Virus record (IMG/VR): IMGVR_UViG_3300048580_000526
Location: 1-64,000 of that record
DNA length: 64,000 bases
Reading direction: 5' to 3' (one strand)
DNA from: a virus
Position numbers and translations under genes: made by a program. Shown here one piece after another: positions 1-64,000 of the stretch. The first letter of the stretch is position 1. Every line of letters begins with the position of its first letter. The notes beneath the pieces are model-generated. The model saw only the letters and a program-made list of their open reading frames with translations, was not told the DNA's origin and made no database searches.

Positions 1-78
1 AAATTTTTTCATTGACTTTTGTATAATTTTCAGGTACCATAATCATTGAATGGTGGATGAAAGTCACACCATCAAAAT

Positions 79-106
79 AAATTTAACCCATTTTTTAGTG
101 AGGTAA
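79..106 (+). promoter_or_regulatory. Leader element shared with pncB (copy 1)
   Basis: The 28 nt before nadE match the 27 nt before pncB (2274-2300) at nearly all positions: both start AAATTTAACCCAT and end AGTGAGGTAA, including the Shine-Dalgarno GAGG. Just upstream, ATGGTG and CACCAT can form a hairpin (51-74). A common regulator or RNA switch acting on both NAD genes is inferred, not shown. Confidence 0.5.
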
Positions 107-111
107 CAATT

Positions 112-1794
112 ATGAAAAATTCCCTAAAAATCGCAACAGTTCAGATTAACCCAAAAGTAGGTGATCTTATGGGTAATATGGAGAAAATTCTCGCAGCCTA
201 TAATCAAGCAGCTTTGAATGGCGCAGAATTGGTAGTCACCAGCGAATGCTCCCTAACAGGATACCCATTGGAAGATTTGACCCGCAATAAAGATTTTCTC
301 GAAGACGTTGGAACCACTTTGAACCTACTCCAAACCAAAATCATGGATGGGGTGGGGTTGATTATCGGTTCACCATTATTTGATAAAGAAAAAAATAAAA
401 TTTATAATGCCGCCATCCTAATGGAGAAAAATACTATCCAGTGTGCTGCTAAATTTGAACTACCAAACTATGGGGTATTCGATGAAAAAAGAAACTTCGA
501 TAGTAACGATTTAACCAATGTCAAGCCACTAACCTTCAAAGGGTTTAAACTCGGTGTGTTGATCTGCGAAGATACTTGGTTCAATCGTGTTTCCAATACC
601 CTAAAAGAAAATGGGGCACAGATTCTAATCTCCATTAATGGGTCACCTTTTGAACGAGATAAACAACGAATTCGCTACCAAGTCGTCAAAGATCGTGTGG
701 AAGAAACTGGTCTAACCTGCGTCTATGTTAACCAAATTGGTGGACAAGATGAACTGGTCTTTGATGGTAGTTCTTTCATCGTCAATAAAAATACCAATAT
801 CGTTTGGCAAGGTGAACGGTTCAAAGAAGAAATCAAAATTCACGATTTCAACTTAGTCAGTGATAATAACTTTGCTATTATGGGAACGCCTTGGGTGAAA
901 AATGAAGACAGGCTTGCTGAAATCTATAATGCCCTCGTTCTCGGGACAAGGGATTATTTCAACAAGACTGGCGTTTTTAATGGGTGCGTACTTGGGCTTT
1001 CAGGGGGCATCGACTCTGCGTTGGTGGCTACCATCGCGGCAGATGCAGTCGGGGCTGATAAACTCCTTTGTGTCAGATTGCCTTCCCAATTCTCGTCCCA
1101 ACACTCCCTCGATGATGCAGAAGAATTGGCTAACAATCTCGGTGCAAAATTGAAAACAGTTAATATCCAAAAATCTGTTGATGCTCTTATGGATGATGAG
1201 GTGTTGATTAGGGCGTTTAATGATGCAGGGAAAAATTCTTTTGATGTTACAGAAGAAAATGTTCAAGCTCGGGTTAGAATGATCAAATTAATGGCGTTTT
1301 CAAACAAATTGGGACTAATGCTCCTAAGCACTTCAAATCGTTCTGAAGGGCTTTGTGGATATGGTACTCTCTATGGTGACGTTTCCGGTGGGTGGAATCC
1401 GTTAAAGGATTTGTTCAAAACCCTTGTTTTTGAAATCTGCAGATGGAGGAATAATAATTTCACCGATATTTGTTTGAATAAAAAACTAAATGTTATTCCA
1501 ATGAATATCATCACCAAACCACCAAGTGCTGAATTGCGTCCTGACCAGAAAGATACCGATAGTCTCCCTGATTATGACACTCTTGATTATATTTTGGGGC
1601 AATTGGTAGATTTGGAACAACCAAAAGAATTGGTTGTCACAGATAAAATTCCATTAGCATTGGTTGAAAAAATTGGGAGGATGGTGTTCAACGCTGAATA
1701 CAAACGTCGCCAAAGTCCTCCTGGTGTGAAAATCAGTGGAAAACTTTTAAACAAAGATCGCAGATACCCAATCATTAATGGGTGGAGGATTTAA
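112..1794 (+). CDS. nadE: Glutamine-dependent NAD(+) synthetase
   Basis: Amidates nicotinate adenine dinucleotide to NAD using ammonia from glutamine, the last step of the Preiss-Handler and de novo pathways. At 560 residues it has the usual two-domain length. The N-terminal nitrilase-like glutaminase domain shows the triad Glu45 (TSECSLTG), Lys114 and Cys152 (GVLICEDTW). The C-terminal synthetase domain carries the PP-loop SGGIDS at 297-302 and an SNRSE segment. The ATG at 112 follows GAGG in a leader that is nearly identical to the leader of pncB at 2274-2300. It ends convergently on the small minus-strand gene at 1791, overlapping by 4 nt. Cytoplasmic. All catalytic residues that I can check are present, so I expect an active enzyme. 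Confidence 0.95.
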   Translation: MKNSLKIATVQINPKVGDLMGNMEKILAAYNQAALNGAELVVTSECSLTGYPLEDLTRNKDFLEDVGTTLNLLQTKIMDGVGLIIGSPLFDKEKNKIYNAAILMEKNTIQCAAKFELPNYGVFDEKRNFDSNDLTNVKPLTFKGFKLGVLICEDTWFNRVSNTLKENGAQILISINGSPFERDKQRIRYQVVKDRVEETGLTCVYVNQIGGQDELVFDGSSFIVNKNTNIVWQGERFKEEIKIHDFNLVSDNNFAIMGTPWVKNEDRLAEIYNALVLGTRDYFNKTGVFNGCVLGLSGGIDSALVATIAADAVGADKLLCVRLPSQFSSQHSLDDAEELANNLGAKLKTVNIQKSVDALMDDEVLIRAFNDAGKNSFDVTEENVQARVRMIKLMAFSNKLGLMLLSTSNRSEGLCGYGTLYGDVSGGWNPLKDLFKTLVFEICRWRNNNFTDICLNKKLNVIPMNIITKPPSAELRPDQKDTDSLPDYDTLDYILGQLVDLEQPKELVVTDKIPLALVEKIGRMVFNAEYKRRQSPPGVKISGKLLNKDRRYPIINGWRI

Positions 1795-2135
1795 GTTCCA
1801 AAAGGATATTCAGGATGTTCTGGTAAATCGCCTTGACCTGTTTGTATAATAACACGCAGGTCATGGCGGTATTTGGTCCATTCTGGAGGTATTGGAAAAC
1901 CTGCTTCAAGACAACGCAATAGTGTTATGTCACTTTTAGCAAGCGATTCTTTAGCCTCTGTTACCAAATGTTCAATCTGTTGTTCTTTTGAAAGAACCAT
2001 ATTTGGTATTAAAACACCATTTTCCCATATATCACCAATAGTAGCTTTATCATTTTGCACAAACATCTTTGGCACAGTAGCATAATTTGCAACACTAATA
2101 ACCATATTTTGTTCATCAACTATCACATATCTCAT
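1791..2135 (-). CDS. Small protein resembling tail-fibre assembly chaperones
   Basis: A 114-residue protein. I choose the ATG at 2135 because AAGGAG lies just ahead of it; a longer reading to 2165 would begin inside the late promoter region. The C-terminal segment WTKYRHDLRVI followed by a Pro-rich end (LPEHPEYPF) resembles the W-x-x-Y-R-x-x-L-R...P-x-x-P ending common in phage tail-fibre assembly chaperones; the rest is not recognised. A GATAAATA late box lies about 20 nt upstream of the start. It lies between two plus-strand NAD genes, convergent with nadE. Function is a weak family-level guess. Confidence 0.6.
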   Translation of the reverse strand: MRYVIVDEQNMVISVANYATVPKMFVQNDKATIGDIWENGVLIPNMVLSKEQQIEHLVTEAKESLAKSDITLLRCLEAGFPIPPEWTKYRHDLRVIIQTGQGDLPEHPEYPFGT

Positions 2136-2155
2136 AACCATCTCCTTTTTCTTTT

Positions 2156-2163
2156 TATTTATC
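2156..2163 (-). promoter_or_regulatory. Late promoter box GATAAATA
   Basis: GATAAATA on the minus strand, about 20 nt before the start at 2135. It matches the gp55-type late box TATAAATA in seven of eight positions. Confidence 0.5.
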
Positions 2164-2204
2164 ATTTTTAAAATTATAAAAAGTGTGGAGTTTTAAATAA
2201 ATTA

Positions 2205-2234
2205 GTTGACTTTATATCATTTTTCCTGTATATT
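2205..2234 (+). promoter_or_regulatory. Candidate early promoter for pncB
   Basis: TTGACT at 2205-2210 and TATATT at 2229-2234 with an 18-nt spacer, about 70 nt before the pncB start. The transcript would carry the shared NAD-gene leader. Confidence 0.45.
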
Positions 2235-2244
2235 GATATTATGA

Positions 2245-2300
2245 ATTCCCATATGGGAGTTACATAAAAAATTAAATTTAACCCATATTAAGTGAGGTAA
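2245..2300 (+). promoter_or_regulatory. pncB leader with alternative hairpins and shared element (copy 2)
   Basis: Contains the palindrome CCCATATGGG (2248-2257) and then the shared leader at 2274-2300. ATATGGG-ag-TTA can pair with TAACCCATAT inside the shared element, so two mutually exclusive folds are possible, one of which reaches close to the Shine-Dalgarno GAGG. A regulatory role is inferred. Confidence 0.4.
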
Positions 2301-2306
2301 AATATC

Positions 2307-3653
2307 ATGACCGATTTCACAACCCAGATTCGCCATCAAGGCACAGATTTCATTGTTCGTTCACTACTTGACATCGATTTTTATAAGCTAACAATGTGCC
2401 AATTCATTTGGAAAAATTATCGAGGGACTGAAGTGACTTTCAAGCTTATCAATCGTGATAAGCATATTCCTCTTGCCCGTATCATCCCTGAACACAAACT
2501 TCGTGAACAGCTTGACCATGTTCGGACGCTTCGTATGCGTAAAACCGACCTATACTACCTTCGTGGTATGGACCTATATGGTAAGAATATGTTCTCCGAT
2601 GAATATTTGGAATTTTTGAGCAATGTTCATCTTGGCGATTATGACCTTCGCAAGACTCCCGATGGTGAACAGTATATTCTAACCTTCAAAGGTCCATGGG
2701 AAATTGTGACGTTTTGGGAAACCATTGCGTTGGCGATCATCTCTGAATTGTTCTATCGTGAACTATTGTCCCACATGAATGACACTGAAATTAGTGTAAT
2801 TTATGCCAATGCTACCAAAAAGCTTTATGACAAATTGGTAGCGATTAAAAAGTTTGCACCTAAAGCCAAGGTCGCAGATTTTGGGCAGCGTCGTCGTCAC
2901 AGTTTCCTTTGGCAACAACAGGCTATCAAAATGGCTAAAGAAATTCTTGGTGACCAATTCGTAGGTACTTCAAATACCTACTTCGCCTTCAATCAGGATT
3001 TGGTACCAATTGGGACAAATGCCCATGAATTGGTCTGCACAATCGTTGCATTGGAAAAGGACGATTCCAAAAAAGTTCAGGCACAGTATAAGGTATTGAC
3101 TCAGTGGGAAGAAATGTATGGGGAAGGTCTTCGGGTCATGCTTCCAGACACTTATGGGTCTGAACAGTTCTTCCGAAATATGCCAGAAGAATTTGCCAAA
3201 AAAATTGCCACGACTTGGAAGGGACAACGCCAAGACTCTGGTGATCCTGCAACCGAAGCCAGAAATTATATGGCTTGGTTGTCCAAATTTGGGGTTGACC
3301 CAAAGGGTAAAGTGAACATTTTCTCAGATGGTCTTGATACTGGCTCTATCGTGTCATTGACAGAACAGTTCTCAGGTGAAATCATTACCCCATTTGGTTG
3401 GGGGACGAAATTAACCAATGATTTTGAGGGTTGTATCCCAAATGGTGATAGAGTTGTACCAAATATGGGTGTGACCTATGATATGTTGTTCCGGCCATTT
3501 TCAATGGTAGTCAAGGTCTATGAAGTTGATGGTGAACCTGCAGTTAAATTGTCCAATAACTACAATAAAGCCACAGGTACACCAGAAGCGATTGCCCGCT
3601 ATATCAAAATCTTTGGTGAAGGGGGCATGTCAACCCAAAAAACTGAAGTTTAA
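2307..3653 (+). CDS. pncB: Nicotinate phosphoribosyltransferase
   Basis: Joins nicotinate to PRPP to give nicotinate mononucleotide, normally coupled to ATP hydrolysis; first step of the Preiss-Handler pathway. The 448-residue protein shows family hallmarks: DIDFYKLTMCQ (22-32), DFGQRRRHSF (191-200), GTSNTYFA (220-227) and IGTNAHEL (235-242) with His240 at the place of the phosphorylated histidine. The RRRHS motif fits nicotinate rather than nicotinamide phosphoribosyltransferase. ATG at 2307 follows GAGG at good spacing. It lies between nadE and the adenylyltransferase on the same strand, each with its own promoter-like signals. Cytoplasmic. Confidence 0.9.
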   Translation: MTDFTTQIRHQGTDFIVRSLLDIDFYKLTMCQFIWKNYRGTEVTFKLINRDKHIPLARIIPEHKLREQLDHVRTLRMRKTDLYYLRGMDLYGKNMFSDEYLEFLSNVHLGDYDLRKTPDGEQYILTFKGPWEIVTFWETIALAIISELFYRELLSHMNDTEISVIYANATKKLYDKLVAIKKFAPKAKVADFGQRRRHSFLWQQQAIKMAKEILGDQFVGTSNTYFAFNQDLVPIGTNAHELVCTIVALEKDDSKKVQAQYKVLTQWEEMYGEGLRVMLPDTYGSEQFFRNMPEEFAKKIATTWKGQRQDSGDPATEARNYMAWLSKFGVDPKGKVNIFSDGLDTGSIVSLTEQFSGEIITPFGWGTKLTNDFEGCIPNGDRVVPNMGVTYDMLFRPFSMVVKVYEVDGEPAVKLSNNYNKATGTPEAIARYIKIFGEGGMSTQKTEV

Positions 3654-3656
3654 TAT

Positions 3657-3685
3657 TTGACTTTGGCATTTGGATAAGGTAGTAT
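3657..3685 (+). promoter_or_regulatory. Candidate promoter for a small RNA
   Basis: TTGACT (3657-3662), a 17-nt spacer and TAGTAT (3680-3685) begin four bases after the pncB stop codon. A terminator follows about 100 nt later with no credible open frame between, so the pair would define a short RNA. Confidence 0.45.
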
Positions 3686-3691
3686 AAAGAA

Positions 3692-3790
3692 TGATTTGAA
3701 AGCATTTAAGATTAATAAAGATTAGGAGGTGATTAAATTCACGTAACTTGCTTTCAAAAACAAAAAGCTACCCATTGGGTGGCTTTTTTG
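3692..3790 (+). ncRNA. Candidate small RNA carrying a full anti-16S sequence
   Basis: About 100 nt between a promoter-like site and an intrinsic terminator. GAAAGCA (3698-3704) pairs with TGCTTTC (3749-3755) to enclose AGGAGGTGAT (3724-3733), a ten-base perfect complement to the usual 3' end of bacterial 16S rRNA, yet no start codon is suitably placed behind it. It could be a ribosome-binding RNA, a decoy, or a relic of a gene start. Expression is unproven. Confidence 0.4.
3764..3790 (+). terminator. Intrinsic terminator
   Basis: AAAAGCTACCC, a short ATT loop, GGGTGGCTTTTTT: a GC-containing stem with one G-T pair followed by a T run. Confidence 0.8.
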
Positions 3791-3818
3791 TTGACAAGAT
3801 TTTGGGTTATGGTATAAT
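3791..3818 (+). promoter_or_regulatory. Consensus sigma-70 promoter
   Basis: Perfect TTGACA (3791-3796), a 16-nt spacer, perfect TATAAT (3813-3818), with TG one base before the -10 box (extended -10). It starts immediately after the terminator and drives the adenylyltransferase gene at 3877. Confidence 0.85.
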
Positions 3819-3876
3819 AAATTGTAAAAGTTAGCTATTGGCAATTTTTATGAAAATTTTAAAGGAGGATAAGTCA

Positions 3877-4398
3877 ATGAAAAAAGTTGGACTTGCGATT
3901 ATGAGAACACAGCCCCTATCAAAAGGGCACACCCGCATTATTTCCCGAATGATTGAAGATTGTGAAACCGTCATTCTCGGGCTTGGTAGTGCAGATAAAC
4001 ATGGAACCGAAGATAATCCCTACACCATCGAAGACAGAATGGAAATGGCGACAAACGTTTATGGAAAGCGTATCAAAATTGTCCCGTTGAAGGATTTGGG
4101 GTTGACTTCAGTAACGAACCAGTGGGTTGAATATTGTGTGAGTAAAATCACCAACCTTGGAATGCCAGAACCCACAGATTATTACACCGGTAGTATGGCT
4201 GATTCTGTCTATTATAGGGGATATTTTCCTGAAAAAAATCTTCATATTATTGAACGAACTGAATCGTTAATTCCACCTGCGACTGATTTACGAACCTTTT
4301 TATCGTTACGAAATGATGGATGGAAGGTTTGGGTACCAGAGGTTAACTGGGAAATTGTGGAAAGTCGTTATCCCGAACATCTTCGAGTGAAAGGTTAA
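3877..4398 (+). CDS. NMN/NaMN adenylyltransferase-like nucleotidyltransferase
   Basis: Predicted to transfer AMP from ATP to nicotinate (or nicotinamide) mononucleotide, the middle step between PncB and NadE. The ATG at 3877 is chosen because AAAGGAGG precedes it at ideal spacing; the in-frame upstream extension lacks such a site. The 173-residue protein has the nucleotidyltransferase signature as MRTQPLSKGH (9-18), with Ser in place of the first His of HxGH, and PPATDLR (133-139) at the place of the ISGTxIR motif. Small size and motif order resemble the NadM family. Substrate choice rests on context: it sits with pncB and nadE. Confidence 0.8.
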   Translation: MKKVGLAIMRTQPLSKGHTRIISRMIEDCETVILGLGSADKHGTEDNPYTIEDRMEMATNVYGKRIKIVPLKDLGLTSVTNQWVEYCVSKITNLGMPEPTDYYTGSMADSVYYRGYFPEKNLHIIERTESLIPPATDLRTFLSLRNDGWKVWVPEVNWEIVESRYPEHLRVKG

Positions 4399-4425
4399 AA
4401 AATAGCCCCTTTAAGGGGCTATTTT
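4398..4425. terminator. Bidirectional intrinsic terminator
   Basis: AAAATAGCCCCTT and its near-perfect complement AAGGGGCTATTTT flank a minimal loop, with A and T runs on both sides. It lies between the convergent adenylyltransferase and LysM genes and can serve both. Confidence 0.9.
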
Positions 4426-4429
4426 CATA

Positions 4430-7400
4430 TTATCTTTTCAAAGGTTTCATATCAACTGAACCTTTCTTTGGAATTGGATTTGGTTTATCACTTTCAATAT
4501 CCACATCTGGTTCACTGGTCGAATGGTCTTTATCAAATTCTGGATCTGCATCACCCCAACCTGAATTTATACCACCATGTTCACCAACAGGTGTAGTCAA
4601 AATTTCTTTAACATGTTTTGCAGCTGCTTGTCCATGCGTCCATCCATCCCAAACATTTTTTGGATTTGATGCTTGTGGGATTTTTAATTCCATACCTGGT
4701 TTGATCATGTGTGGATTTGTCAATTCTGGATTTGCTGCAACCAATTGTTCTGCTGTTACATGATAATGTTGTGCAATTTTACCAATTTGATCACCTGATC
4801 TAACCACATAATCTGTTTGATATTGTGGGGCGGCGGCGTTGTTTTCACCGTTACCACTATCTGCTGGTGGGGCATCCCTTCCAGAATCTGGTGGTAAATC
4901 ATTGTCATAATTTTTAACTATACCATCTGTATTTTCACCACCATTTGCATGATAATTAATATCACCATCAGTTGGTTTATGAACATAATCTTCTGGTTTA
5001 TCAACTGGTTTGACACTATAATCTTCTGATTCTTCTGGTTTGAAAGTATCACTATCACCATCACCAATATTTGTATCAATTGTTGGGACACTTGCGCCAC
5101 CCCAAATTTGACTGATTCCATTGACTATTTCATGTCCTGCCCATCCGAATAATGCACCAATCAATGCACCAATAATCAATTCTTTGAAAAGTTTGGCTGT
5201 ATCCCTTTCCCCATTATAATATCTCCAACATCCTTTTATACAAGCACCCAAAACAGCAGTCATTGGTGGGGTGAGCATACCACCAGACGCAAATCCAGCA
5301 AGCATCACAATTATACCAACACCAAGACCTTCCAAAATTTTTTCTTTATTATTTTTAATTTTATCAATTAATTGTTTGAAAATTTTACCATCACCTTGTG
5401 ATAAATTTTGTCCTAATTTATCTTCAACATGAGCACATAAATCTTTAATATTACTTGGTGTTCCATTCACACCATCTGTTTCTGGTGCTGGTGGTGGCGC
5501 AGGAGTTGCTTCTGGTTTATCTCCCTTATCTTTTTCACCTGTTGGTTTATCACCTGTTGGCGGATTTGTTGGTGGGTCGTTTGGTGGGTCATCGTTTCCA
5601 CCACCACCTGCTGCTGGTTTTGGCGCAGGGGTTGCTTCTGATTTGTCACCTTTATCTTTTTCACCTGTTGGTTTATCACCTGTTGGTGGATTTGTTGGTG
5701 GGTCATCGTTTCCACCACCATTACCACCACCAGTTCCACTGTTTACATTTCTTCCTTTATAAACATCATCACCATATACTTGTCCACCTCCGTTTCCACC
5801 TCCGTTTCCACCTCCGTTTCCACCTCCGTTTCCACCTCCGTTTCCGCTTCCACCACCATAAATATTAATATTATTAACATTATTAGCAGATGCTACGTTT
5901 TGATTATTGGAATCAGCTTCAGCTTTAATTTCTGTATTAGCAGACACTGTTTTTTCATAATCAACATTTCCTTTTTTAGTGAAACTGATAAGATTACCAA
6001 CAATTTTATTGACAACTTCTGGAGGTAAATTCTGTCCAGAATTTTTAGCTACTGCTTTATTTTTTTGTTTGCCTTTAGGCATTTCTGTAAATTCTGCATC
6101 TATAATATCATTAACACCTTTGTTTAACAAAGGTGTTTTACTTGTTTTACTTCTTTTACGCCCTTTAAATTTATGAAAATTATTACCTTTTTCATCAGTA
6201 GTTGTTTCATCAGTATCTTCAACATCAGTACCACTATGAGCACCAACTTGTTGATTTTTATTTCGAGCTTTAATTTGTGCTGCAGTCGCAGGGGGTGGTG
6301 CTTCCATAACCAATGATTCATTAATAATATTCATAAATTTTCTTATTGAATGATTTGTTGTAGATTCACAAGCAATGGTTTTCTTATATTCATCAACACT
6401 TTCACCAACTGCAGATTTAACTGCTGTTTTGTTCTTTGCAGCATCATTAGAAGCTTTCTTTTTCAAATTCAAATTACCTTTGCTATCAACAGTTAAATAA
6501 TTGTCAACAGCAAACGAGAATACTCTAAACGATTCTGGATTATTATCATTGGCGAATTTCTTTATTTCTTTATTATATGTTGCATTATAATCTTCAATAA
6601 TTTCTTTTTTAAGGTCTTTTCTATCCTTACCATTAAAAAATTTTGGGAAATTTGAATATGCTATTTTATATTTAGTATCATATTTGATGCCATTTTTTGT
6701 TAATATTTTATCAACAGATAATGGGGCGAAAAATCCACAAAGAACCCTATAAATAGATGTTGCAGACTTTGATTTTAATTTATCAATGGCTTTAACGACA
6801 ACAGCCTTTGATGGAATTTTAACATTAGGAGCTGACATTTCTGGTTTTTCTTTTTTCTTTTCTTCTGGTTCTTCAAATAATATTCTATTATATTCCCTAT
6901 AAATAGATTCATTTTTTGTTGAAGTAGCCAATGATGCTAATTTTGTAAATGCTTTTTTCAACACACCAAATAAATTAATAAATGATGATAAAGCTTTCAA
7001 CCCCTTCTTTCCTTGAGTTTTGACAATATTATACATTGCTTCAATTTTTTTAACAAGACCAGAATCACCCAATACTTCTTTAGCTTTATTTTTAATATCA
7101 TCAATAGAATCTGAAACAGCTTTAACAGCATTTTTAGTCATATCAGCCACTTTCGCTGCACCAGCTTTTATAGTATCAATAATACCTTCATCTAATCTCA
7201 TTCCAGCATTTTGACATTTTATGGCAATTCTTCTGGCTTCTTTTAATCCATGGCGTTGAGCTATTATAGGCAACACAGCATTAATGAATTCTGGAAATAT
7301 ATTTCTATCCCAATCTTCCAAAAACACTCTTGTGTTTTTATCAAGAACTCTATATTGATGTTCTGTTATAAAAGATTTGCCGCATATAAAAGTGGTGTTT

Positions 7401-7456
7401 TCCAAAATTTTACGATGGGTTTGTGGTTTAGATATTAAAAGCTCAGTGTATCTCAT
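4430..7456 (-). CDS. Large low-complexity protein with LysM domain
   Basis: A 1008-residue protein not assigned to a known T4 gene. N-terminal region is helical and charged. The middle holds a Gly/Asn tract made of GGGN units (DNA 5784-5843, five exact 12-nt repeats) and two copies of a Pro/Lys-rich segment of about 40 residues (NPPTGDKPTGEKDKGDK). Two or three hydrophobic stretches follow (GVGIIVMLAGFASGGML and LIIGALIGALFGWAG). Near the C-terminus is a LysM module (YVVRSGDQIGKIAQHYHVTAEQL...MIKPGMELKIP). LysM binds peptidoglycan, so a virion protein that contacts or crosses the envelope is plausible. A late GATAAATA box lies about 31 nt before the start and GGAG precedes the ATG at 7456. 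It begins MRYTELLIS, similar to the other putative capsid-targeted proteins here. Confidence 0.75.
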   Translation of the reverse strand: MRYTELLISKPQTHRKILENTTFICGKSFITEHQYRVLDKNTRVFLEDWDRNIFPEFINAVLPIIAQRHGLKEARRIAIKCQNAGMRLDEGIIDTIKAGAAKVADMTKNAVKAVSDSIDDIKNKAKEVLGDSGLVKKIEAMYNIVKTQGKKGLKALSSFINLFGVLKKAFTKLASLATSTKNESIYREYNRILFEEPEEKKKEKPEMSAPNVKIPSKAVVVKAIDKLKSKSATSIYRVLCGFFAPLSVDKILTKNGIKYDTKYKIAYSNFPKFFNGKDRKDLKKEIIEDYNATYNKEIKKFANDNNPESFRVFSFAVDNYLTVDSKGNLNLKKKASNDAAKNKTAVKSAVGESVDEYKKTIACESTTNHSIRKFMNIINESLVMEAPPPATAAQIKARNKNQQVGAHSGTDVEDTDETTTDEKGNNFHKFKGRKRSKTSKTPLLNKGVNDIIDAEFTEMPKGKQKNKAVAKNSGQNLPPEVVNKIVGNLISFTKKGNVDYEKTVSANTEIKAEADSNNQNVASANNVNNINIYGGGSGNGGGNGGGNGGGNGGGNGGGQVYGDDVYKGRNVNSGTGGGNGGGNDDPPTNPPTGDKPTGEKDKGDKSEATPAPKPAAGGGGNDDPPNDPPTNPPTGDKPTGEKDKGDKPEATPAPPPAPETDGVNGTPSNIKDLCAHVEDKLGQNLSQGDGKIFKQLIDKIKNNKEKILEGLGVGIIVMLAGFASGGMLTPPMTAVLGACIKGCWRYYNGERDTAKLFKELIIGALIGALFGWAGHEIVNGISQIWGGASVPTIDTNIGDGDSDTFKPEESEDYSVKPVDKPEDYVHKPTDGDINYHANGGENTDGIVKNYDNDLPPDSGRDAPPADSGNGENNAAAPQYQTDYVVRSGDQIGKIAQHYHVTAEQLVAANPELTNPHMIKPGMELKIPQASNPKNVWDGWTHGQAAAKHVKEILTTPVGEHGGINSGWGDADPEFDKDHSTSEPDVDIESDKPNPIPKKGSVDMKPLKR
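5505..5725. repeat. Tandem duplication of about 123 nt
   Basis: Two near-identical copies encode the segment NPPTGDKPTGEKDKGDK with flanking Gly/Asp/Pro runs. In-frame duplication inside the LysM protein. Confidence 0.75.
5784..5843. repeat. Five exact 12-nt tandem repeats
   Basis: Unit CCACCTCCGTTT on the plus strand, encoding GGGN on the minus strand in the LysM protein. Exact DNA identity suggests slippage-driven length variation. Confidence 0.9.
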
Positions 7457-7486
7457 GGTAATGCTCCAAAAATTAGATTTATAAGT

Positions 7487-7494
7487 TATTTATC
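7487..7494 (-). promoter_or_regulatory. Late promoter box GATAAATA
   Basis: GATAAATA on the minus strand, about 31 nt before the LysM protein start at 7456, the same spacing as the portal and other late genes. Confidence 0.65.
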
Positions 7495-7527
7495 TTTTTA
7501 TTAAAAAAAAATGGATAAAATATTATC

Positions 7528-7555
7528 TTTACAATCTACAATATCATGGTATCAT
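7528..7555 (+). promoter_or_regulatory. Early promoter
   Basis: TTTACA, 16-nt spacer, TATCAT with TG one base upstream of the -10 box. Same layout as the perfect promoters at 3791 and 7946. Confidence 0.6.
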
Positions 7556-7576
7556 AAATTATAACATTGGAGATGG

Positions 7577-7933
7577 ATGATGAAAAAGAAATTAAAGACA
7601 CAATTGGCTGAATGTGCAGAATCGTTGGAATATCTTCATCGGTGGGATATGAAAAAACGTTGTGCCCCAACTGCAGACCAAATCCTAACAGGAATGGTAG
7701 ACTCTTATGATGGGCTTTCTGTGGATGATCAAAACATCATCGGAAGGGATATTGTGACAGAAATTGATCCCAGTGATGTTCTGCTAAAGTTCAAGGTGGA
7801 ACGGGTGGTGAATTTTTTCAAGTCATCTTTTGTACCTGAATTGCAATATTTTTATATGGTGAAGTTTTTGAAAGAAGTTCCAATTGCAAAAAAATATGAT
7901 TTTGTGGTGGAATATATGAATGTTTTCAAATAG
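7577..7933 (+). CDS. Hypothetical early protein
   Basis: 118 residues, not recognised. No membrane segment or clear motif; mildly acidic, with an aromatic C-terminal part (FFKSSFVPELQYFYMVKFL). GGAG precedes the two adjacent ATG codons at 7577 and 7580; spacing slightly favours 7580. It has its own promoter-like site 22 nt upstream and another promoter follows its stop, so it is probably monocistronic or read through into the RNA ligase operon. Confidence 0.75.
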   Translation: MMKKKLKTQLAECAESLEYLHRWDMKKRCAPTADQILTGMVDSYDGLSVDDQNIIGRDIVTEIDPSDVLLKFKVERVVNFFKSSFVPELQYFYMVKFLKEVPIAKKYDFVVEYMNVFK

Positions 7934-7945
7934 TTATTTTTTCAC

Positions 7946-7973
7946 TTGACATAAAATTAATTCCTGCTATAAT
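7946..7973 (+). promoter_or_regulatory. Consensus sigma-70 promoter
   Basis: Perfect TTGACA (7946-7951), 16-nt spacer, perfect TATAAT (7968-7973), with an extended -10 TG. Start of the RNA ligase, NUDIX and 79-residue protein operon. Confidence 0.85.
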
Positions 7974-8001
7974 GGGGTGGTATTTAGAAAGGACCACTAT
8001 C

Positions 8002-8631
8002 ATGCATCGTGTAAAATATCAAAGAACATACCATTTTCCATGGTCGCAAGGTTGCATGGGTGATGATAAGATGTTGTCTTCCACCAAATCTTTTGAAGGT
8101 GAAGAAATCGTTATCTTGGAAAAAATGGACGGCGAAAACTCTTCGTTGTATCGTGAAGGTTATCATGCTCGGTCCCTTGATAGTCATGGGCATCCTTGGC
8201 AGTCTTGGCTCCAAAATTTCCACGCTGGGTTGAGGTTGGATATTCCCGAAGGGTTTAGAATCTGCGGCGAAAACCTTTATGCAGAACATTCAATCAGGTA
8301 TGATAATTTGGAATCGTTCTTCATGGGCTTTAGTATGTGGAATGATAAAAATGAATGTTTGTCGTTCGATGATACTTTGGAATGGTTCAAACTGCTAAAT
8401 ATTGTTCATGTTCCAGTGTTGTGGCGTGGAATGTGGGATGAAAAATTTGTCAAAAATTTTTATAAAACGATGGACTTGGAAAAACAAGAAGGATTTGTGG
8501 TAAGAGTCACACGTTCATTTGATTTTGATGAATTTTCGTCTGTTGTAGGGAAGTGGGTCAGGATTGGCCACTGCACTTCAGATCGCCACTGGAGTAAAAA
8601 TTGGAAACCAAATAAAATGAGGGACAGTTAA
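8002..8631 (+). CDS. RNA ligase family nucleotidyltransferase
   Basis: Likely an ATP-dependent polynucleotide (RNA) ligase. The ATG at 8002 is chosen because AAAGGA lies 8 nt upstream, giving 209 residues. Motif I is EKMDGEN (40-46) with Lys41 as the residue that would be adenylylated; motif III is CGENLYAEHS (88-97); motif IV EGFVVRV (163-169); motif V KWVR (184-187). The pattern YxRTYHFPWS near the N-terminus and HARSLDSHGHP are typical of a widespread RNA-ligase subfamily (PF09414 type) that lacks extra domains. Its stop codon overlaps the next start by one base, so the NUDIX gene is translationally coupled. Target RNA unknown; repair of cleaved tRNA is one possibility. Confidence 0.85.
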   Translation: MHRVKYQRTYHFPWSQGCMGDDKMLSSTKSFEGEEIVILEKMDGENSSLYREGYHARSLDSHGHPWQSWLQNFHAGLRLDIPEGFRICGENLYAEHSIRYDNLESFFMGFSMWNDKNECLSFDDTLEWFKLLNIVHVPVLWRGMWDEKFVKNFYKTMDLEKQEGFVVRVTRSFDFDEFSSVVGKWVRIGHCTSDRHWSKNWKPNKMRDS

Positions 8632-9056
8632 TGAAGGATAAATTACAACAATATGGGGCATTGCCTTTCTCAATCGTGGAAGGTGTACCCCATATTGCCC
8701 TCATCACTTCCAAAACAACCCATCGGTGGATTATCCCAAAAGGTCATCCAGAAATTGGAATGAAAAAATTTCACGTCGCAAAAAATGAAGCTTGGGAAGA
8801 AGCAGGGTTAATTGGGAAGATGAAACAAGACCCATTCTTGAAAGTAGATACCATCAAAATCAAAAAAGGTATTGAAATCCCAACAGAATTGACTGTTTTT
8901 TTGATGAAAATTAAAGAATTTAAAGATGTTTGGCCAGAACAAGATGAAAGAGAACGTTGCTTCGTTCCAGCGATTGAAGCAATGAAAATGGTTTCAGATG
9001 ATGCGATGGCTAAAGTGATTGAACGTTTCTTGAAAAAATTTCCAAAGGAGAAATGA
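8631..9056 (+). CDS. NUDIX hydrolase
   Basis: 141 residues with a NUDIX fold: RWIIPKGHPEIGMKK followed by NEAWEEAGLIG, where the E-x-x-E-E-x-G core of the NUDIX box is intact but the leading Glu and the Arg of the classical box are Met and Asn. The WIIPKG entry and shifted helix resemble the diphosphoinositol/Ap(n)A-type subgroup. It may hydrolyse a nucleoside diphosphate derivative; substrate cannot be called. The start overlaps the RNA ligase stop. Its neighbourhood with RNA ligase and NAD genes makes ADP-ribose, NAD or capped RNA candidates, by inference only. Confidence 0.8.
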   Translation: MKDKLQQYGALPFSIVEGVPHIALITSKTTHRWIIPKGHPEIGMKKFHVAKNEAWEEAGLIGKMKQDPFLKVDTIKIKKGIEIPTELTVFLMKIKEFKDVWPEQDERERCFVPAIEAMKMVSDDAMAKVIERFLKKFPKEK

Positions 9057-9057
9057 A

Positions 9058-9297
9058 ATGCTTTATATGTTGGTTGTGACTTCAGCACTTTGGGGGAATG
9101 GGGTGGTGGATATGGGGGAATATCGTTCCTGCGAAAAAGCCATGTATGCGTTGGGGCAAGAGTTTGATAATCGTGCCAAAATGATTGAACAAAGTGTCGA
9201 GGGGGATCAAGAAAAAATTGATAAGGCTTGGACGTTTAAAATCTCTTGTAAAATCCGTGATAGGAATGCTACGTTTAAAAATTTAAAAGATTTTTAG
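9058..9297 (+). CDS. Small protein with hydrophobic N-terminus
   Basis: 79 residues. AAGGAG in the end of the NUDIX gene supports the ATG at 9058, two bases after that gene's stop. The N-terminus MLYMLVVTSALWG is hydrophobic, and Cys24 and Cys64 could pair if exported. The layout (short hydrophobic start, C-x-x-A helix, late Cys) is common among tiny phage proteins of unknown function. Third gene of the early operon; it ends convergently with the minus-strand gene at 9294. Confidence 0.65.
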   Translation: MLYMLVVTSALWGNGVVDMGEYRSCEKAMYALGQEFDNRAKMIEQSVEGDQEKIDKAWTFKISCKIRDRNATFKNLKDF

Positions 9298-9563
9298 AAC
9301 GGGGAACCACCGCCGCCACCACCTTCTTCTTCTTTTGGTTTGCCATAAATGACGCTATAAAGTTTTTGACGTTTGATCATTTCAAGCTTCTTTACAGCAC
9401 GAATTTTCTTGAGGCGATTTAATTTTTGCAAAGTAAGTTTTTGTTTGCGTTGTTGATTTTTATGACGAGTATTCAATTCGTCAAACCTTGGGTCATATAA
9501 TCCCTGTGATGTGGCATCTGGGTCTGGCATTGAATTAAATTCTAAAAGTTCTTGTACACGCAT
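9294..9563 (-). CDS. Small basic late protein, possibly capsid-internal
   Basis: 89 residues: leader MRVQELLEF, a short acidic turn, a long Lys/Arg/Gln-rich helix (residues about 33-70) and a C-terminal EEEGGGGGGSPF. The leader resembles the capsid-targeting peptide of T4 internal proteins, with L-L-E fitting the (I/L)-x-E cleavage rule of the prohead protease. It lies directly downstream of the portal gene, as small core proteins do in T4-like phages, with its own GATAAATA box 30 nt upstream. Role as a packaged or core protein is inferred. Confidence 0.7.
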   Translation of the reverse strand: MRVQELLEFNSMPDPDATSQGLYDPRFDELNTRHKNQQRKQKLTLQKLNRLKKIRAVKKLEMIKRQKLYSVIYGKPKEEEGGGGGGSPF

Positions 9564-9592
9564 TTTTCAAATTCCTAAATTGTTGGTATATT

Positions 9593-9600
9593 TATTTATC
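9593..9600 (-). promoter_or_regulatory. Late promoter box GATAAATA
   Basis: Minus-strand GATAAATA, 30 nt before the small basic protein at 9563, in the 51-nt gap behind the portal gene. Confidence 0.7.
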
Positions 9601-9614
9601 TTTTTATCACAATA

Positions 9615-11378
9615 TTAAAGACCACCTGCGTCAGCTGCTGGGGCGGCGCCTGCGTCTGCTGCTGGGGATGCGCCTGCGTCACCACCCATGTCACCACCGC
9701 CCATGTCACCACCCATGTCACCACCCATGTCACCACCCATGTCCATTCCACCACCGAAGTCACCGCCGCCTCCACCGACACCAACAGAACCAAGTCCAGC
9801 TTCTTCTTCACCTGAAGATGCACCATCCTCAACAGCATCTGGATTTTCTTCAGCCCAAAGTTGTTCGTTTTCAATGATTTCGTCTTCTGAAAGATTCAAG
9901 AAGCGTTTCATTATAAATCTCTTGGATAAATATGGAACGTCAGCTAATGATGAAAATACCCCAATTTGAGCACTGTCAAGTTCTATTTGACGATAGCTGG
10001 AAAAATTTTGTGGTTGGTTAAAGGTGACTTGGAATAATTCACTATCAATTTGGACGCCCTTTCGTTCCATAAATCTCTTGAACTCTAAATCTATTGTCTC
10101 TATAAACAATCGTTGGATTCTTTCACATGTCTTACTAAAACGGAATTCTTGTATATAAGCAGTTCCTGTTTTACCATCTGTCATTTGTGTACTCCCATCA
10201 TCTGTTCCCAATGGGATATAGCTTGTAGGGATACCCAAACCACGAATTAATTTTCTGGAAAAATATTGTAAGTCTGCGATTTCATTGATATTTCCACCTT
10301 CACCCAATTGTTCAACACGGGAACCTCTGGAGTTTTCACCAACAGCGAAGAAGTAATCCTCCAACATCCCTAATGGGTTAAAGGCAGCGTCACCAATGTT
10401 CAATCCACCACCAGTGCGATTTGGAATTCTACGTTGGTGGATTTGGTTCTTCACTTTTTCCAAATATGGTTGGGCTTTCATTGGAGGTGTACTACCAACG
10501 TCGATATAAAATACTCGTCTATCTGGGGCACGTTGAACACGGTAAATTATAACTGAATCTTCTAAAAGTTCTTTTTGTTTATAGGTTTTGTAGATGGATT
10601 CAAGAACAGATGTTCCAAATGGCCAACTAATATCTTGCCCAGTTGTCATAGAAAGATGGATAACGTGTTTGGCGTCAATTTCATAAGATGCTTCTGATTG
10701 TTGTTTTGATCCTGGCATACCTGCTTTTGATGGTGATGTTACGTTCTGTGTCCCATAATTTCCAACTGAATGTGGTCCAATTGCGTTGTAGGTTGATTGT
10801 ACAACTGGTTTGGATGCTGTTTTATTTACGAGGTTCAATTCCAAATTCTTCATGATGTACATAAGGGGTTTTTTCCCTTTGGACTCGTCAACCACAATTT
10901 TTAAAACGTTAGCTGGGTCTACCCATTGCCATTCAAAAGTTTCCGGGTCACGAATAAAGAATTGATCTCCATATTTAATAGTATTGCGAACGATAGACCA
11001 AATTCTTGATTGGAATTTATTCACTTTAATCCATGATAACATCGATGCTTTCAGGACTTCAATTTCTGAATCAATGGCGTCTTCAAAGAATTCAAAGTCA
11101 AATGGTAAGGGGTTTTGTTCTTCTGTTTGGGTACAAAAATCTGCAATGATATCAAGGGCGATTTTAATATCTGAATCTTGGTCCATGTTATCATATTGGG
11201 TATAACGTTCAATTCTGTTTGGTTGTCCTGCATACACTTCTGGTAGATATGATGAATATTTTGAATTCGCAGTAGCAGGTGCATCACTGGAATTATAATT
11301 CTGTTGATTGGCTACTTGCAACGCTTGTTCAAGTCGTTGATTGCGTGGTACGTGAACGAAATGTTTTTTCCAAGGCAT
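9615..11378 (-). CDS. 20: Portal vertex protein (gp20-like)
   Basis: Forms the dodecameric DNA entry ring at one capsid vertex. 587 residues against 524 in T4. Family signature LEDSVIIYRVQRAPDRRVFY and IDVG near residue 285-310; also GGGLNIGD, FAVGENSRGSRVE, and LIRGLGIPTSYIP typical of gp20. The extra length is a C-terminal tail of about 60 residues built from GGDM repeats followed by AGA(S/A)PAADAG units. The tail is encoded by near-exact 12-nt DNA repeats (about 9676-9735). RBS AGGAAAC before the ATG at 11378; late box 30 nt upstream. Confidence 0.95.
   Translation of the reverse strand: MPWKKHFVHVPRNQRLEQALQVANQQNYNSSDAPATANSKYSSYLPEVYAGQPNRIERYTQYDNMDQDSDIKIALDIIADFCTQTEEQNPLPFDFEFFEDAIDSEIEVLKASMLSWIKVNKFQSRIWSIVRNTIKYGDQFFIRDPETFEWQWVDPANVLKIVVDESKGKKPLMYIMKNLELNLVNKTASKPVVQSTYNAIGPHSVGNYGTQNVTSPSKAGMPGSKQQSEASYEIDAKHVIHLSMTTGQDISWPFGTSVLESIYKTYKQKELLEDSVIIYRVQRAPDRRVFYIDVGSTPPMKAQPYLEKVKNQIHQRRIPNRTGGGLNIGDAAFNPLGMLEDYFFAVGENSRGSRVEQLGEGGNINEIADLQYFSRKLIRGLGIPTSYIPLGTDDGSTQMTDGKTGTAYIQEFRFSKTCERIQRLFIETIDLEFKRFMERKGVQIDSELFQVTFNQPQNFSSYRQIELDSAQIGVFSSLADVPYLSKRFIMKRFLNLSEDEIIENEQLWAEENPDAVEDGASSGEEEAGLGSVGVGGGGGDFGGGMDMGGDMGGDMGGDMGGGDMGGDAGASPAADAGAAPAADAGGL
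9676..9735. repeat. 12-nt tandem repeats in the portal C-terminus
   Basis: Units close to CCCATGTCACCA on the plus strand, encoding the GGDM repeat on the minus strand. Some units are exact, one carries an in-frame change. Confidence 0.85.
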
Positions 11379-11407
11379 AGATTTTGTTTCCTAATTTGGT
11401 TTTATTT

Positions 11408-11415
11408 TATTTATC
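11408..11415 (-). promoter_or_regulatory. Late promoter box GATAAATA
   Basis: Minus-strand GATAAATA 30 nt before the portal start at 11378. Confidence 0.7.
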
Positions 11416-11453
11416 ATTATAACATTAATAGTTGCGAAAAATAAAATTAAAAA

Positions 11454-14339
11454 TTATACTATATTATAAGCACCTTCATTACGTGATCTATTAGTTGCGT
11501 CAATAAGCCTTTTGTTGTCTTGTGCATCTTTTGCTAATTTAGCTTTAGCTATTTCATTGGCTTCTTCTTGTGCTAATAATATTCTTTCTTGGATTTTATT
11601 ACCATCAACAGTATCAGGAGCAATCCAATCACCTGGTTTTGAATTTGCTGTCAATGATGAATTGGCTGTGTCACCAGCACCATATAAATCAGGGGTCTTC
11701 CCTTCACTTGGGTTTCCATATGGACGACCTGCACCTGCTGAAACATCACCTGGACCTCCACCACCTTCACCTGTGTCTGACATTCCACTATCGTCAGAGC
11801 CACCACCTTCATCTGATTTACTTTTCCCACCCATCCAAGATGGAAGTTTACTTTGTATATATTCAATTGCACCATCCCACATATCTGTGAAAAATTTTCC
11901 AATAGCTTTAAAGCCATCTATGATTTTTCCAGCCAACCATTTATCAAATTCATATAATTTTTTAAACGGCCATAAAACAGCATCAAGAACCCAGCCACCA
12001 ACAGCCAACAATCCTTTTCCCATACCTTTAAAAGCATCATCTAATAATCCAGCTAAATTAAAATCTTCCCACCAAGCTGCTATATCATCCCAATTTTCAA
12101 AAATAGCCATAATAGCACCAAGTGCAGCACCTATACCAGCACCCCAAGGTCCAAATGCAGCACCCATGGCTGCATATTCACCAACAGTACCCAATCCCTT
12201 TGTAACTTTTTGCGCTGTTGAACCTTCTTCCATATGACTTGCTGCCATATTTAATCCAACAGCAGCTATACCTGCAGCCATACCAACATTAGCTTTTAAA
12301 GCACCACCGACAGATTTAACTGCACCTGTTGCCATATCTTTCATTGCTTTAGGGTCTTTAACTGTTTCGATTGCCGCTTTAGCTGTTTCTTTTGCCTTTT
12401 CTTTTATTGATTTTTTAACATCATCTACAGGTGGTTTTTTATCAGGTACATACCCAGAAGGGTCTCTTGTAATACTCCCTTCACCAGCCCCACCCATCGC
12501 TCCTTGTACCATTATAACATACATTGGATTTGTTTTTGTTCCCATAAGACCTTCACCAGCAATACCCAATGCACCTTTAGCAGCATCCATTGCCCCACCC
12601 AATCCCCCTTTAGCTTTCCCAACCATACCACCCATGGGTGACTTTTCTATGGATTCTTGAATTTTTTTCATCAAACCAGGTGTGATTTTTTCAACCATAT
12701 TACCAAACACCATTCTAATTCTATCTTTAAGAAACCAAAGAGCACCTATCATACCAAGTTGTATTGCACCAAAAACATCTTCACCCAACCAGTCATTTAA
12801 ATAATCAATCATATTACTAAATTTTTCTGTCAATGATTTGAGCATATCAATTAATGGATTTAATACACTCCCCAATTGCAATACTATTTTACCAATAAGA
12901 TTAAATGCAGGACTCAATATTGTCCCCACAACATTAATCACCCCACTAAAAATAGCCATTAATTTTTGTCCTATACCTTCAATATTTTGCATCAAAATAC
13001 TAAAGGATTTTAATTTACTATTTTCTGCTTCTTCTGCTCGTTGGGCTGCAGATTGTAACGCTTCTGATTGTCTGGCAAGATTTAATAATTTTTTCGCCCC
13101 TTCATCCCCAGCACGAGACATTGCTTCTAATTGTGGAATGGAACTTTTATCTATTCCCTTTGCCATATTAGCCAAAGCCCTGGTGGATTGAGCAGCAGTC
13201 ATTGTACCATCACCCATCTTTTTAGTCAAATCAGCAAACCCCGGAGCGAATCCTTCCATAACAGCTGATGTTCCAGACCTAATACTACTACCAAATGCCT
13301 TTTGGTCTCTAATCATTTCAGCCATTAAATCACCAACAGGTTGACTAACAGCACCAATACCAGCCAAACTCAACCCCAAATTATCTTTGGCTTTACCAAA
13401 CATATCCTTTGTTAAAAGCGCCATCGTGTCGTCTTTAAATATATTTTTGAATGCAGCTATAATATCTTTTCTGGCTACACCTGTGGCTTTTGATACACTA
13501 TCAACATCTTTCACAAATGATTGGAAATTTTGAGATACTTTTGCTTGGTTATCTTTGTCGCGCATTTGATTATAAGTCATACGAGCAGTTTCAGTTTCCA
13601 TATAATCACCCAATGCTTTGGTGGTCATTTCTGTAGTCATACCAAGATTTCCAACACCCTCAAGAGCACGCCTTGTATTAACAGTCACAGCACCCAAACC
13701 TTCCATACCAAATCTTCTAACTTCAGCACTTGTCCCACTAATAAAATTTGTAAAATTATCAAGCGACATACCAGCAGCAGAAGCATTCATTCTCATTGTC
13801 ATCATTGAATCATCCAATGATGCACCTGTTTCTTTCATTGCACTAAAATGTTTTGTGGTATCATCTAAAGCTAAAGCTAATGCCCCTAAAGCACCACCTG
13901 CCATACCTGTCATACCCAATAATGTTTTAAATCCACCTTGACCACTACCTAATTGTGATGCAGCATCACCCAATACAGTATAATTATGTCCCAACAGTGA
14001 TGATTTAGAAGTCAATTTTCCTTCAGCATCAAAACGTTTATTAAGCATCCCTGCAAATAAATTTTCTTGCTTCATATTCTTCTGTAATGCAGCAGTTGCT
14101 TCCTCAACTGTTTCTGCTTCATGTAATGAAGCATTAATTTTTCTTTTAGTAGCAGCCATTTCTGCTTCAAGCATATCAATATTTCTTTTAGATAACTGCG
14201 CTGCTTTACCACCCTGCGCTGCTTTAGCTTTAATATCATCAATTACAGCTTTATTAGCATCTCTATATGCTTTATTCATACCTGCAAGGGTTTTTTCTAA
14301 TTCGTCAATACGTTTCTGTAATTCGTCATCAGTTGCCAT
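11454..14339 (-). CDS. Tail tape-measure protein (gp29-like role)
   Basis: 961 residues from the ATG at 14339 (the frame opens with a TTG two codons earlier, which I do not use). N-terminal coiled coil (DELQKRIDELEKTLAGMNKAYRDA), long helical body, several hydrophobic stretches (FSGVINVVGTILSPAFNLIGKIVLQLG; GVAMAAGIAAVGLNM type; AALGAIMAIFENWDDIAAWW) and a Gly/Ser/Asp-rich disordered part near the C-terminus. This composition is that of tape-measure proteins, which set tail length and are ejected into the envelope. No strong motif proves homology to T4 gp29, so the call rests on architecture and the neighbouring tail genes. A TATAAATA box lies about 41 nt upstream. Confidence 0.75.
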   Translation of the reverse strand: MATDDELQKRIDELEKTLAGMNKAYRDANKAVIDDIKAKAAQGGKAAQLSKRNIDMLEAEMAATKRKINASLHEAETVEEATAALQKNMKQENLFAGMLNKRFDAEGKLTSKSSLLGHNYTVLGDAASQLGSGQGGFKTLLGMTGMAGGALGALALALDDTTKHFSAMKETGASLDDSMMTMRMNASAAGMSLDNFTNFISGTSAEVRRFGMEGLGAVTVNTRRALEGVGNLGMTTEMTTKALGDYMETETARMTYNQMRDKDNQAKVSQNFQSFVKDVDSVSKATGVARKDIIAAFKNIFKDDTMALLTKDMFGKAKDNLGLSLAGIGAVSQPVGDLMAEMIRDQKAFGSSIRSGTSAVMEGFAPGFADLTKKMGDGTMTAAQSTRALANMAKGIDKSSIPQLEAMSRAGDEGAKKLLNLARQSEALQSAAQRAEEAENSKLKSFSILMQNIEGIGQKLMAIFSGVINVVGTILSPAFNLIGKIVLQLGSVLNPLIDMLKSLTEKFSNMIDYLNDWLGEDVFGAIQLGMIGALWFLKDRIRMVFGNMVEKITPGLMKKIQESIEKSPMGGMVGKAKGGLGGAMDAAKGALGIAGEGLMGTKTNPMYVIMVQGAMGGAGEGSITRDPSGYVPDKKPPVDDVKKSIKEKAKETAKAAIETVKDPKAMKDMATGAVKSVGGALKANVGMAAGIAAVGLNMAASHMEEGSTAQKVTKGLGTVGEYAAMGAAFGPWGAGIGAALGAIMAIFENWDDIAAWWEDFNLAGLLDDAFKGMGKGLLAVGGWVLDAVLWPFKKLYEFDKWLAGKIIDGFKAIGKFFTDMWDGAIEYIQSKLPSWMGGKSKSDEGGGSDDSGMSDTGEGGGGPGDVSAGAGRPYGNPSEGKTPDLYGAGDTANSSLTANSKPGDWIAPDTVDGNKIQERILLAQEEANEIAKAKLAKDAQDNKRLIDATNRSRNEGAYNIV

Positions 14340-14379
14340 AACCAAAATTCCCCATTTAATTAAAAATATTTCTTTATTG

Positions 14380-14387
14380 TATTTATA
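14380..14387 (-). promoter_or_regulatory. Late promoter box TATAAATA
   Basis: Exact T4-type late box on the minus strand, 41 nt before the tape-measure start. Faces away from the box at 14417; a perfect palindrome lies between them. Confidence 0.8.
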
Positions 14388-14392
14388 AAATA

Positions 14393-14410
14393 ATTAACTA
14401 TATAGTTAAT
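14393..14410. promoter_or_regulatory. Perfect 18-nt palindrome at late promoters (site a)
   Basis: ATTAACTATATAGTTAAT is identical to its own reverse complement and lies between divergent late boxes, 6 nt before the plus-strand box and 5 nt from the minus-strand one. The same arms recur at 26587 and 38213, again 6 nt before a late box. It looks like a dimeric protein's operator; the binding protein is unknown. Confidence 0.7.
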
Positions 14411-14416
14411 AATGGT

Positions 14417-14424
14417 TATAAATA
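14417..14424 (+). promoter_or_regulatory. Late promoter box TATAAATA
   Basis: Exact T4-type late box 37 nt before the gp26-like start, 6 nt after the palindrome. Confidence 0.8.
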
Positions 14425-14461
14425 TCCCTATAATAGAAAAATGACCAGGAGGTTACCAAAA

Positions 14462-15550
14462 ATGGCTAAAATAAATTTTCCGTTAAATGATGATGCACCA
14501 CATGTTATGCAAAAATTTAATGTAGCAGATGAAGCGTTTGCAAAATATAATCCAAAACAACGTCAGTTGTTAGTGGAAGATGAAGAAGATGTTCCAATGG
14601 ATGTTATCCCAGATGATGTTCTTCCAAGACGCCCTGTTAGACAACAGGCTTATGATGATTTACCAAATTTTGCCCCAGCTTATCAAAACACTGTAGAGGT
14701 GAAATTCGATAGAACCATTGAACGCAATCAAAACCCATTGGCGAAGTATTTTAGAAAACCCGGGACTTTCGTGAACCTTCCAACCAAGGGGCAATTCTAT
14801 AATGACCGCACAATCAAAATGACGAATATGGGGCAAGTTGCAGTTCAACCAATGGCTGCAGCCGACGAATTGTTACTACAAAATCCTGATGCACTTTTTA
14901 ATGGGGAGGCGATAAAAGGGTTAATGAAAAGTTGCATCCCAGATTTATATGATGTTGATGCACTTTTGACACCAGATGTTGATACGTTGCTTTTGGCTAT
15001 TAGAGTGGCTACTTATGGAAATGAAATGGAATTGGATATTAGCTGCCCAAATTGTGAAGCAGAAAACCAGTTTGCTATTAATATCAAAGAAGTGTTAGGG
15101 GAAATTACGTTTTTGGATTCTGAATACACCTTTACTTCATTGAATGGATTGACTTTTCATTTGAAACCTTATAGCTACAAAACAACCATCACAGCGTCTT
15201 TGGCTGCTTATGAAGAAATGAAATTCCTCCAAGCGTTCAAGGATGCACCAGAGGATGTTCAAAAGTTAAAATCCAAAGAAGCGATGGGAAGAGTGTCCAA
15301 CTTGGCAATTGATTTATTACCTGATGCTATTATTAAAGTCACTACACCTGATGGTGATGAGATTTCGGACCATGATTTTATTAAAGAATTTATTCAAAAT
15401 AGTGACAAGGTAACGACAAAATCAATCCAAGATATTGTTCAACAATTGAATAACACTGGTATTAATAGAAAAGTTCAAGTGGATTGTGTTAATTGCGACC
15501 ATCATTGGGAGACAGAAATTTCTTTTGATCCAAGCCATTTTTTCGGATAA
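14462..15550 (+). CDS. 26: Baseplate hub protein (gp26-like)
   Basis: Belongs to the T4 gp26 baseplate family. The ATG at 14462 follows AGGAGG; an earlier ATG at 14441 overlaps that site. 362 residues, longer than T4 gp26 (208) because of an acidic N-terminal extension. Core signature: GEAIKGLMKSCIPDL, then DTLLLAIRVATYGNEME, then CPNC, and a second CVNC near the C-terminus before HHWETEISFD. The four cysteines probably bind zinc. Starts a plus-strand late unit with the gp51-like gene, 5 nt apart. Confidence 0.85.
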   Translation: MAKINFPLNDDAPHVMQKFNVADEAFAKYNPKQRQLLVEDEEDVPMDVIPDDVLPRRPVRQQAYDDLPNFAPAYQNTVEVKFDRTIERNQNPLAKYFRKPGTFVNLPTKGQFYNDRTIKMTNMGQVAVQPMAAADELLLQNPDALFNGEAIKGLMKSCIPDLYDVDALLTPDVDTLLLAIRVATYGNEMELDISCPNCEAENQFAINIKEVLGEITFLDSEYTFTSLNGLTFHLKPYSYKTTITASLAAYEEMKFLQAFKDAPEDVQKLKSKEAMGRVSNLAIDLLPDAIIKVTTPDGDEISDHDFIKEFIQNSDKVTTKSIQDIVQQLNNTGINRKVQVDCVNCDHHWETEISFDPSHFFG

Positions 15551-15555
15551 GGCTC

Positions 15556-15777
15556 TTGGCTGCTGAAACCCCAGAAGAAATGCAAGATATAATAAATGGG
15601 TATGAACGCAGAGCAGGAGCCTTATTGGAACAAATAGATCAAATAGGCTGGTATATGAGAGGTGGTATAACGAGAAATGAAGCTTGGTCTTTGAGTTTAA
15701 GTGAAAGAGAAAGTATATTTAAATTGATAAATGAGAACATAAAAAGAACAAAAGAGTCAAAAATGCCTCTATTGTAA
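15556..15777 (+). CDS. 51: gp51-like baseplate hub assembly protein
   Basis: 73 residues if read from the TTG at 15556, which lies right behind an AAGG in the end of gp26; an ATG at 15580 would give 65. The segment IGWYMRGGITRNEAWSLSL followed by a basic helix and a C-terminal KMPLL matches small proteins annotated as gp51 in T4-like phages, which help hub assembly. Position directly after gp26 fits. The use of a TTG start is inferred from spacing. Confidence 0.65.
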   Translation: MAAETPEEMQDIINGYERRAGALLEQIDQIGWYMRGGITRNEAWSLSLSERESIFKLINENIKRTKESKMPLL

Positions 15778-15786
15778 TTTTAAATA

Positions 15787-15816
15787 TTGACAACTATTTG
15801 ATATCTATAATATTAT
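15787..15816 (+). promoter_or_regulatory. Candidate promoter before RNase H
   Basis: TTGACA (15787-15792) and TATTAT (15811-15816) with an 18-nt spacer; other -10 choices in this AT-rich stretch are possible. Confidence 0.45.
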
Positions 15817-15844
15817 AAACAATTACACTATTGAGGTATTTTAT

Positions 15845-16492
15845 ATGATTAATATTTACACTGATGGAAGTTGTTATGCGAGAACCATGGGAACCAATAA
15901 TAAAGGTGACGGTGGTTGGTGTGCTTTATTTGAAATTGAAGGAAACATTGAAATCATTTCTGGTTTCGAAACTAATACTACAAATAATCGTATGGAAATG
16001 ATAGCAGCCATAAAAGCCATCGAAGCACTACCACTTGGGTCAAATGTAAAAATTTATTCTGATTCCCAAATTTTAATTAATGGTATGACTGGTAATTCAA
16101 AAAGAATGAAAGTTTGGAAGGATGTTTGTGAAGCAAGAAAAAAATCCCCAAAATATGACATGGATTGTTTAAAAGAAAAAATAACCATTTTAGAAAATTC
16201 TTTCAAAAAGTCATTTAAAAAAGCTGGTCCTGAAAAGAAAATAAATTTAGAAAAGAAATTTATTTTTCAAAAGGAACAACTCGTCAATGAATTTGAATCT
16301 AAATCAGGAAACTTTAGTAAGTTAGCAGAACTTGCCAATTGGGATTTGTGGCAAAAATTAGAAAAAATAGCACATTATCATGACATTGATTGGGTTTGGA
16401 TTAAAGGACATAATGGAAATAAATACAATGAGGTCGCAGATCATTTCGCCAGTTATGCAGCCACCAATCAAAAAATCCTTGAATTAGAATAA
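15845..16492 (+). CDS. Ribonuclease HI with a charged insertion
   Basis: Cleaves RNA in RNA-DNA hybrids, probably removing primers. All catalytic residues are visible: Asp7 (YTDGSC), Glu51 (NNRMEMIAA), Asp73 (YSDSQ), His189 (KGHNGN) and Asp199 (EVADHFA). At 215 residues it exceeds the usual 150-160 because about 65 highly charged residues (98-164, rich in Lys and Glu) replace the short handle region between MKVWKD and WDLWQKLE. T4 Rnh is an unrelated flap nuclease type, so this is a different solution. RBS GAGG ahead of ATG 15845; an intrinsic terminator follows. Confidence 0.9.
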   Translation: MINIYTDGSCYARTMGTNNKGDGGWCALFEIEGNIEIISGFETNTTNNRMEMIAAIKAIEALPLGSNVKIYSDSQILINGMTGNSKRMKVWKDVCEARKKSPKYDMDCLKEKITILENSFKKSFKKAGPEKKINLEKKFIFQKEQLVNEFESKSGNFSKLAELANWDLWQKLEKIAHYHDIDWVWIKGHNGNKYNEVADHFASYAATNQKILELE

Positions 16493-16512
16493 AGCCCTTT
16501 AGGGGCTTTTTT
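16491..16512 (+). terminator. Intrinsic terminator after RNase H
   Basis: AAAGCCC, TTTA loop, GGGGCTTTTTT, overlapping the stop codon region. Confidence 0.85.
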
Positions 16513-16920
16513 AATATCCCGAAAATTTTTTAGTTCACTTTAAAGTCAAGACACTCTCTGAAATTTTTATTGAAACAATGGTAGCATTATGTCTGATGTT
16601 TTTATCAGAGATATCTCTCTGAAATTTTTATGAGTATTCTTTTTAATATTTTTTAGAGAGATCTATTCATTAATGTTCTTTTTATTTTTACGGGGAGATA
16701 GTTTTATTTAATTTTCAGCGCGATTATGTTTTTATTTTTACGGGGAGATATAATTTTAAAGTACTCAATTCTGTTTCCCATTATATTGTTTTAATTATAA
16801 GAAGAAGAGTTGTTATTGAAAGGGAGATCACACACTCTACCCTAAGAAAAACATATCGAAAAAAAGTACACAAAATTATCTCTATGTTTTTCCTAAAGTA
16901 AAGTAAATTTTTTGTGTGAA
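16513..16920. ncRNA. Repeat- and hairpin-rich noncoding block
   Basis: No credible gene. Perfect inverted repeats: TCTCTGA 16555-16561 with TCAGAGA 16605-16611; CTCTCT 16615-16620 with AGAGAG 16655-16660; GAAAAACATA 16846-16855 with TATGTTTTTC 16883-16892; ACACAAAA 16868-16875 with TTTTGTGT 16910-16917. The last two interleave, so they form a pseudoknot or two exclusive folds. A 22-nt element ending ACGGGGAGATA occurs exactly twice (16679-16700, 16729-16750). Strand and boundaries unknown. Confidence 0.4.
16679..16750. repeat. Exact 22-nt direct repeat, two copies 50 nt apart
   Basis: Both copies run from a T-rich half into TTACGGGGAGATA (16679-16700 and 16729-16750). The related GGGAGATCACA and GGAGATCACA occur at about 16822 and 17401. 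Confidence 0.85.
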
Positions 16921-17780
16921 GTATTGACTTTTCAACCACTCAAATATCCTAACCAAATTGTTAGATGACGAATTCTTTTATGAATTTCTAACTGGAAGGC
17001 GGGCTACTAATCCTTCCAAGATTCGGTTTCTACCTTCCCTTTACAACGAAGTATTTTACGGGAATAGCCGGTGTCCACGCTTGGCTCGTGATATTATAAC
17101 CAAGATAAATCGGATTTTAAAAAATGCGATTATGCTCCTACGACCTGAGATATTTGACGAAGTGTTTTTTGTTTTAGAATTTAGTAAAGACTAAATCTAA
17201 AATATAGCTTCTATTAAACGCTGACGTTTAATTAACATTCTTCTGGAAAAAATTACTACTCACATGATATTCATTTTAACTGTTTTGTAGGTTTAGATAA
17301 TCACAATAATTTTATTTTATTATTTTTTCATTATTGACTACAAACTAAATGCGAAGCCAAATAATCATCCCATACGGACGGAACTATTAATTCCTTACAT
17401 GGAGATCACATGGATTGCAGGTTGTCAGTGCTGGGACATTGCCTGCTCATTCTTACAATAACCATCAGTTATTGGTCCCCTTTTACACATTTAAGTGATG
17501 GCGGTTTCGGAATATAATTACAATTAAAGTCAATAATTACATTAGATATCCTTGCTAACAGCTACCCTTTAATAGCTTGATAATATCCACCCGTTCTTTC
17601 CAAACGATGTCAATAGCCACACCTCAACATTACGGTCCTGTATTCCGTTAATTGTTTAAATACCAATGCTATTGTGAGTTTTACGCCTGGTGGCAAAAAT
17701 GAGTAGTTAGAATATAGTTAGTGAGCCAATATTCATTTACTATAGATTGACGTCATCTCTGATGTCTATATTAATTTATC
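16921..17780. ncRNA. Candidate large structured RNA
   Basis: About 860 nt with higher GC in places than the surroundings and a succession of perfect stems: TGGAAGG/CCTTCCA (16993/17012), CTTGG/CCAAG (17080/17100), TTTGTAG/CTACAAA (17284/17338) enclosing CAATAAT/ATTATTG (17304/17330), GCAGG/CCTGC (17417/17442) with inner TGTC/GACA, CAATAAC/GTTATTG (17456/17468) with a five-base loop, AGCTA/TAGCT (17560/17573), CGG/CCG with flanking pairs (about 17626-17656), and TATAGA/TCTATA (17741/17765) with inner CATC/GATG. The only open frame (16958-17194) has a TTG start and no protein-like character. Large ornate RNAs such as GOLLD and ROOL occur in phages; I cannot assign this one to a family. Confidence 0.5.
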
Positions 17781-17996
17781 TGTAAATTTGAATTTTTGAC
17801 AAAAAATTTTAACAATTTTAAAAAATAAATACTAAATATTTTAAACAATTGAATTACAAGGAAAAAATTTTATTATGTGGGGGTTTTTCAAAAAAAAGAT
17901 AAATAGATGTGGTAATCAAATGAATATCAATCATTTGAAACTGGACACTGGAGTATCAGCTGTCCCACAACAATATTTATACTGGGGTAACCGAAA
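17781..17996 (+). other. AT-rich leader of the HNH gene
   Basis: Low-complexity A/T run, a TTGACA at 17796 without a convincing -10 box, a GATAAATA at 17898-17905, and a hairpin-prone CTGGACACTGGAG segment at 17941. Ends with GGGGTAAC before the ATG at 17997. Nothing else is evident. Confidence 0.4.
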
Positions 17997-18929
17997 ATGA
18001 ATTATCAATTTATATATGAACAATTAATTAATAAAGCTAAAGAAAGAAATTGGACTAAAAAAACATCAAATTGTTATGTTGAAACCCATCATATAAAACC
18101 AAGAATTTTATTTCCAGAATTGATTGATGATAGCTTTAATTTGGTATGTTTAACAGCAAGAGAGCATTTTATTGCTCATCTTTTATTGGCTAAGATATAT
18201 GGTGGGAGTATGATTTATGCTGCCAATGCTATGATGTATAAAAATAGGAAAAAATATAATAACAAACAATATTCTTGGTTAAAGGAAAAATTTTCAGATT
18301 TGATGAGTGATAAATTTTCTGGTATCTCACAAAGTGAAGAACATATAAATAAAAGAGTTAAAAAGACTAAAGGTAAAAAAAGAACAGATAAATCTAAAAA
18401 ATTATATTCAGAAGCAGCCAAAATAAGATGGAATTCTATGTCAGAAGAAGAACGAAAATTGGAAAATCGTTTTACCCCAGAACAAGTTGATGATATTAGA
18501 AAAAAGAAACAAACTACACACCAAGAAAATTTTCAACCAAGAACATTTGAAGAACTGTATGGTGAAGAAAAAGCAGAACAAATGAAACAAAATTTATCAG
18601 AAAAACATAAAACTAATTGGGAAAATAAAACTGAAGAAGAAAAACAACAACACGCAAATAAAACACGGGAAATTTATAATACTTATTCAGAAGAAAAGAA
18701 ACAATTAATTAGTAAAAAGAAATCTGAAGCAGGTATAAAAATACAACAAAAAATATTTGAACAAAAAATAGATTTATATAAACAAATTGCTAAATTAATA
18801 TTGGAAGGATTCAAAAATAAATATATATCAACAAAATTAGAAGTTTCGAAAAGTTTAGTTTGTTGTGTTAGGCATAAAGAACATAAAATATGGAAATATA
18901 TAGAGGATGAACAAAATGGAAACAGTTAA
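17997..18929 (+). CDS. HNH homing endonuclease
   Basis: 310 residues. The HNH core is near the N-terminus: ETHHIKPR (29-36), then NLVCLTAREHFIAHLLLAKIYG, the pattern of free-standing phage HNH endonucleases. The rest is very Lys/Glu-rich, with repeats such as E(E/K)KAEQMKQNLSEKHKTNWENKTEEEKQ that resemble helical DNA-binding modules, and a C-terminal helix-turn-helix-like ISTKLEVSKSLVCCVRHKE. It would cut DNA and spread its own gene. It lies directly behind the structured noncoding block, raising the question whether both arrived together. Its end overlaps the next gene by 14 nt. Confidence 0.85.
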   Translation: MNYQFIYEQLINKAKERNWTKKTSNCYVETHHIKPRILFPELIDDSFNLVCLTAREHFIAHLLLAKIYGGSMIYAANAMMYKNRKKYNNKQYSWLKEKFSDLMSDKFSGISQSEEHINKRVKKTKGKKRTDKSKKLYSEAAKIRWNSMSEEERKLENRFTPEQVDDIRKKKQTTHQENFQPRTFEELYGEEKAEQMKQNLSEKHKTNWENKTEEEKQQHANKTREIYNTYSEEKKQLISKKKSEAGIKIQQKIFEQKIDLYKQIAKLILEGFKNKYISTKLEVSKSLVCCVRHKEHKIWKYIEDEQNGNS

Positions 18930-19437
18930 ACGAAAAAAATCACCATCAAAATCAAAAGGAAATAGGGGGGAAAGAGAAATTTGTATGTTTCTTTCCGAAA
19001 CATTGGGTGGATCATTTGTTAGAGTCCCAAATAGTGGTGCCTTTATTGGTGGGAAAAATAGTTTTAGAAAAATGTCTTTATCAAATACACAGCAGATATT
19101 ATCAAAGGGTGATATTATCCCGCCAGACAATTTACCAAAATTAGTGATTGAAAGTAAAAATTATAAAGATTTTTCATTTCATCAACTTATTTGTGATGGG
19201 GATTGTAAACAACTTGATGAGTGGATCGAACAAACAGTTTGTGTGTGTGATGATTCTGATGTTTGGTTTACTATTTTTAAAATTAATAATAAATCTACTT
19301 ATATTGTGTTTGATGGTAGATTAGTAGAAAAATTTATTATGCCAACAAATTATGTTAATTATAAAACTTTTATAATAACAGAAATGAAACCATTTGTTAT
19401 TAAAAATAAAGAAAATATTATAACTATTTGTAGTTAA
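18916..19437 (+). CDS. PDDEXK-type nuclease
   Basis: 173 residues from the ATG at 18916, preceded by GAGG. Restriction-like core: GNRGEREICMFLSE, an exposed RVPNSGAF motif, KGDIIPP with the metal-binding Asp, and VIESKNYKD giving the E-x-K. This arrangement matches a family of small nucleases found in T4-like phages and resembles Holliday-junction resolvase and RecB-like folds. DNA substrate unknown; a role in recombination or DNA processing is likely given gp46 and gp47 nearby. Its start lies inside the end of the HNH gene, so the two are co-transcribed. Confidence 0.8.
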   Translation: METVKRKKSPSKSKGNRGEREICMFLSETLGGSFVRVPNSGAFIGGKNSFRKMSLSNTQQILSKGDIIPPDNLPKLVIESKNYKDFSFHQLICDGDCKQLDEWIEQTVCVCDDSDVWFTIFKINNKSTYIVFDGRLVEKFIMPTNYVNYKTFIITEMKPFVIKNKENIITICS

Positions 19438-20627
19438 ATTATTCGTTTAATTGATTGAACCCTATTTGGTGGAAGTCTAAATTCACTTTCACCAAATAAA
19501 TATTCATCTTTTTCTTCTAACTTTACCACACAAGCCAAAATCCCAATATCCTTTATATCCCTATCTTTCATTAACTCTAACGTTTCTTCAATATAGGTAA
19601 ACATTGGGTCTGTGCGGATTTCTGAAAGTGCCAAATAGACCTTATATAGCTTGGCTGTTTCTTCTTTGGACTTCAATTCATGGAGTTGTTTCAAACGATA
19701 CCTTGATTGGAACCTTGAATCTTCATTTGGTTCTTCAACGCCAATCCCTACAGTGCCAGCAATATTTTCATATTTCTGGTCAATTTTTTCAGCTTTAAAC
19801 CAACCTAAAATAGTTTTTGCCGACAATTGCCCATGTTGTATCATCCACACTTCCCTCAAAGCACGACATAAATCTTGGGCAATTTTATAATCGTGGGTGA
19901 ATGAAATACCATTCTGTTCCCCATAATTCCCTAAACCCCTCCTACCTTGTGGTTTTTCAGCCTTGAAACCATCTCTGACGATTTCGCTTGCAAACGCAGT
20001 GGCATGATATAATGTTTCCACTTCATCGTGTTCTGGACGATATTTGTGTGGGTCCAATTCAAATTGTTTCACACGTATCACTGCTGAAATTTTTTCTTTA
20101 ATCTCTTTCAAAATTGGGGATGCCTTTTCAATGACCCCCTTGACTATGACAAGACCCTTGCACAATTCCAACGCAGCCAAATATTCAGGATCGTCGTCAT
20201 TATCGTTAAAACCATACCCTTTAGCTCCATCCTTGACGAATTTCAACCCATCAAAAATTTCCCTATAATCGTCGTGGAAAGGTTGTGTATATTCAAATTT
20301 CCCGATGATATATTGGATAAACGATGGACCATGACGAAGATAATCCTCTAAAGATTTTTTGACTTCAATGATGGGAAAAAATCTTTCAAATTGTCTGACA
20401 AAATATTCCACATTACCAACGCTTGGGCTGATTGAATAATCACTTCCAATCCTTATGAATTGACTAACCAAATCACTCCCAACCCTTTCGTTATTTTTGA
20501 CTAATTCTTGTCCAATAGCCAATTGATTTTCCAGTTCTGAAAGTTGTTTGATTCTGGTTTCAAGATAATGTTTTAATTTTCTTGGACGATTGACGATGGT
20601 TTCGTTTAAAAATTCATATGCTCTCAT
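19434..20627 (-). CDS. ADP-ribosyltransferase-like protein with capsid-targeting-like leader
   Basis: 397 residues. The N-terminal half is helical and unrecognised. The C-terminal half resembles an ART/PARP fold: ETLYHATAFASEIVRDGF with His208, then NGISFTHDYKIA (240-250), and near the end FGESEFRLPP with Glu380 or Glu382, the order expected for an H-S/T-E catalytic triad that binds NAD. The first nine residues, MRAYEFLNE, are close to the start of T4 internal proteins (MKTYQEFIAE) and contain L-N-E, a possible prohead-protease site. T4 packages its Alt ART in this way. Four nt behind the preceding gene, so in the same late operon. ART activity is inferred from a few motifs; other NAD-binding or RNA-2'-phosphotransferase-like functions remain possible. 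Confidence 0.55.
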   Translation of the reverse strand: MRAYEFLNETIVNRPRKLKHYLETRIKQLSELENQLAIGQELVKNNERVGSDLVSQFIRIGSDYSISPSVGNVEYFVRQFERFFPIIEVKKSLEDYLRHGPSFIQYIIGKFEYTQPFHDDYREIFDGLKFVKDGAKGYGFNDNDDDPEYLAALELCKGLVIVKGVIEKASPILKEIKEKISAVIRVKQFELDPHKYRPEHDEVETLYHATAFASEIVRDGFKAEKPQGRRGLGNYGEQNGISFTHDYKIAQDLCRALREVWMIQHGQLSAKTILGWFKAEKIDQKYENIAGTVGIGVEEPNEDSRFQSRYRLKQLHELKSKEETAKLYKVYLALSEIRTDPMFTYIEETLELMKDRDIKDIGILACVVKLEEKDEYLFGESEFRLPPNRVQSIKRII

Positions 20628-20631
20628 TTTA

Positions 20632-21729
20632 TCACCAATATATAGCCTGTTGGAATAACCATTTATAACTGCTCAAGTCTTTTTCAATATTGACTGGAAC
20701 ATAAGGGTCTTTCTTTTTTGAACATTTATCAGTAAAACGTTTTTTAGCTGCGAATTCTGTAGATGGGTCATTGGATTGTTTTCCGCCAAAACCACCATAA
20801 AAATCCTTCCACATACCATTTTTATAAGCATATCCAATTAATTTGTCGCTACCACGTTTTCCAGCATAAGGGTCTGTGAAACGAGCAATTTTAAAAGTCC
20901 ATCCTGAAGTTGGGTCATAATATTCCCCATTTTGTGTTTTCCCTGATGATTTATTTTTATATTTTGAATATTCTTTTTCATCGTCATAAGGATTTGATTT
21001 TGGTTCTTCATAATCAAAATCTTCATAATCTTTGTATTTAAATTCTTCAAAATCTGGTTCATCATATGGATTTGATTTTGGTTTATCAACGAATGGGGTT
21101 AAATCTTCATCTCTGAATGGTTTCAAGGCATCACGAAGAACAATTTTAAAACCATAAACATTATCTTGGATAAAATTTTCCACGACACTTTTGACTTTCC
21201 CTACTAAAACAGTATCGCCAATTTTGAAACGAGTCTTCCCTAAAATATCACTTTGGTGTATTGGAAAAGACCTGCTACCATCTTCAGCGTACACTATATA
21301 CCACAATTTGGAATTTAATTTATTTATAATTCCTGTTTTTTCTTTAGTAGTATAGCTAATAAACACTATTCTGTCACCTTTTTTATATTTGTGATCAATT
21401 GTGTCCTTTTGGTTAGACCTGTTATTTTGAGAACTTGATTGTGTTGACCTTGGTGGTTCTTGATAAGATTGTTTTGGTTCTGGTTTTTTGTATGACCTTC
21501 TCGCAACAGCATCTTCAGCTTGTTTGGCTTTCAAATCACCAAATTCTTTTCTGATTCTATCAAGAACTTTTCCATACATATTTTTCGCAGCGTTAACTTC
21601 ACCTTCCACCCCAGCGTTAATCAACCCTTGAATAGAAACAAGTTTGTCTACCAATTGTTCATAAGTGTTGGCTTCGAATAAATTATACCCTTCTAATAGA
21701 AAAGTGGGGTCAATGTGATAATACTTCAT
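20632..21729 (-). CDS. Hypothetical late protein, possibly capsid-internal
   Basis: 365 residues, not recognised. The start MKYYHIDPTFLLEGYNLFEA contains two (L)-x-E sites that fit prohead-protease cleavage. Residues 20-70 form a helical segment (VEGEVNAAKNMYGKVLDRIRKEF), then a Gln/Ser/Arg-rich linker, a small beta-rich part (YKKGDRIVFISYTTKEKTGII...YAEDGSRSFPIHQSDIL) that could be SH3- or Tudor-like, and an acidic Tyr/Asp-rich region. GATAAATA lies 29 nt upstream. First gene of the pair with the ART-like protein. Confidence 0.7.
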   Translation of the reverse strand: MKYYHIDPTFLLEGYNLFEANTYEQLVDKLVSIQGLINAGVEGEVNAAKNMYGKVLDRIRKEFGDLKAKQAEDAVARRSYKKPEPKQSYQEPPRSTQSSSQNNRSNQKDTIDHKYKKGDRIVFISYTTKEKTGIINKLNSKLWYIVYAEDGSRSFPIHQSDILGKTRFKIGDTVLVGKVKSVVENFIQDNVYGFKIVLRDALKPFRDEDLTPFVDKPKSNPYDEPDFEEFKYKDYEDFDYEEPKSNPYDDEKEYSKYKNKSSGKTQNGEYYDPTSGWTFKIARFTDPYAGKRGSDKLIGYAYKNGMWKDFYGGFGGKQSNDPSTEFAAKKRFTDKCSKKKDPYVPVNIEKDLSSYKWLFQQAIYW

Positions 21730-21756
21730 AATAGAAACTCCAAAAAACAGTTTCTA

Positions 21757-22182
21757 TTATTTATCTTTATCTTCTTCTTTAGCCCTCTTTAAAAATTCAG
21801 CCCGTTCTTTAGCTTCTTTGACCCGCAATTCTTTTTCTTCTTCTTGTCTCAAAATGGCTTCTTCATCTTCTGTATGTTGTTCTACAGTTCCGAACCAAGA
21901 GTTAAAATCTTCAATAGAATACATTTTCCATTGTAAAAGGACAATAGAATCAGTGAGATAGAAGTCATCTTTTTTGCAATACCACCTACCCCCTTCTTCC
22001 CCCAAATCCTTTGTAAATTTTTGTTTAATTTTGTTAGTATTGTTTAACTGTGTGATGAACGAGTCTTGATGCTTTAGGGTCACCTTTAGGTTGTACCCGG
22101 AAAAAATTGCCTTTGCATCCCAATCTGAATGATATTTATTGACTTTTGTGAATTCAACTTCTTCTGTTGCGGTCTTATCCAT
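21757..22182 (-). CDS. Hypothetical protein with charged C-terminus
   Basis: 141 residues from the ATG at 22182, which follows GGAAGGGA. The N-terminal 95 residues look globular (YNLKVTLKHQDSFITQL; WYCKKDDFYLTDSIVLLQWKMYSIEDFNSWF); the last 40 are a Glu/Lys/Arg helix. No family recognised. A promoter-like site (TTGACT, 17 nt, TATTGT) overlaps the inverted repeat just upstream, so expression may be separate from gp46. Confidence 0.65.
   Translation of the reverse strand: MDKTATEEVEFTKVNKYHSDWDAKAIFSGYNLKVTLKHQDSFITQLNNTNKIKQKFTKDLGEEGGRWYCKKDDFYLTDSIVLLQWKMYSIEDFNSWFGTVEQHTEDEEAILRQEEEKELRVKEAKERAEFLKRAKEEDKDK
21758..21765 (-). promoter_or_regulatory. Late promoter box GATAAATA
   Basis: Minus-strand GATAAATA 29 nt before the start at 21729, lying inside the last codons of the upstream gene. 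Confidence 0.6.
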
Positions 22183-22200
22183 ACTATTCCCTTCCAAACT

Positions 22201-22250
22201 AAAAAACTCCCTTGACTTACAATATCAAGGGGGTTCTAAATAGTCAAGGG
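22201..22250 (-). terminator. Terminator hairpin behind gp46 overlapping a promoter-like site
   Basis: On the minus strand CCCTTGACT (22250-22242) pairs perfectly with AGTCAAGGG (22217-22209), followed by a T run (22206-22201). TTGACT in the first arm and TATTGT 17 nt later also look like a promoter for the gene at 22182. Confidence 0.55.
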
Positions 22251-22256
22251 AAATTT

Positions 22257-24425
22257 TTATTCCTGCATAAAAGAAGTAAACGAATTTTCCTTTATAACCT
22301 TTAACACATTACTTGAACGATTCAACAATTCTTCTCGATGGGAAATCAAGAATACGCTTTTGGCACGATCCCTTGAGAACGTTTTCAAAATATCATAAGC
22401 TGTTTCCACCCCGATAGTATCAAGCCCACTATCAAGGATTTCGTCAATAAAAAATAGATTAATATTGGTGTTCATACTTTCCCAAATATCCCTAAACGCC
22501 CAACTCAACCCAAGAATCAAACGATTATGCTCACCACGGGAAAGATTTCCGGCATCATAATCATGCCCAAGGTAGGTAATTTCCACATTCAAATCGTTCA
22601 TAAATTTGACTTCGTGTGGCAACCCTAACTTGGCAATATAATGGTTCAACCGATGATTTAGGAATGCAAGATTTTGGTCGATAATTTTTTTACGAATGAA
22701 CGAGTTCTTGTCTGTCAATAGCTTCAACAATATCGCTTGATGGTCCCTCAACATATACAGGGATTCGAGTCTATCACGATTCACCACCTGAAGTCCATCA
22801 TCTCTTGTCTGGTTGATTTGTTCAATGAATGGATTAATCAACCCAACTTCCCTATCTCGTTCTGAGATCAACTTCTCCAACTTCAACCGATGTTCATATG
22901 CTTCATCAACTGTGTCATAATAGGTTTTACAATTCCCAAATACAATGGCTTTCAATTTTTCAATTTCACCTTCAATCATCCCAACATCGATTTCATTAAC
23001 TTGTTCCAAATATGGGTTAACATCTTTTTCTTCACGTTCCAAATCTTTTTCCAATTGTTCAATTGTGGAACGATGGTTATAAGCATCGTTGATTTTATTG
23101 TAATAGGTTTTTGTATCCCCCAAATCCCCCAAAGCTTTGTTTTTTTCTTCAATGGATTTTTCTAAAATTTCAACTTCATCTTGTTCTTTTTTCAAATCAG
23201 TGGTATGTTTTAAAATATTCCCATTCAATTCTTCAATCAATTCATCCAAAGAACTATCATGAATTTCTTGTCCACAAGTGGGGCAATTATGTTCAACAGC
23301 TTTGGCGAGATTATCTTGTTCTTTCTTTAGTAACGTTTCCAATCTTGTGATATTCTTGTCTTTCTGTTTAAAAGACGTTTCCAAGTGTGAAATTTCAGTT
23401 ACTAACGTTGCTTTTTTGGTTTTGTTTTCATGGGCTGCTAATTCATTTTCAATATTGATATGGGAAAGCTCATCGATGGCTTTTTTATATTCCAAGACCC
23501 TTACAACCTTATCATCATCCCATTTATCCAATTTGGTTTTCAACGCTTTAAACGAAGTCAACTCTTTTTCCAACCCAACGACCAACTTATCATTTTCTAA
23601 TTTTTTAGCTTTATTATCGTGTGCTACCAATTCAGCATCAATATCAACGTGAGACAATTTATCAATTGATAAATTCAAACGCTTGACGTTACTACTATTA
23701 TCAGCATCCCAAACCTTCTTTCTATTTTCCAAGTCAGAGATGATTTTTTCAACTTTTTCGTTGGCTTTAGTGATAGCTTCAATTTTAATTTCTTCTTCTT
23801 TGATATAATCTTTGGTCCCGTCAATACCAAGTGCTTTGTCACCATTCAATAGGGCTTTTAATTTATCTGCTTTTAACGATAGCATTGTAATACCAAGAAG
23901 TTCTTCGATTATTTCTCTTTGATCTTTGGCTGCTAAATTGAGGAATGGTGTTGTATAGGTATTCAGTGCTATAATATGTTTGAATAATGAAGGGGAAAGA
24001 CCTAACACTTTGACGATTTCTGCATTAGTCCACTTTGAGTCACCATGGGATTCATCATTATCTGGTACCAATTGTTCTCTATCACCTACATACCAACGGG
24101 TAAAAGTTGGTTTGCGTCCACGTTCAATACGATAATTTATACCATCTTTTTCAAAATCCAAAATAACTTCCATTTCTTTTGAATTACTTTTGTTGACGAG
24201 ATTATCTTTTTTGATTGGTGTAATTGGCCAAGAAAATAGGGCAAATGATATGGCGTTCACAATCGTGGATTTTCCAGTCCCATTACGGGCAGCATTTGGA
24301 TCACCAATTGCGTCTAAATTTTCACCCATAATGAGGGTTAACCCTGTTGCGTCTAAATCAATTACCTGTGGAACATTACCGACTGAAAGAAAATTTTTAA
24401 TAGTAATTCTTTTTAATTTTAGCAT
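22257..24425 (-). CDS. 46: Recombination endonuclease subunit gp46 (Rad50/SbcC-like)
   Basis: ATPase subunit of the gp46-gp47 complex, which resects double-strand ends for recombination-dependent replication. 722 residues against 560 in T4. Walker A is split by an insert: MGENLDAIGDPNAARNGTGK. Two coiled-coil arms flank a zinc hook NCPTCGQEI near residue 378. Near the C-terminus are the signature LSRGEHNRLILGLSW and Walker B LFFIDEILDSGLD. RBS AAGGAAAC before ATG 24425. It follows gp47 directly, as expected for a co-expressed pair. Confidence 0.95.
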   Translation of the reverse strand: MLKLKRITIKNFLSVGNVPQVIDLDATGLTLIMGENLDAIGDPNAARNGTGKSTIVNAISFALFSWPITPIKKDNLVNKSNSKEMEVILDFEKDGINYRIERGRKPTFTRWYVGDREQLVPDNDESHGDSKWTNAEIVKVLGLSPSLFKHIIALNTYTTPFLNLAAKDQREIIEELLGITMLSLKADKLKALLNGDKALGIDGTKDYIKEEEIKIEAITKANEKVEKIISDLENRKKVWDADNSSNVKRLNLSIDKLSHVDIDAELVAHDNKAKKLENDKLVVGLEKELTSFKALKTKLDKWDDDKVVRVLEYKKAIDELSHINIENELAAHENKTKKATLVTEISHLETSFKQKDKNITRLETLLKKEQDNLAKAVEHNCPTCGQEIHDSSLDELIEELNGNILKHTTDLKKEQDEVEILEKSIEEKNKALGDLGDTKTYYNKINDAYNHRSTIEQLEKDLEREEKDVNPYLEQVNEIDVGMIEGEIEKLKAIVFGNCKTYYDTVDEAYEHRLKLEKLISERDREVGLINPFIEQINQTRDDGLQVVNRDRLESLYMLRDHQAILLKLLTDKNSFIRKKIIDQNLAFLNHRLNHYIAKLGLPHEVKFMNDLNVEITYLGHDYDAGNLSRGEHNRLILGLSWAFRDIWESMNTNINLFFIDEILDSGLDTIGVETAYDILKTFSRDRAKSVFLISHREELLNRSSNVLKVIKENSFTSFMQE

Positions 24426-24440
24426 TATCGTTTCCTTATT

Positions 24441-25460
24441 TTAAAGGTTTAAATATATATCGACTAATTTGTCTTTATTGATTAGTTCACTTTCGAAGCT
24501 TTTCAATCCTTCAATAACCAATTGGTCAATGGAACGGAATTCAACTTCACCATCAAATTCTTGTTCTTCGATTGAACGGGAAGATTGGATTAATTCTATC
24601 TTTCTTGCCCCATAATGTTCTGTAAGGGTTTCTTTGATAACTGACGCTTCTTCAAATGAAATTTCAAAATCAATATCCACTTTAGCGAAAGTTCTATCAT
24701 CAATAAATTTTTCTGGTGTTTCCAAAAGCTGGCTCAATTTTAGGGTATGATATTTTGGTGCCATATCCCAATTTTTGAAGAAAGGCTCTTTCCCCCACTC
24801 CAAGAACATCATCCCTCTTTCATCATCCCAAGCGTCGGAAAAATTGTGTGGAAAACAATTACCCATGTAGACGACATTTTCTCTAACTTGACGTTTATGG
24901 AAATGCCCTGAGAAAACATATTCTTGTTTCTTGAAATCTTTAATATCGTTAGCATTACCATTATCTGGCATTTGGATCATTTTGTTCATATAAAAGTGTG
25001 GGAGTTCAAAATGCCCAAACATGTAGCGAGATTTAATATGGGGGATTTTTTTGTGTTCATCATCTACCAACCAAGGGGCAAAAGTAACATCACCAACTGT
25101 AACGAAATCGTTAATAATTTGTAAATTTTTTATATTTCTTGCCCATTCGATTGAATTCAAGTCCCGTTTTTCTCGATAAAATAGATCATGATTTCCCGGT
25201 ATAAACCAAAATTGTTTGAATGCTCCTGATATTAATTCTAACGCTGTTAGGGAATAATTCATTGTCCCGACATGAAGTGTGTTTCTTTGATTATGAAAAT
25301 CACCTGTAAAAATACAAGTATCTGCCCCCCAAGTTTTCCCCTCTTCAATCATCCATTTGACGAAATTTAAACAATCATCATTGTGTTGTTGATTATTTTG
25401 TTTTGCGCCGAAATGAATATCTGTGAATACTATAGCTTTTTTGAATAATTGTTCTGACAT
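24441..25460 (-). CDS. 47: Recombination endonuclease subunit gp47 (Mre11/SbcD-like)
   Basis: Nuclease subunit paired with gp46. 339 residues, as in T4 (339). Metallophosphoesterase motifs: FTDIHFGAKQ (12-21), FTGDFHNQRN, PGNHDLFYREKRD, FGHFELPHF and FSGHFHKRQV, giving the full set of Asp, His and Asn metal ligands. The start codon follows a 16-bp hairpin with no gap and the only Shine-Dalgarno-like sequence (GAGGGAA) is inside that stem, so translation is probably regulated or coupled. Confidence 0.95.
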   Translation of the reverse strand: MSEQLFKKAIVFTDIHFGAKQNNQQHNDDCLNFVKWMIEEGKTWGADTCIFTGDFHNQRNTLHVGTMNYSLTALELISGAFKQFWFIPGNHDLFYREKRDLNSIEWARNIKNLQIINDFVTVGDVTFAPWLVDDEHKKIPHIKSRYMFGHFELPHFYMNKMIQMPDNGNANDIKDFKKQEYVFSGHFHKRQVRENVVYMGNCFPHNFSDAWDDERGMMFLEWGKEPFFKNWDMAPKYHTLKLSQLLETPEKFIDDRTFAKVDIDFEISFEEASVIKETLTEHYGARKIELIQSSRSIEEQEFDGEVEFRSIDQLVIEGLKSFESELINKDKLVDIYLNL

Positions 25461-25510
25461 TATTGGGTTCCCTCTATTTAAACATATGTTATATTAGAGG
25501 AAACCCAATA
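25461..25510 (-). promoter_or_regulatory. Hairpin sequestering the gp47 ribosome-binding site
   Basis: Arms 25510-25495 and 25476-25461 form 16 bp with a single G-U pair in the minus-strand RNA; the 18-nt loop contains the palindrome AACATATGTT. The 3' arm ends exactly at the base before the gp47 ATG and contains the GAGGGAA Shine-Dalgarno sequence. No T run follows, so it does not look like a terminator. Confidence 0.75.
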
Positions 25511-25521
25511 CTGAAGTCAAA

Positions 25522-26508
25522 TTATTTATTATTGTGATTGTAGTGAGCCAATACTGCTTTTACGAAATCTTCTTTTTTGGCTGATATTTTTCTTGTGTGC
25601 AAGTCATAATGTTGTTCTGAAGCAGTAATCAAATCATCTTCATCTGTTAGTGTAAAGGCTAACTCCCTTGCTTGGGCTTCTGTGCTTTCATGGTCTAATT
25701 GCCTTGTTGATGACGACACCTCTCCAGCTTGTTCCAAAAGATCATCACGTAAATTTTGGTTCTTTTTTTCTGTATTCAATATTCTGGTAAACGATGTTGT
25801 GATAATGGTGGTATAATAGGCGAATGGATTTTCTGAACGATGTTCGTCAAATTGCAAACCCACTGTGGACAATTGTAGAAGGGCTTGTGCTTTCATTTCA
25901 TCGAGGTATGAATAGTTTCGCCAGTTTGACCTTTGCCCATATTTGTCTACTAATTTCATAAACATTAACGCTAATCTATTAGATATTCTTCCTTTTTCCC
26001 CTACGAAACTACCATTTTCCAACCCATTTTCCCAATGACTTCTTCCACCTTCTTTTAAAATTATGTTGGTATATTTTGGGACTGTTGTAATGGTTATTAC
26101 ACCATTTTCATCTTCTTGTTCAATATCTGTATTGGTAATGTCCATACTATCTATAAAATAATGTTTGAATGCTGCGAAATTTGTTTTAACTTTTGTGTCT
26201 TTATTTATTTTGGTTTCTGCTTTCGCTTCCCTTATTGGGCATACAGGGATATGTTCGTTTGTAATTCTTCTTATAACTATATCCAATGCTGAGACAGGTT
26301 CGTTTTTATTTTCCAAGCGTCGTTTTCTTGTAGCCAACGCCTTTTCAATTATTTCACTCGTTATATCATCTGTTGTTTCAACGATGACATCATAATCTTC
26401 ATATTTTTTATCAATAAAATAGCAAAATGTTTTTTTGCTTTCGTTAATTTCTTTTAATATTTCCTTATTAGAAAGATAATTTATTTTTTTAGGTGGTATA
26501 TATGTCAT
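25522..26508 (-). CDS. 55: Late-transcription sigma factor (gp55-like)
   Basis: Directs host RNA polymerase to TATAAATA late promoters. ATG at 26508 is chosen for GGAG 9 nt upstream, giving 328 residues against 185 in T4. NYLSNKEILKEI near the N-terminus parallels T4 YVNNKELLQAI. Residues 176-250 (RLALMFMKLVDKYGQRSNWRN ... VGLQFDEHRSENPFAYYTTII ... LNTEKKNQNLRDD) parallel the T4 core with its FDE...NPxAY motif. The extra length is mostly an insertion at about 45-165. Its own TATAAATA box lies upstream, so late transcription may reinforce its synthesis. Order gp55-gp47-gp46 is as in T4-like phages. Confidence 0.85.
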   Translation of the reverse strand: MTYIPPKKINYLSNKEILKEINESKKTFCYFIDKKYEDYDVIVETTDDITSEIIEKALATRKRRLENKNEPVSALDIVIRRITNEHIPVCPIREAKAETKINKDTKVKTNFAAFKHYFIDSMDITNTDIEQEDENGVITITTVPKYTNIILKEGGRSHWENGLENGSFVGEKGRISNRLALMFMKLVDKYGQRSNWRNYSYLDEMKAQALLQLSTVGLQFDEHRSENPFAYYTTIITTSFTRILNTEKKNQNLRDDLLEQAGEVSSSTRQLDHESTEAQARELAFTLTDEDDLITASEQHYDLHTRKISAKKEDFVKAVLAHYNHNNK

Positions 26509-26552
26509 AACTGTATTCTCCAAAAAACATTAAATAGTGTAATAAGTTAGTA

Positions 26553-26560
26553 TATTTATA
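26553..26560 (-). promoter_or_regulatory. Late promoter box TATAAATA
   Basis: Exact late box on the minus strand, 44 nt before the gp55 start. Confidence 0.65.
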
Positions 26561-26586
26561 ACTACTAATGATTGTCAATATATTTA

Positions 26587-26604
26587 ATTAACTCTATAGT
26601 TAAT
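26587..26604. promoter_or_regulatory. 18-nt palindrome at late promoter (site b)
   Basis: ATTAACTCTATAGTTAAT: seven-base arms identical to site a around a CTAT centre, exactly 6 nt before the late box at 26611. Identical to site c at 38213. Confidence 0.7.
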
Positions 26605-26610
26605 AGAATG

Positions 26611-26618
26611 GATAAATA
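26611..26618 (+). promoter_or_regulatory. Late promoter box GATAAATA
   Basis: Six nt after the palindrome and 22 nt before the nucleotidyltransferase start; drives the tube-junction and gp53 operon. Confidence 0.75.
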
Positions 26619-26640
26619 AAAGTAAAGTGAGGAAAAGAAA

Positions 26641-27318
26641 ATGAGATTGAGTGATTTAGAGCCAGAAGTACAAGAACCAATACAAGGTGTTGATGATGTT
26701 GTTGTTGTTTATGGTGGACGTTTTCAACCACCCCATAAAGGACATTATGCTGTTTATAAATACTTGGCTGGATTATTTGGTGCTGATAAAACCTTTATAG
26801 GCACGAGTAACAGTTGTGATTTTGAAAACAAAGGGCAGTTATTTAAAGCTGGTAAAAATAAAGGATTACCAAAACCAGTTAAAAGTCCATTCACATTTGA
26901 TGAAAAGTTTAAAATTTGGACAACGATGTTTCCAGTGCCAAAGGATAAAGTGGTTCAGTGTGTCAACCCTACGTTTACACCAAAAGAAATCCTTGATGGA
27001 TACTCTGGTAACGAAGCATTGGTTATGGCTGTTGGGGAAAAAGATTATGAGGAACGTTATAAGGACAGTGACCATTGGTTATTGTACCCGGATAATAAAA
27101 AATTTGGTGTGGTGAAGGGTGAATTATATCCAATGTCATTTAAAGGGTATTGTATTATAGTCCCAATGCAAGAGGATGGAATAAGCGCCAGTGTTGTTAG
27201 AAAGACACTTGGTAGTAACGCCCCACTTGATAAGAAGCAAGAAGCATTTGTAAAACTTTATGGTAAGTTTGATGAAGAAATTTTTAATTTAATAGTTGGA
27301 AAGGTTGAGGGGATATAA
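26641..27318 (+). CDS. Cytidylyltransferase-like nucleotidyltransferase
   Basis: 225 residues. Signature YGGRFQPPHKGHY (24-36) with an intact HxGH, and ISASVVRKTL (about 182-191) at the ISxTxxR position. A TFIGTSN strand and an AVGEKDYEERYKDS loop lie between. Related proteins are found in many T4-like phages but their substrate is not settled; NMN, NaMN or a lipid or sugar alcohol phosphate could all fit the fold. Differs from the adenylyltransferase at 3877 in length and keeps both His residues. First gene of a late operon whose next start overlaps its stop by one base. GAGG precedes the ATG. Confidence 0.75.
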   Translation: MRLSDLEPEVQEPIQGVDDVVVVYGGRFQPPHKGHYAVYKYLAGLFGADKTFIGTSNSCDFENKGQLFKAGKNKGLPKPVKSPFTFDEKFKIWTTMFPVPKDKVVQCVNPTFTPKEILDGYSGNEALVMAVGEKDYEERYKDSDHWLLYPDNKKFGVVKGELYPMSFKGYCIIVPMQEDGISASVVRKTLGSNAPLDKKQEAFVKLYGKFDEEIFNLIVGKVEGI

Positions 27319-28256
27319 TGGTTGCAGTACCAATATCAGTATTACAGGCTAAAAAATCACAAGAGCAGGTTGCTGCTGCTGGTAATGCTGTGGTTGCTGC
27401 AACCAACAAAACACCAGTCCCAACACAACAAGATGCATTAGCTTCATTAAGGAGCCAAGGTTTTCAAACTGCAGAAGAACGAACAGCTGCAGAAGCCAAG
27501 CAAGCAAAAGAATTAGAAGATAAAACAGCGGCTGAAAAGGCTGCAGCTGAAAAAGCCAAACAAGAGGCTACAGTAAAAACCAGTCCAGATATGAGTCCTT
27601 TTAGTGATTGGCGTGTTAGGATTCGCCCTATGCGTGGTACTGATATTTTTGGTGATGGATTTTTAAAAGAAACATTTAGTGTCACAGATAATTCTGTGAT
27701 ATTTCCCTATACACCTGGGTCATTTCCATTATCAGTGTCGGCTGATTATTCACAACAAGCCATGGCTGCTGTTAACCAAGATTTTTATGCTTATCAGAGA
27801 ACACAAATGCCAACAATCACAGCATCGAGTATGTTTTCATCCCAAACTGTCAATCAGGCAAAATATGCATTAGCTGTGATTCATTTTTTTAGAAGTATTA
27901 CAAAGATGCGTTATGGTGAAAAAGATAAAAATGCAGGTGAACCACCACCAAGGGTTTTTCTTGATGCATTTGGACAATATAATATTAGAAGTTTACCTGT
28001 TTACATAACAGGCTTTAGTTATGATTTACCTGATAGCGTTAACTACACCAAAGTTGATATTCAAGTTGGTGGTGTGACTAAAAGTTCTTGGATACCTGTT
28101 ACCTTTACCATATCGGCAACATTGGTACCTCAAATTCATCAAAGCTTGTGGAATATACCTGGTGGAAAATCTGAAACAAGTTCACCAGGTGAACAAATGT
28201 TTAATTGGGATAAATTCGCCAGTGGTGAATTATTAAGGAACGGAGGTTGGATTTAA
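27318..28256 (+). CDS. Baseplate tail-tube junction protein (gp48/gp54-like), first copy
   Basis: 312 residues. An Ala/Lys/Glu-rich N-terminal 90 residues are followed by a domain with VIFPYTPGSFPLS, QAKYALAVIHFFRSITKMRYG, PPPRVFLDAFGQYNIRSLPVYITGF and SSWIPVTFTISATLVPQ. These features match T4-like gp48/gp54, which cap the baseplate hub and nucleate the tail tube. The next gene is a paralogue. Which corresponds to gp48 and which to gp54 cannot be fixed from motifs. The ATG overlaps the preceding stop. Confidence 0.8.
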   Translation: MVAVPISVLQAKKSQEQVAAAGNAVVAATNKTPVPTQQDALASLRSQGFQTAEERTAAEAKQAKELEDKTAAEKAAAEKAKQEATVKTSPDMSPFSDWRVRIRPMRGTDIFGDGFLKETFSVTDNSVIFPYTPGSFPLSVSADYSQQAMAAVNQDFYAYQRTQMPTITASSMFSSQTVNQAKYALAVIHFFRSITKMRYGEKDKNAGEPPPRVFLDAFGQYNIRSLPVYITGFSYDLPDSVNYTKVDIQVGGVTKSSWIPVTFTISATLVPQIHQSLWNIPGGKSETSSPGEQMFNWDKFASGELLRNGGWI

Positions 28257-29164
28257 TGGCTACACCTGAAGAATTAAAAGCCAGACAAGACTTGATAGAT
28301 AGTAATTCACCTGAAGCTGCTGCATCGTTTCAGCAATCATTGAAACAAAAAGTAACCAATGATGGTATTATAGCTAATGCGATTGCTAATGATAAATCAC
28401 AGGCAGTATCAACAAGAGTTCAGGCTGAAGCTAAAGCAGTAGCTGATAAAATGAATTCTGGTAATGAAAAAAAAGTATCGCCAGAACCAGTCAAAACAGA
28501 ATTGCCAGCAGAACAACCAGACCAACGTGCAAGATTGCGTCCATATGCTGGCACAAGTTCAAAAGTTTATGTTGGTATAATGAAAGTGTTGGAAACAACA
28601 AATGGGATGTTGTTTCCCTATACACCATCAATAACTCATACCCCTGCTACAGAATATTCAAAATATTCTCTTATTCATGCCAATACTGAATATCAAGCAT
28701 TTAGTAAAAACACTGCTCAAAATTTATCGGTGAAGGGGACATTTACATCACAAACCCCAGACCAAGCAAGATATACTTTAGCTTGTATTCATTTTTTGAA
28801 GACAATAACCAAGATGCGATTTGGTTCTACCGATGAAAAGCGTGGGATGCCACCACCACTATTGTTGTTTGATGCTTATGGATTTTTTATGTTTAATCAA
28901 TTGCCTGTTATATTGAAAAAATTTGACGTTAATTTTGAAGGGGGTGTTGATTATGTCCCTGTTGATGCATCAGGTGGTTCTATTAGTGATTTGAATTCAG
29001 ATTCATTGACATGGGTACCGAGTAAATTGGATATTTCCATTGAGATGGTAGTTCAACAACAGCCAAGAGCTTGGCGTAAAGATTTTGATTTTGATGGATT
29101 TAGAAGTGGTAAATTAATGTTGAAAAATGATGGGGTTACAAAACGTTCAGGAGGATGGTTATGA
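28256..29164 (+). CDS. Baseplate tail-tube junction protein (gp48/gp54-like), second copy
   Basis: 302 residues from ATG 28256, which overlaps the preceding stop and follows CGGAGGT. Shares with its neighbour MLFPYTPSITHTP, QARYTLACIHFLKTITKMRFG, RGMPPPLLLFDAYGFFMFNQLPV and TWVPSKLDISIEMVVQQ. N-terminal segment is again Ala/Lys-rich and probably disordered. Together with the preceding protein it should form the baseplate-tube interface. The next start overlaps its stop as ATGA. Confidence 0.8.
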   Translation: MATPEELKARQDLIDSNSPEAAASFQQSLKQKVTNDGIIANAIANDKSQAVSTRVQAEAKAVADKMNSGNEKKVSPEPVKTELPAEQPDQRARLRPYAGTSSKVYVGIMKVLETTNGMLFPYTPSITHTPATEYSKYSLIHANTEYQAFSKNTAQNLSVKGTFTSQTPDQARYTLACIHFLKTITKMRFGSTDEKRGMPPPLLLFDAYGFFMFNQLPVILKKFDVNFEGGVDYVPVDASGGSISDLNSDSLTWVPSKLDISIEMVVQQQPRAWRKDFDFDGFRSGKLMLKNDGVTKRSGGWL

Positions 29165-29460
29165 CAGTTTCTTATAATAAATCGAGTCCATACTATGGGA
29201 CTTATCAAACATCTTGGTATTTAGATTTTTGGCAACAACGACCAATTCCACCGAGTTCAAAAGATTTATTTATTGAGGTTGAACCTAAACATCACCAGCG
29301 CCCAGATTTATTGTCATTTGAATTATATGACACATCTGAATATTGGTGGGTATTTATGGTTAGAAATCGGGATTTGATAGAAGACCCTATATATGACTTG
29401 GTTGCTGGTATGAAAATATGGGTACCATCGAAGAATTATTTAAAGACCATTATGGGATAA
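29161..29460 (+). CDS. 53: Baseplate wedge protein (gp53-like)
   Basis: 99 residues from ATG 29161 (AGGAGG 6 nt upstream, overlapping the preceding stop). The pattern SPYYGTYQTSWYLDFWQQRPI, KHHQRPDLLSFELYDTSEYW, VFMVRNRDLIEDPIYDLVAGMKIWVPS is that of the gp53 family. T4 gp53 is 196 residues; this is the short form. It joins wedges into the baseplate ring around the hub. Confidence 0.85.
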   Translation: MTVSYNKSSPYYGTYQTSWYLDFWQQRPIPPSSKDLFIEVEPKHHQRPDLLSFELYDTSEYWWVFMVRNRDLIEDPIYDLVAGMKIWVPSKNYLKTIMG

Positions 29461-29485
29461 AAATTAACCGAATGAATTATTTGAT

Positions 29486-29493
29486 TATAAATA
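29486..29493 (+). promoter_or_regulatory. Late promoter box TATAAATA
   Basis: Exact late box 23 nt before the 1149-residue hub-associated protein, in the gap after gp53. Confidence 0.7.
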
Positions 29494-29516
29494 AACAATA
29501 AAAGGGAAGTATAAGT

Positions 29517-32500
29517 ATGACTGGAATGAATGATGCAGTAGAGAAAGCACAAAAGGCAAACGCTGATAGAACAGCTCAGTTGGCTAATAGAACTGACGCT
29601 GAAAAAGCTGCTGTTAAATTAGATTCACAAAAACCATCTGAAACTGTTGTAAGTATGGGTGGAATGGCTGGTGCCCAAAAAGCAGCATTAGATAATAGAA
29701 CCCCTGCTATGATGGCAAGGGATACTGCATTAGCAAATGCTAACACACCAGAAGCTAAAAAAAGAGCAGCAGCAGAAGCTAAAAAAAGAGCAGCAGCTGC
29801 AGAAATAACAGCACAATCTATTAGTGGGTTGAAAAAACCTGATACAGATCCAAGAAATGGTCTTGCCACATTATTAGATGGTATTTTCCCAAATGAATTG
29901 ATCTATAATTATACAGAACCAACATACCATTTAACTTGGTCAATGATACCAGAAAAGTTAGCTATATATGATAATAATATTACATCTAATACAGATTGGG
30001 ATGAAGTAAGAGGAATTTTGGAGGAACAAAGGGGTGAATTTGAGTATGTCAGTCCAACCCCAGATAAAGATGGAAAACCAAAACAAGGTAGATTTTTTGA
30101 TGAAAGAATTATTATAGCAGAATCAGCAGTTACTGCTGATTTGAATATTCAATCATTTACTATTGAGACAAATTTGGCTGTAAATTCAGATGCGAGAAAA
30201 ACCATCCCTACAGAATTTACCATGGAATTATTTGAGCCATATGGTTGTACGATGTTTGATACACTTTATCAAACAGCTATAATTTTAGGGTTTGAGGATT
30301 GGAAAAAAGGAACCCATCATGTTTTAGAAATTGAATTTTTTGGGAGAAATAAAAATACTGGTGTGTATGAACGATGTACATTTCCTCTTGGTGGAAAATC
30401 AAGATGGCTTTGGAGATTTTGCATAACAGGTATAAATGCCAAAGTAGATGAAGGTGGAACACATTATACATTGAAAGGTTGTCCTATAGGTGATATGTCA
30501 CAAAATAAGCAGGTATTTCAAATTCCAAAAACTATGGATTTTCCAAAAGGACAAAAAGTTTGGGATTTTTTTAACGGACATTTAAAAAAACAATTGGATA
30601 CTTTTTATGAAAAAGCAAGAAATGAAAAAGTTCCAATACCAAGACATACTTTTAGTTTTATTTTTGAAAATTCTACTGCAAGTAAAGAAGCATTGACGTT
30701 GATGACTTCTCTTGGTATAAACCCTGATTTTAAAAATTGGACAATTGTTGATGACAAATCAACATCAAATAGAGCTGCATCGCAGCAAGGACGAGAAAAG
30801 ATTGGTAAGTGGTCTGAAGGAACCACATTTGAACAAATTTTGCAAGATGTTCAGTGTGCTACAAAGGAAATGCAAATAGTTATTACAGGAAAAAAGACTC
30901 CACAAAGCGAGCCAATAGTTGATAGGAAACATATTTTAAAAGTTGATTTTAGAATAGTATCAGATATTATACCAAAGCAATATGATGCTATATTGAGAGA
31001 ATATGAGTATCATTATGTACATAGAATTGTTCCGTTTGTGACTACTATGCATATTGTTGATGAGAAAAAACCAAAAGACAGAGATTTAAAGGATAAGAAA
31101 ACAGCAGAACATCAAGACGACCGTTATAAAAATATTGGTAAAAATAAAATGGTTTGTAAAAAATATTCACATATTTATACAGGTGAAAACCAAGACCTTT
31201 TGAGTTTTAATATTGAATTGAATTTGATGACTTTTTCTCAGTTACCGAAAATGACTGCTACTTATAATACACAAGATGCCGGTGTTATCAAAAATGCAGC
31301 ATTTCAGGATGCAATTGCAAAAGTAAAAGCTGCTGGAGAGACACAACATAAAACAGATGCAGAAATACAAAAAATGGTTGATAATGAAGCAAAAAAAGGT
31401 ATCTCTAATTATTATGGTGACGAATATGTTAGAAATTCTTTGGCAGGGAAGATATCTTCTAATATAAAGATTACTGATAGTGATGGAAAAGATGCCAACG
31501 TTAATACTACAGAGCTTGGGCAAAAAATGATTAATGCATTGAAAAATGATGTTGCGGGGCAATCTGTTCTTATGTCGTTGGATGGGGCAATAGAAAGTAA
31601 TAATAATATGCAACGCCTTATAGCGTTAGAACAAGGATTGCGTACTGCTGCGTTGAAAGGTGGTTCTGATAAAACTAACTTTCAAAAAGCTGCAGATAGT
31701 GTTAGGGCACAAATTAATCAAATTAGTGCAAAACAAATAGCTGAAAATGCTACAAATGCAAGAAAAGCTGCTGGGATGGTAGTTGGTGGACGCAATTACG
31801 CTATTGAATTAAAATATAAAAATTCTGATGTTGGTAAGGCAATGAAAGAAGCATTAGAAAAAATGCAGCATATAGATATAATTCAAATACCAACATTGGC
31901 TGATATGGAAACTGCTGCTGCTGCAATGGAAGGAAATGATAAAACACCTGATATGCAAAAATTGACAATGGCAATGCTGAACCAAACGCATAATACTTCA
32001 CAAATGATTGAAGCAAAAATTGAAATTGTTGGAGACCCGTATTGGTTGGGACAAGATAATATAGAAGACATTAAAAAATTAATGGAAAAAATGGAGGAAA
32101 GGGCTAATAAACAGCCAAATCCTATAGCAGCATCTGTCATGTTTTTGTTGGAATTAAAATTTCCAGAAGCATATAATGAAGAAACAGGGACGATGGAATT
32201 TAGTAGTGAGAATTTGTTCAAGGGTCTTTATAATGTCATAAAAGCAACCCATAAATTTTCTGATGGTAAATTCACACAAGAGCTTACAGCATATAGAGAA
32301 TTATTAACTAATATGTTAACACAATCGGTAGACCCAACAGAAGCAAAACCAAATCAAAAACCTGCAGAAGGAGTTGGGAAAGATGGTAATAAATCAACAA
32401 CAAATCCACCACCAAAACCTTCTAAACCAACTAAAGAAGATAGCCCAGAAAGAATAGCTCAACGTAAAAAATATGTTGAATATATGATGACGAAAAAAGG

Positions 32501-32966
32501 TCCAAATGGGGAATATTGGACAGAAGAACAAGCAAAAGGTATTGTTGCTAATCTTGAAAAAGAAAGTAGATTAAACCCAACAGCAGTGGAAGAGGGAAAA
32601 TTGTCAGATAAAAGAATGGCTGCAGGTGGCGAGAGAGGTGAGGGGCTTGCACAATGGACTTCAAGGGGGCAGAAAGATGCTTTGGCACAACATGCAGGTT
32701 ATCCACCGGGGACACCAATTGGGCAAATACCAGAAGAAAAACAATTGGATTATTTAAATTATCAATTGACTACTGGAAACCCTAAAGCTGGTGGATATGG
32801 TGAATTGGCAGCTGGTAAAGCTATGCAAAAGGAAACAACTATAGCTGGGGCAACTTCTACCTTCACTACTAAATTTGAACGTCCTGCTAATGCTAATGGT
32901 GAAGCTGCAGCGAGAGCACAAATGGCTGAAGCTAAATATGGTACATTGAATGTTACAAAAGTATGA
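29517..32966 (+). CDS. Large baseplate hub-associated protein with C-terminal tail lysozyme domain
   Basis: 1149 residues. N-terminal 110 residues are Ala/Lys-rich and look disordered. The body (about 120-600) holds beta-rich hub-like sequence (IFPNELIYNYTEPTYHLTWSM; TADLNIQSFTIETNLAVNS; PTEFTMELFEPYGCTMFDTL) seen in large T4-like baseplate proteins of unsettled T4 equivalence, perhaps a gp27 counterpart. After a Lys/Pro-rich linker, residues from about 975 form a phage tail lysozyme domain: VEYMMTKKGPNGEYWTEEQA, GIVANLEKESRLNP with the probable catalytic Glu, and GEGLAQWTSRGQ. It would open peptidoglycan on entry. The spike gene follows 16 nt later. Confidence 0.8.
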   Translation: MTGMNDAVEKAQKANADRTAQLANRTDAEKAAVKLDSQKPSETVVSMGGMAGAQKAALDNRTPAMMARDTALANANTPEAKKRAAAEAKKRAAAAEITAQSISGLKKPDTDPRNGLATLLDGIFPNELIYNYTEPTYHLTWSMIPEKLAIYDNNITSNTDWDEVRGILEEQRGEFEYVSPTPDKDGKPKQGRFFDERIIIAESAVTADLNIQSFTIETNLAVNSDARKTIPTEFTMELFEPYGCTMFDTLYQTAIILGFEDWKKGTHHVLEIEFFGRNKNTGVYERCTFPLGGKSRWLWRFCITGINAKVDEGGTHYTLKGCPIGDMSQNKQVFQIPKTMDFPKGQKVWDFFNGHLKKQLDTFYEKARNEKVPIPRHTFSFIFENSTASKEALTLMTSLGINPDFKNWTIVDDKSTSNRAASQQGREKIGKWSEGTTFEQILQDVQCATKEMQIVITGKKTPQSEPIVDRKHILKVDFRIVSDIIPKQYDAILREYEYHYVHRIVPFVTTMHIVDEKKPKDRDLKDKKTAEHQDDRYKNIGKNKMVCKKYSHIYTGENQDLLSFNIELNLMTFSQLPKMTATYNTQDAGVIKNAAFQDAIAKVKAAGETQHKTDAEIQKMVDNEAKKGISNYYGDEYVRNSLAGKISSNIKITDSDGKDANVNTTELGQKMINALKNDVAGQSVLMSLDGAIESNNNMQRLIALEQGLRTAALKGGSDKTNFQKAADSVRAQINQISAKQIAENATNARKAAGMVVGGRNYAIELKYKNSDVGKAMKEALEKMQHIDIIQIPTLADMETAAAAMEGNDKTPDMQKLTMAMLNQTHNTSQMIEAKIEIVGDPYWLGQDNIEDIKKLMEKMEERANKQPNPIAASVMFLLELKFPEAYNEETGTMEFSSENLFKGLYNVIKATHKFSDGKFTQELTAYRELLTNMLTQSVDPTEAKPNQKPAEGVGKDGNKSTTNPPPKPSKPTKEDSPERIAQRKKYVEYMMTKKGPNGEYWTEEQAKGIVANLEKESRLNPTAVEEGKLSDKRMAAGGERGEGLAQWTSRGQKDALAQHAGYPPGTPIGQIPEEKQLDYLNYQLTTGNPKAGGYGELAAGKAMQKETTIAGATSTFTTKFERPANANGEAAARAQMAEAKYGTLNVTKV

Positions 32967-32982
32967 TAAGGAGAATATATAA

Positions 32983-34179
32983 ATGGTAGTTTTATCAGGG
33001 GCACAACCAGCTAATACAGTATCAGCAGCAGCCAATAGAGGACCAGGTGTTGGACAAGTCCAATTTAATCATGCCTATATTGGTTTTATTAAAAACAATA
33101 ATGATGCAACAAGAATGGGAAGAGTTTCTGTTTTTATTCCAGGTTTTGCAGGTGACCCAGCTAACCCAAATGATTGGTATATTTGTTCTCTCACTACACC
33201 ATTCGCAGGTTCAACCCCTTTATCAAACGTAACTGGTGACCATAATTCAACGCAAACATCATATGGTATGTGGTTCCCAGCACCTGATATTGATAACCAA
33301 GTGGTGGTTATGTTTTTAAATGGTGATCCATCACAAGGTGTGGTAGTTGGAATGTTATATGATACATCAATGAACCATACAGTGCCGGGATTACCAGGAA
33401 GTAAAGTTTTTACACAAGATGGTGTTCAAACATATGGCGTCCCAAAAGAATATAGTAAAACAGATACTTCTGTTAATTATAATAGCCCAATTAGACCAGA
33501 AGCTAAAGGTATAAATGACCAATTAAAGAAACAAGGGCTAAACGAAGATTATGTTCGTGGATTGAACACATCATCAGCCAGAAGAGAGTCCCCATCTAAA
33601 GTTGCAGGATTTTTGACCAAAACAGGATGGCAATTATTTTTTGACGAGCACGACGAAGAAAACTTTTTTAGAGTTCGTTCCCCAAAAGGTGCCCAAATAA
33701 TAATCAATGACAAACATGGGTTTATTAGAATAAATACCCGTGATGGTAATTCTTGGATTGAAATGAATTTGGATGGGTCGATGGATATCCATTGCAAGAA
33801 ATCTATTAACTACCATACTGAAGAAGATTTCAATTTGAGAGCTGCCAGAGATATTAATATAGAAGCTGGTAGAAACATATCAATTAAAGTCTTGGGTGAG
33901 GTGCCGGGTGTAGATAGAGGGTCTGGTAATTTGATGCTTGAAACCAAAAACGATGTTCACGTAAGGTCACACAGAACGATTTATGTTGAAGCCACAAACG
34001 ACCTTCATCAAAAATGTGATAACTTTTATTTACGAGCCAAAAGTTCTATAAATAACACTGCAGGGACAAATTTAGTAAGTTTGGGAAAGACAGTTTACAC
34101 CACGGCATCTGGAAATATGACCAATGAAGCTGGCGGGACTTATGAAGAAAAAGCTGGATTAATTAAAATGAATTGTTAA
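32983..34179 (+). CDS. Baseplate central spike (gp5-like, without lysozyme)
   Basis: 398 residues. Residues 22-130 form a gp5/VgrG-type OB fold (AYIGFIKNNNDATRMGRVSVFIPG ... MWFPAPDIDNQVVVMFLNGDPSQGVVVGML). From about 215 the sequence becomes regular beta strands: GAQIIINDKHGFIRINTRDG, SWIEMNLDGSMDIHCKKSIN, NLRAARDINIEAGRNISI, typical of the trimeric beta-helix needle. T4 gp5 has a lysozyme domain between these parts; here none is present, and hydrolase domains lie in the two flanking genes instead. RBS AAGGAG before ATG 32983. Confidence 0.85.
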   Translation: MVVLSGAQPANTVSAAANRGPGVGQVQFNHAYIGFIKNNNDATRMGRVSVFIPGFAGDPANPNDWYICSLTTPFAGSTPLSNVTGDHNSTQTSYGMWFPAPDIDNQVVVMFLNGDPSQGVVVGMLYDTSMNHTVPGLPGSKVFTQDGVQTYGVPKEYSKTDTSVNYNSPIRPEAKGINDQLKKQGLNEDYVRGLNTSSARRESPSKVAGFLTKTGWQLFFDEHDEENFFRVRSPKGAQIIINDKHGFIRINTRDGNSWIEMNLDGSMDIHCKKSINYHTEEDFNLRAARDINIEAGRNISIKVLGEVPGVDRGSGNLMLETKNDVHVRSHRTIYVEATNDLHQKCDNFYLRAKSSINNTAGTNLVSLGKTVYTTASGNMTNEAGGTYEEKAGLIKMNC

Positions 34180-34189
34180 GGAAAATAAA

Positions 34190-36004
34190 ATGATACCACA
34201 GTTACCAAAATCGCCAATAACACCATTCGTTTATAACCATACAGATAACGCAAATGTTACCAAGAGTATAACCAGTATTTTACCTGAAGGCGAGCCTTGG
34301 AAACCCCATAAATTGGAAGGACAGGTTTTATATGCAGAAGAAAATCAACAGCCAAAAATGGGTCCAGAATCACTGTTGAAAGATGCACAAGACCTTCTCA
34401 GTAACCCTTTTAATATGTTGCCATTAAAAGACGCAATAGCCAAGCCAGATTATGTTCCACCAAAAACTGACAAGTGTACAAATTACAAACCACTATTACA
34501 ACATGAATTGTCAGACAAAGGATTAGCCCATATGATGCAAGGGTCGAGTTATTCCCCTTATGCAAAAACATCAGAAGCAGACCCAACTAAAAAAACTATT
34601 GGTTTTGGATCATTGGAAAATTTCGGAACAGATTGGTTCACACGTTTCCCCCAAGGAGTCACCAAACAACAAAGTTTAGGATTGGCAAGAGAAGACACTT
34701 TCAACGATGTTCAAAATACCAAGCGAATTTTTGGTGCAAATAACCCAACAGTATCACAAGAACAGTTTGATGCATTGGTTGGATTGACCCATAACGTTGG
34801 TGCTGCCAATTTGACAAAATACACAGACCTTCAATCTTTGGTTGGCAATCAAAAATATGCAGAAGCTGGTGTGGTTATTAACCAAATCGTTAGTAATACC
34901 CCTTCTTTAAAATCCCAATCAAATTCTTTAGCCTTATTATGGAATCAATGCGACTATGGGACTGCTACAAGCAAGGGATCAGGATTGTTTGATGGATTGG
35001 GGCTTGGAAATTCCAATGGCTCCAGTGATGGGCTAATGGGTTTGGGGGGATTAGGTTTGGGAGGCTTGGGTGCCTTATTGGGTGGGCTTGGTGGTGGAAT
35101 GGCATTTCCAGCTTATGCCGATGGATTTTTTGATGATGACTTTAGTAACGCAAATCCATTTCAACAGCTTCAAATTGCAGGTGTAGCAGCACAAGAAAAC
35201 CGCCTATTGCGACTATCAGAAATGTACCCGAATAACGTCAACATCGCTACTATCGCTAAATTATCACAGGATAACTTCGCAGGGTTCAAGAAGCACGAAT
35301 TCTTCACCCCACCAGTCGTTGACCCAACATCCTATCAGAACATCTACAGTAACCCTGTTGTGGCTGAAACCTATAACATTACCACACCTGTGGTTAATCA
35401 GAAACATAATATGATTGGGTGTGAAGATTTAGTTCAATATGCTGAAAATTTCCAAAAGACGATGCAACTTACTTCAAATTATCGTTTGTCGGATTTTACA
35501 ATGTCTGGTTCTATAAATGGACAATTGGCTACTACTAAGACAGAAGTTGTTTGTAACCTTCGTGCATTGGCTATGAATATTTTGGAACCAATGATCACAG
35601 CAGGTATATTAAAACAAAATATCGTTATCGTTTCTGCCTTGCGTAACGGGAATGACACCAACCCACATTATAAAGGGCAAGCCATTGATTTTTATATTAA
35701 AAATTATAATATTGCTGCTATTGATGCTGCTATATGGATTGAAGAAAATTTGTCAAATAGCTTTGATGAGATTTGTATAATGAATTGTGGTAATAATACG
35801 TCAACTGTCCACGTAACATATAATCAATTTGCAGAACCACATTTACTCAAAAAACAATGGAAGCCTACCATTGATCGTAATATTTACCTTGATATTACCC
35901 AAGTCAATGGTACTTATGGTGGTGGTTGGAAAACTTATAGGGAAATGAAGAACAACACAACAAAATCCAAAATCAATGTTGGGTGGTTGGGTGAACTGAT
36001 TTAA
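34190..36004 (+). CDS. Two-domain peptidoglycan-targeting protein: lysozyme-like and M15 peptidase-like
   Basis: 604 residues. Residues about 105-265 resemble T4-type lysozymes (HMMQGSSYSPYAKTSEADP, KKTIGFGS, QEQFDALVGLTHNVGAANL), but the expected catalytic Glu of the E-G motif appears to be Gln117. A Gly/Leu-rich linker follows (about 280-310). Residues about 400-560 resemble D-Ala-D-Ala or L-Ala-D-Glu peptidases of the M15 class: SALRNGNDTNPHYKGQAIDF with H-x-x-G-x-A-x-D, and a later HVTYN. Probably a virion-bound wall hydrolase acting with the tail lysozyme two genes upstream. The end overlaps the convergent minus-strand gene by 32 nt. Confidence 0.75.
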   Translation: MIPQLPKSPITPFVYNHTDNANVTKSITSILPEGEPWKPHKLEGQVLYAEENQQPKMGPESLLKDAQDLLSNPFNMLPLKDAIAKPDYVPPKTDKCTNYKPLLQHELSDKGLAHMMQGSSYSPYAKTSEADPTKKTIGFGSLENFGTDWFTRFPQGVTKQQSLGLAREDTFNDVQNTKRIFGANNPTVSQEQFDALVGLTHNVGAANLTKYTDLQSLVGNQKYAEAGVVINQIVSNTPSLKSQSNSLALLWNQCDYGTATSKGSGLFDGLGLGNSNGSSDGLMGLGGLGLGGLGALLGGLGGGMAFPAYADGFFDDDFSNANPFQQLQIAGVAAQENRLLRLSEMYPNNVNIATIAKLSQDNFAGFKKHEFFTPPVVDPTSYQNIYSNPVVAETYNITTPVVNQKHNMIGCEDLVQYAENFQKTMQLTSNYRLSDFTMSGSINGQLATTKTEVVCNLRALAMNILEPMITAGILKQNIVIVSALRNGNDTNPHYKGQAIDFYIKNYNIAAIDAAIWIEENLSNSFDEICIMNCGNNTSTVHVTYNQFAEPHLLKKQWKPTIDRNIYLDITQVNGTYGGGWKTYREMKNNTTKSKINVGWLGELI

Positions 36005-36464
36005 TAAAATCCAATTCAGTGCTAAACAATTCACTATAGATAATTTTGGTGTAAATCCAAGCAGCCCTATATTTTACATAATGGTTGCTTGTTTCCAATG
36101 GACCTTCATTGAACAACACATCCCAAGCCAATTGATTTTTATAAATCCTAAACTTGTGTAAAAATTTATCTGTCAGACTCCTAACCATATCCAAATTATG
36201 CTTTGAAAACCGCCCAGATTTATCCCCGCCCTTTTTTAGATTGTTCACAATATAATCCCGAAGGGCATATTTAATTTGGACTGGGGCATTTCCGATAGCA
36301 TTATTGACAAGGGAACAAGCAGGAACAACATTCATAAATCCAATTTTTTCAAACTGAATATTGCGGTAACGATGGCATGACAGAAGATGCTCCCTTGTCA
36401 TTGCAGTTTGGCTTCTGGTATCATCGCAAATCAGCCCTGTATACCAGCAGATATTATTTTTCAT
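35973..36464 (-). CDS. HNH-like protein, copy 2 of a tandem pair
   Basis: 163 residues, paralogous to the next entry. Conserved pattern: CWYTGLICDD, TREHLLSCH, NVVPACSLVNNAIGNAPVQIKYALRDY, and HNLDMVRSLTDKFLHKFRIYKNQLAWDV. The C-x-x-TG...T-R-E-H...N-x-V-x-A-C-x-x-x-N-N-x-I-G arrangement resembles an HNH nuclease site, though one zinc-binding Cys pair is incomplete. The start overlaps the upstream stop as ATGA, so translation is coupled. Function as nuclease is a guess. Confidence 0.65.
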   Translation of the reverse strand: MKNNICWYTGLICDDTRSQTAMTREHLLSCHRYRNIQFEKIGFMNVVPACSLVNNAIGNAPVQIKYALRDYIVNNLKKGGDKSGRFSKHNLDMVRSLTDKFLHKFRIYKNQLAWDVLFNEGPLETSNHYVKYRAAWIYTKIIYSELFSTELDFIKSVHPTTQH

Positions 36465-37030
36465 CGATTTTCCCCAACCAGCATATCACGAACGAAGTTG
36501 AGTTCATTCTTGACGAACGAGACACAGATAATCTTGGCATAAACGATAGCCAGTCGGAAGATGGCTCGTTCAAAAGCACTATCCTTGCGAGGCGGGAAAT
36601 TCAGTGAGATGTTAACCATCTCCCAAGCGAGGGAATTCTTGTATACCCGATACTTATCGAGGAAGCTATCAACACTGGTCTTGATCAGTTCCATGTTGTG
36701 GGTGGTAAACTGACCAGTACCATCGCCATGTTCGGCAATGACAGTCTTGAGATGCTCTCGCAGGTCACACTTGACTTGGGCTGGGGCATTACCAATGGCG
36801 TTATTGACATACCGACAAGCGATGACAACATTGTTGACCCGAATGCGACGATTGAATTCATCATGGGTCAGCATGTTCATGCGGGACTTGGGGAAGATGT
36901 GTTCACGAGTGGGGAAATAAAACGTATCAGGGTGGGTGTCATGTTCGATGACACAATTCAACCCAGTATACCAACAAGAAGAACCCAGCCGATTAATCAG
37001 GCGGCTAATTCCACGCTTCTTGAGGGACAT
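36461..37030 (-). CDS. HNH-like protein, copy 1 of a tandem pair
   Basis: 189 residues. Shares with the following gene CWYTGLNC, TREHIFPKSRM, NNVVIACRYVNNAIGNAPAQVK, LREHLK and the C-terminal helix FLDKYRVYKNSLAWEM. The T-R-E-H-x-x-P-x-S motif is the better preserved HNH-like site of the two. A consensus-like sigma-70 promoter lies just upstream and GGAG precedes ATG 37030, so the pair is an early operon set within late genes. Base composition of this copy is higher in GC than its neighbours. Confidence 0.7.
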   Translation of the reverse strand: MSLKKRGISRLINRLGSSCWYTGLNCVIEHDTHPDTFYFPTREHIFPKSRMNMLTHDEFNRRIRVNNVVIACRYVNNAIGNAPAQVKCDLREHLKTVIAEHGDGTGQFTTHNMELIKTSVDSFLDKYRVYKNSLAWEMVNISLNFPPRKDSAFERAIFRLAIVYAKIICVSFVKNELNFVRDMLVGENR

Positions 37031-37058
37031 GATGTTTTCTCCAATTCGTTATATAGAT

Positions 37059-37086
37059 ATAATACCATGATTTAAAAAATTGTCAA
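37059..37086 (-). promoter_or_regulatory. Sigma-70-type early promoter
   Basis: On the minus strand TTGACA, 16-nt spacer, TATTAT, with TG one base before the -10 box; drives the HNH-like pair. Confidence 0.75.
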
Positions 37087-37091
37087 GGGAA

Positions 37092-37364
37092 TTAATTTTG
37101 TTTTTGGAATCTTGGTTGTGATTGTTGGTTTGGTAATGTTGGGGGAATTGTTAACTGTTGTCGTTGACGTCGCAATTCATCCATTTTTTGTTGTTGTTCT
37201 AATAGATTTTTTCTTTCTATTTCATATAATAATAAATCTTTTTCTTTTATACATTCATAATCATATGGTGAACAATTAGGTTTTAATGGTGTTGCAGAAC
37301 TAATAACAGAAATACTCATTATAAACATTATTATTGATAATAATATTAATAGTTTATTTGACAT
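37092..37364 (-). CDS. Small exported protein, candidate outer spanin-like partner
   Basis: 90 residues with a clear N-terminal signal (LLILLSIIMFIMSISVISSA) and a possible signal-peptidase site after SSA. The mature part has two Cys residues, a short helix (LLLYEIERKNLLEQQQKMDEL) and a Pro/Gln-rich end. No standard lipobox precedes a Cys, so a lipoprotein is not supported. It overlaps the upstream membrane gene by 11 nt, as spanin pairs often do. AGGAG precedes ATG 37364. Confidence 0.55.
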   Translation of the reverse strand: MSNKLLILLSIIMFIMSISVISSATPLKPNCSPYDYECIKEKDLLLYEIERKNLLEQQQKMDELRRQRQQLTIPPTLPNQQSQPRFQKQN

Positions 37365-37749
37365 TTTTTATCTCCTTCAAACAATCTCGTTCATCTTGTT
37401 TGGATTTTTTATCAGTTAGTATTTGTATTTGTGTTTGGTGTTGTGTAATAACATCAGTTAATTTCTTTAATTCAACATATGCTTGTGCAGGGATATTATT
37501 TTTATATTTACCTGTTATAATAGCTTCTTGTTGGTATAATTGGTGTAGTCCTTCTTTTAATGAATATAATTCATATTTTATATCTATTTGTTTAATTGAA
37601 CGGTCATTTAAACATTGAACATAATCAACATTTTCTTTTAGTGCAAATTTTGTTGTAATATATGTCCATCCAGCTGTTCCTATTGATACTGCTGTTATTA
37701 ATGCTGTTATTATATCTTTAAACTGTTTAACTTTATCTAATATTGCCAT
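37354..37749 (-). CDS. Membrane-anchored coiled-coil protein, candidate inner spanin-like
   Basis: 131 residues. One N-terminal membrane segment (IITALITAVSIGTAGWTYITT) followed by a hydrophilic, helical region (YELYSLKEGLHQLYQQEAII ... LKKLTDVITQHQTQIQILTDKK) that would lie in the periplasm. This is the layout of i-spanins, which help breach the outer membrane at lysis. Function rests on architecture and overlap with the next small exported protein only. Confidence 0.5.
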   Translation of the reverse strand: MAILDKVKQFKDIITALITAVSIGTAGWTYITTKFALKENVDYVQCLNDRSIKQIDIKYELYSLKEGLHQLYQQEAIITGKYKNNIPAQAYVELKKLTDVITQHQTQIQILTDKKSKQDERDCLKEIKNVK

Positions 37750-37757
37750 AGCAATAT

Positions 37758-38111
37758 TTAGAATGTTTTTGTGCGATTTGTAATAATTTTTTCACTATTT
37801 ATATTGACTGTTTTTTCAAATTCTACTTTGGCATCATAATAATTTTCAAAAAATGTAGTCAATGATGAATATGCTGTTGTGCATTCTCTAACCACCCATA
37901 CTTCCTCTTTTTTAAATTTTGTAATGGTTTTGATACCATCCATTTCATTATAACCAGTTATTATTTTTTCTTTTTTTAATTGGATAAATGGCGTCCAAAA
38001 TAATTCTTTATTATATTTTGTAGGCATAAAAAAAACCTCTTCATCGAATTGAAGAGGTATAACGTTATTTGGGACTGTGAAATCGAATTCAAGTTGAGTT
38101 TCTAAAAGCAT
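37758..38111 (-). CDS. Hypothetical late protein
   Basis: 117 residues from ATG 38111, preceded by AGGAG. Not recognised. Beta-rich N-terminal half (LETQLEFDFTVPNNVIPLQF), no membrane segment, a Thr/Tyr-rich centre. A TATAAATA box lies 30 nt upstream. Eight nt separate it from the membrane protein gene, so it heads that late operon. Confidence 0.65.
   Translation of the reverse strand: MLLETQLEFDFTVPNNVIPLQFDEEVFFMPTKYNKELFWTPFIQLKKEKIITGYNEMDGIKTITKFKKEEVWVVRECTTAYSSLTTFFENYYDAKVEFEKTVNINSEKIITNRTKTF
37796..37803 (-). promoter_or_regulatory. Late promoter box TATAAATA
   Basis: Minus-strand exact late box 47 nt before the membrane protein start, inside the preceding coding region. Confidence 0.4.
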
Positions 38112-38140
38112 AGTGTGACTCCTTTTTAAATCATTTTTTA

Positions 38141-38148
38141 TATTTATA
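38141..38148 (-). promoter_or_regulatory. Late promoter box TATAAATA
   Basis: Minus-strand exact late box 30 nt before ATG 38111; divergent from the gp25 promoter. Confidence 0.7.
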
Positions 38149-38212
38149 CAAAAACCCATTTTCCAATGTTGCGTTTTTAGCGTTTTTTGAAAAATATAAA
38201 AAATAAATTTAA

Positions 38213-38230
38213 ATTAACTCTATAGTTAAT
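38213..38230. promoter_or_regulatory. 18-nt palindrome at late promoter (site c)
   Basis: ATTAACTCTATAGTTAAT, base-for-base the same as site b, again exactly 6 nt before a GATAAATA box. Confidence 0.75.
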
Positions 38231-38236
38231 AAAAAA

Positions 38237-38244
38237 GATAAATA
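38237..38244 (+). promoter_or_regulatory. Late promoter box GATAAATA
   Basis: Six nt after the palindrome and 21 nt before gp25; would drive the 20-kb gp25-gp6-giant baseplate operon. Confidence 0.75.
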
Positions 38245-38265
38245 AAAGCAAAGGAGTTTATAAAA

Positions 38266-38679
38266 ATGGTAAAAACGATTTATCCCGGTGACAAATTTAG
38301 AGGTTTCTCAACAGTTGGTGTAATTGATGGAAATTACAAATTAACTGATATTGACCTTGTGAAAAGAGATTTATTAAACGAGTTCATGACCCCTCAAGGT
38401 TCTCGTCGTCGGTTACCATTGTTCGGGAGTATTATTTGGGGATTAATTTTTGAGCCAATGACAAGTGGTGTTGCGAGTATGATTAAAGATGATATTACCC
38501 GTATCGTCAATCGTGACCCAAGATTGGAATTAATTGATGTATCGGTTTATGAAATTGAATATGGTTTTGGTGCTACTGTTACTGTTAAATATAACCCAAC
38601 ACAAACAGTTGAAGTTTTTACAGCTAATTTTGACCAAAGAGTATTGAATGATGAGTTTACAGGTTCGGGGACACTTTAA
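38266..38679 (+). CDS. 25: Baseplate wedge protein (gp25-like)
   Basis: 137 residues (T4 gp25 is 132). Sequence pattern VKRDLLNEFMTPQGSRRRLP, FGSIIWGLIFEP, RDPRLELIDVSVYEIEYG fits the GPW/gp25 family, which locks the wedge to the sheath initiation ring. AAGGAG precedes ATG 38266. First gene of the wedge operon. Confidence 0.9.
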   Translation: MVKTIYPGDKFRGFSTVGVIDGNYKLTDIDLVKRDLLNEFMTPQGSRRRLPLFGSIIWGLIFEPMTSGVASMIKDDITRIVNRDPRLELIDVSVYEIEYGFGATVTVKYNPTQTVEVFTANFDQRVLNDEFTGSGTL

Positions 38680-38699
38680 AATTTGGAGAATGAAGAGAT

Positions 38700-41600
38700 A
38701 TGGCACAGGCTACGAGGCAGAATGAATTATTAGCAGCAGAGGTTTGGGAAACAATTTACCAAAGCTTTAGCTCTATAAATTTCGCAAGTTATGATTTTAA
38801 TACCATTAGAACATCAATGGTAAATTATATTCGTGCAAATTATCCTGAAGATTATAACGATTGGATTGAAAGTTCAGAATTTATTTTCATATTAGATTTA
38901 TTAGCCTACCTTGGGGAACAATTGGCATTCCGCTTTGACTTGAACGTTCGTGAAAATTTTATGGACACAGCAGAGAGAAAAGATTCCATTTTGCGTCTTG
39001 CCAGAATGTTATCCTATTCACCAAAGAGAAACTACCCAGCCTCTGGTTTATTGAAGATCGAACAAATAACCACCACCGAATCGTTGGTTGATTCTAATGA
39101 TAGAGATTTGTCCAATCGTGTCATTTCTTGGAATGATCCAGCCAATGCGGATTGGTTTGAACAATGGGTTATTGTTATGAATGCTATTTTCACTAACACT
39201 AATCCGTTTGGTCGTCCAGTTAATCAAGGGACTATTTTGGGAATTCAAACAGAACTTTACACAATGAACAACATGCCATTTACTATTCCAACAATGTCTT
39301 TTAGTGCTGATATTGATGGAACTGGAATGAATTTTGAAATCGTTAATCCAAACTTTACCGATGGTGAATATTTTTATGAAGTCCCGCCTAACCCAGTTAA
39401 TTCATTTGGTTTATTATACCAAAACGATAGTTTGGGGAACAATTCTAACAATACAGGGTTCTTTTTCTACTTCAAAGAAGGCAATTTACAAAAAGAAGAT
39501 TACTATTTACAAAACCCAACAGAAAATCGTGTTTTGGATATCAATACTACAGGTATCAACGAACCTGACGTTTGGTTCCATGAAATAACAGACAATGGAT
39601 TATTCATTCAAGAGTGGAAGAACGTCCCAACATTATTCGGGGAAAACATTATCTATAACTCCATCGCAGCCACCGTTCGTAACATCTATACAGTAACCAC
39701 AAGGGAAGACGAGCAAATTTCTTTACGTTTCGCTGATGGACGTTATGGCTCAATCCCACAAGGATTTTATCGTTTATGGTATAGAACATCCAATGGCTTG
39801 GTTTATCGTATAAAGGCACAAGATATTCAACGTCAAGAAGTATCAATGCGTTATTATAATTCCAGAAATGAGTTGAATACTGTTACTTTTACGTTTTCAT
39901 TGAAGGACACAGTTTCCAATTCACAACCAGCAGAAACAACTGAAGAAATTCGTGTTCGTGCCCCAAGAGTTTATTATACCCAAAATCGTATGGTGTCTGG
40001 TGAAGATTACAACTTATTCCCACAACGTTCAAACGTTGCAGTAAAGGTCAAGGCAGTTAATAGAACATATTCTGGTCACAGTCGTTATATTGATATCAAC
40101 GATCCAACAGGGACTTATCAAAATACAAATGTTTTTTCTAATGATGGTATAATTTATAAAGCCAGAGAAGACACTTATAAGAATATTTCACGTTCAACAA
40201 ATTTAACTCCAACACAAATAGTTATTGATGAACTTCAGCCATTATTGGTTACAACTGAAATGAAAAATTTCTTGTTTGAACAATTGGCATCACAATTCAT
40301 TTTAACAGCTAATAATACTCCAAATATGCCCGGTACACCTAATGCAATTTTCTGGGTTCCAATCACATGGACAGCATCAGATTCGACTATCTACAATCAT
40401 ACAGGTATATTCAGTACTTCAGTATCACAAGGCACTGGTGGGAATAATGCAGACTATATAACTGAAGGTGCAATGATAAAATTTGCGTCTGCTGGTTGGG
40501 TAAAAGTTGAAAGTATTGTTAATTATGGAAATGAATTCCCAAATAATGATAGAACAGTTGCAGGTGAAGTTGTGTTGTCAGCGATAGTTAAAACTGGTGA
40601 TACTGTTTTGCAAATAAAACCTGCATTTGATACCACTTTGGTACAAGTTGAGATTTCATCATTTGAAACTTATATTCGTAATTCAAATACTTTTGCGATT
40701 CGTTATGATATTCCAACAAAAACTTGGAAAGCCATTGATGGTAACCATATTAACTTGACCAACGATTTTAATTTATCCACTGCTGGTGATGTTTTAAATC
40801 AAAACAACGATTCATCATGGTTAGTATATGTTGAATACTCCCCAGATAGTTGGAACATTACTGCAAGAGGAATGATTTATGTTTTTGAATCTGTGAAGGA
40901 CACAAGATTTTTCTACGTTAACAACTATAAAGTCACAGATTTGACTACAGGCTTGGCAAAAAGAGATTACATTAAAATAGTTTCCACTAACAAGCGTCCA
41001 ACATCAAACCCAATGGTGTGGCAATCAAACACAGTTTACCAACAAGGAGAATTCGTTTTATACAACGGGAAGACTTGGCGAGCCACTGTTGCCAATACAG
41101 CGTTAAACACCATTCCACAAACAGGTTCGACCTCTTGGGTTGAAGTCCCTGTTTCATCATTTGGGGAAGATTTATATTTTAAAGTTTATGATTCTTTTAT
41201 ATACAACGATGGGCATGTTGAAACTCGTCGTGTTAAAATTGACTTTTATGATTCCCAAGACGATGGTTTACCAGACGACCCAGAAAGTTTTGAGAAAATT
41301 GTTATGAATGACTTTTTCAATGGTGATGTTCAACTTTCAGAAAGGTTCAGATATGCATTTTGGGAAACCTATACAGAGACAGATGGTTATCTTTACAAAC
41401 GTCCAAATTTGAATGTTAGACAATTACCAAATTTGGAATCAGGTAACATTTACTATTATAGCACAGCAGCAACAAATAAAATAACATCAATCACAAGTTA
41501 TGCTAATATTTCCACCCCAACCCTAACAGGGGCTGCTATTGGCGATCTTTATATGATATATTTTGACATTGATGATAATAATTCAGCTTTAATTTGGCGT

Positions 41601-42482
41601 TACAGTGGTACAGCATGGGTTCCATTGACTGGCACGACTGTTGATGAAGATGTTGTTTATGCTAATGGATTGTTCTTCATTAGAACATTTGATGGTTCAA
41701 AAGCTGTTCCTAATTACTTTGAACAAGTTGATAACGTTTATGGTAATGTTGTGTTTGATTGGAAAAATAAAAAATTCTGGAAATGTGACCCTATCACTAA
41801 CCCATTATTGCCTTGGACACAAGCTGCAGATGGAGCATATGAATATAATGTTGGGCGTGTTAATTTGGATTACCAATGGAAACATTATGCACCAAGAGAT
41901 CAACGAATTGACCCAGCAATTACAAATATTATTGATTTGTACGTATTGACTACAGAATATAATAGGTCATTGCGTAATTGGATAGCTACAGGGACATTGA
42001 CAACTGATAAACCACTACCACCAACAATTAATGAACTTCAAAGTTCTTTTACAGAATTTGAAGATTTCAAGATGGTATCAGACCAATTAATTTGGAAGCC
42101 AGTTAGATATAAATTATTATTTGGTAATGCTGCAGATGACAATTTGAAGGCTATAATTAAAGTAGTGAAAACTAATAGCACAACAATGTCTGATGGTGAA
42201 ATTAAGAGTGCAGTTATTACTGCGATAAATAATTACTTTAGTTTAGTGAATTGGGATTTTGGTGAAACTTTTTACTTTACAGACATGGCTGCATATATCC
42301 ATCAACAGATGGCTACTATCATTGGTTCTATTGTTTTAGTACCATTAAATGCAGAAGCAAAGTTTGGAAATTTATTCCAAATTAAATGTGAATCTGATGA
42401 ACTTTTTATAAGTTGTGCAGATGTTACAAACGTGACAATTGAGACTAATTTTAATAATTCAACATTAAGGATTGGGAAATAA
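38700..42482 (+). CDS. 6: Baseplate wedge protein (gp6-like), enlarged
   Basis: 1260 residues against 660 in T4 gp6. N-terminal signature: ASYDFNTIRTSMVNYIRANY, WIESSEFIFILDLLAYLGEQ, LAFRFDLNVRENFMDTAERK, RLARMLSYSPKRN. A gp6/gpJ-type core continues with RVRAPRVYYTQNRMVSGEDYN. The C-terminal part has VRYKLLFGNAADDNLKAII and FGETFYFTDMAAYIHQQM. Residues about 770-815 form a small Trp/Tyr module (VWQSNTVYQQGEFVLYNGKT...SWVEV) like carbohydrate-binding modules of the 5/12 type. The stop overlaps the next start by one base. Confidence 0.9.
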   Translation: MAQATRQNELLAAEVWETIYQSFSSINFASYDFNTIRTSMVNYIRANYPEDYNDWIESSEFIFILDLLAYLGEQLAFRFDLNVRENFMDTAERKDSILRLARMLSYSPKRNYPASGLLKIEQITTTESLVDSNDRDLSNRVISWNDPANADWFEQWVIVMNAIFTNTNPFGRPVNQGTILGIQTELYTMNNMPFTIPTMSFSADIDGTGMNFEIVNPNFTDGEYFYEVPPNPVNSFGLLYQNDSLGNNSNNTGFFFYFKEGNLQKEDYYLQNPTENRVLDINTTGINEPDVWFHEITDNGLFIQEWKNVPTLFGENIIYNSIAATVRNIYTVTTREDEQISLRFADGRYGSIPQGFYRLWYRTSNGLVYRIKAQDIQRQEVSMRYYNSRNELNTVTFTFSLKDTVSNSQPAETTEEIRVRAPRVYYTQNRMVSGEDYNLFPQRSNVAVKVKAVNRTYSGHSRYIDINDPTGTYQNTNVFSNDGIIYKAREDTYKNISRSTNLTPTQIVIDELQPLLVTTEMKNFLFEQLASQFILTANNTPNMPGTPNAIFWVPITWTASDSTIYNHTGIFSTSVSQGTGGNNADYITEGAMIKFASAGWVKVESIVNYGNEFPNNDRTVAGEVVLSAIVKTGDTVLQIKPAFDTTLVQVEISSFETYIRNSNTFAIRYDIPTKTWKAIDGNHINLTNDFNLSTAGDVLNQNNDSSWLVYVEYSPDSWNITARGMIYVFESVKDTRFFYVNNYKVTDLTTGLAKRDYIKIVSTNKRPTSNPMVWQSNTVYQQGEFVLYNGKTWRATVANTALNTIPQTGSTSWVEVPVSSFGEDLYFKVYDSFIYNDGHVETRRVKIDFYDSQDDGLPDDPESFEKIVMNDFFNGDVQLSERFRYAFWETYTETDGYLYKRPNLNVRQLPNLESGNIYYYSTAATNKITSITSYANISTPTLTGAAIGDLYMIYFDIDDNNSALIWRYSGTAWVPLTGTTVDEDVVYANGLFFIRTFDGSKAVPNYFEQVDNVYGNVVFDWKNKKFWKCDPITNPLLPWTQAADGAYEYNVGRVNLDYQWKHYAPRDQRIDPAITNIIDLYVLTTEYNRSLRNWIATGTLTTDKPLPPTINELQSSFTEFEDFKMVSDQLIWKPVRYKLLFGNAADDNLKAIIKVVKTNSTTMSDGEIKSAVITAINNYFSLVNWDFGETFYFTDMAAYIHQQMATIIGSIVLVPLNAEAKFGNLFQIKCESDELFISCADVTNVTIETNFNNSTLRIGK

Positions 42483-45400
42483 TGGCAAATAACGAACAAC
42501 TTTTTATATACGCAGACATAATTCAAGTACCAGATAAAAGAAAAATGATTAAACAACTTCCAGGGGTTGTTCAAACACAAACATTGCAAAATTTCTTTTC
42601 TGCTACTGTGGATCATTTATTTCAACCAGTTCAAAGTGAACGTGTCGCAGGATATATTGGTCAAAAGCCATCATATTATGACCCATCCAAAGATTTTTAT
42701 GTTCCAGAATTATCTCAAGAACGTTCAATTTATCAATTGGAACCATGTGCAACCACAAAAAATGGTAATAGCATCACCAATGCAATTTTCTTCGCAGATT
42801 TATTACAAGCATTGCGTTCTGAAGGTGCTAATATAACCAACCAAAATCGTTTGTTTGAGCAAGATTATTATTCTTGGTGTCCACCTATCAATTTGGATAT
42901 GCTTATCAACTACTCCCAATACTATTGGCTTGAAAATGGTCCAGAACCAATTTTAGTTAAAACAGCCACTGATATTGATACACAATTGGTTGGTAAGACA
43001 GCACCAGATGCAGCTGACTTGACTTTTGGTGATTCAGGTTCTGTAAAAATCACTTCTGGTATGAGAATAATATTATTAAACGACTCAAATCCAGCTTATA
43101 ATGGAAAAACTATATCTATTGAAGGCGTTGGGAAAAGTATTTTTATCGTTGAATTTAATGAAACAGACCTAAATTCTACACCATGGGATTTATTCCCTTG
43201 GGATAGGTTTGATTGGGATTTGAGTACTTTGACAAGTTCTGATTATATCATCATGGAACGAGGCTGTAAGGATACAAATTCTTGGGCAAGAAACAATCAC
43301 TGGTATCATAAAGACGTTCTTTTGGCATCAAATACTTCATTGTTTACTAACATTAATAAACAAGCCAGTAGACCTATTATTTGTTTTGAACGCAACTTGG
43401 AACTTTATAATTATGGGGATTTTAGAAGAAGTTCTGTGGACCTTATTGATGTTGATTCACAATCTATGGACCCATTTAATAATTTCCACCCACCACAAGG
43501 GGAACGTTGGGTATTATTACAGGTTGATGGTACGTTGCAATTTATTAATGAAAACAATGGGATATCATACCAAGAACAAATTAGAACATTAAAAGCACAA
43601 TATCCGGAACAACCAGAAAAAGTTCAAATTATTAAAAATGGTAGTACGATTTTATTTACTGCTATTATTGATAGCGATGTTAAAAACAACAAACCATATT
43701 TGGTAAAAATCGACAATCCAGTTTCAACAAGCAGTGTTAATTCTTGGGATTCTGAACCATTGGATATTGATGTATGGGAAGAATCAGACCCAGACATTAG
43801 CTTATCATATTCTGAAATAATAACTGGATTCTTGCGTTTTACACCTGTCACTGACAGTCAAGATGGAACAGCTGGACCAAACATTGGTGATATTATTAAA
43901 ATAAAATTTGGTGAATATCAAGGGAAAGAGATGTGGTTTGATGGGCATAATTGGATTATCGCTCAAGAGAAGAAAGACGTTAACCAAGAACCATTATTCA
44001 CCCTTTATGATGCTAACCCAAATGGTAATGTTGGGGTAAGATTGGATGATGAAACCCGTTACCCAGGAAGCTCATTCAAGGGAAATAAAATTTTTGGGTT
44101 CTTGTTGAACACAGATAATAGAACTGTAACAGATCAATATATTGGTAAAAAATTAACCTATAATGAATGGGGCGAAATAAAGTATCAAGATTTCTTGGAT
44201 ATAGTAACTGACAACGATTTGGTTAATACTCGTTATACCTATACAAAATCAAAATACAATAACCAACCAATATCAGGTTATTATTTCTGGAAAATTAAAT
44301 CAGATGAATTTTATGGTAATAATTGGTGGACTGTTAACGAAACATCAAAACAATTTATCGTTGATAATTTTATAGTAACATCTGACCAACCAATAATTAA
44401 TAAACAAACATTCATTGGTGATGGGGTAACTTCATCGTTTATTTTGAATCATAATGTTCCAACAAAAGATTATTTGAGGGTCGTGGTAAAAGATTCTACC
44501 ACCAATACAAATATATTTTATAAAATGGATGATAATAGTAATAAGGTTGAATTTTATGACATTCCATCTGTTGGACAAGTTATAACTTTTTATCACTATA
44601 GTAAACCAAAATCTAATTTAGAATTTATTATCAGTCAAGAACCAGATGTTAATTTACTATTAAATAAACAAGATAATTTGATGGTTTATATTAATGGAAA
44701 AGTCGCAACACCAGGTGAACATTATTTATTAGTTAACCAAAGAGAATTTGATGCCACAACACCTATTAGTAAAATAGCAATATTACAAACAACAGATTCA
44801 ACAAACATTAGTATTATGAAAAATACTAACATTACAGTTAAATCATATTCTCCTCTCACACCTGATTTGGACATTAATGGGCACTATGAAATACCAAATA
44901 ACTTGGCAATCAATCCAGATTGGAGTGAAGTATCTTATATAACATCAGACCAATTCTTACCACAATTTAGTGCTATTATTAAGAACCAACCAAATTTTTC
45001 TGGTATTGAATATGAAGCCAATAATTGGAGAGATACTATACAGGATCGTTCACTTGGTAGGACAATTATCCAACATACATCCCCATTATTGCGCCTTATG
45101 ATAAGCAATGCCAATGATGATTTGGATTATATGAAGTCCAGTCGTTTTGTGGAAACAGAATACACCAGATTTAAAAATAAATTCTTACAAAAATTGACTA
45201 AATTTTGGATTAAAGATTTTATTCATGTAGACATAACATCAACCACAGAAGCACAAAGAAAAATTGTAAAGAAAGCTGCCATTGATAGTATTATGAAAGA
45301 AATCAACCTTGGAAAAGTTTATAAGGTATCACCATTCTCATATTCCAATATGGCTGGTATGAATTGGTTTATCCCCCCAACTCCAAGTTTTCTTGGATTA

Positions 45401-48400
45401 TTCCCAACATTCAAACCAGAAAAATATGTTGATGATACTTACCTAACTCCTATTGAAGTTATCCAATGCCATGATGGTTCATTGTTGAAAACTTTTGGTG
45501 ATTATCGTGATGAAATTATTTTGGAATTGGAAACATTAATTTATGAATCAATCCCATTAAAATTTAGAGATGGAAATCCACATAATGCATTCCAATACAA
45601 ACGTTATTTCCCAGGAAAATTCAGAACACAACTTTCGGAATATACAAGGGAAGAAATAAACACCATTTCACAACCTATGTTTGAACGTTGGGTATCTGAA
45701 AACCAACAATCATATCGTCCACATACAGGATTTGATTATACAAATTTGTGGACTTATAACTGGTCCACTTCTACAGATAATTTGGGAAATCCAGTACCGG
45801 GACATTGGAGGGGAATCTTCAATTGGTTCTTTGATACAGATAGACCTCATACTCATCCATGGGAAATGTTAGGTTTCAGCGAAAGCCCTGACTGGTGGGA
45901 AACATATTATGGACCAGTCCCATATACAAGAGGGAACATGAACCTTTGGGAAGATTTGGAAAAAGGTATTATTCGTGAAGGTTCGAGGGCTGGTATTGAT
46001 CCATATTATGCAAGACCTGGGCTATTGAATATATTACCAGTTGATGAATATGGACACTTGATAGACCCATGGACAGCAGGTATGTTGAGAAGAAAACCAA
46101 ATTATTCAGAAGCAGAAGCAGATTGGGTATATGGTGATGGTTCACCAGTTGAAACAAAATGGAAAAAAACTTCACAATTCCCGTTTGCAATGTCACAAAT
46201 TGGATATTTGATTAAACCAGCACGTTGGATGGAACAATGCTGGAACCCATTAGACGATGAATTTATTTATGACCAAAAACAATTAATCAGAAAGTCAACA
46301 TTGAATAGAAGTTCTCATTCAAAATTCACAGTTCATGGTGAAACTTATAATGGGCAATTGGTTATAAATTATGGTTATCAACAATGGATAACTGATCGCT
46401 TATTATCAAACAACAAATCACCTGGAAGCAATTTCGGTGATGTTATCAGGGCACTTGGTGTTCAACTTGGTTATAAGGTTGGTGGGTTCTGTAATCCATA
46501 TACATTCTATGCTGATAACATTTTGGGTTCATTGCCAGCAGAAAATATTAATCAATTTTTATACAGAAGCCCATCTGTCAGGGAAGAAATCTACAGTGGT
46601 GTAATCATTGAATGGACAGGACGTTCTTATAAAGTTTCTGGTTATGATTCCATAAATCCAGTGTTCAAGATCATCCCAAGCGACGTTTTTGGTAAGAAAG
46701 TATCACATGACGTTGGTGGGACTGTTACCATCCAACCACCAGAATGGCAACAAGGGATTCTTTATAATGTTGGCGACACAGTAATGTTTAACTACACATA
46801 TTATAAGGCTATTAAAACAAATCAATCCACTACTTATTTCGACCCTACAGTTTGGGTGGAGACAACATTGAGTGCATCATTAAGTGGCACCACTGTTTTT
46901 GAATATTTGGAACCAATTTATGACAGACGTATTGAGACAATTCCATATGGTTATGAGTTTAGTTCAAGACAAGATACTTTTGATTTCTTGGTATCTTATC
47001 AACGCTATTTAATATCTCGTGGATGGGCATTTGATGATATTGATGAAACCACCACCAACGAAAAAATTGATTGGATATTATCAGGTAGATTGTTTGTTCA
47101 ATGGTCATTGGAAAGAGATAAGAACGTTGGGACATTTATTAAATTATCCCCATATGCAATTCATGCCCAATACAAATCCTCCTTTGGCTCTATCCAATCA
47201 ATTGAGCAAGTTCTCAATGGTGTGTATAGCTTGTTGGATGAAAATGGCTTTATTATTGAACCTCATGATATAATTTCTATGCGTTCTGATGACGTTATGG
47301 ATATCAATTTATTATTAAATGATCGTTCATTATCATCTGTTAGATTGTTCGTTAGTGAAATTGAGCATGTTATATTATTTGATAACGTCACAGTGTTCAA
47401 TGATTTGATATTTGACCCATTATTTAACCAACGCCAAGTTCGTTTGAAGGTCGATGGCACCAGAACACTTGCATGGAATGGAAGAATTGATGCCCCTGGT
47501 TATATCATTAGTGATAATTTGATTTATCCAAACTTTGAAAAAACCGCCAAAGATTTCTTGCGACTTTATGGCATTGAGGACGTTGTTGATAACGTTGAAT
47601 TACAAAACCGTGCTCGTCACCTTATTGGATACCAAGAGCGTCCATATTTACAAAATCTTCTTTTGAGTCCAACCACAAATTTCCAATTCTACCAAGGGAT
47701 GATTCATGCGAAGGGTTCTCGTGGAAGTATGACCAAATTATTCAGAAGCGAATATGTTTCAGAATCAAGGGACTTCAAAATATTTGAAGAATGGGCGTTC
47801 AAGTTGGGCGACTACGGCGCAATTGACACCAACCCAACCATGGAGTTTTATTTAGACCCATTGAACGGAAAACAAATCACTGAAGACCCACAATTGGTTA
47901 CCTTTAATGAATTACAAAACAGTTCATCCTTGCCAGCAGAACCAAGCGACCTCGATGATCGTTATGATAATATTATTTCACTTTATGACTATTTTGAAGA
48001 TGGTAAATTGGTAACACCAGATAAACGCTGGTTGCGCCGTCCAAATGGTATTGGTAATCTATGGGAAAAACGAGACTTTGGGTTCTATGCATCAGATATT
48101 CCAAACGCTGGTCCAATAAAATTAGATGAAGTTGATTATTTCATAACCAATACTACAGAATTATTGAAATTCTCCACAAATTTACGTGTTGATAAAAACA
48201 AGTCATTGACAGATGGTGAAAGATTGTGGATATATGACACTGGTTGTGGTGATTGGAGTGTTTATCGTGTTACAGGTGTTACATCAAATAGTGCAAGTGT
48301 AACATCTGTGAGTCTGAATGCATCAATTGACCAAGATTCATTGTGTGGTTTAGACGTTTCCACAGTCACATTAATTCCTAATCAAAAAATGGATTTAACA

Positions 48401-51400
48401 TCTGTACACAGTTTGGTAGATGGACAATATTTTGTTGTTGTTGAACAACCAAAGTACCCATTAGGACAATATGAAAGTTTGTTGGGGACTTATAAGGCTG
48501 AGATTGGTACACATGGTACTATGATTTATTATTCTTCACCAAATACCATATCTAATACTTGGACAGATGGTACTGGACCACAAATTTTTTCATATATGCC
48601 AATGAGATACCCAACATTGAATTCTGTTACTGGTATTAATCCAAATACAGGATGGAAATCAAAAAACAATAATTATATTTTTGAATTAAATTCGAACGTC
48701 TTGGCAGTTGATTCAAATGGGCATTATATTGGGAGTTTAAAATTAATCGATTCATCTAAAATCAACAGTACTACTATTTTGGGTGTGTCGTTAGAGTTGG
48801 TTACTCCAACAAATAATATCCATAACGAAGCTTTTACAGTTGAAATTGGTAATGTATTTAAAAATAATTATTATACATTCACTACCCCATCATTAGTTTC
48901 TAATGATTTGGTGCAATCATTTACATTAAATGATAATATTGCAGGTACAGGTTTGAGACAGATTATTATTGGTTCAACACCACATAATTTTAATGCAAAA
49001 TATAAAATTGGTACACAAATTGTTGGAAAAATTTCAAATATACAAGTTGATATTACACATGCTTTTGCACAAACAGTTAATCCAGTTACTTTTAGTATTG
49101 GTACTTTGGCTGATCCAAACAAATATATTGTGAGTGGTTCTGTTAATATCACTGTTATCAACACTGTTGTATTTGATACTTTGCATGAAATATATGAACC
49201 AGAAGATATTTATGTGTTTTATGATTTGGGGAATATCCCAGACCAATTGGGTTCAATGAATGTTGCAATCACCTATAAGAATGAAATTGATTATACCACT
49301 AACGTTTTATACACCACCAACGATGATTTGATGATGTACTATAACTTTGGTACTATTTTACCATCTGACAACGCCATGGGCACCTTTAGGGTTCATATTA
49401 CTATTAAAGAAGACAACAGTGATATTATTTGGGTTGATGATGCGAGAACATCTTATGAAATTCAAAAATCCATCACACCATATTGGGCATCTTACATACC
49501 TGCAATGATGGAGACAACAATTTCCTATAACGACCAAAAATATTTTAATGGGAATAAATTCCTAACAGCATCAACCCCACGTAATCTTTTTAATAATGAA
49601 GATAGATTGATTAATAAACAAATTACAAGAATTGAAGTTGAAGTGCAGGAAGCATTTACTAATACATCCACAGTATTTAATGGAAGTTTTGATTATAGTG
49701 ATTTAGGGTCTGCTAACACTACTGTTATTAACGGGCAATCTTGGATGTACAATGAAATTAATTTGGTTGGTGAAACATCTAATGCTATGGATGGTGTTGT
49801 GACTGATTTACAAATCACCATTGCAAGTCAAGGTTCATTTGTTCGTCCAACAACAATTAAATTGTTTACACCAAACACTTCTTATGCTGCAGGGGCATTA
49901 ATTTGTCAAAATGGATTGATTGAAAAAGCAAGAGTTTCATTCACCAGTGGTGCAACATACAATCAATCAGATTGGATTCAGATGCCAAAGTTGCAAATGA
50001 TGATTGGTACAATGTCCAATCCTAATATTGTTTTGAATGAAAATATTATTGATTTGGCTACAGCTAATGTTACAGATATACCAATGAAAGTTGAAGTAAT
50101 ATCACCAAACGTTGGTTCACCAGAAGCATTGTATGTTTTCTATAACTTCAATCAATATAATATTAATACAAGTAACACAAGTGCTGTGACAATTTCTGGT
50201 ACAATTAAATCATTTGTGAAAATTGGTCATATGTCTGGTAATAATTTTGGGTTCGCCCCAATAGTTCTCACAGATGAACTAAAAACCACAGGTGTTTACA
50301 CTTATGCACCAAAATATTATTATGATTCATTATTGAAAACAAATAACTTGCAAATTGGTATAGTTGGACATGACACATCTACAGGTAAAATCATTGTTCG
50401 TGTTACCACATGGGATCAAACATGGGTACAAGATCGTGTTGAAATCAAGAAAATTTCACCAAATCAAATTGAATCAGCATTATTATATAATATTGAAACA
50501 GATCGTATTGAACGTTATTTGACATATTATGATTTATATAAGGGCATCGTTCCAGGTAATGCTAATAGGGAAATTTATTACAGAACATTAACAGACCCTG
50601 CAAAATACACACATGGAACTGGATTGTCTGACAAAAATATTGACCCAGAACAAGCTTGGGGTATGCCAGAGTTGGGCAGAGTTTGGTGGGACTTGTCCAC
50701 CACACGTGCATTAGAATATGAAATTGGTGATGACTTGCAATACTCTTGGAAAAATTGGGGCAAGACAGTTCCAAATTCCACTATTGACATTTATGAATGG
50801 GTTCGTTCTCCAGTTGCACCAAAAGCATTGGCTGCAGGCAATTCATCATTCAACGCTTCATCCTATTCAGGGCAATTGGACGGTATCGTTAAAGACGCCG
50901 ACAATCCATTCTGGGTCGAGAGTAAAGAATTTGACAAGACCGTTGGGACTTTTAAAACTTTTTATTATTTCTGGATGAAGAACAAGAACACCGTTCCAGC
51001 AGTACCATTTAGAAACGTTTCTGTATCGCAAGTAGCGGCAATGATCTCCAACCCATCTGGGCAGGACATTCCTTGGTTTGCGCCTATCAACGAAAACTCC
51101 ATTCTTTTGGGATCGCTAAAACAATACTACACCAATGGTAATATCGTTCTCCAAATCAACTGGAAAACTGGTACTAACGATGGTAACATCCATCGCCAAT
51201 GGGTGTTGTTGCGTGAAAACGACCCAATGTCACAAATTGACACAAGACTTTGGAATAAAATGCGTGACAGTTTAACTGGCTGGGATTCCTATAGCGAGAC
51301 GGTTGTAAATCTTGATGGAAGCCATTCTGTTGTGTCTACACCAAAACAAGTCCCAGAGCCAAATTTGACAATCGTACAAAAATATGGTACACTATATCGT

Positions 51401-54400
51401 CCTCGTCAAACATGGTTCAAGACTGAAGCTGACAACTCACCATCACGTATGGCAAGAAAAGTGTTAGTCCAAAAATTGAATTCATCGTTTATGGACAGGA
51501 CAACACCATTTGTGGATGACTATGCAGATTTCGTTGAATCGTTAAATGTCAGTTCTCCAATGCCTGCTGCAAGGTTCAAGCCTGTAGTTAGCCAAAACAT
51601 TGCATATACTAACACAACATCTCCTATTACTTTGAAGCCAAGTGTTATTGGGTATTTGTCACTTATAACCATCACAGTGACTACAATGTTCGTCCAAGGT
51701 TCTCCAACAATATCTGTTGGTACAGATGCCAATCCAGAATTGTTTGTTCCAAGATCATCTGTTAATTTAAAAACAACAGGTACTTTTATATTTGGAACAA
51801 AACATCTATTGAATAGTAAAACAGATATTAAAATATTCACAGATTTTAATAACTCTATCGCTGGGGAATTCAAAATTGCAGTGACAACTGTTGAAGCTAA
51901 CCTTGATGGTTATGATTATGTTGTTGGACCAACTAATGATGGGGTTACCGGTAGAGAAGTTCGTGATTTACTTCTTTATAACCCAGGATTAAATGATGGT
52001 GATAGGGTTCTTGTTACCAATGATATTGACGTTGCAGGGTTCTGGTCATTTTGGGAATGGCAAAAACCAGCATCATCAAGTGTTGGAAGTTTTGTGATGC
52101 TTGGCGTACAAACATATAATATTAATGTTGCAAATGATGATTTTATTGGTTATGTTGATTGGTATCGCAATGATTCTACCTACCAAATTACTTCTAACAG
52201 CAAACCATTATTTTATTTTGATACCATTGAGGATATGGCTGCTGCAATTGATACTTGGCAAGAAGGTTCATTGGTCGCTGTTAATAATGTTGATGGGCGT
52301 TGGTCTTGGTATATTAGAAGTGTGACTACTATAACACTTGATTTGACTACTGGTTGGGTTCTTGTTGCAAGACAAAATGGGTCCATTGCATTAAATAGTT
52401 CATTTTATAATAACACAACAGTGTTCGCCCCAAAATTTAAAACATTTAGTGAATGGACGATTGATTATGATACTATTGTGGCAAGAGATGGTAGTAATGA
52501 AATAGTTGAGTTGTTGGATATATTACAAACAAGAACAGATGAAGAATTTAAATTATTCCAAAACCAATTATTCTTTACAATGGTGAAATTTGTATTGTCT
52601 CAACAACACTTGGTAGATTGGATATTCAAAACATCCTACATTTACATTACAGGGTTGAATCAACAACTTGAACAAAATCCAGTCGTTATACCAGACAACA
52701 CAGAAAGCATTCTTGATTATATCAAGGAAGTGAAACCATATCACACCAAGATCAGGGAATTCATTCGTTCATTGGCTACTCCACTTGAGGTCAACACCTA
52801 TATTGCCACAGACTTTGATAATCCTTCCACTTGGGATGCACCATTGCTTGACAGCACATTCTTGGGAACCTATCGCTTGGCAAATCCATCTGATTCTGAC
52901 GCAGCGACTGCTGACGATATTGGACCATATGACGAGAAGACTGTTGCTGGACAAACTGGTTTGACAACGAAGCGACCATGGAACGAATGGTGGGCTGCAT
53001 ATTCTGGTAGTGTATCTTTGGCAAACGACGCTACTGGTATGAGAATTGATTATAAAAATAATGACAACAGATCACCAAACACAGAGCACTGGAAATATTT
53101 GAACACTGTCCGCACCTATAACATGGAGATGACATTTGATAGGGTCCAGACTGACCTTGACACATTGATGGCAAAACCATTTGACCAATGGACCACAGCA
53201 GATCACACTTTATTAGCCAACTCTGGTGTAGTGGCAAAAATGTTTGCCCAATACTCTGATTTCCAAGAAAACTGGGTATATTACAAATCCCTAATAAGCG
53301 GTTCACAATTCAGAGGCACTGTAATGGAAGGTGGTGAATTGTTGAATTATGACATTATCGACTTTGAAAACAATCAATGGGATACTCGTCCATGGTCTGT
53401 TTACAATTGGGACGAAACCCAATATAGCGATTCATACCCAACAACCCAAATCAAAAAATTGGTTTTCTCTTATACAGATTTCACAACCCCAATTACGGGT
53501 GTCCCATCAGGGAAGGGAACATGGTATAAGAAACGTATCACAAAAGATTTCGTTGGTATCGTTACAGACGTTATATTCTTGGTTGGTACAGGATTTAAGA
53601 ACGTCCCATTCCAACAAATCACATCATACGTTGGAACCGACGCTGCATTTGATTATTTGGTAGGAAATTCCACAACATCTTCTGATTTTGCGTTTGAAAA
53701 CCAAGATTTGACATTTAGTGGGACATTTGTTCACCCAACTTTCACAGAAATCAACACCAAGCAGGATTTGAACCTTTATGTTCGTCTTGAAGGCACTCCA
53801 ACAGCTGGTGAAGGTTTTGTGGTTGTGAAGTCGGCAGATAAAGTCCAGCATTTAACCTATACAGTTGAGATTGATGGTGCCTCTGGGCAATCTGGTTCAA
53901 AGATGTTGGTAGCCCATTCCATTGGAAACATTTCGACTGTTAAAGTTACAGTTTTGGAACCATTTAGCGCCACAGAAATTCCAAATCTTTCTGTGTCTGT
54001 TGGAACACCATACAACCATTCGTCAATATTGGATTCAAGTTTGGTTAATTTATCAAATTATAAACAACCAGTGGGCACGTCCTATCCAGGTGAAGTGGTT
54101 TACTCCATTGCACAACACAATAGAACACCTGTTAATTTGAACGTATATTATGACTTCCTTCAAGCAACGGCAGGTAAGATTAAAGTTGAAATTAACATTG
54201 ATACTGTAAAACAAAAATTGTCCGCCGCAGGTCCACTTGAACCTTATTATGATTTGGGTGTTAGTGGTGGGACTTTAGAAGGGATTGCCAAGGGTGTTAT
54301 TGAGCCAGCATATGACCCATTAACTGATAATGATCCAAACATTCTTATTGAAGGTGGAAGATTTATCCAACCATATATTGAGCAAGATCGTCCAGAAGAA

Positions 54401-57400
54401 TTGGTTCGTTCATTTGTGAATGATATAGCTGCAGTAACTGTTAATACAAACAGTTCTTTTGGATCGCCAATGATCCATATGCAAAGATTTAAAGGAACAG
54501 GTTCACCAGGACCATTTAATATTTTCTCTATAGGACAAAGTATTAGTGCTATCATTGTTCATAAAAACAATAAATTATTAATTGAAAGCGAAGATTATAC
54601 TATTGATTGGATTAGTATGACTATTACCTTCTTGGATAGTTCTGTCAATTATGGTTCTATAACCAATCCATCAACAACTGTTGATTATGGTTCTATAACT
54701 GAAGTAGTTACTTCATCTGTTGATTATGGTAACGTTTCTGATATTACAGATTCAGAAAATAATTCAAATAATACCAACTTGAACGATGATTATTTGGTAA
54801 CTACTTTCACTACAGGTGGTGCTCAAGTTCTTCAGGAAGCCACATTTATTGCGCCAACAGATTATGTTTTATCAAATAGCATTATCAACGAAAGCGTTTG
54901 GGCTAACACTGGGGTAAATAAAAATGCAATAATGGTAACTGTCAACGGTTATATCCCAAGCAGTTTTGATTTTGATATTATTGAAAATAAAGTTATCGGT
55001 ATCGTCCCAGAACCAAATATTGGTGATAGGGTCCAAGTAACATTATTTGATTCTGATGTTTATAGTGTGGTTAGGGTTGAAAATTTCATTGTTGGTTCTG
55101 ATCCAGTTGTGTATCCATATGATTTGAATTTGTCATGGCATCAACAATCCACTACCCCTGCAAGTTCAGCTATCTTGGTTTATAATAATGGTTATAGATT
55201 ATTGCCACCTGATGTTGAATATTTTGATGGTAATGGTGTGAATAATATATTTGTCATCCCAGCCCCAAAAACATTAACCAACCTTACAGCAATCATCAAT
55301 GGTGTGACCACCACAGATTATAAAATCCGCCCATTTAGTGACGTTACCATTAATCTATTATACACCATTACAATAAGTGGTGCTGATTATTTGGCAAATG
55401 GATATGTTGAAATACCATTCACCAGTATAACAGGTTCTGTGTGGGACATTGCAAAAGAAATTCCAAAAGATGCATTGTTTATTATTAAAAATAATCAAGT
55501 AATGCAGGATAGAGTTGTTGAGCACGGTAATAGGGTTCGTTTGATTAGATTTGATGAACAACCAATTGCATCAGATACTATCACTATTGAAGTTTATGAT
55601 TCGTTTGTTTATCGCTTACCAACATTTGTGAAAGATGGTATCCATTATGACTTTACAAGTTTGACCGCTAATTATACCTTTGAATCCAATATTCAAACAT
55701 CAGACCAATTATATGTTTATGTTGATGGGATTGTTGTTTATAATTATTTTATATCAACACCAAATATTCAAACACCAAGTATTAGAAAGTTAACATTCTT
55801 TGCCACAGATTCTTCTTGGGATATGGATAATATTGGTATTGATGCTTCGACTTGGGATGGTTTTGCTTCTTTTATGCCAGGAAAATCAATTCCAACAGCA
55901 GTTAATACTGTTAAAATTGTTGTTCTTGATACAAAGTTAAATAATCATGATGTTGAAATAGTATTTGACGTAATCCCACCAATGAAGTCGTTGATTGAAG
56001 TTACAATTATGGAGAATTATGATTATATCGTTAATGGTGATATTGTAGAAATACAATCACAAGTTCAACTAACAGAAAAAGATGAGCTACAAGTAATTTC
56101 ATTCTCTGAAGATTCATCATTTGGTATAAGGACAGAAATTTTTGAAGGAACAGTCGATTCCACTTATGATTTGAGTCAAATGCCATATAGCTCCAACGCA
56201 ATTTGGGCTACAGTTGATCGTTTTGACATGAATAATCCTACAGACCCAACCAAAGGTATGGATCAATATCAAACCAAAGACTTTAAAGTATCATATAAAA
56301 TGGTTGACGAAGGTAATGGTGTGACTAAAGAAGTTGCAGAAGTAAAATTCGGAATACCACATGCAAGATTATTTAATATTGGTTTGGGGTGGTCAATAAA
56401 TCCTGGTTCTGAATTAGGAATGGACCAACAATACACTTGGGACAAGAAACCATGGGAAGACCCAAATTATACATTTGAACCAGATTCAAGCAAGACAGTT
56501 GGGCAAACAATTCCAGAACCAGCAGGATTAGTTTATGAACATGGTTGGGAAATGGATGCATGGGAAGGTGGGTCATCAATTGAGCGTGATAGAGTTTGGA
56601 TCACATCATTCTCTGGTACACCAAACGTTCCAGCGGTGTCGTTTAGATTGTTTAAGACAAATAACGGTACTTGGGAACATATTAGAATATCAGATTCTTA
56701 TAAGACATATTTGAATAAACCAATTTATACAGCATCAAGGACTATTGAATTGGTAGCCAATCCTGAAATTCCTGTATCAAACATCCCAGTTGATTTATTA
56801 GATATTCCTGCTAATAAACCAGGTGTTATTTGGATTGAAAATGAGCGTATTGAATATAAGAACATGAGTATGTCAATGGTGAACAACCGTCCTGTGTATA
56901 CATTATCAAATATCACCAGAGGATCGTTGGGAACCCCATCAATGCAATATTTGCGTTATGATAGACAGCATTATTATGGTGATGGATTGAATAAAGTGTT
57001 TATTATTGACCAAAACATTAAAAATAATTTTGATAATTTGGCATTTATAAAATACCAATACATCGTTGATAAAATTGTTGATGGGTTTACCTATTATAAA
57101 ATATATAAAGAAACACGTTTGGAATCAACTGATTATACAATTTATAGAGAAGCTGGTGTATGGTATGTTAAATTTAATACAGCCCTTCCACAAGCTGTTA
57201 TTGCCAATCAAGAACCATTCTACCCAATTTATAATGTTAATTCTTATTCTTGGGATAGTAATGTTATATGGGGTAATGATGTTTGGGATCAAACTGGCAC
57301 AATACCAAATCCAAATCCAACACCACAACCAACAATTGTGAATACTTATTACCCAACTGTTGTGATGGTAGGATTTAATAACGAAGCTACTTATATAAAC

Positions 57401-57550
57401 GACGTTTTACAATATGAAGAAGGGACTATGGCAATTAACGGGGCACATATTATTCCTGGTGGCTATCATTTTGAAGTGAACCCATCTGGTATTCAACGTA
57501 GTGAGTCCGAAATAGCTAAATATTTAATTGCCGAACCTGGAACATTTTGA
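42482..57550 (+). CDS. Giant baseplate wedge protein (gp7 analogue)
   Basis: 5022 residues in one uninterrupted frame, nearly five times T4 gp7 (1032). It follows gp6 directly, the position of gp7. N-terminus: LPGVVQTQTLQNFFSATVDH and VAGYIGQKPSYYDPSKDFYV, then FEQDYYSWCPPINLDMLINYSQYYW, a start shared by giant wedge proteins of marine and rhizobial T4-like phages as I recall them. A Trp/Tyr module near 1419-1465 (WQQGILYNVGDTVMFNYTYY) resembles carbohydrate-binding modules. Several beta modules recur (about 2190, 2380, 2500, 3063, 3821) with the pattern SVGT...NP and Y-V-F-Y-D-F. Many W/Y/P-rich segments are typical of virion proteins. Confidence 0.8.
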   Translation: MANNEQLFIYADIIQVPDKRKMIKQLPGVVQTQTLQNFFSATVDHLFQPVQSERVAGYIGQKPSYYDPSKDFYVPELSQERSIYQLEPCATTKNGNSITNAIFFADLLQALRSEGANITNQNRLFEQDYYSWCPPINLDMLINYSQYYWLENGPEPILVKTATDIDTQLVGKTAPDAADLTFGDSGSVKITSGMRIILLNDSNPAYNGKTISIEGVGKSIFIVEFNETDLNSTPWDLFPWDRFDWDLSTLTSSDYIIMERGCKDTNSWARNNHWYHKDVLLASNTSLFTNINKQASRPIICFERNLELYNYGDFRRSSVDLIDVDSQSMDPFNNFHPPQGERWVLLQVDGTLQFINENNGISYQEQIRTLKAQYPEQPEKVQIIKNGSTILFTAIIDSDVKNNKPYLVKIDNPVSTSSVNSWDSEPLDIDVWEESDPDISLSYSEIITGFLRFTPVTDSQDGTAGPNIGDIIKIKFGEYQGKEMWFDGHNWIIAQEKKDVNQEPLFTLYDANPNGNVGVRLDDETRYPGSSFKGNKIFGFLLNTDNRTVTDQYIGKKLTYNEWGEIKYQDFLDIVTDNDLVNTRYTYTKSKYNNQPISGYYFWKIKSDEFYGNNWWTVNETSKQFIVDNFIVTSDQPIINKQTFIGDGVTSSFILNHNVPTKDYLRVVVKDSTTNTNIFYKMDDNSNKVEFYDIPSVGQVITFYHYSKPKSNLEFIISQEPDVNLLLNKQDNLMVYINGKVATPGEHYLLVNQREFDATTPISKIAILQTTDSTNISIMKNTNITVKSYSPLTPDLDINGHYEIPNNLAINPDWSEVSYITSDQFLPQFSAIIKNQPNFSGIEYEANNWRDTIQDRSLGRTIIQHTSPLLRLMISNANDDLDYMKSSRFVETEYTRFKNKFLQKLTKFWIKDFIHVDITSTTEAQRKIVKKAAIDSIMKEINLGKVYKVSPFSYSNMAGMNWFIPPTPSFLGLFPTFKPEKYVDDTYLTPIEVIQCHDGSLLKTFGDYRDEIILELETLIYESIPLKFRDGNPHNAFQYKRYFPGKFRTQLSEYTREEINTISQPMFERWVSENQQSYRPHTGFDYTNLWTYNWSTSTDNLGNPVPGHWRGIFNWFFDTDRPHTHPWEMLGFSESPDWWETYYGPVPYTRGNMNLWEDLEKGIIREGSRAGIDPYYARPGLLNILPVDEYGHLIDPWTAGMLRRKPNYSEAEADWVYGDGSPVETKWKKTSQFPFAMSQIGYLIKPARWMEQCWNPLDDEFIYDQKQLIRKSTLNRSSHSKFTVHGETYNGQLVINYGYQQWITDRLLSNNKSPGSNFGDVIRALGVQLGYKVGGFCNPYTFYADNILGSLPAENINQFLYRSPSVREEIYSGVIIEWTGRSYKVSGYDSINPVFKIIPSDVFGKKVSHDVGGTVTIQPPEWQQGILYNVGDTVMFNYTYYKAIKTNQSTTYFDPTVWVETTLSASLSGTTVFEYLEPIYDRRIETIPYGYEFSSRQDTFDFLVSYQRYLISRGWAFDDIDETTTNEKIDWILSGRLFVQWSLERDKNVGTFIKLSPYAIHAQYKSSFGSIQSIEQVLNGVYSLLDENGFIIEPHDIISMRSDDVMDINLLLNDRSLSSVRLFVSEIEHVILFDNVTVFNDLIFDPLFNQRQVRLKVDGTRTLAWNGRIDAPGYIISDNLIYPNFEKTAKDFLRLYGIEDVVDNVELQNRARHLIGYQERPYLQNLLLSPTTNFQFYQGMIHAKGSRGSMTKLFRSEYVSESRDFKIFEEWAFKLGDYGAIDTNPTMEFYLDPLNGKQITEDPQLVTFNELQNSSSLPAEPSDLDDRYDNIISLYDYFEDGKLVTPDKRWLRRPNGIGNLWEKRDFGFYASDIPNAGPIKLDEVDYFITNTTELLKFSTNLRVDKNKSLTDGERLWIYDTGCGDWSVYRVTGVTSNSASVTSVSLNASIDQDSLCGLDVSTVTLIPNQKMDLTSVHSLVDGQYFVVVEQPKYPLGQYESLLGTYKAEIGTHGTMIYYSSPNTISNTWTDGTGPQIFSYMPMRYPTLNSVTGINPNTGWKSKNNNYIFELNSNVLAVDSNGHYIGSLKLIDSSKINSTTILGVSLELVTPTNNIHNEAFTVEIGNVFKNNYYTFTTPSLVSNDLVQSFTLNDNIAGTGLRQIIIGSTPHNFNAKYKIGTQIVGKISNIQVDITHAFAQTVNPVTFSIGTLADPNKYIVSGSVNITVINTVVFDTLHEIYEPEDIYVFYDLGNIPDQLGSMNVAITYKNEIDYTTNVLYTTNDDLMMYYNFGTILPSDNAMGTFRVHITIKEDNSDIIWVDDARTSYEIQKSITPYWASYIPAMMETTISYNDQKYFNGNKFLTASTPRNLFNNEDRLINKQITRIEVEVQEAFTNTSTVFNGSFDYSDLGSANTTVINGQSWMYNEINLVGETSNAMDGVVTDLQITIASQGSFVRPTTIKLFTPNTSYAAGALICQNGLIEKARVSFTSGATYNQSDWIQMPKLQMMIGTMSNPNIVLNENIIDLATANVTDIPMKVEVISPNVGSPEALYVFYNFNQYNINTSNTSAVTISGTIKSFVKIGHMSGNNFGFAPIVLTDELKTTGVYTYAPKYYYDSLLKTNNLQIGIVGHDTSTGKIIVRVTTWDQTWVQDRVEIKKISPNQIESALLYNIETDRIERYLTYYDLYKGIVPGNANREIYYRTLTDPAKYTHGTGLSDKNIDPEQAWGMPELGRVWWDLSTTRALEYEIGDDLQYSWKNWGKTVPNSTIDIYEWVRSPVAPKALAAGNSSFNASSYSGQLDGIVKDADNPFWVESKEFDKTVGTFKTFYYFWMKNKNTVPAVPFRNVSVSQVAAMISNPSGQDIPWFAPINENSILLGSLKQYYTNGNIVLQINWKTGTNDGNIHRQWVLLRENDPMSQIDTRLWNKMRDSLTGWDSYSETVVNLDGSHSVVSTPKQVPEPNLTIVQKYGTLYRPRQTWFKTEADNSPSRMARKVLVQKLNSSFMDRTTPFVDDYADFVESLNVSSPMPAARFKPVVSQNIAYTNTTSPITLKPSVIGYLSLITITVTTMFVQGSPTISVGTDANPELFVPRSSVNLKTTGTFIFGTKHLLNSKTDIKIFTDFNNSIAGEFKIAVTTVEANLDGYDYVVGPTNDGVTGREVRDLLLYNPGLNDGDRVLVTNDIDVAGFWSFWEWQKPASSSVGSFVMLGVQTYNINVANDDFIGYVDWYRNDSTYQITSNSKPLFYFDTIEDMAAAIDTWQEGSLVAVNNVDGRWSWYIRSVTTITLDLTTGWVLVARQNGSIALNSSFYNNTTVFAPKFKTFSEWTIDYDTIVARDGSNEIVELLDILQTRTDEEFKLFQNQLFFTMVKFVLSQQHLVDWIFKTSYIYITGLNQQLEQNPVVIPDNTESILDYIKEVKPYHTKIREFIRSLATPLEVNTYIATDFDNPSTWDAPLLDSTFLGTYRLANPSDSDAATADDIGPYDEKTVAGQTGLTTKRPWNEWWAAYSGSVSLANDATGMRIDYKNNDNRSPNTEHWKYLNTVRTYNMEMTFDRVQTDLDTLMAKPFDQWTTADHTLLANSGVVAKMFAQYSDFQENWVYYKSLISGSQFRGTVMEGGELLNYDIIDFENNQWDTRPWSVYNWDETQYSDSYPTTQIKKLVFSYTDFTTPITGVPSGKGTWYKKRITKDFVGIVTDVIFLVGTGFKNVPFQQITSYVGTDAAFDYLVGNSTTSSDFAFENQDLTFSGTFVHPTFTEINTKQDLNLYVRLEGTPTAGEGFVVVKSADKVQHLTYTVEIDGASGQSGSKMLVAHSIGNISTVKVTVLEPFSATEIPNLSVSVGTPYNHSSILDSSLVNLSNYKQPVGTSYPGEVVYSIAQHNRTPVNLNVYYDFLQATAGKIKVEINIDTVKQKLSAAGPLEPYYDLGVSGGTLEGIAKGVIEPAYDPLTDNDPNILIEGGRFIQPYIEQDRPEELVRSFVNDIAAVTVNTNSSFGSPMIHMQRFKGTGSPGPFNIFSIGQSISAIIVHKNNKLLIESEDYTIDWISMTITFLDSSVNYGSITNPSTTVDYGSITEVVTSSVDYGNVSDITDSENNSNNTNLNDDYLVTTFTTGGAQVLQEATFIAPTDYVLSNSIINESVWANTGVNKNAIMVTVNGYIPSSFDFDIIENKVIGIVPEPNIGDRVQVTLFDSDVYSVVRVENFIVGSDPVVYPYDLNLSWHQQSTTPASSAILVYNNGYRLLPPDVEYFDGNGVNNIFVIPAPKTLTNLTAIINGVTTTDYKIRPFSDVTINLLYTITISGADYLANGYVEIPFTSITGSVWDIAKEIPKDALFIIKNNQVMQDRVVEHGNRVRLIRFDEQPIASDTITIEVYDSFVYRLPTFVKDGIHYDFTSLTANYTFESNIQTSDQLYVYVDGIVVYNYFISTPNIQTPSIRKLTFFATDSSWDMDNIGIDASTWDGFASFMPGKSIPTAVNTVKIVVLDTKLNNHDVEIVFDVIPPMKSLIEVTIMENYDYIVNGDIVEIQSQVQLTEKDELQVISFSEDSSFGIRTEIFEGTVDSTYDLSQMPYSSNAIWATVDRFDMNNPTDPTKGMDQYQTKDFKVSYKMVDEGNGVTKEVAEVKFGIPHARLFNIGLGWSINPGSELGMDQQYTWDKKPWEDPNYTFEPDSSKTVGQTIPEPAGLVYEHGWEMDAWEGGSSIERDRVWITSFSGTPNVPAVSFRLFKTNNGTWEHIRISDSYKTYLNKPIYTASRTIELVANPEIPVSNIPVDLLDIPANKPGVIWIENERIEYKNMSMSMVNNRPVYTLSNITRGSLGTPSMQYLRYDRQHYYGDGLNKVFIIDQNIKNNFDNLAFIKYQYIVDKIVDGFTYYKIYKETRLESTDYTIYREAGVWYVKFNTALPQAVIANQEPFYPIYNVNSYSWDSNVIWGNDVWDQTGTIPNPNPTPQPTIVNTYYPTVVMVGFNNEATYINDVLQYEEGTMAINGAHIIPGGYHFEVNPSGIQRSESEIAKYLIAEPGTF

Positions 57551-57556
57551 TAAATA
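57549..57556 (+). promoter_or_regulatory. Late promoter box GATAAATA
   Basis: Starts at the stop codon of the giant wedge gene and lies 18 nt before the 55-residue gene. Confidence 0.6.
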
Positions 57557-57574
57557 GGGTAAAGGAGAAAATGA

Positions 57575-57742
57575 ATGAGTGATTTTAATGAACATGCAGG
57601 GGTAAAGGTTACAGATTTTTTGGTACTCACTGACCCTGATACCAGCGAAGTCCTATACAATGGGCGTGGAATGATGACTCGTGAAATTGTTGAACAAATT
57701 AAAAAAGATATGGAGAATAATGATGTTAATACCAGAAAATAA
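57575..57742 (+). CDS. Small virion-associated protein (55 residues)
   Basis: A short gene with AAAGGAG before ATG 57575 (an ATG four bases earlier runs into a stop after three codons). Protein: N-terminal SDFNEHAGVKVTDFLVLTDP, then TSEVLYNGRGMMTREIVEQI. Not recognised. Its end overlaps the next gene by 20 nt, indicating translational coupling. Confidence 0.65.
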   Translation: MSDFNEHAGVKVTDFLVLTDPDTSEVLYNGRGMMTREIVEQIKKDMENNDVNTRK

Positions 57743-58328
57743 AATGGCAGAATTGGCTAAAACGGGCATTATAGGGCATTGTAAAATTACTGATGACCTT
57801 GGAAATGTTTTGGTTGATAAATATAACTCAATTCATTACGAGAACATGTCCATTGCTTTGGCAAAATCGTTAGCCCATAAACCAGATGGCACCATTTATA
57901 CAATGTGGTTTGGTAATGGTGGTGCCACCGTTTCAGGTTCAGGACAAATATCATACCTCCCACCAAGAGTTTCTGGTTCAGGTGCAAATTTATATAATCC
58001 AACATATTATAAAGTTATTGATAATGAAAGTTCATTGAATACGAACATTGATTTAAATAATATGACAATTCAACATACTTCTGGTGCATTATATACAGAT
58101 ATAGTTATAGCTTGTACTTTGGATTTTGGTGAACCAGCATCCCAAGCAGCATTTGATAATGCCACTGATTTAAATGCCACTTATGTTTTTTCTGAAATTG
58201 GATTGAAGACATTCAACACCACACCATCTGAAGGATTGTTGGTGACACATTTGATATTCTCTCCTGTGCAAAAATCTCTAAATAGAAAAATCGCAATTCT
58301 CTATACCATTAGAATACAGAATGGGTAA
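57723..58328 (+). CDS. Virion structural protein of unknown role
   Basis: 201 residues from ATG 57723; GGAG 7 nt upstream favours this ATG over the one at 57720. Beta-rich: MAELAKTGIIGHCKITDDLG, IYTMWFGNGGATVSGSGQIS, YVFSEIGLKTFNTTPSEGLL, LVTHLIFSPVQKSLNRKIAI. The last part is like collar, fibre or spike-associated proteins of tailed phages in which a loading partner binds fibres. Position after the wedge genes and before the fibres fits a baseplate or fibre-attachment role, but no T4 equivalent is recognised. Confidence 0.7.
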   Translation: MLIPENKMAELAKTGIIGHCKITDDLGNVLVDKYNSIHYENMSIALAKSLAHKPDGTIYTMWFGNGGATVSGSGQISYLPPRVSGSGANLYNPTYYKVIDNESSLNTNIDLNNMTIQHTSGALYTDIVIACTLDFGEPASQAAFDNATDLNATYVFSEIGLKTFNTTPSEGLLVTHLIFSPVQKSLNRKIAILYTIRIQNG

Positions 58329-58329
58329 T

Positions 58330-58500
58330 GTTTCTTGAAATTATTTTGTCTATTTAACTGTGTAGTTAATAAACAGTTTCAAAATTGATCTAAACGACCA
58401 CTTTCGCTTTATTGAGCCGAAGGGAGACTGTGGACTTCCCTCTGTCAAGCATAAATTTACTATTATTTATCCCAAGAGTCAATATTTGTTTGGCTCCATG
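58330..58500 (-). ncRNA. Predicted TnpB guide (omega/re) RNA
   Basis: In IS605-family elements the guide RNA comes from the 3' end of tnpB and the right end. Here the minus strand shows AGGGA/TCCCT and GGCT/AGC-type stems just before the tnpB stop, then GTGGTCGTTTAGATCAA as a likely right end at 58385. The guide would then begin at 58384 (TTTTGAAACTGTTTATTAAC). Predicted by analogy only. Confidence 0.4.
58354..58369. promoter_or_regulatory. Orphan palindrome related to sites a-c (site d)
   Basis: TTAACTGTGTAGTTAA keeps the six-base arms of the late-promoter palindrome, but no late box follows at 6 nt; a TnpB element ends about 16 nt downstream. Confidence 0.5.
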
Positions 58501-59643
58501 AATATCTGCATCTTCTTTATGCCCACATTTCCTACAAATGAATAATTCGCCGTTGCGGTTATCCTTTTCGCAGTGCCCACATATTCTACAAGCCTGACTT
58601 GTATATTCAGGATAGATCAGACCCACATGGACTCCATGAGTTTCTGCTTTGTAGATTATGTTTTGATTAATGAATGAATAACTCCAGTGGTGCTTATTAA
58701 ATCCGTTGGAGTATTTTCCATTATTTACTTTCATATATTTTAAATTTTCCAAATATATCTGATTAACATTATTCCAATCAATATCATGATTTAGACTATA
58801 ACCTATTTGGTTATTCATAAATTTCTTTATATCATTTATATTTTTACTATAATATCCTATTTGTTTTGTTTTATTATGTTTCTTATTATAATTTGTTCTA
58901 TTCAGAGCCATGGCTTTAAATTTGGTATTTAATTTAGCGATCAATTCAGTTAATAATAATCCATTTTTATGGGTCGTTTCCACTTTTCCGTCTGATACAG
59001 AGATACATTTGTTCATCCCAATATCAATACCCAAAACACCTGTATTGGAGTTATAAGTTAATTCTTTTTTAAAATATAAATCAATGCTACCATTTGGTCT
59101 AATCCTGATACTTTTGGTATTCAATGAATATCCTTGTTGGATTAAATTATTATGATATCTGGACAATTTAATCGGTATAGTGATTTTTGGTTCTCTGGGC
59201 ATTTTAATATGGATATAATGACTAAAAAATTTAGAGGTAGATACTTGTATTTCAACAGTTCGTTGGTCTAAATCAATCCCTCCTGTAAATTTTGGTGGAA
59301 CCCATGTTGGGTCATTCAACGCTTTTAATAATTCAGTTTGGTATTTTGTTGGTGATTGATTTTTTAATGCCTTTTCTGCTTTATTAACTATTGACCTTGT
59401 AACTGATGATGCTGTTTTTGTCAAACATTGAGTTAATATTGCAGAAGCTGATTTAATTTGGTCTGTAATATGTTTTGGTGGAAATTGTTGTATTTCGTTG
59501 GTGGCTTTATAATCATTAAATAATAATTCTATTGATTGATTGATAATTGGTTGGTTGATGGAAACGAAAGATATTAAATATTTCACCTTTTGTTTATTTG
59601 CGTGTTTCAAATTAATATTGGCTGTTCTATTTAATATCTTCAT
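58390..59643 (-). CDS. tnpB: TnpB RNA-guided endonuclease
   Basis: 417 residues, in the normal size range of TnpB (about 400). RuvC residues are present: Asp207 (GVLGIDIGMNK), Glu299 (QIYLENLKY) and Asp380 (EDADIHGAKQI). A zinc finger between the last two has Cys352, Cys355, Cys370 and Cys373 (CRICGH...FICRKCGH). The preceding Y-T-S-Q-A-C motif matches the T-S-Q-x-C start of OrfB zinc ribbons. TnpB cuts DNA next to a TAM under guide-RNA control. Nuclease looks intact. ATG 59643 lies 15 nt after the stop of the preceding small gene with only a weak ribosome-binding site. Confidence 0.9.
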   Translation of the reverse strand: MKILNRTANINLKHANKQKVKYLISFVSINQPIINQSIELLFNDYKATNEIQQFPPKHITDQIKSASAILTQCLTKTASSVTRSIVNKAEKALKNQSPTKYQTELLKALNDPTWVPPKFTGGIDLDQRTVEIQVSTSKFFSHYIHIKMPREPKITIPIKLSRYHNNLIQQGYSLNTKSIRIRPNGSIDLYFKKELTYNSNTGVLGIDIGMNKCISVSDGKVETTHKNGLLLTELIAKLNTKFKAMALNRTNYNKKHNKTKQIGYYSKNINDIKKFMNNQIGYSLNHDIDWNNVNQIYLENLKYMKVNNGKYSNGFNKHHWSYSFINQNIIYKAETHGVHVGLIYPEYTSQACRICGHCEKDNRNGELFICRKCGHKEDADIHGAKQILTLGINNSKFMLDRGKSTVSLRLNKAKVVV

Positions 59644-59658
59644 TTCTTTATTATACTC

Positions 59659-59838
59659 TTATTTGTCTTCGTTGTCCAATTCATTTATGGTTTGTTCTAA
59701 TTTCAACTCTATTTTTTTACTATCAAGCCAGAATTCATAAATCATCGAAAGGTCGTCGCCATATTTTTTTGACCTTTCCCTATAATATTCTAAATTCTCT
59801 AATAATTGTTTTTTAATTTGTTCGTTATGATTTGACAT
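59659..59838 (-). CDS. Small protein upstream of tnpB
   Basis: 59 residues from ATG 59838, which has a strong AGGAGG; a longer reading to 59925 would start inside the hairpin. Sequence is helical and charged (QIKKQLLENLEYYRERSKKY; DSKKIELKLEQTINELDNED). No family recognised. It is in the same orientation as tnpB, 15 nt upstream, and may be part of the mobile unit or merely co-transcribed. Confidence 0.6.
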   Translation of the reverse strand: MSNHNEQIKKQLLENLEYYRERSKKYGDDLSMIYEFWLDSKKIELKLEQTINELDNEDK

Positions 59839-59869
59839 AATATGTCCTCCTATTGTATAAATATAATTG

Positions 59870-59943
59870 TATAAGAAAGAAACGCGGATTAACTCCTGTT
59901 GTTCGCTGAAATGGAGGTTAAGCACTCCATTTCCTTTCTTATA
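59870..59943. other. Two-level perfect hairpin, possible element left end or leader RNA
   Basis: TATAAGAAAG (59870-59879) pairs with CTTTCTTATA (59934-59943); directly inside its 3' arm GAAATGGAG (59908-59916) pairs with CTCCATTTC (59925-59933). All 19 pairs are perfect, with 28 unpaired bases on one side. Confidence 0.7.
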
Positions 59944-59947
59944 TATT

Positions 59948-59955
59948 TATTTATC
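59948..59955 (-). promoter_or_regulatory. Late promoter box GATAAATA
   Basis: Minus-strand GATAAATA overlapping the TTGAT boundary; transcripts from it would begin close to the hairpin's outer arm. Confidence 0.45.
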
Positions 59956-59975
59956 AATTTTCGCAAAAAAGTGCC

Positions 59976-60227
59976 TCAAATAGATGAAAAAATCGACTTT
60001 TTTAATCTATATTTTTCCTTATTTTTCTTACTGATTTCTTCTTTATGGGACTCATAATATTTTTTATCATATCCAACCCTTTCATATTCATGTTTTTGGC
60101 TGGTAATCTTACAACATTCGACACAGGTACCATTTAAAGTATATCTATCTGATAAATGCCCATTTCGACAAGGCTTGCCTGTATTATACTTGTCCAGTCC
60201 CTGTGCTTTCGCTTCTTTTCTTTTCAT
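59976..60227 (-). CDS. Zinc-binding HNH-type small protein
   Basis: 83 residues from ATG 60227, preceded by AAAAAGG; ATG 60233 is an alternative. Motif KRKEAKAQGLDKYNTGKPC, RNGHLSDRYTLNGTCVECC gives a C-x-x-GH...C-x-x-C zinc site common at the start of phage HNH homing endonucleases and VSR-like proteins. The C-terminal half is Lys/Glu-rich and lacks an obvious HNH catalytic part, so this may be a truncated endonuclease. It overlaps the upstream gene by 44 nt in another frame. Confidence 0.6.
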   Translation of the reverse strand: MKRKEAKAQGLDKYNTGKPCRNGHLSDRYTLNGTCVECCKITSQKHEYERVGYDKKYYESHKEEISKKNKEKYRLKKSIFSSI

Positions 60228-60390
60228 CTTCATCCTTTTTCTTTTGGGCAATATCAGCCAATTTCTTTTCTTTAGATATTTCTGCTTTGCGGTCTTTATC
60301 CAATTTTTCTTGCCTGTCTTTAACCAATTGTTTTTTGGCTAATTTTATATGCTGTTCTGTGTCTTCATTAACTATTTCATGCCATCTCAT
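60184..60390 (-). CDS. Small charged late protein with capsid-targeting-like leader
   Basis: 68 residues from ATG 60390 (AAGAAGG upstream). Starts MRWHEIVNED, like MRAYEFLNE of the ART-like protein and T4 internal-protein leaders, then a continuous Lys/Asp/Glu helix (HIKLAKKQLVKDRQEKLDKD). GATAAATA lies 29 nt upstream. A packaged internal protein is plausible but unproven. Confidence 0.65.
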   Translation of the reverse strand: MRWHEIVNEDTEQHIKLAKKQLVKDRQEKLDKDRKAEISKEKKLADIAQKKKDEDEKKRSESTGTGQV

Positions 60391-60418
60391 AATAAAATAC
60401 CTTCTTTTAATGTAAAAG

Positions 60419-60426
60419 TATTTATC
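60419..60426 (-). promoter_or_regulatory. Late promoter box GATAAATA
   Basis: Minus-strand box 29 nt before ATG 60390; divergent from the two plus-strand boxes at 60444 and 60456. Confidence 0.65.
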
Positions 60427-60443
60427 AATACTGGGTCTAAAAT

Positions 60444-60463
60444 GATAAATACTTTTATAAATA
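60444..60463 (+). promoter_or_regulatory. Two adjacent late boxes before the tail fibre gene
   Basis: GATAAATA at 60444-60451 and TATAAATA at 60456-60463, both facing the fibre gene at 60488. The second is nearer the usual spacing. Confidence 0.7.
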
Positions 60464-60487
60464 ATATTTAATTGAAGGAAACATAAC

Positions 60488-62179
60488 ATGCCATACACAA
60501 TCAATAAGTATAACGGTGAATTATTAACCAGTATAAATGATGGTCAGATTGACACATCATCTACATCTTTACGACTTTTGGGTAAAGGTTCAACCAATTA
60601 TGGGGAATTGACTGCTGAAAATTTCATATTCTTGTTGGAAAATTTCGCAAGAACTAATTCACCATCAAATCCATTAGTTGGACAATTGTGGTACCATTTA
60701 AATGCCAATGGCACAGGTAATCATATTCTGAAAATCTGTACAGCGATAACACCTGCGATAGTTTGGGAAGGTATAAATGAAATCAACAAAGACGCAATTG
60801 GTTCTGCTGTAGGTTCTGGTCGTCCACCATTGCCATCAAGTGGTACCACTTATTGGAATGGTAGTCAGTTGGAAGCATATTGCCCAACATACCCCTTTAA
60901 TGGTGGTTGGAGAATAATTGGTCCGATTGCCCCAGCTGCAAATAATACCCTTACCAACAATCTTCAAAGTGATGTTTATTATGATGTTATTACCGATAGT
61001 GCAAATGTCACCCATGGCGTTGTTGTAATTGCGACTAATGGCGTACCTGTTGTGATTTTTTCTGAAACTGCTGCATCTTTTACCCCAAAAGCCAATACTT
61101 CAACAGCAAAAAACACACCATTAACAAAATTTACAAATATTTCTGGTGGAATGAACATCAATTCAGATTTCACCACCGGTTCTGTGTTTAACCCTGTTAG
61201 TATATCCACCAATCTTTTACCAAATGGTGATGCCAATTTGACTATTGGTAGTGTATCCAAACGTTGGGGAATCGTGTATTCTCGTGCTATTCAGTTTGAT
61301 TATATTAGAACTTCAGACGTTAATGGTAATTGGTCTGGTGAAACTGATGTTAGAACATTGATGAGAAACAACATTGACAATACCCCTGCATTGTCAAATA
61401 CCTATAATTTGGGTGGTAGTTCATCAAAATGGAAGAACGTTTATGGGCAAACAGTCAACGCAGATACTTTATCTGTTGGTGGCTCGACAATTGATTTCTC
61501 CAAATATATGAGATTGGACGCCAGTAATGAGCCAACAACATCTTCTACAAGTTTGGGTTCTCCTATTACTGCTTGGGGAAAAGTTTACGCAGGTGAACTT
61601 CATGTCAATAATATTTTCTTGGGATTGACTGGTGCTACTTCAACAACATCGGTCAGCATATTAAATTTCGCAAGAAAAGATGATGATATTATTCCATTGA
61701 TAGATTCTACTAATAATATTGGTAGTGCCACCAATCGCTACAATAACGTATACACCAATACTGCTACAGTTGCCACCTTGACCGTTAGTGGAACAATCAA
61801 CAATATCGCTCCAGCGAATTTGGTTAGGACAGACTTGGTTCAAGCATTTACCAAGCAACACAATTTCCCTGCTATTTTGTTAACAGGTATATCCATTGCT
61901 TGGAACCTTGATAATGCACAAACTGGGCAAGTGGTCCTCGATAGTGATAAATTGATAAATAATCCTGTAGGTATGGTGAACGGTGGAAGATACACTTTAA
62001 TCGTTCAGCAAGATGGTGTTGGGAATCATGTTTTAGCATTCCCATCTGTTGGTTCTGTTTATAAGTTTGATGCCAGTATGTCATCAAATGTTATGGCTGC
62101 AGCCGATTCCACCACTATCTATGAATTTATTAGCGACAGTGCATTTATGTACTGCGTGAATGTGAAGCAGTTTAGTTGA
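60488..62179 (+). CDS. Tail fibre or fibre-like structural protein
   Basis: 563 residues. N-terminus MPYTINKYNGELLTSINDGQ, STSLRLLGKGSTNYGELTAE, NFIFLLENFARTNSPSNPLV, GQLWYHLNANG is an attachment domain common in fibre-like proteins of marine T4-like phages. The middle has repeats with L-G-(S/G/N)-...-W-(G/K)-x-V-Y (TIGSVSKRWGIVYSRAI; NLGGSSSKWKNVYGQTV; SLGSPITAWGKVYAGEL; NIGSATNRYNNVYTNTA), typical of trimeric fibre shafts. The C-terminal 110 residues form a separate domain ending YEFISDSAFMYCVNVKQFS. GAAGG precedes ATG 60488. The next gene starts with a related N-terminus. Confidence 0.85.
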   Translation: MPYTINKYNGELLTSINDGQIDTSSTSLRLLGKGSTNYGELTAENFIFLLENFARTNSPSNPLVGQLWYHLNANGTGNHILKICTAITPAIVWEGINEINKDAIGSAVGSGRPPLPSSGTTYWNGSQLEAYCPTYPFNGGWRIIGPIAPAANNTLTNNLQSDVYYDVITDSANVTHGVVVIATNGVPVVIFSETAASFTPKANTSTAKNTPLTKFTNISGGMNINSDFTTGSVFNPVSISTNLLPNGDANLTIGSVSKRWGIVYSRAIQFDYIRTSDVNGNWSGETDVRTLMRNNIDNTPALSNTYNLGGSSSKWKNVYGQTVNADTLSVGGSTIDFSKYMRLDASNEPTTSSTSLGSPITAWGKVYAGELHVNNIFLGLTGATSTTSVSILNFARKDDDIIPLIDSTNNIGSATNRYNNVYTNTATVATLTVSGTINNIAPANLVRTDLVQAFTKQHNFPAILLTGISIAWNLDNAQTGQVVLDSDKLINNPVGMVNGGRYTLIVQQDGVGNHVLAFPSVGSVYKFDASMSSNVMAAADSTTIYEFISDSAFMYCVNVKQFS

Positions 62180-62189
62180 GAGATAGAAA

Positions 62190-64000
62190 ATGCCATATGA
62201 AATTATTAGATACAACGGTGCCCCATTAGTAGTAATCAATGATGGTACTATTAATACATCATCAACATCCTTACAATTAGTTGGTAAGGGAGTAGCGACA
62301 TATGGCGAGGCAATAGCAGAAGATTTGGTTCATTTGTTGGAACATTGCACAAGTCCAACAGAACCATTGAACCCAATTGTTGGGCAAGTATGGAATCATT
62401 TGGATGCTGGTGGCACTGGTGTTCATATTTTGAAAGTTTGTAAAGCAGAGTCCCCTGTTGTTTGGGATGCTATAATTCAATCATCTGGTGGAACAATGAC
62501 TGGTTCATTGATGTTAGCCCATGATCCTGTGCAACCATTAGAAGCTGCGACCAAAAGATATATTGATCAACGAAGTAATTTCACAGGATTGTTAGATGTT
62601 CCACATTCTTATACTGCTGGTGGTGCAGGACCGGGTTGGGTGCCTGTAATTAATTCTACCATGACAGGATTGGAATGGGGTTTGGCTGCTGGAACTGGTG
62701 GCGGAACTGTTGGTAATTTGGTTATTGACCATCATGGAGGTGGTCCTAATACAGCTGCTAATGAATTATTGATAACAGTTGAAAATTTCACAGGAACTGG
62801 TTCACAGACGGTTTTTACACTTGCAAGTACAATTGGCTCGCAAAACAGAATAAATGTTTTTATTGATGGTATATATCAAAATAAAAATACATTTACGTTG
62901 ACAGGTTCAACATTGACATTTACAGAAATTCCTTTAGTTGGTTCAATTATTGAAGTTGAAATTTTATCAATAGTCAACCAAGGAACCACTACATTAGCTA
63001 CCAATAGCACTTTGAATGTTAATATTGATAGATTTACTGGGAATGGTGTGTTGGTTAATTATACTTTGACACATTCTTCTCTTTTAAATTATACAAATGT
63101 TTTTATTGATGGTGTATATCAAAACAAAGATTCTTATACAGTTTCTGGGACAACACTAACATTTACAGAAGCACCGTTAAATACTTCCATTATTGAAATA
63201 GAAGGATTGTATATTACAGGTACAGCCAATGATACATTAACTATTAGTGTTGACAGATTTACTTCTTCTGGTACAACTTATACATTATATGGTTCTTCAA
63301 CATTGAATTATATAGATGTTTACATTTCTGGTGTATATCAAAACAAAAATACTTACACTGTTTCTGGGACAACATTAACTCTATCAACTGCACCAATAAA
63401 TGGAGAGACAGTAGAAATATTGCGACATTCATTTGTTGCAGGTTCTGGTGGTAGTGTGACAGCTGTTACTAATGAATTATTGATAACTGTTGAAAATTTC
63501 ACAGGCACAGGCACACAAACAATGTTTAATCTTGCGAGTACTATTGGTTCACAAAATAGAATAAATGTTTTCATAAGTGGGTTGTATCAAAACAAAGATA
63601 CTTATGTTATCTCGGGAAGCATTTTAACATTATCAGTCGCTCCACCAAGTGGTTCAATCATTGAAGTTGAGGTAGTATCAATAGTCAACCAAGGAACCAC
63701 GACATTAGCCACTAATAGCACTTTGAATGTTAATATTGATAGATTTACAGGAGATGGGTCTTTGGTTAATTATACTTTATCCCAAGCTTCTTCGTTGAAT
63801 TTTACTAATGTTTATGTTGATGGTTTATATCAAAATAAAGATACTTATGCAGTTTCAGGAACTACTTTAACATTTACACAGGCACCACCAAATGGTTCTA
63901 TTATTGAAATAGAAGGTTTGTCAGTTACAGGAACAGCTAACGATACATTAACTATTAGTGTTGACAGATTTACTTCTTCAGGTGTTACTTATACATTAGC
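62190..64000 (+). CDS. Repeat-rich tail fibre protein (truncated by the window end)
   Basis: Open frame from ATG 62190 to the window end without a stop, at least 603 residues. The N-terminus (MPYEIIRYNGAPLVVINDGT; ELLEHCTSP-like; NPIVGQVWNHLDAGGTG) is a paralogue of the preceding fibre's attachment domain. There follows a T4 gp37/short-fibre-like GGTMTGSLMLAHDPVQPLEA and ATKRYIDQ segment, then tandem beta modules of about 79 residues with NVFIDGVYQNKDTYTVSGTT and (S/I)IIEIEGL. Three modules make a 711-nt higher-order repeat. Likely a receptor-binding fibre. Confidence 0.85.
   Translation, partial: MPYEIIRYNGAPLVVINDGTINTSSTSLQLVGKGVATYGEAIAEDLVHLLEHCTSPTEPLNPIVGQVWNHLDAGGTGVHILKVCKAESPVVWDAIIQSSGGTMTGSLMLAHDPVQPLEAATKRYIDQRSNFTGLLDVPHSYTAGGAGPGWVPVINSTMTGLEWGLAAGTGGGTVGNLVIDHHGGGPNTAANELLITVENFTGTGSQTVFTLASTIGSQNRINVFIDGIYQNKNTFTLTGSTLTFTEIPLVGSIIEVEILSIVNQGTTTLATNSTLNVNIDRFTGNGVLVNYTLTHSSLLNYTNVFIDGVYQNKDSYTVSGTTLTFTEAPLNTSIIEIEGLYITGTANDTLTISVDRFTSSGTTYTLYGSSTLNYIDVYISGVYQNKNTYTVSGTTLTLSTAPINGETVEILRHSFVAGSGGSVTAVTNELLITVENFTGTGTQTMFNLASTIGSQNRINVFISGLYQNKDTYVISGSILTLSVAPPSGSIIEVEVVSIVNQGTTTLATNSTLNVNIDRFTGDGSLVNYTLSQASSLNFTNVYVDGLYQNKDTYAVSGTTLTFTQAPPNGSIIEIEGLSVTGTANDTLTISVDRFTSSGVTYTL
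62760..64000 (+). repeat. 711-nt higher-order repeat of fibre modules
   Basis: AATGAATTATTGATAAC occurs at 62760 and 63471, and TAGTCAACCAAGGAACCAC at 62971 and 63682: both 711 nt apart. Each period holds three related modules of about 237 nt; the second copy runs off the window. Confidence 0.85.

Follow-up and report, generated by a model that had tools for sequence, protein, structure and literature searches.

Probable gene for a large late noncoding RNA at a conserved locus beside the recombination genes of a jumbo-phage relative

Analysis of a 64,000-nt stretch of viral DNA (the window, part of an 89,963-base IMG/VR virus record) indicated that its single extended gene-free interval is probably the gene of a structured noncoding RNA of ~1.1-1.5 kb. 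This RNA would be transcribed late, from the minus strand, under the control of a T4-type late promoter (17981-17974), occupy an RNA locus of jumbo phages and act in trans as a free-standing molecule. A preliminary description of the same DNA had suggested a large phage RNA, possibly a new one. We retain this reading on the basis of the conserved position, the promoter and the structured RNAs of relatives, but not of the stems on which it was founded, and the candidate is not GOLLD, ROOL, OLE or a known intron.

Gene-free interval and its genetic surroundings

The interval lies between the stop of an RNase HI gene (16492) and the start of a gene encoding an HNH homing endonuclease (17997), and thus covers positions 16493-17996 (1,504 nt). 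It had been delimited as an 860-nt segment (16921-17780), which is only its middle part; the absence of genes holds for the entire length. As had also been remarked, nearly all of the remaining DNA is tightly coding, and this is the sole real gene-free interval longer than 200 nt in the window. A second candidate at the right edge (62179-63353) turned out to be the start of a 1,234-aa open reading frame (ORF) cut by the window end.

The largest ORF within the interval (16958-17194; 78 aa, TTG start) has no match in Pfam or PHROG, and a six-frame translation of the interval revealed no similarity to 5,932 ORFs from relatives. This empty comparison, together with the RNAs carried by relatives at the same place (see below), speaks against a decayed protein gene, the finding that was to overturn the RNA reading.

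The genes flanking the interval are unsplit. The RNase HI gene on the left (15845-16492, plus strand; PF00075, 7.5e-28) is intact. On the right, the HNH endonuclease gene (17997-18929, plus strand; phrog_655, 3.1e-46) is located between the predicted RNA and the likewise intact gene of a PDDEXK Holliday-junction resolvase (HJR; 18907-19437, plus strand; PF24608, 5.2e-23), whose product shares 50% identity with the HJR of Sinorhizobium phage Phosso. The HJR and baseplate hub genes (hub: 14441-15550, plus strand; PF12322, 8.7e-20) were used as syntenic anchors, as was the gene of the gp46 recombination endonuclease (22257-24425, minus strand; 45-47% identity to gp46 of Agrobacterium phage Atu_ph07 and of Phosso), which is encoded on the same strand as the predicted RNA. 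Besides gp46 and the hub, which is of the T4 type, portal and baseplate wedge proteins are encoded in the window. Judged by its gene products, the phage is distantly related to the jumbo phages Atu_ph07, Phosso and Pseudomonas phage PA5oct. Single-protein scans of IMG/VR for close relatives returned distant ones only, and a scan of genome contigs yielded mostly alphaproteobacterial HJR homologues and no nearer phage. No tRNA gene was identified in the window with ARAGORN. Downstream of the baseplate wedge gene there is one ORF of 5,022 aa (42482-57550).

Late promoter and predicted transcript

Intergenic copies of the T4-type late promoter element, TATAAATA or GATAAATA, are placed 24-42 nt before a same-strand gene in the window, with the exception of two at the edge of the interval, and thereby clearly mark gene starts. 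The first exception, TATAAATA at 17974-17981 (minus strand), is the sole intergenic element without a same-strand gene close downstream: it is directed into the interval, and the nearest such gene is 3.6 kb away. The second, GATAAATA at 17898-17905 (plus strand), faces it and probably serves the HNH/HJR unit as late promoter; the same face-to-face pair occurs in Phosso and five relatives. Chance placed TATAAATA within the first 60 nt in 21 of 2000 shuffles (~1%).

Because the element at 17981 points into the interval, the predicted product is a late RNA of the minus strand that begins near 17968. A bidirectional terminator-like hairpin is present at 16509-16491, and the predicted transcript is drawn over 16491-17968 (minus strand), a gene-free segment whose position is common to the RNAs of relatives. 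Its 3′ end is uncertain; it is predicted at ~16860, or otherwise no farther than about 16491. Past the likely 3′ end, in the direction of the RNase HI terminator, there are short direct repeats (16554-16758), namely two copies of CTCTCTGAAATTTTTAT and two of TTTTTATTTTTACGGGGAGATA, 50 nt apart.

In Phosso and five relatives a T4-type late-promoter sequence is likewise found on the RNA strand, 410-490 nt before the RNA core, and PA5oct has such an element near the start of its probable RNA.

Structured RNAs at the same locus in related phages

The gene order hub/RNase H/gap/HJR/gp46 is common to Phosso and the viral loci L013 and L014-L019, and a matching gap is also present in PA5oct and Paride. 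Phosso likewise has no gene between RNase HI and HJR (1,014 nt), and on the strand that does not encode HJR this interval matches the orphan Rfam family EGFOA, at a score below threshold but in a fitting position. Six large viral contigs, among them a 436-kb IMG/VR contig with the same gene order and an EGFOA match of 35.9 bits, were recovered by a pattern scan with the two most conserved EGFOA stretches, and this order is found wherever the fetched stretch includes the neighbouring genes. The EGFOA-like RNAs in the gaps of Phosso and six contigs score 29-37.5 bits. From their alignment (model R1) a domain of 172 nt was derived; of its 46 pairs, 15 show changes in both partners, a result equalled in none of 500 shuffles. 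In Phosso-clade phages RNase H directly follows downstream of the RNA and is encoded on the RNA strand.

Several minor features were recorded in these RNAs. In L013 a sub-threshold match to manA RNA (RF01745; 20.7 bits; 6143-6327, minus strand) adjoins the EGFOA-like domain. Two Phosso-clade loci, L110 (6096-7064) and L111 (5645-6611), have an RNA interval devoid of the EGFOA core, with a promoter-proximal stretch (CAGATGTAGCTGAATCG..CTACTTTATAGC) in common with EGFOA-bearing relatives. A pseudoknot reading of L110 was dropped, as its pairs are not kept in L111.

When gp46 and HJR alignments were used to find further loci, a gene-free interval of ~0.4-1 kb between gp46/HJR and the hub emerged in many other such phages. 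In a subset of them this interval contains Polynucleobacter-1 (RF01718; up to 115 bits), followed shortly downstream by a conserved pseudoknot domain, CCGU-NNN ... GGxGG ... NNN-ACCG-CCxCC. In this domain 11 of the 18 tested pairs changed on both sides (0/500 shuffles). The corresponding model, R2, is present in 47 loci from viral contigs, their 5′ part being Polynucleobacter-1 where it can be recognised. All 41 loci for which both flanks were available have the RNA between gp46/HJR and the hub, on the gp46 strand in 38 cases and on the hub strand in three; a related pattern on the hub strand was seen in L148, L158, L179, L180, L183 and L184. Polynucleobacter-1, described in 2010 as a Burkholderiales/freshwater motif that is probably cis-regulatory (PMC2864571), is by these comparisons one segment of a longer RNA with a constant place in these phages. 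Models R1 and R2 do not recover each other's members.

A few R2 members share a hairpin followed by UNUGACUGAAU. The 3′ part of this class (alignment A11) has two short direct repeats, ACUC-rNAU-rA and AUCU-rNAU-rA, which vary from phage to phage in a coordinated manner, as would two sites contacting one partner.

The covariation that had been asked of homologous regions was thus found in the RNAs of relatives at the locus, while the window's own sequence has no alignable relative. The genes around the RNA vary: RNase H is inverted in the window and missing at the locus in many RNA-bearing relatives, some phages have a 275-aa gene there, and the window has the HNH gene. A gap of RNA size is absent from the locus in Atu_ph07, L060, L116, L132 and L146.

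Searches with the window sequence and folding of the interval

The interval of the window shares the position of these RNAs, i.e. between RNase H and HJR as well as between gp46/HJR and the hub, with a late-promoter element on the 5′ side of the predicted RNA. Its sequence was not recognised by any model. No Rfam family reaches its gathering threshold in the window and a permissive scan of the interval gave chance-level matches only, in line with the earlier failure to match it to a named class; the covariance models proposed as a check (GOLLD, ROOL, OLE, group I and II introns) found nothing in the window. The EGFOA model (RF02955) gives no more than a match of 17.7 bits at 61846-61955, within an ORF, and the 5′ domain of RF01718 has no match in the window. 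Within the interval, R1 with filters off scores ~1.5 bits at best and reveals no conserved EGFOA core, R2 scores at most 6 bits, which is not significant, and blastn and nhmmer comparisons with phage and IMG/VR sequences returned no match.

The preliminary description emphasized a dense succession of perfect stems. Individual stems do exist (e.g. 17172-17185/17190-17202, 17213-17219/17226-17232, 17456-17462/17468-17474 and 17749-17766), but they are not in excess over chance and local folding z-scores resemble those of coding DNA. For the whole region z is -1.50 on the plus strand and -0.95 to -1.27 on the minus strand, and the mean in 150-nt windows is -0.52 versus -0.30/-0.34 in coding DNA (Mann-Whitney p = 0.04 for the plus and 0.18 for the minus strand). 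Since the RNAs at the same locus in relatives have z-scores from -1.5 to -7.3, these weak values neither prove nor exclude an RNA. The stems had probably been read on the wrong strand.

Two near-perfect hairpins of the type originally noted occupy 17172-17232 (from sequence and MFE, no strand assigned). The locally strongest fold is a long imperfect hairpin on the minus strand (16839-16904; z -4.7), near the likely 3′ end. Three minus-strand stems within 17417-17479 (17417-17421/17442-17446, 17456-17462/17468-17474 and 17433-17437/17475-17479) were read from the sequence and have no covariation support; the first and the last of them cross and form a possible pseudoknot. A weak candidate pseudoknot core was distinguished at 17606-17497 (minus strand), with CGUUU(GG) at 17606-17600 facing (CC)GAAAC and GGUGG at 17591-17587 facing CCAUC at 17501-17497, around ACCG at 17505-17502. 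It was found post hoc by inspection, its loose definition occurs in 148 of 1000 shuffles and the strict one in 2 of 1000, and the R2 covariance model gave it no support, so it is counted as a lead only.

Comparison with known large RNAs

The candidate RNA gene resembles the EGFOA/R1 loci in its placement between RNase H and HJR, its gene-free length of ~1 kb and the late-promoter-like element ahead of it, but it differs in the missing match to the conserved core, the lower G+C content and the inverted RNase H gene. With the Polynucleobacter-1/R2 loci it shares the interval between gp46/HJR and the hub and, for most of them, the gp46 strand; in contrast to the window, their gene-free regions are mostly ~420-790 nt long and mostly have no late promoter upstream, and their profile finds no match in the window. 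GOLLD and ROOL are also large phage noncoding RNAs, but the tRNA neighbours typical of both are missing from the window, as is a match to either Rfam model. Expression of GOLLD rises during lysis, and both RNAs assemble as RNA-only cages (PMC12286853). The most abundant transcript of phage ICP1 is a noncoding RNA of ~800 nt originating from an ORF-less space of ~1 kb (PMC7567579). It is similar to the candidate as a large phage RNA from a gene-free interval, but it adjoins lysis genes, and ICP1, like PA5oct, yielded no match to R1 or R2. The analogy with GOLLD, ROOL and the ICP1 transcript is limited to size, setting and timing, and we do not claim membership in these families.

Proposed function and alternative explanations

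We propose that late in infection the promoter at 17981-17974 would drive minus-strand transcription across the interval, and that the transcript, from ~17968 to ~16860 or 16491, would fold into a large structured RNA. By analogy with GOLLD and ROOL it would fold, and may assemble, by itself. It would act late and in trans, and not as a leader or intron of a neighbouring gene.

Objections to an RNA are the missing sequence or covariance match of the interval to R1, R2 and Rfam, the folding close to chance, the relatives without a gap and the lack of a late promoter ahead of most R2-class RNAs. The folding, the missing homologous RNA and the HNH gene directly adjoining the interval would also fit noncoding DNA with no RNA product, i.e. 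a decayed gene or debris of the HNH insertion that coincidentally lies at the RNA locus of relatives. We consider this rather unlikely: translation in six frames revealed no protein remnant, neither RNase HI nor HJR is disrupted, the late promoter directed into the interval has no gene to drive, the window is tightly coding elsewhere, and a gap of similar size is kept in relatives.

Quite unlikely, in our estimation, is a cis-acting element, be it a long leader or 3′ region of a neighbouring gene or a replication or recombination site beside the genes of RNase H, HJR and gp46. The recombination genes next door, the Phosso-clade RNA directly upstream of RNase H and the cis-regulatory role once ascribed to Polynucleobacter-1 are in its favour, but RNase H of the window is convergent with the predicted transcript, no same-strand gene follows the promoter for 3.6 kb, and RNase H is missing from the locus in many relatives that carry the RNA. 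Because the flanking genes vary and the RNA orientation flips between phages, the RNA is unlikely to be a leader or an intron. The neighbouring homing endonuclease could moreover belong to a group I or II intron or another associated ribozyme; this seems very improbable, given that no intron model matches, the endonuclease gene lies outside the structured part and the flanking genes are unsplit.

The RNA predicted in the window looks like an unclassified relative or a replacement of the RNAs of related phages. Tentatively, and with slightly less than an even chance in our judgement, it may represent a new class of large late structured RNA, belonging to a set of divergent classes (EGFOA and Polynucleobacter-1 among them) that stem from one ancestral RNA gene next to the jumbo-phage recombination genes or replaced each other at its site. 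The comparisons suggest that large structured RNAs of differing sequence classes share one conserved address in the genomes of jumbo phages. Two orphan Rfam families may have their home at this locus, which also offers a way of testing what role large phage RNAs play.

It is also a place to look for further RNAs, including in the cultured Pseudomonas phages PA5oct and Paride. In both (L011 2668-4160, corresponding to PA5oct 75667-77159, and L199 of Paride) ~1.5 kb separate HJR from a small hub-adjacent gene, and the annotation of this interval consists of tiny ORFs (31-50 aa) or is empty. Its conservation among 11 Pseudomonas phage records is 99.5% or higher; it has a fold z of -2.7 on the gp46 strand and carries GATAAATA near its start; on these features it is probably an unannotated RNA.
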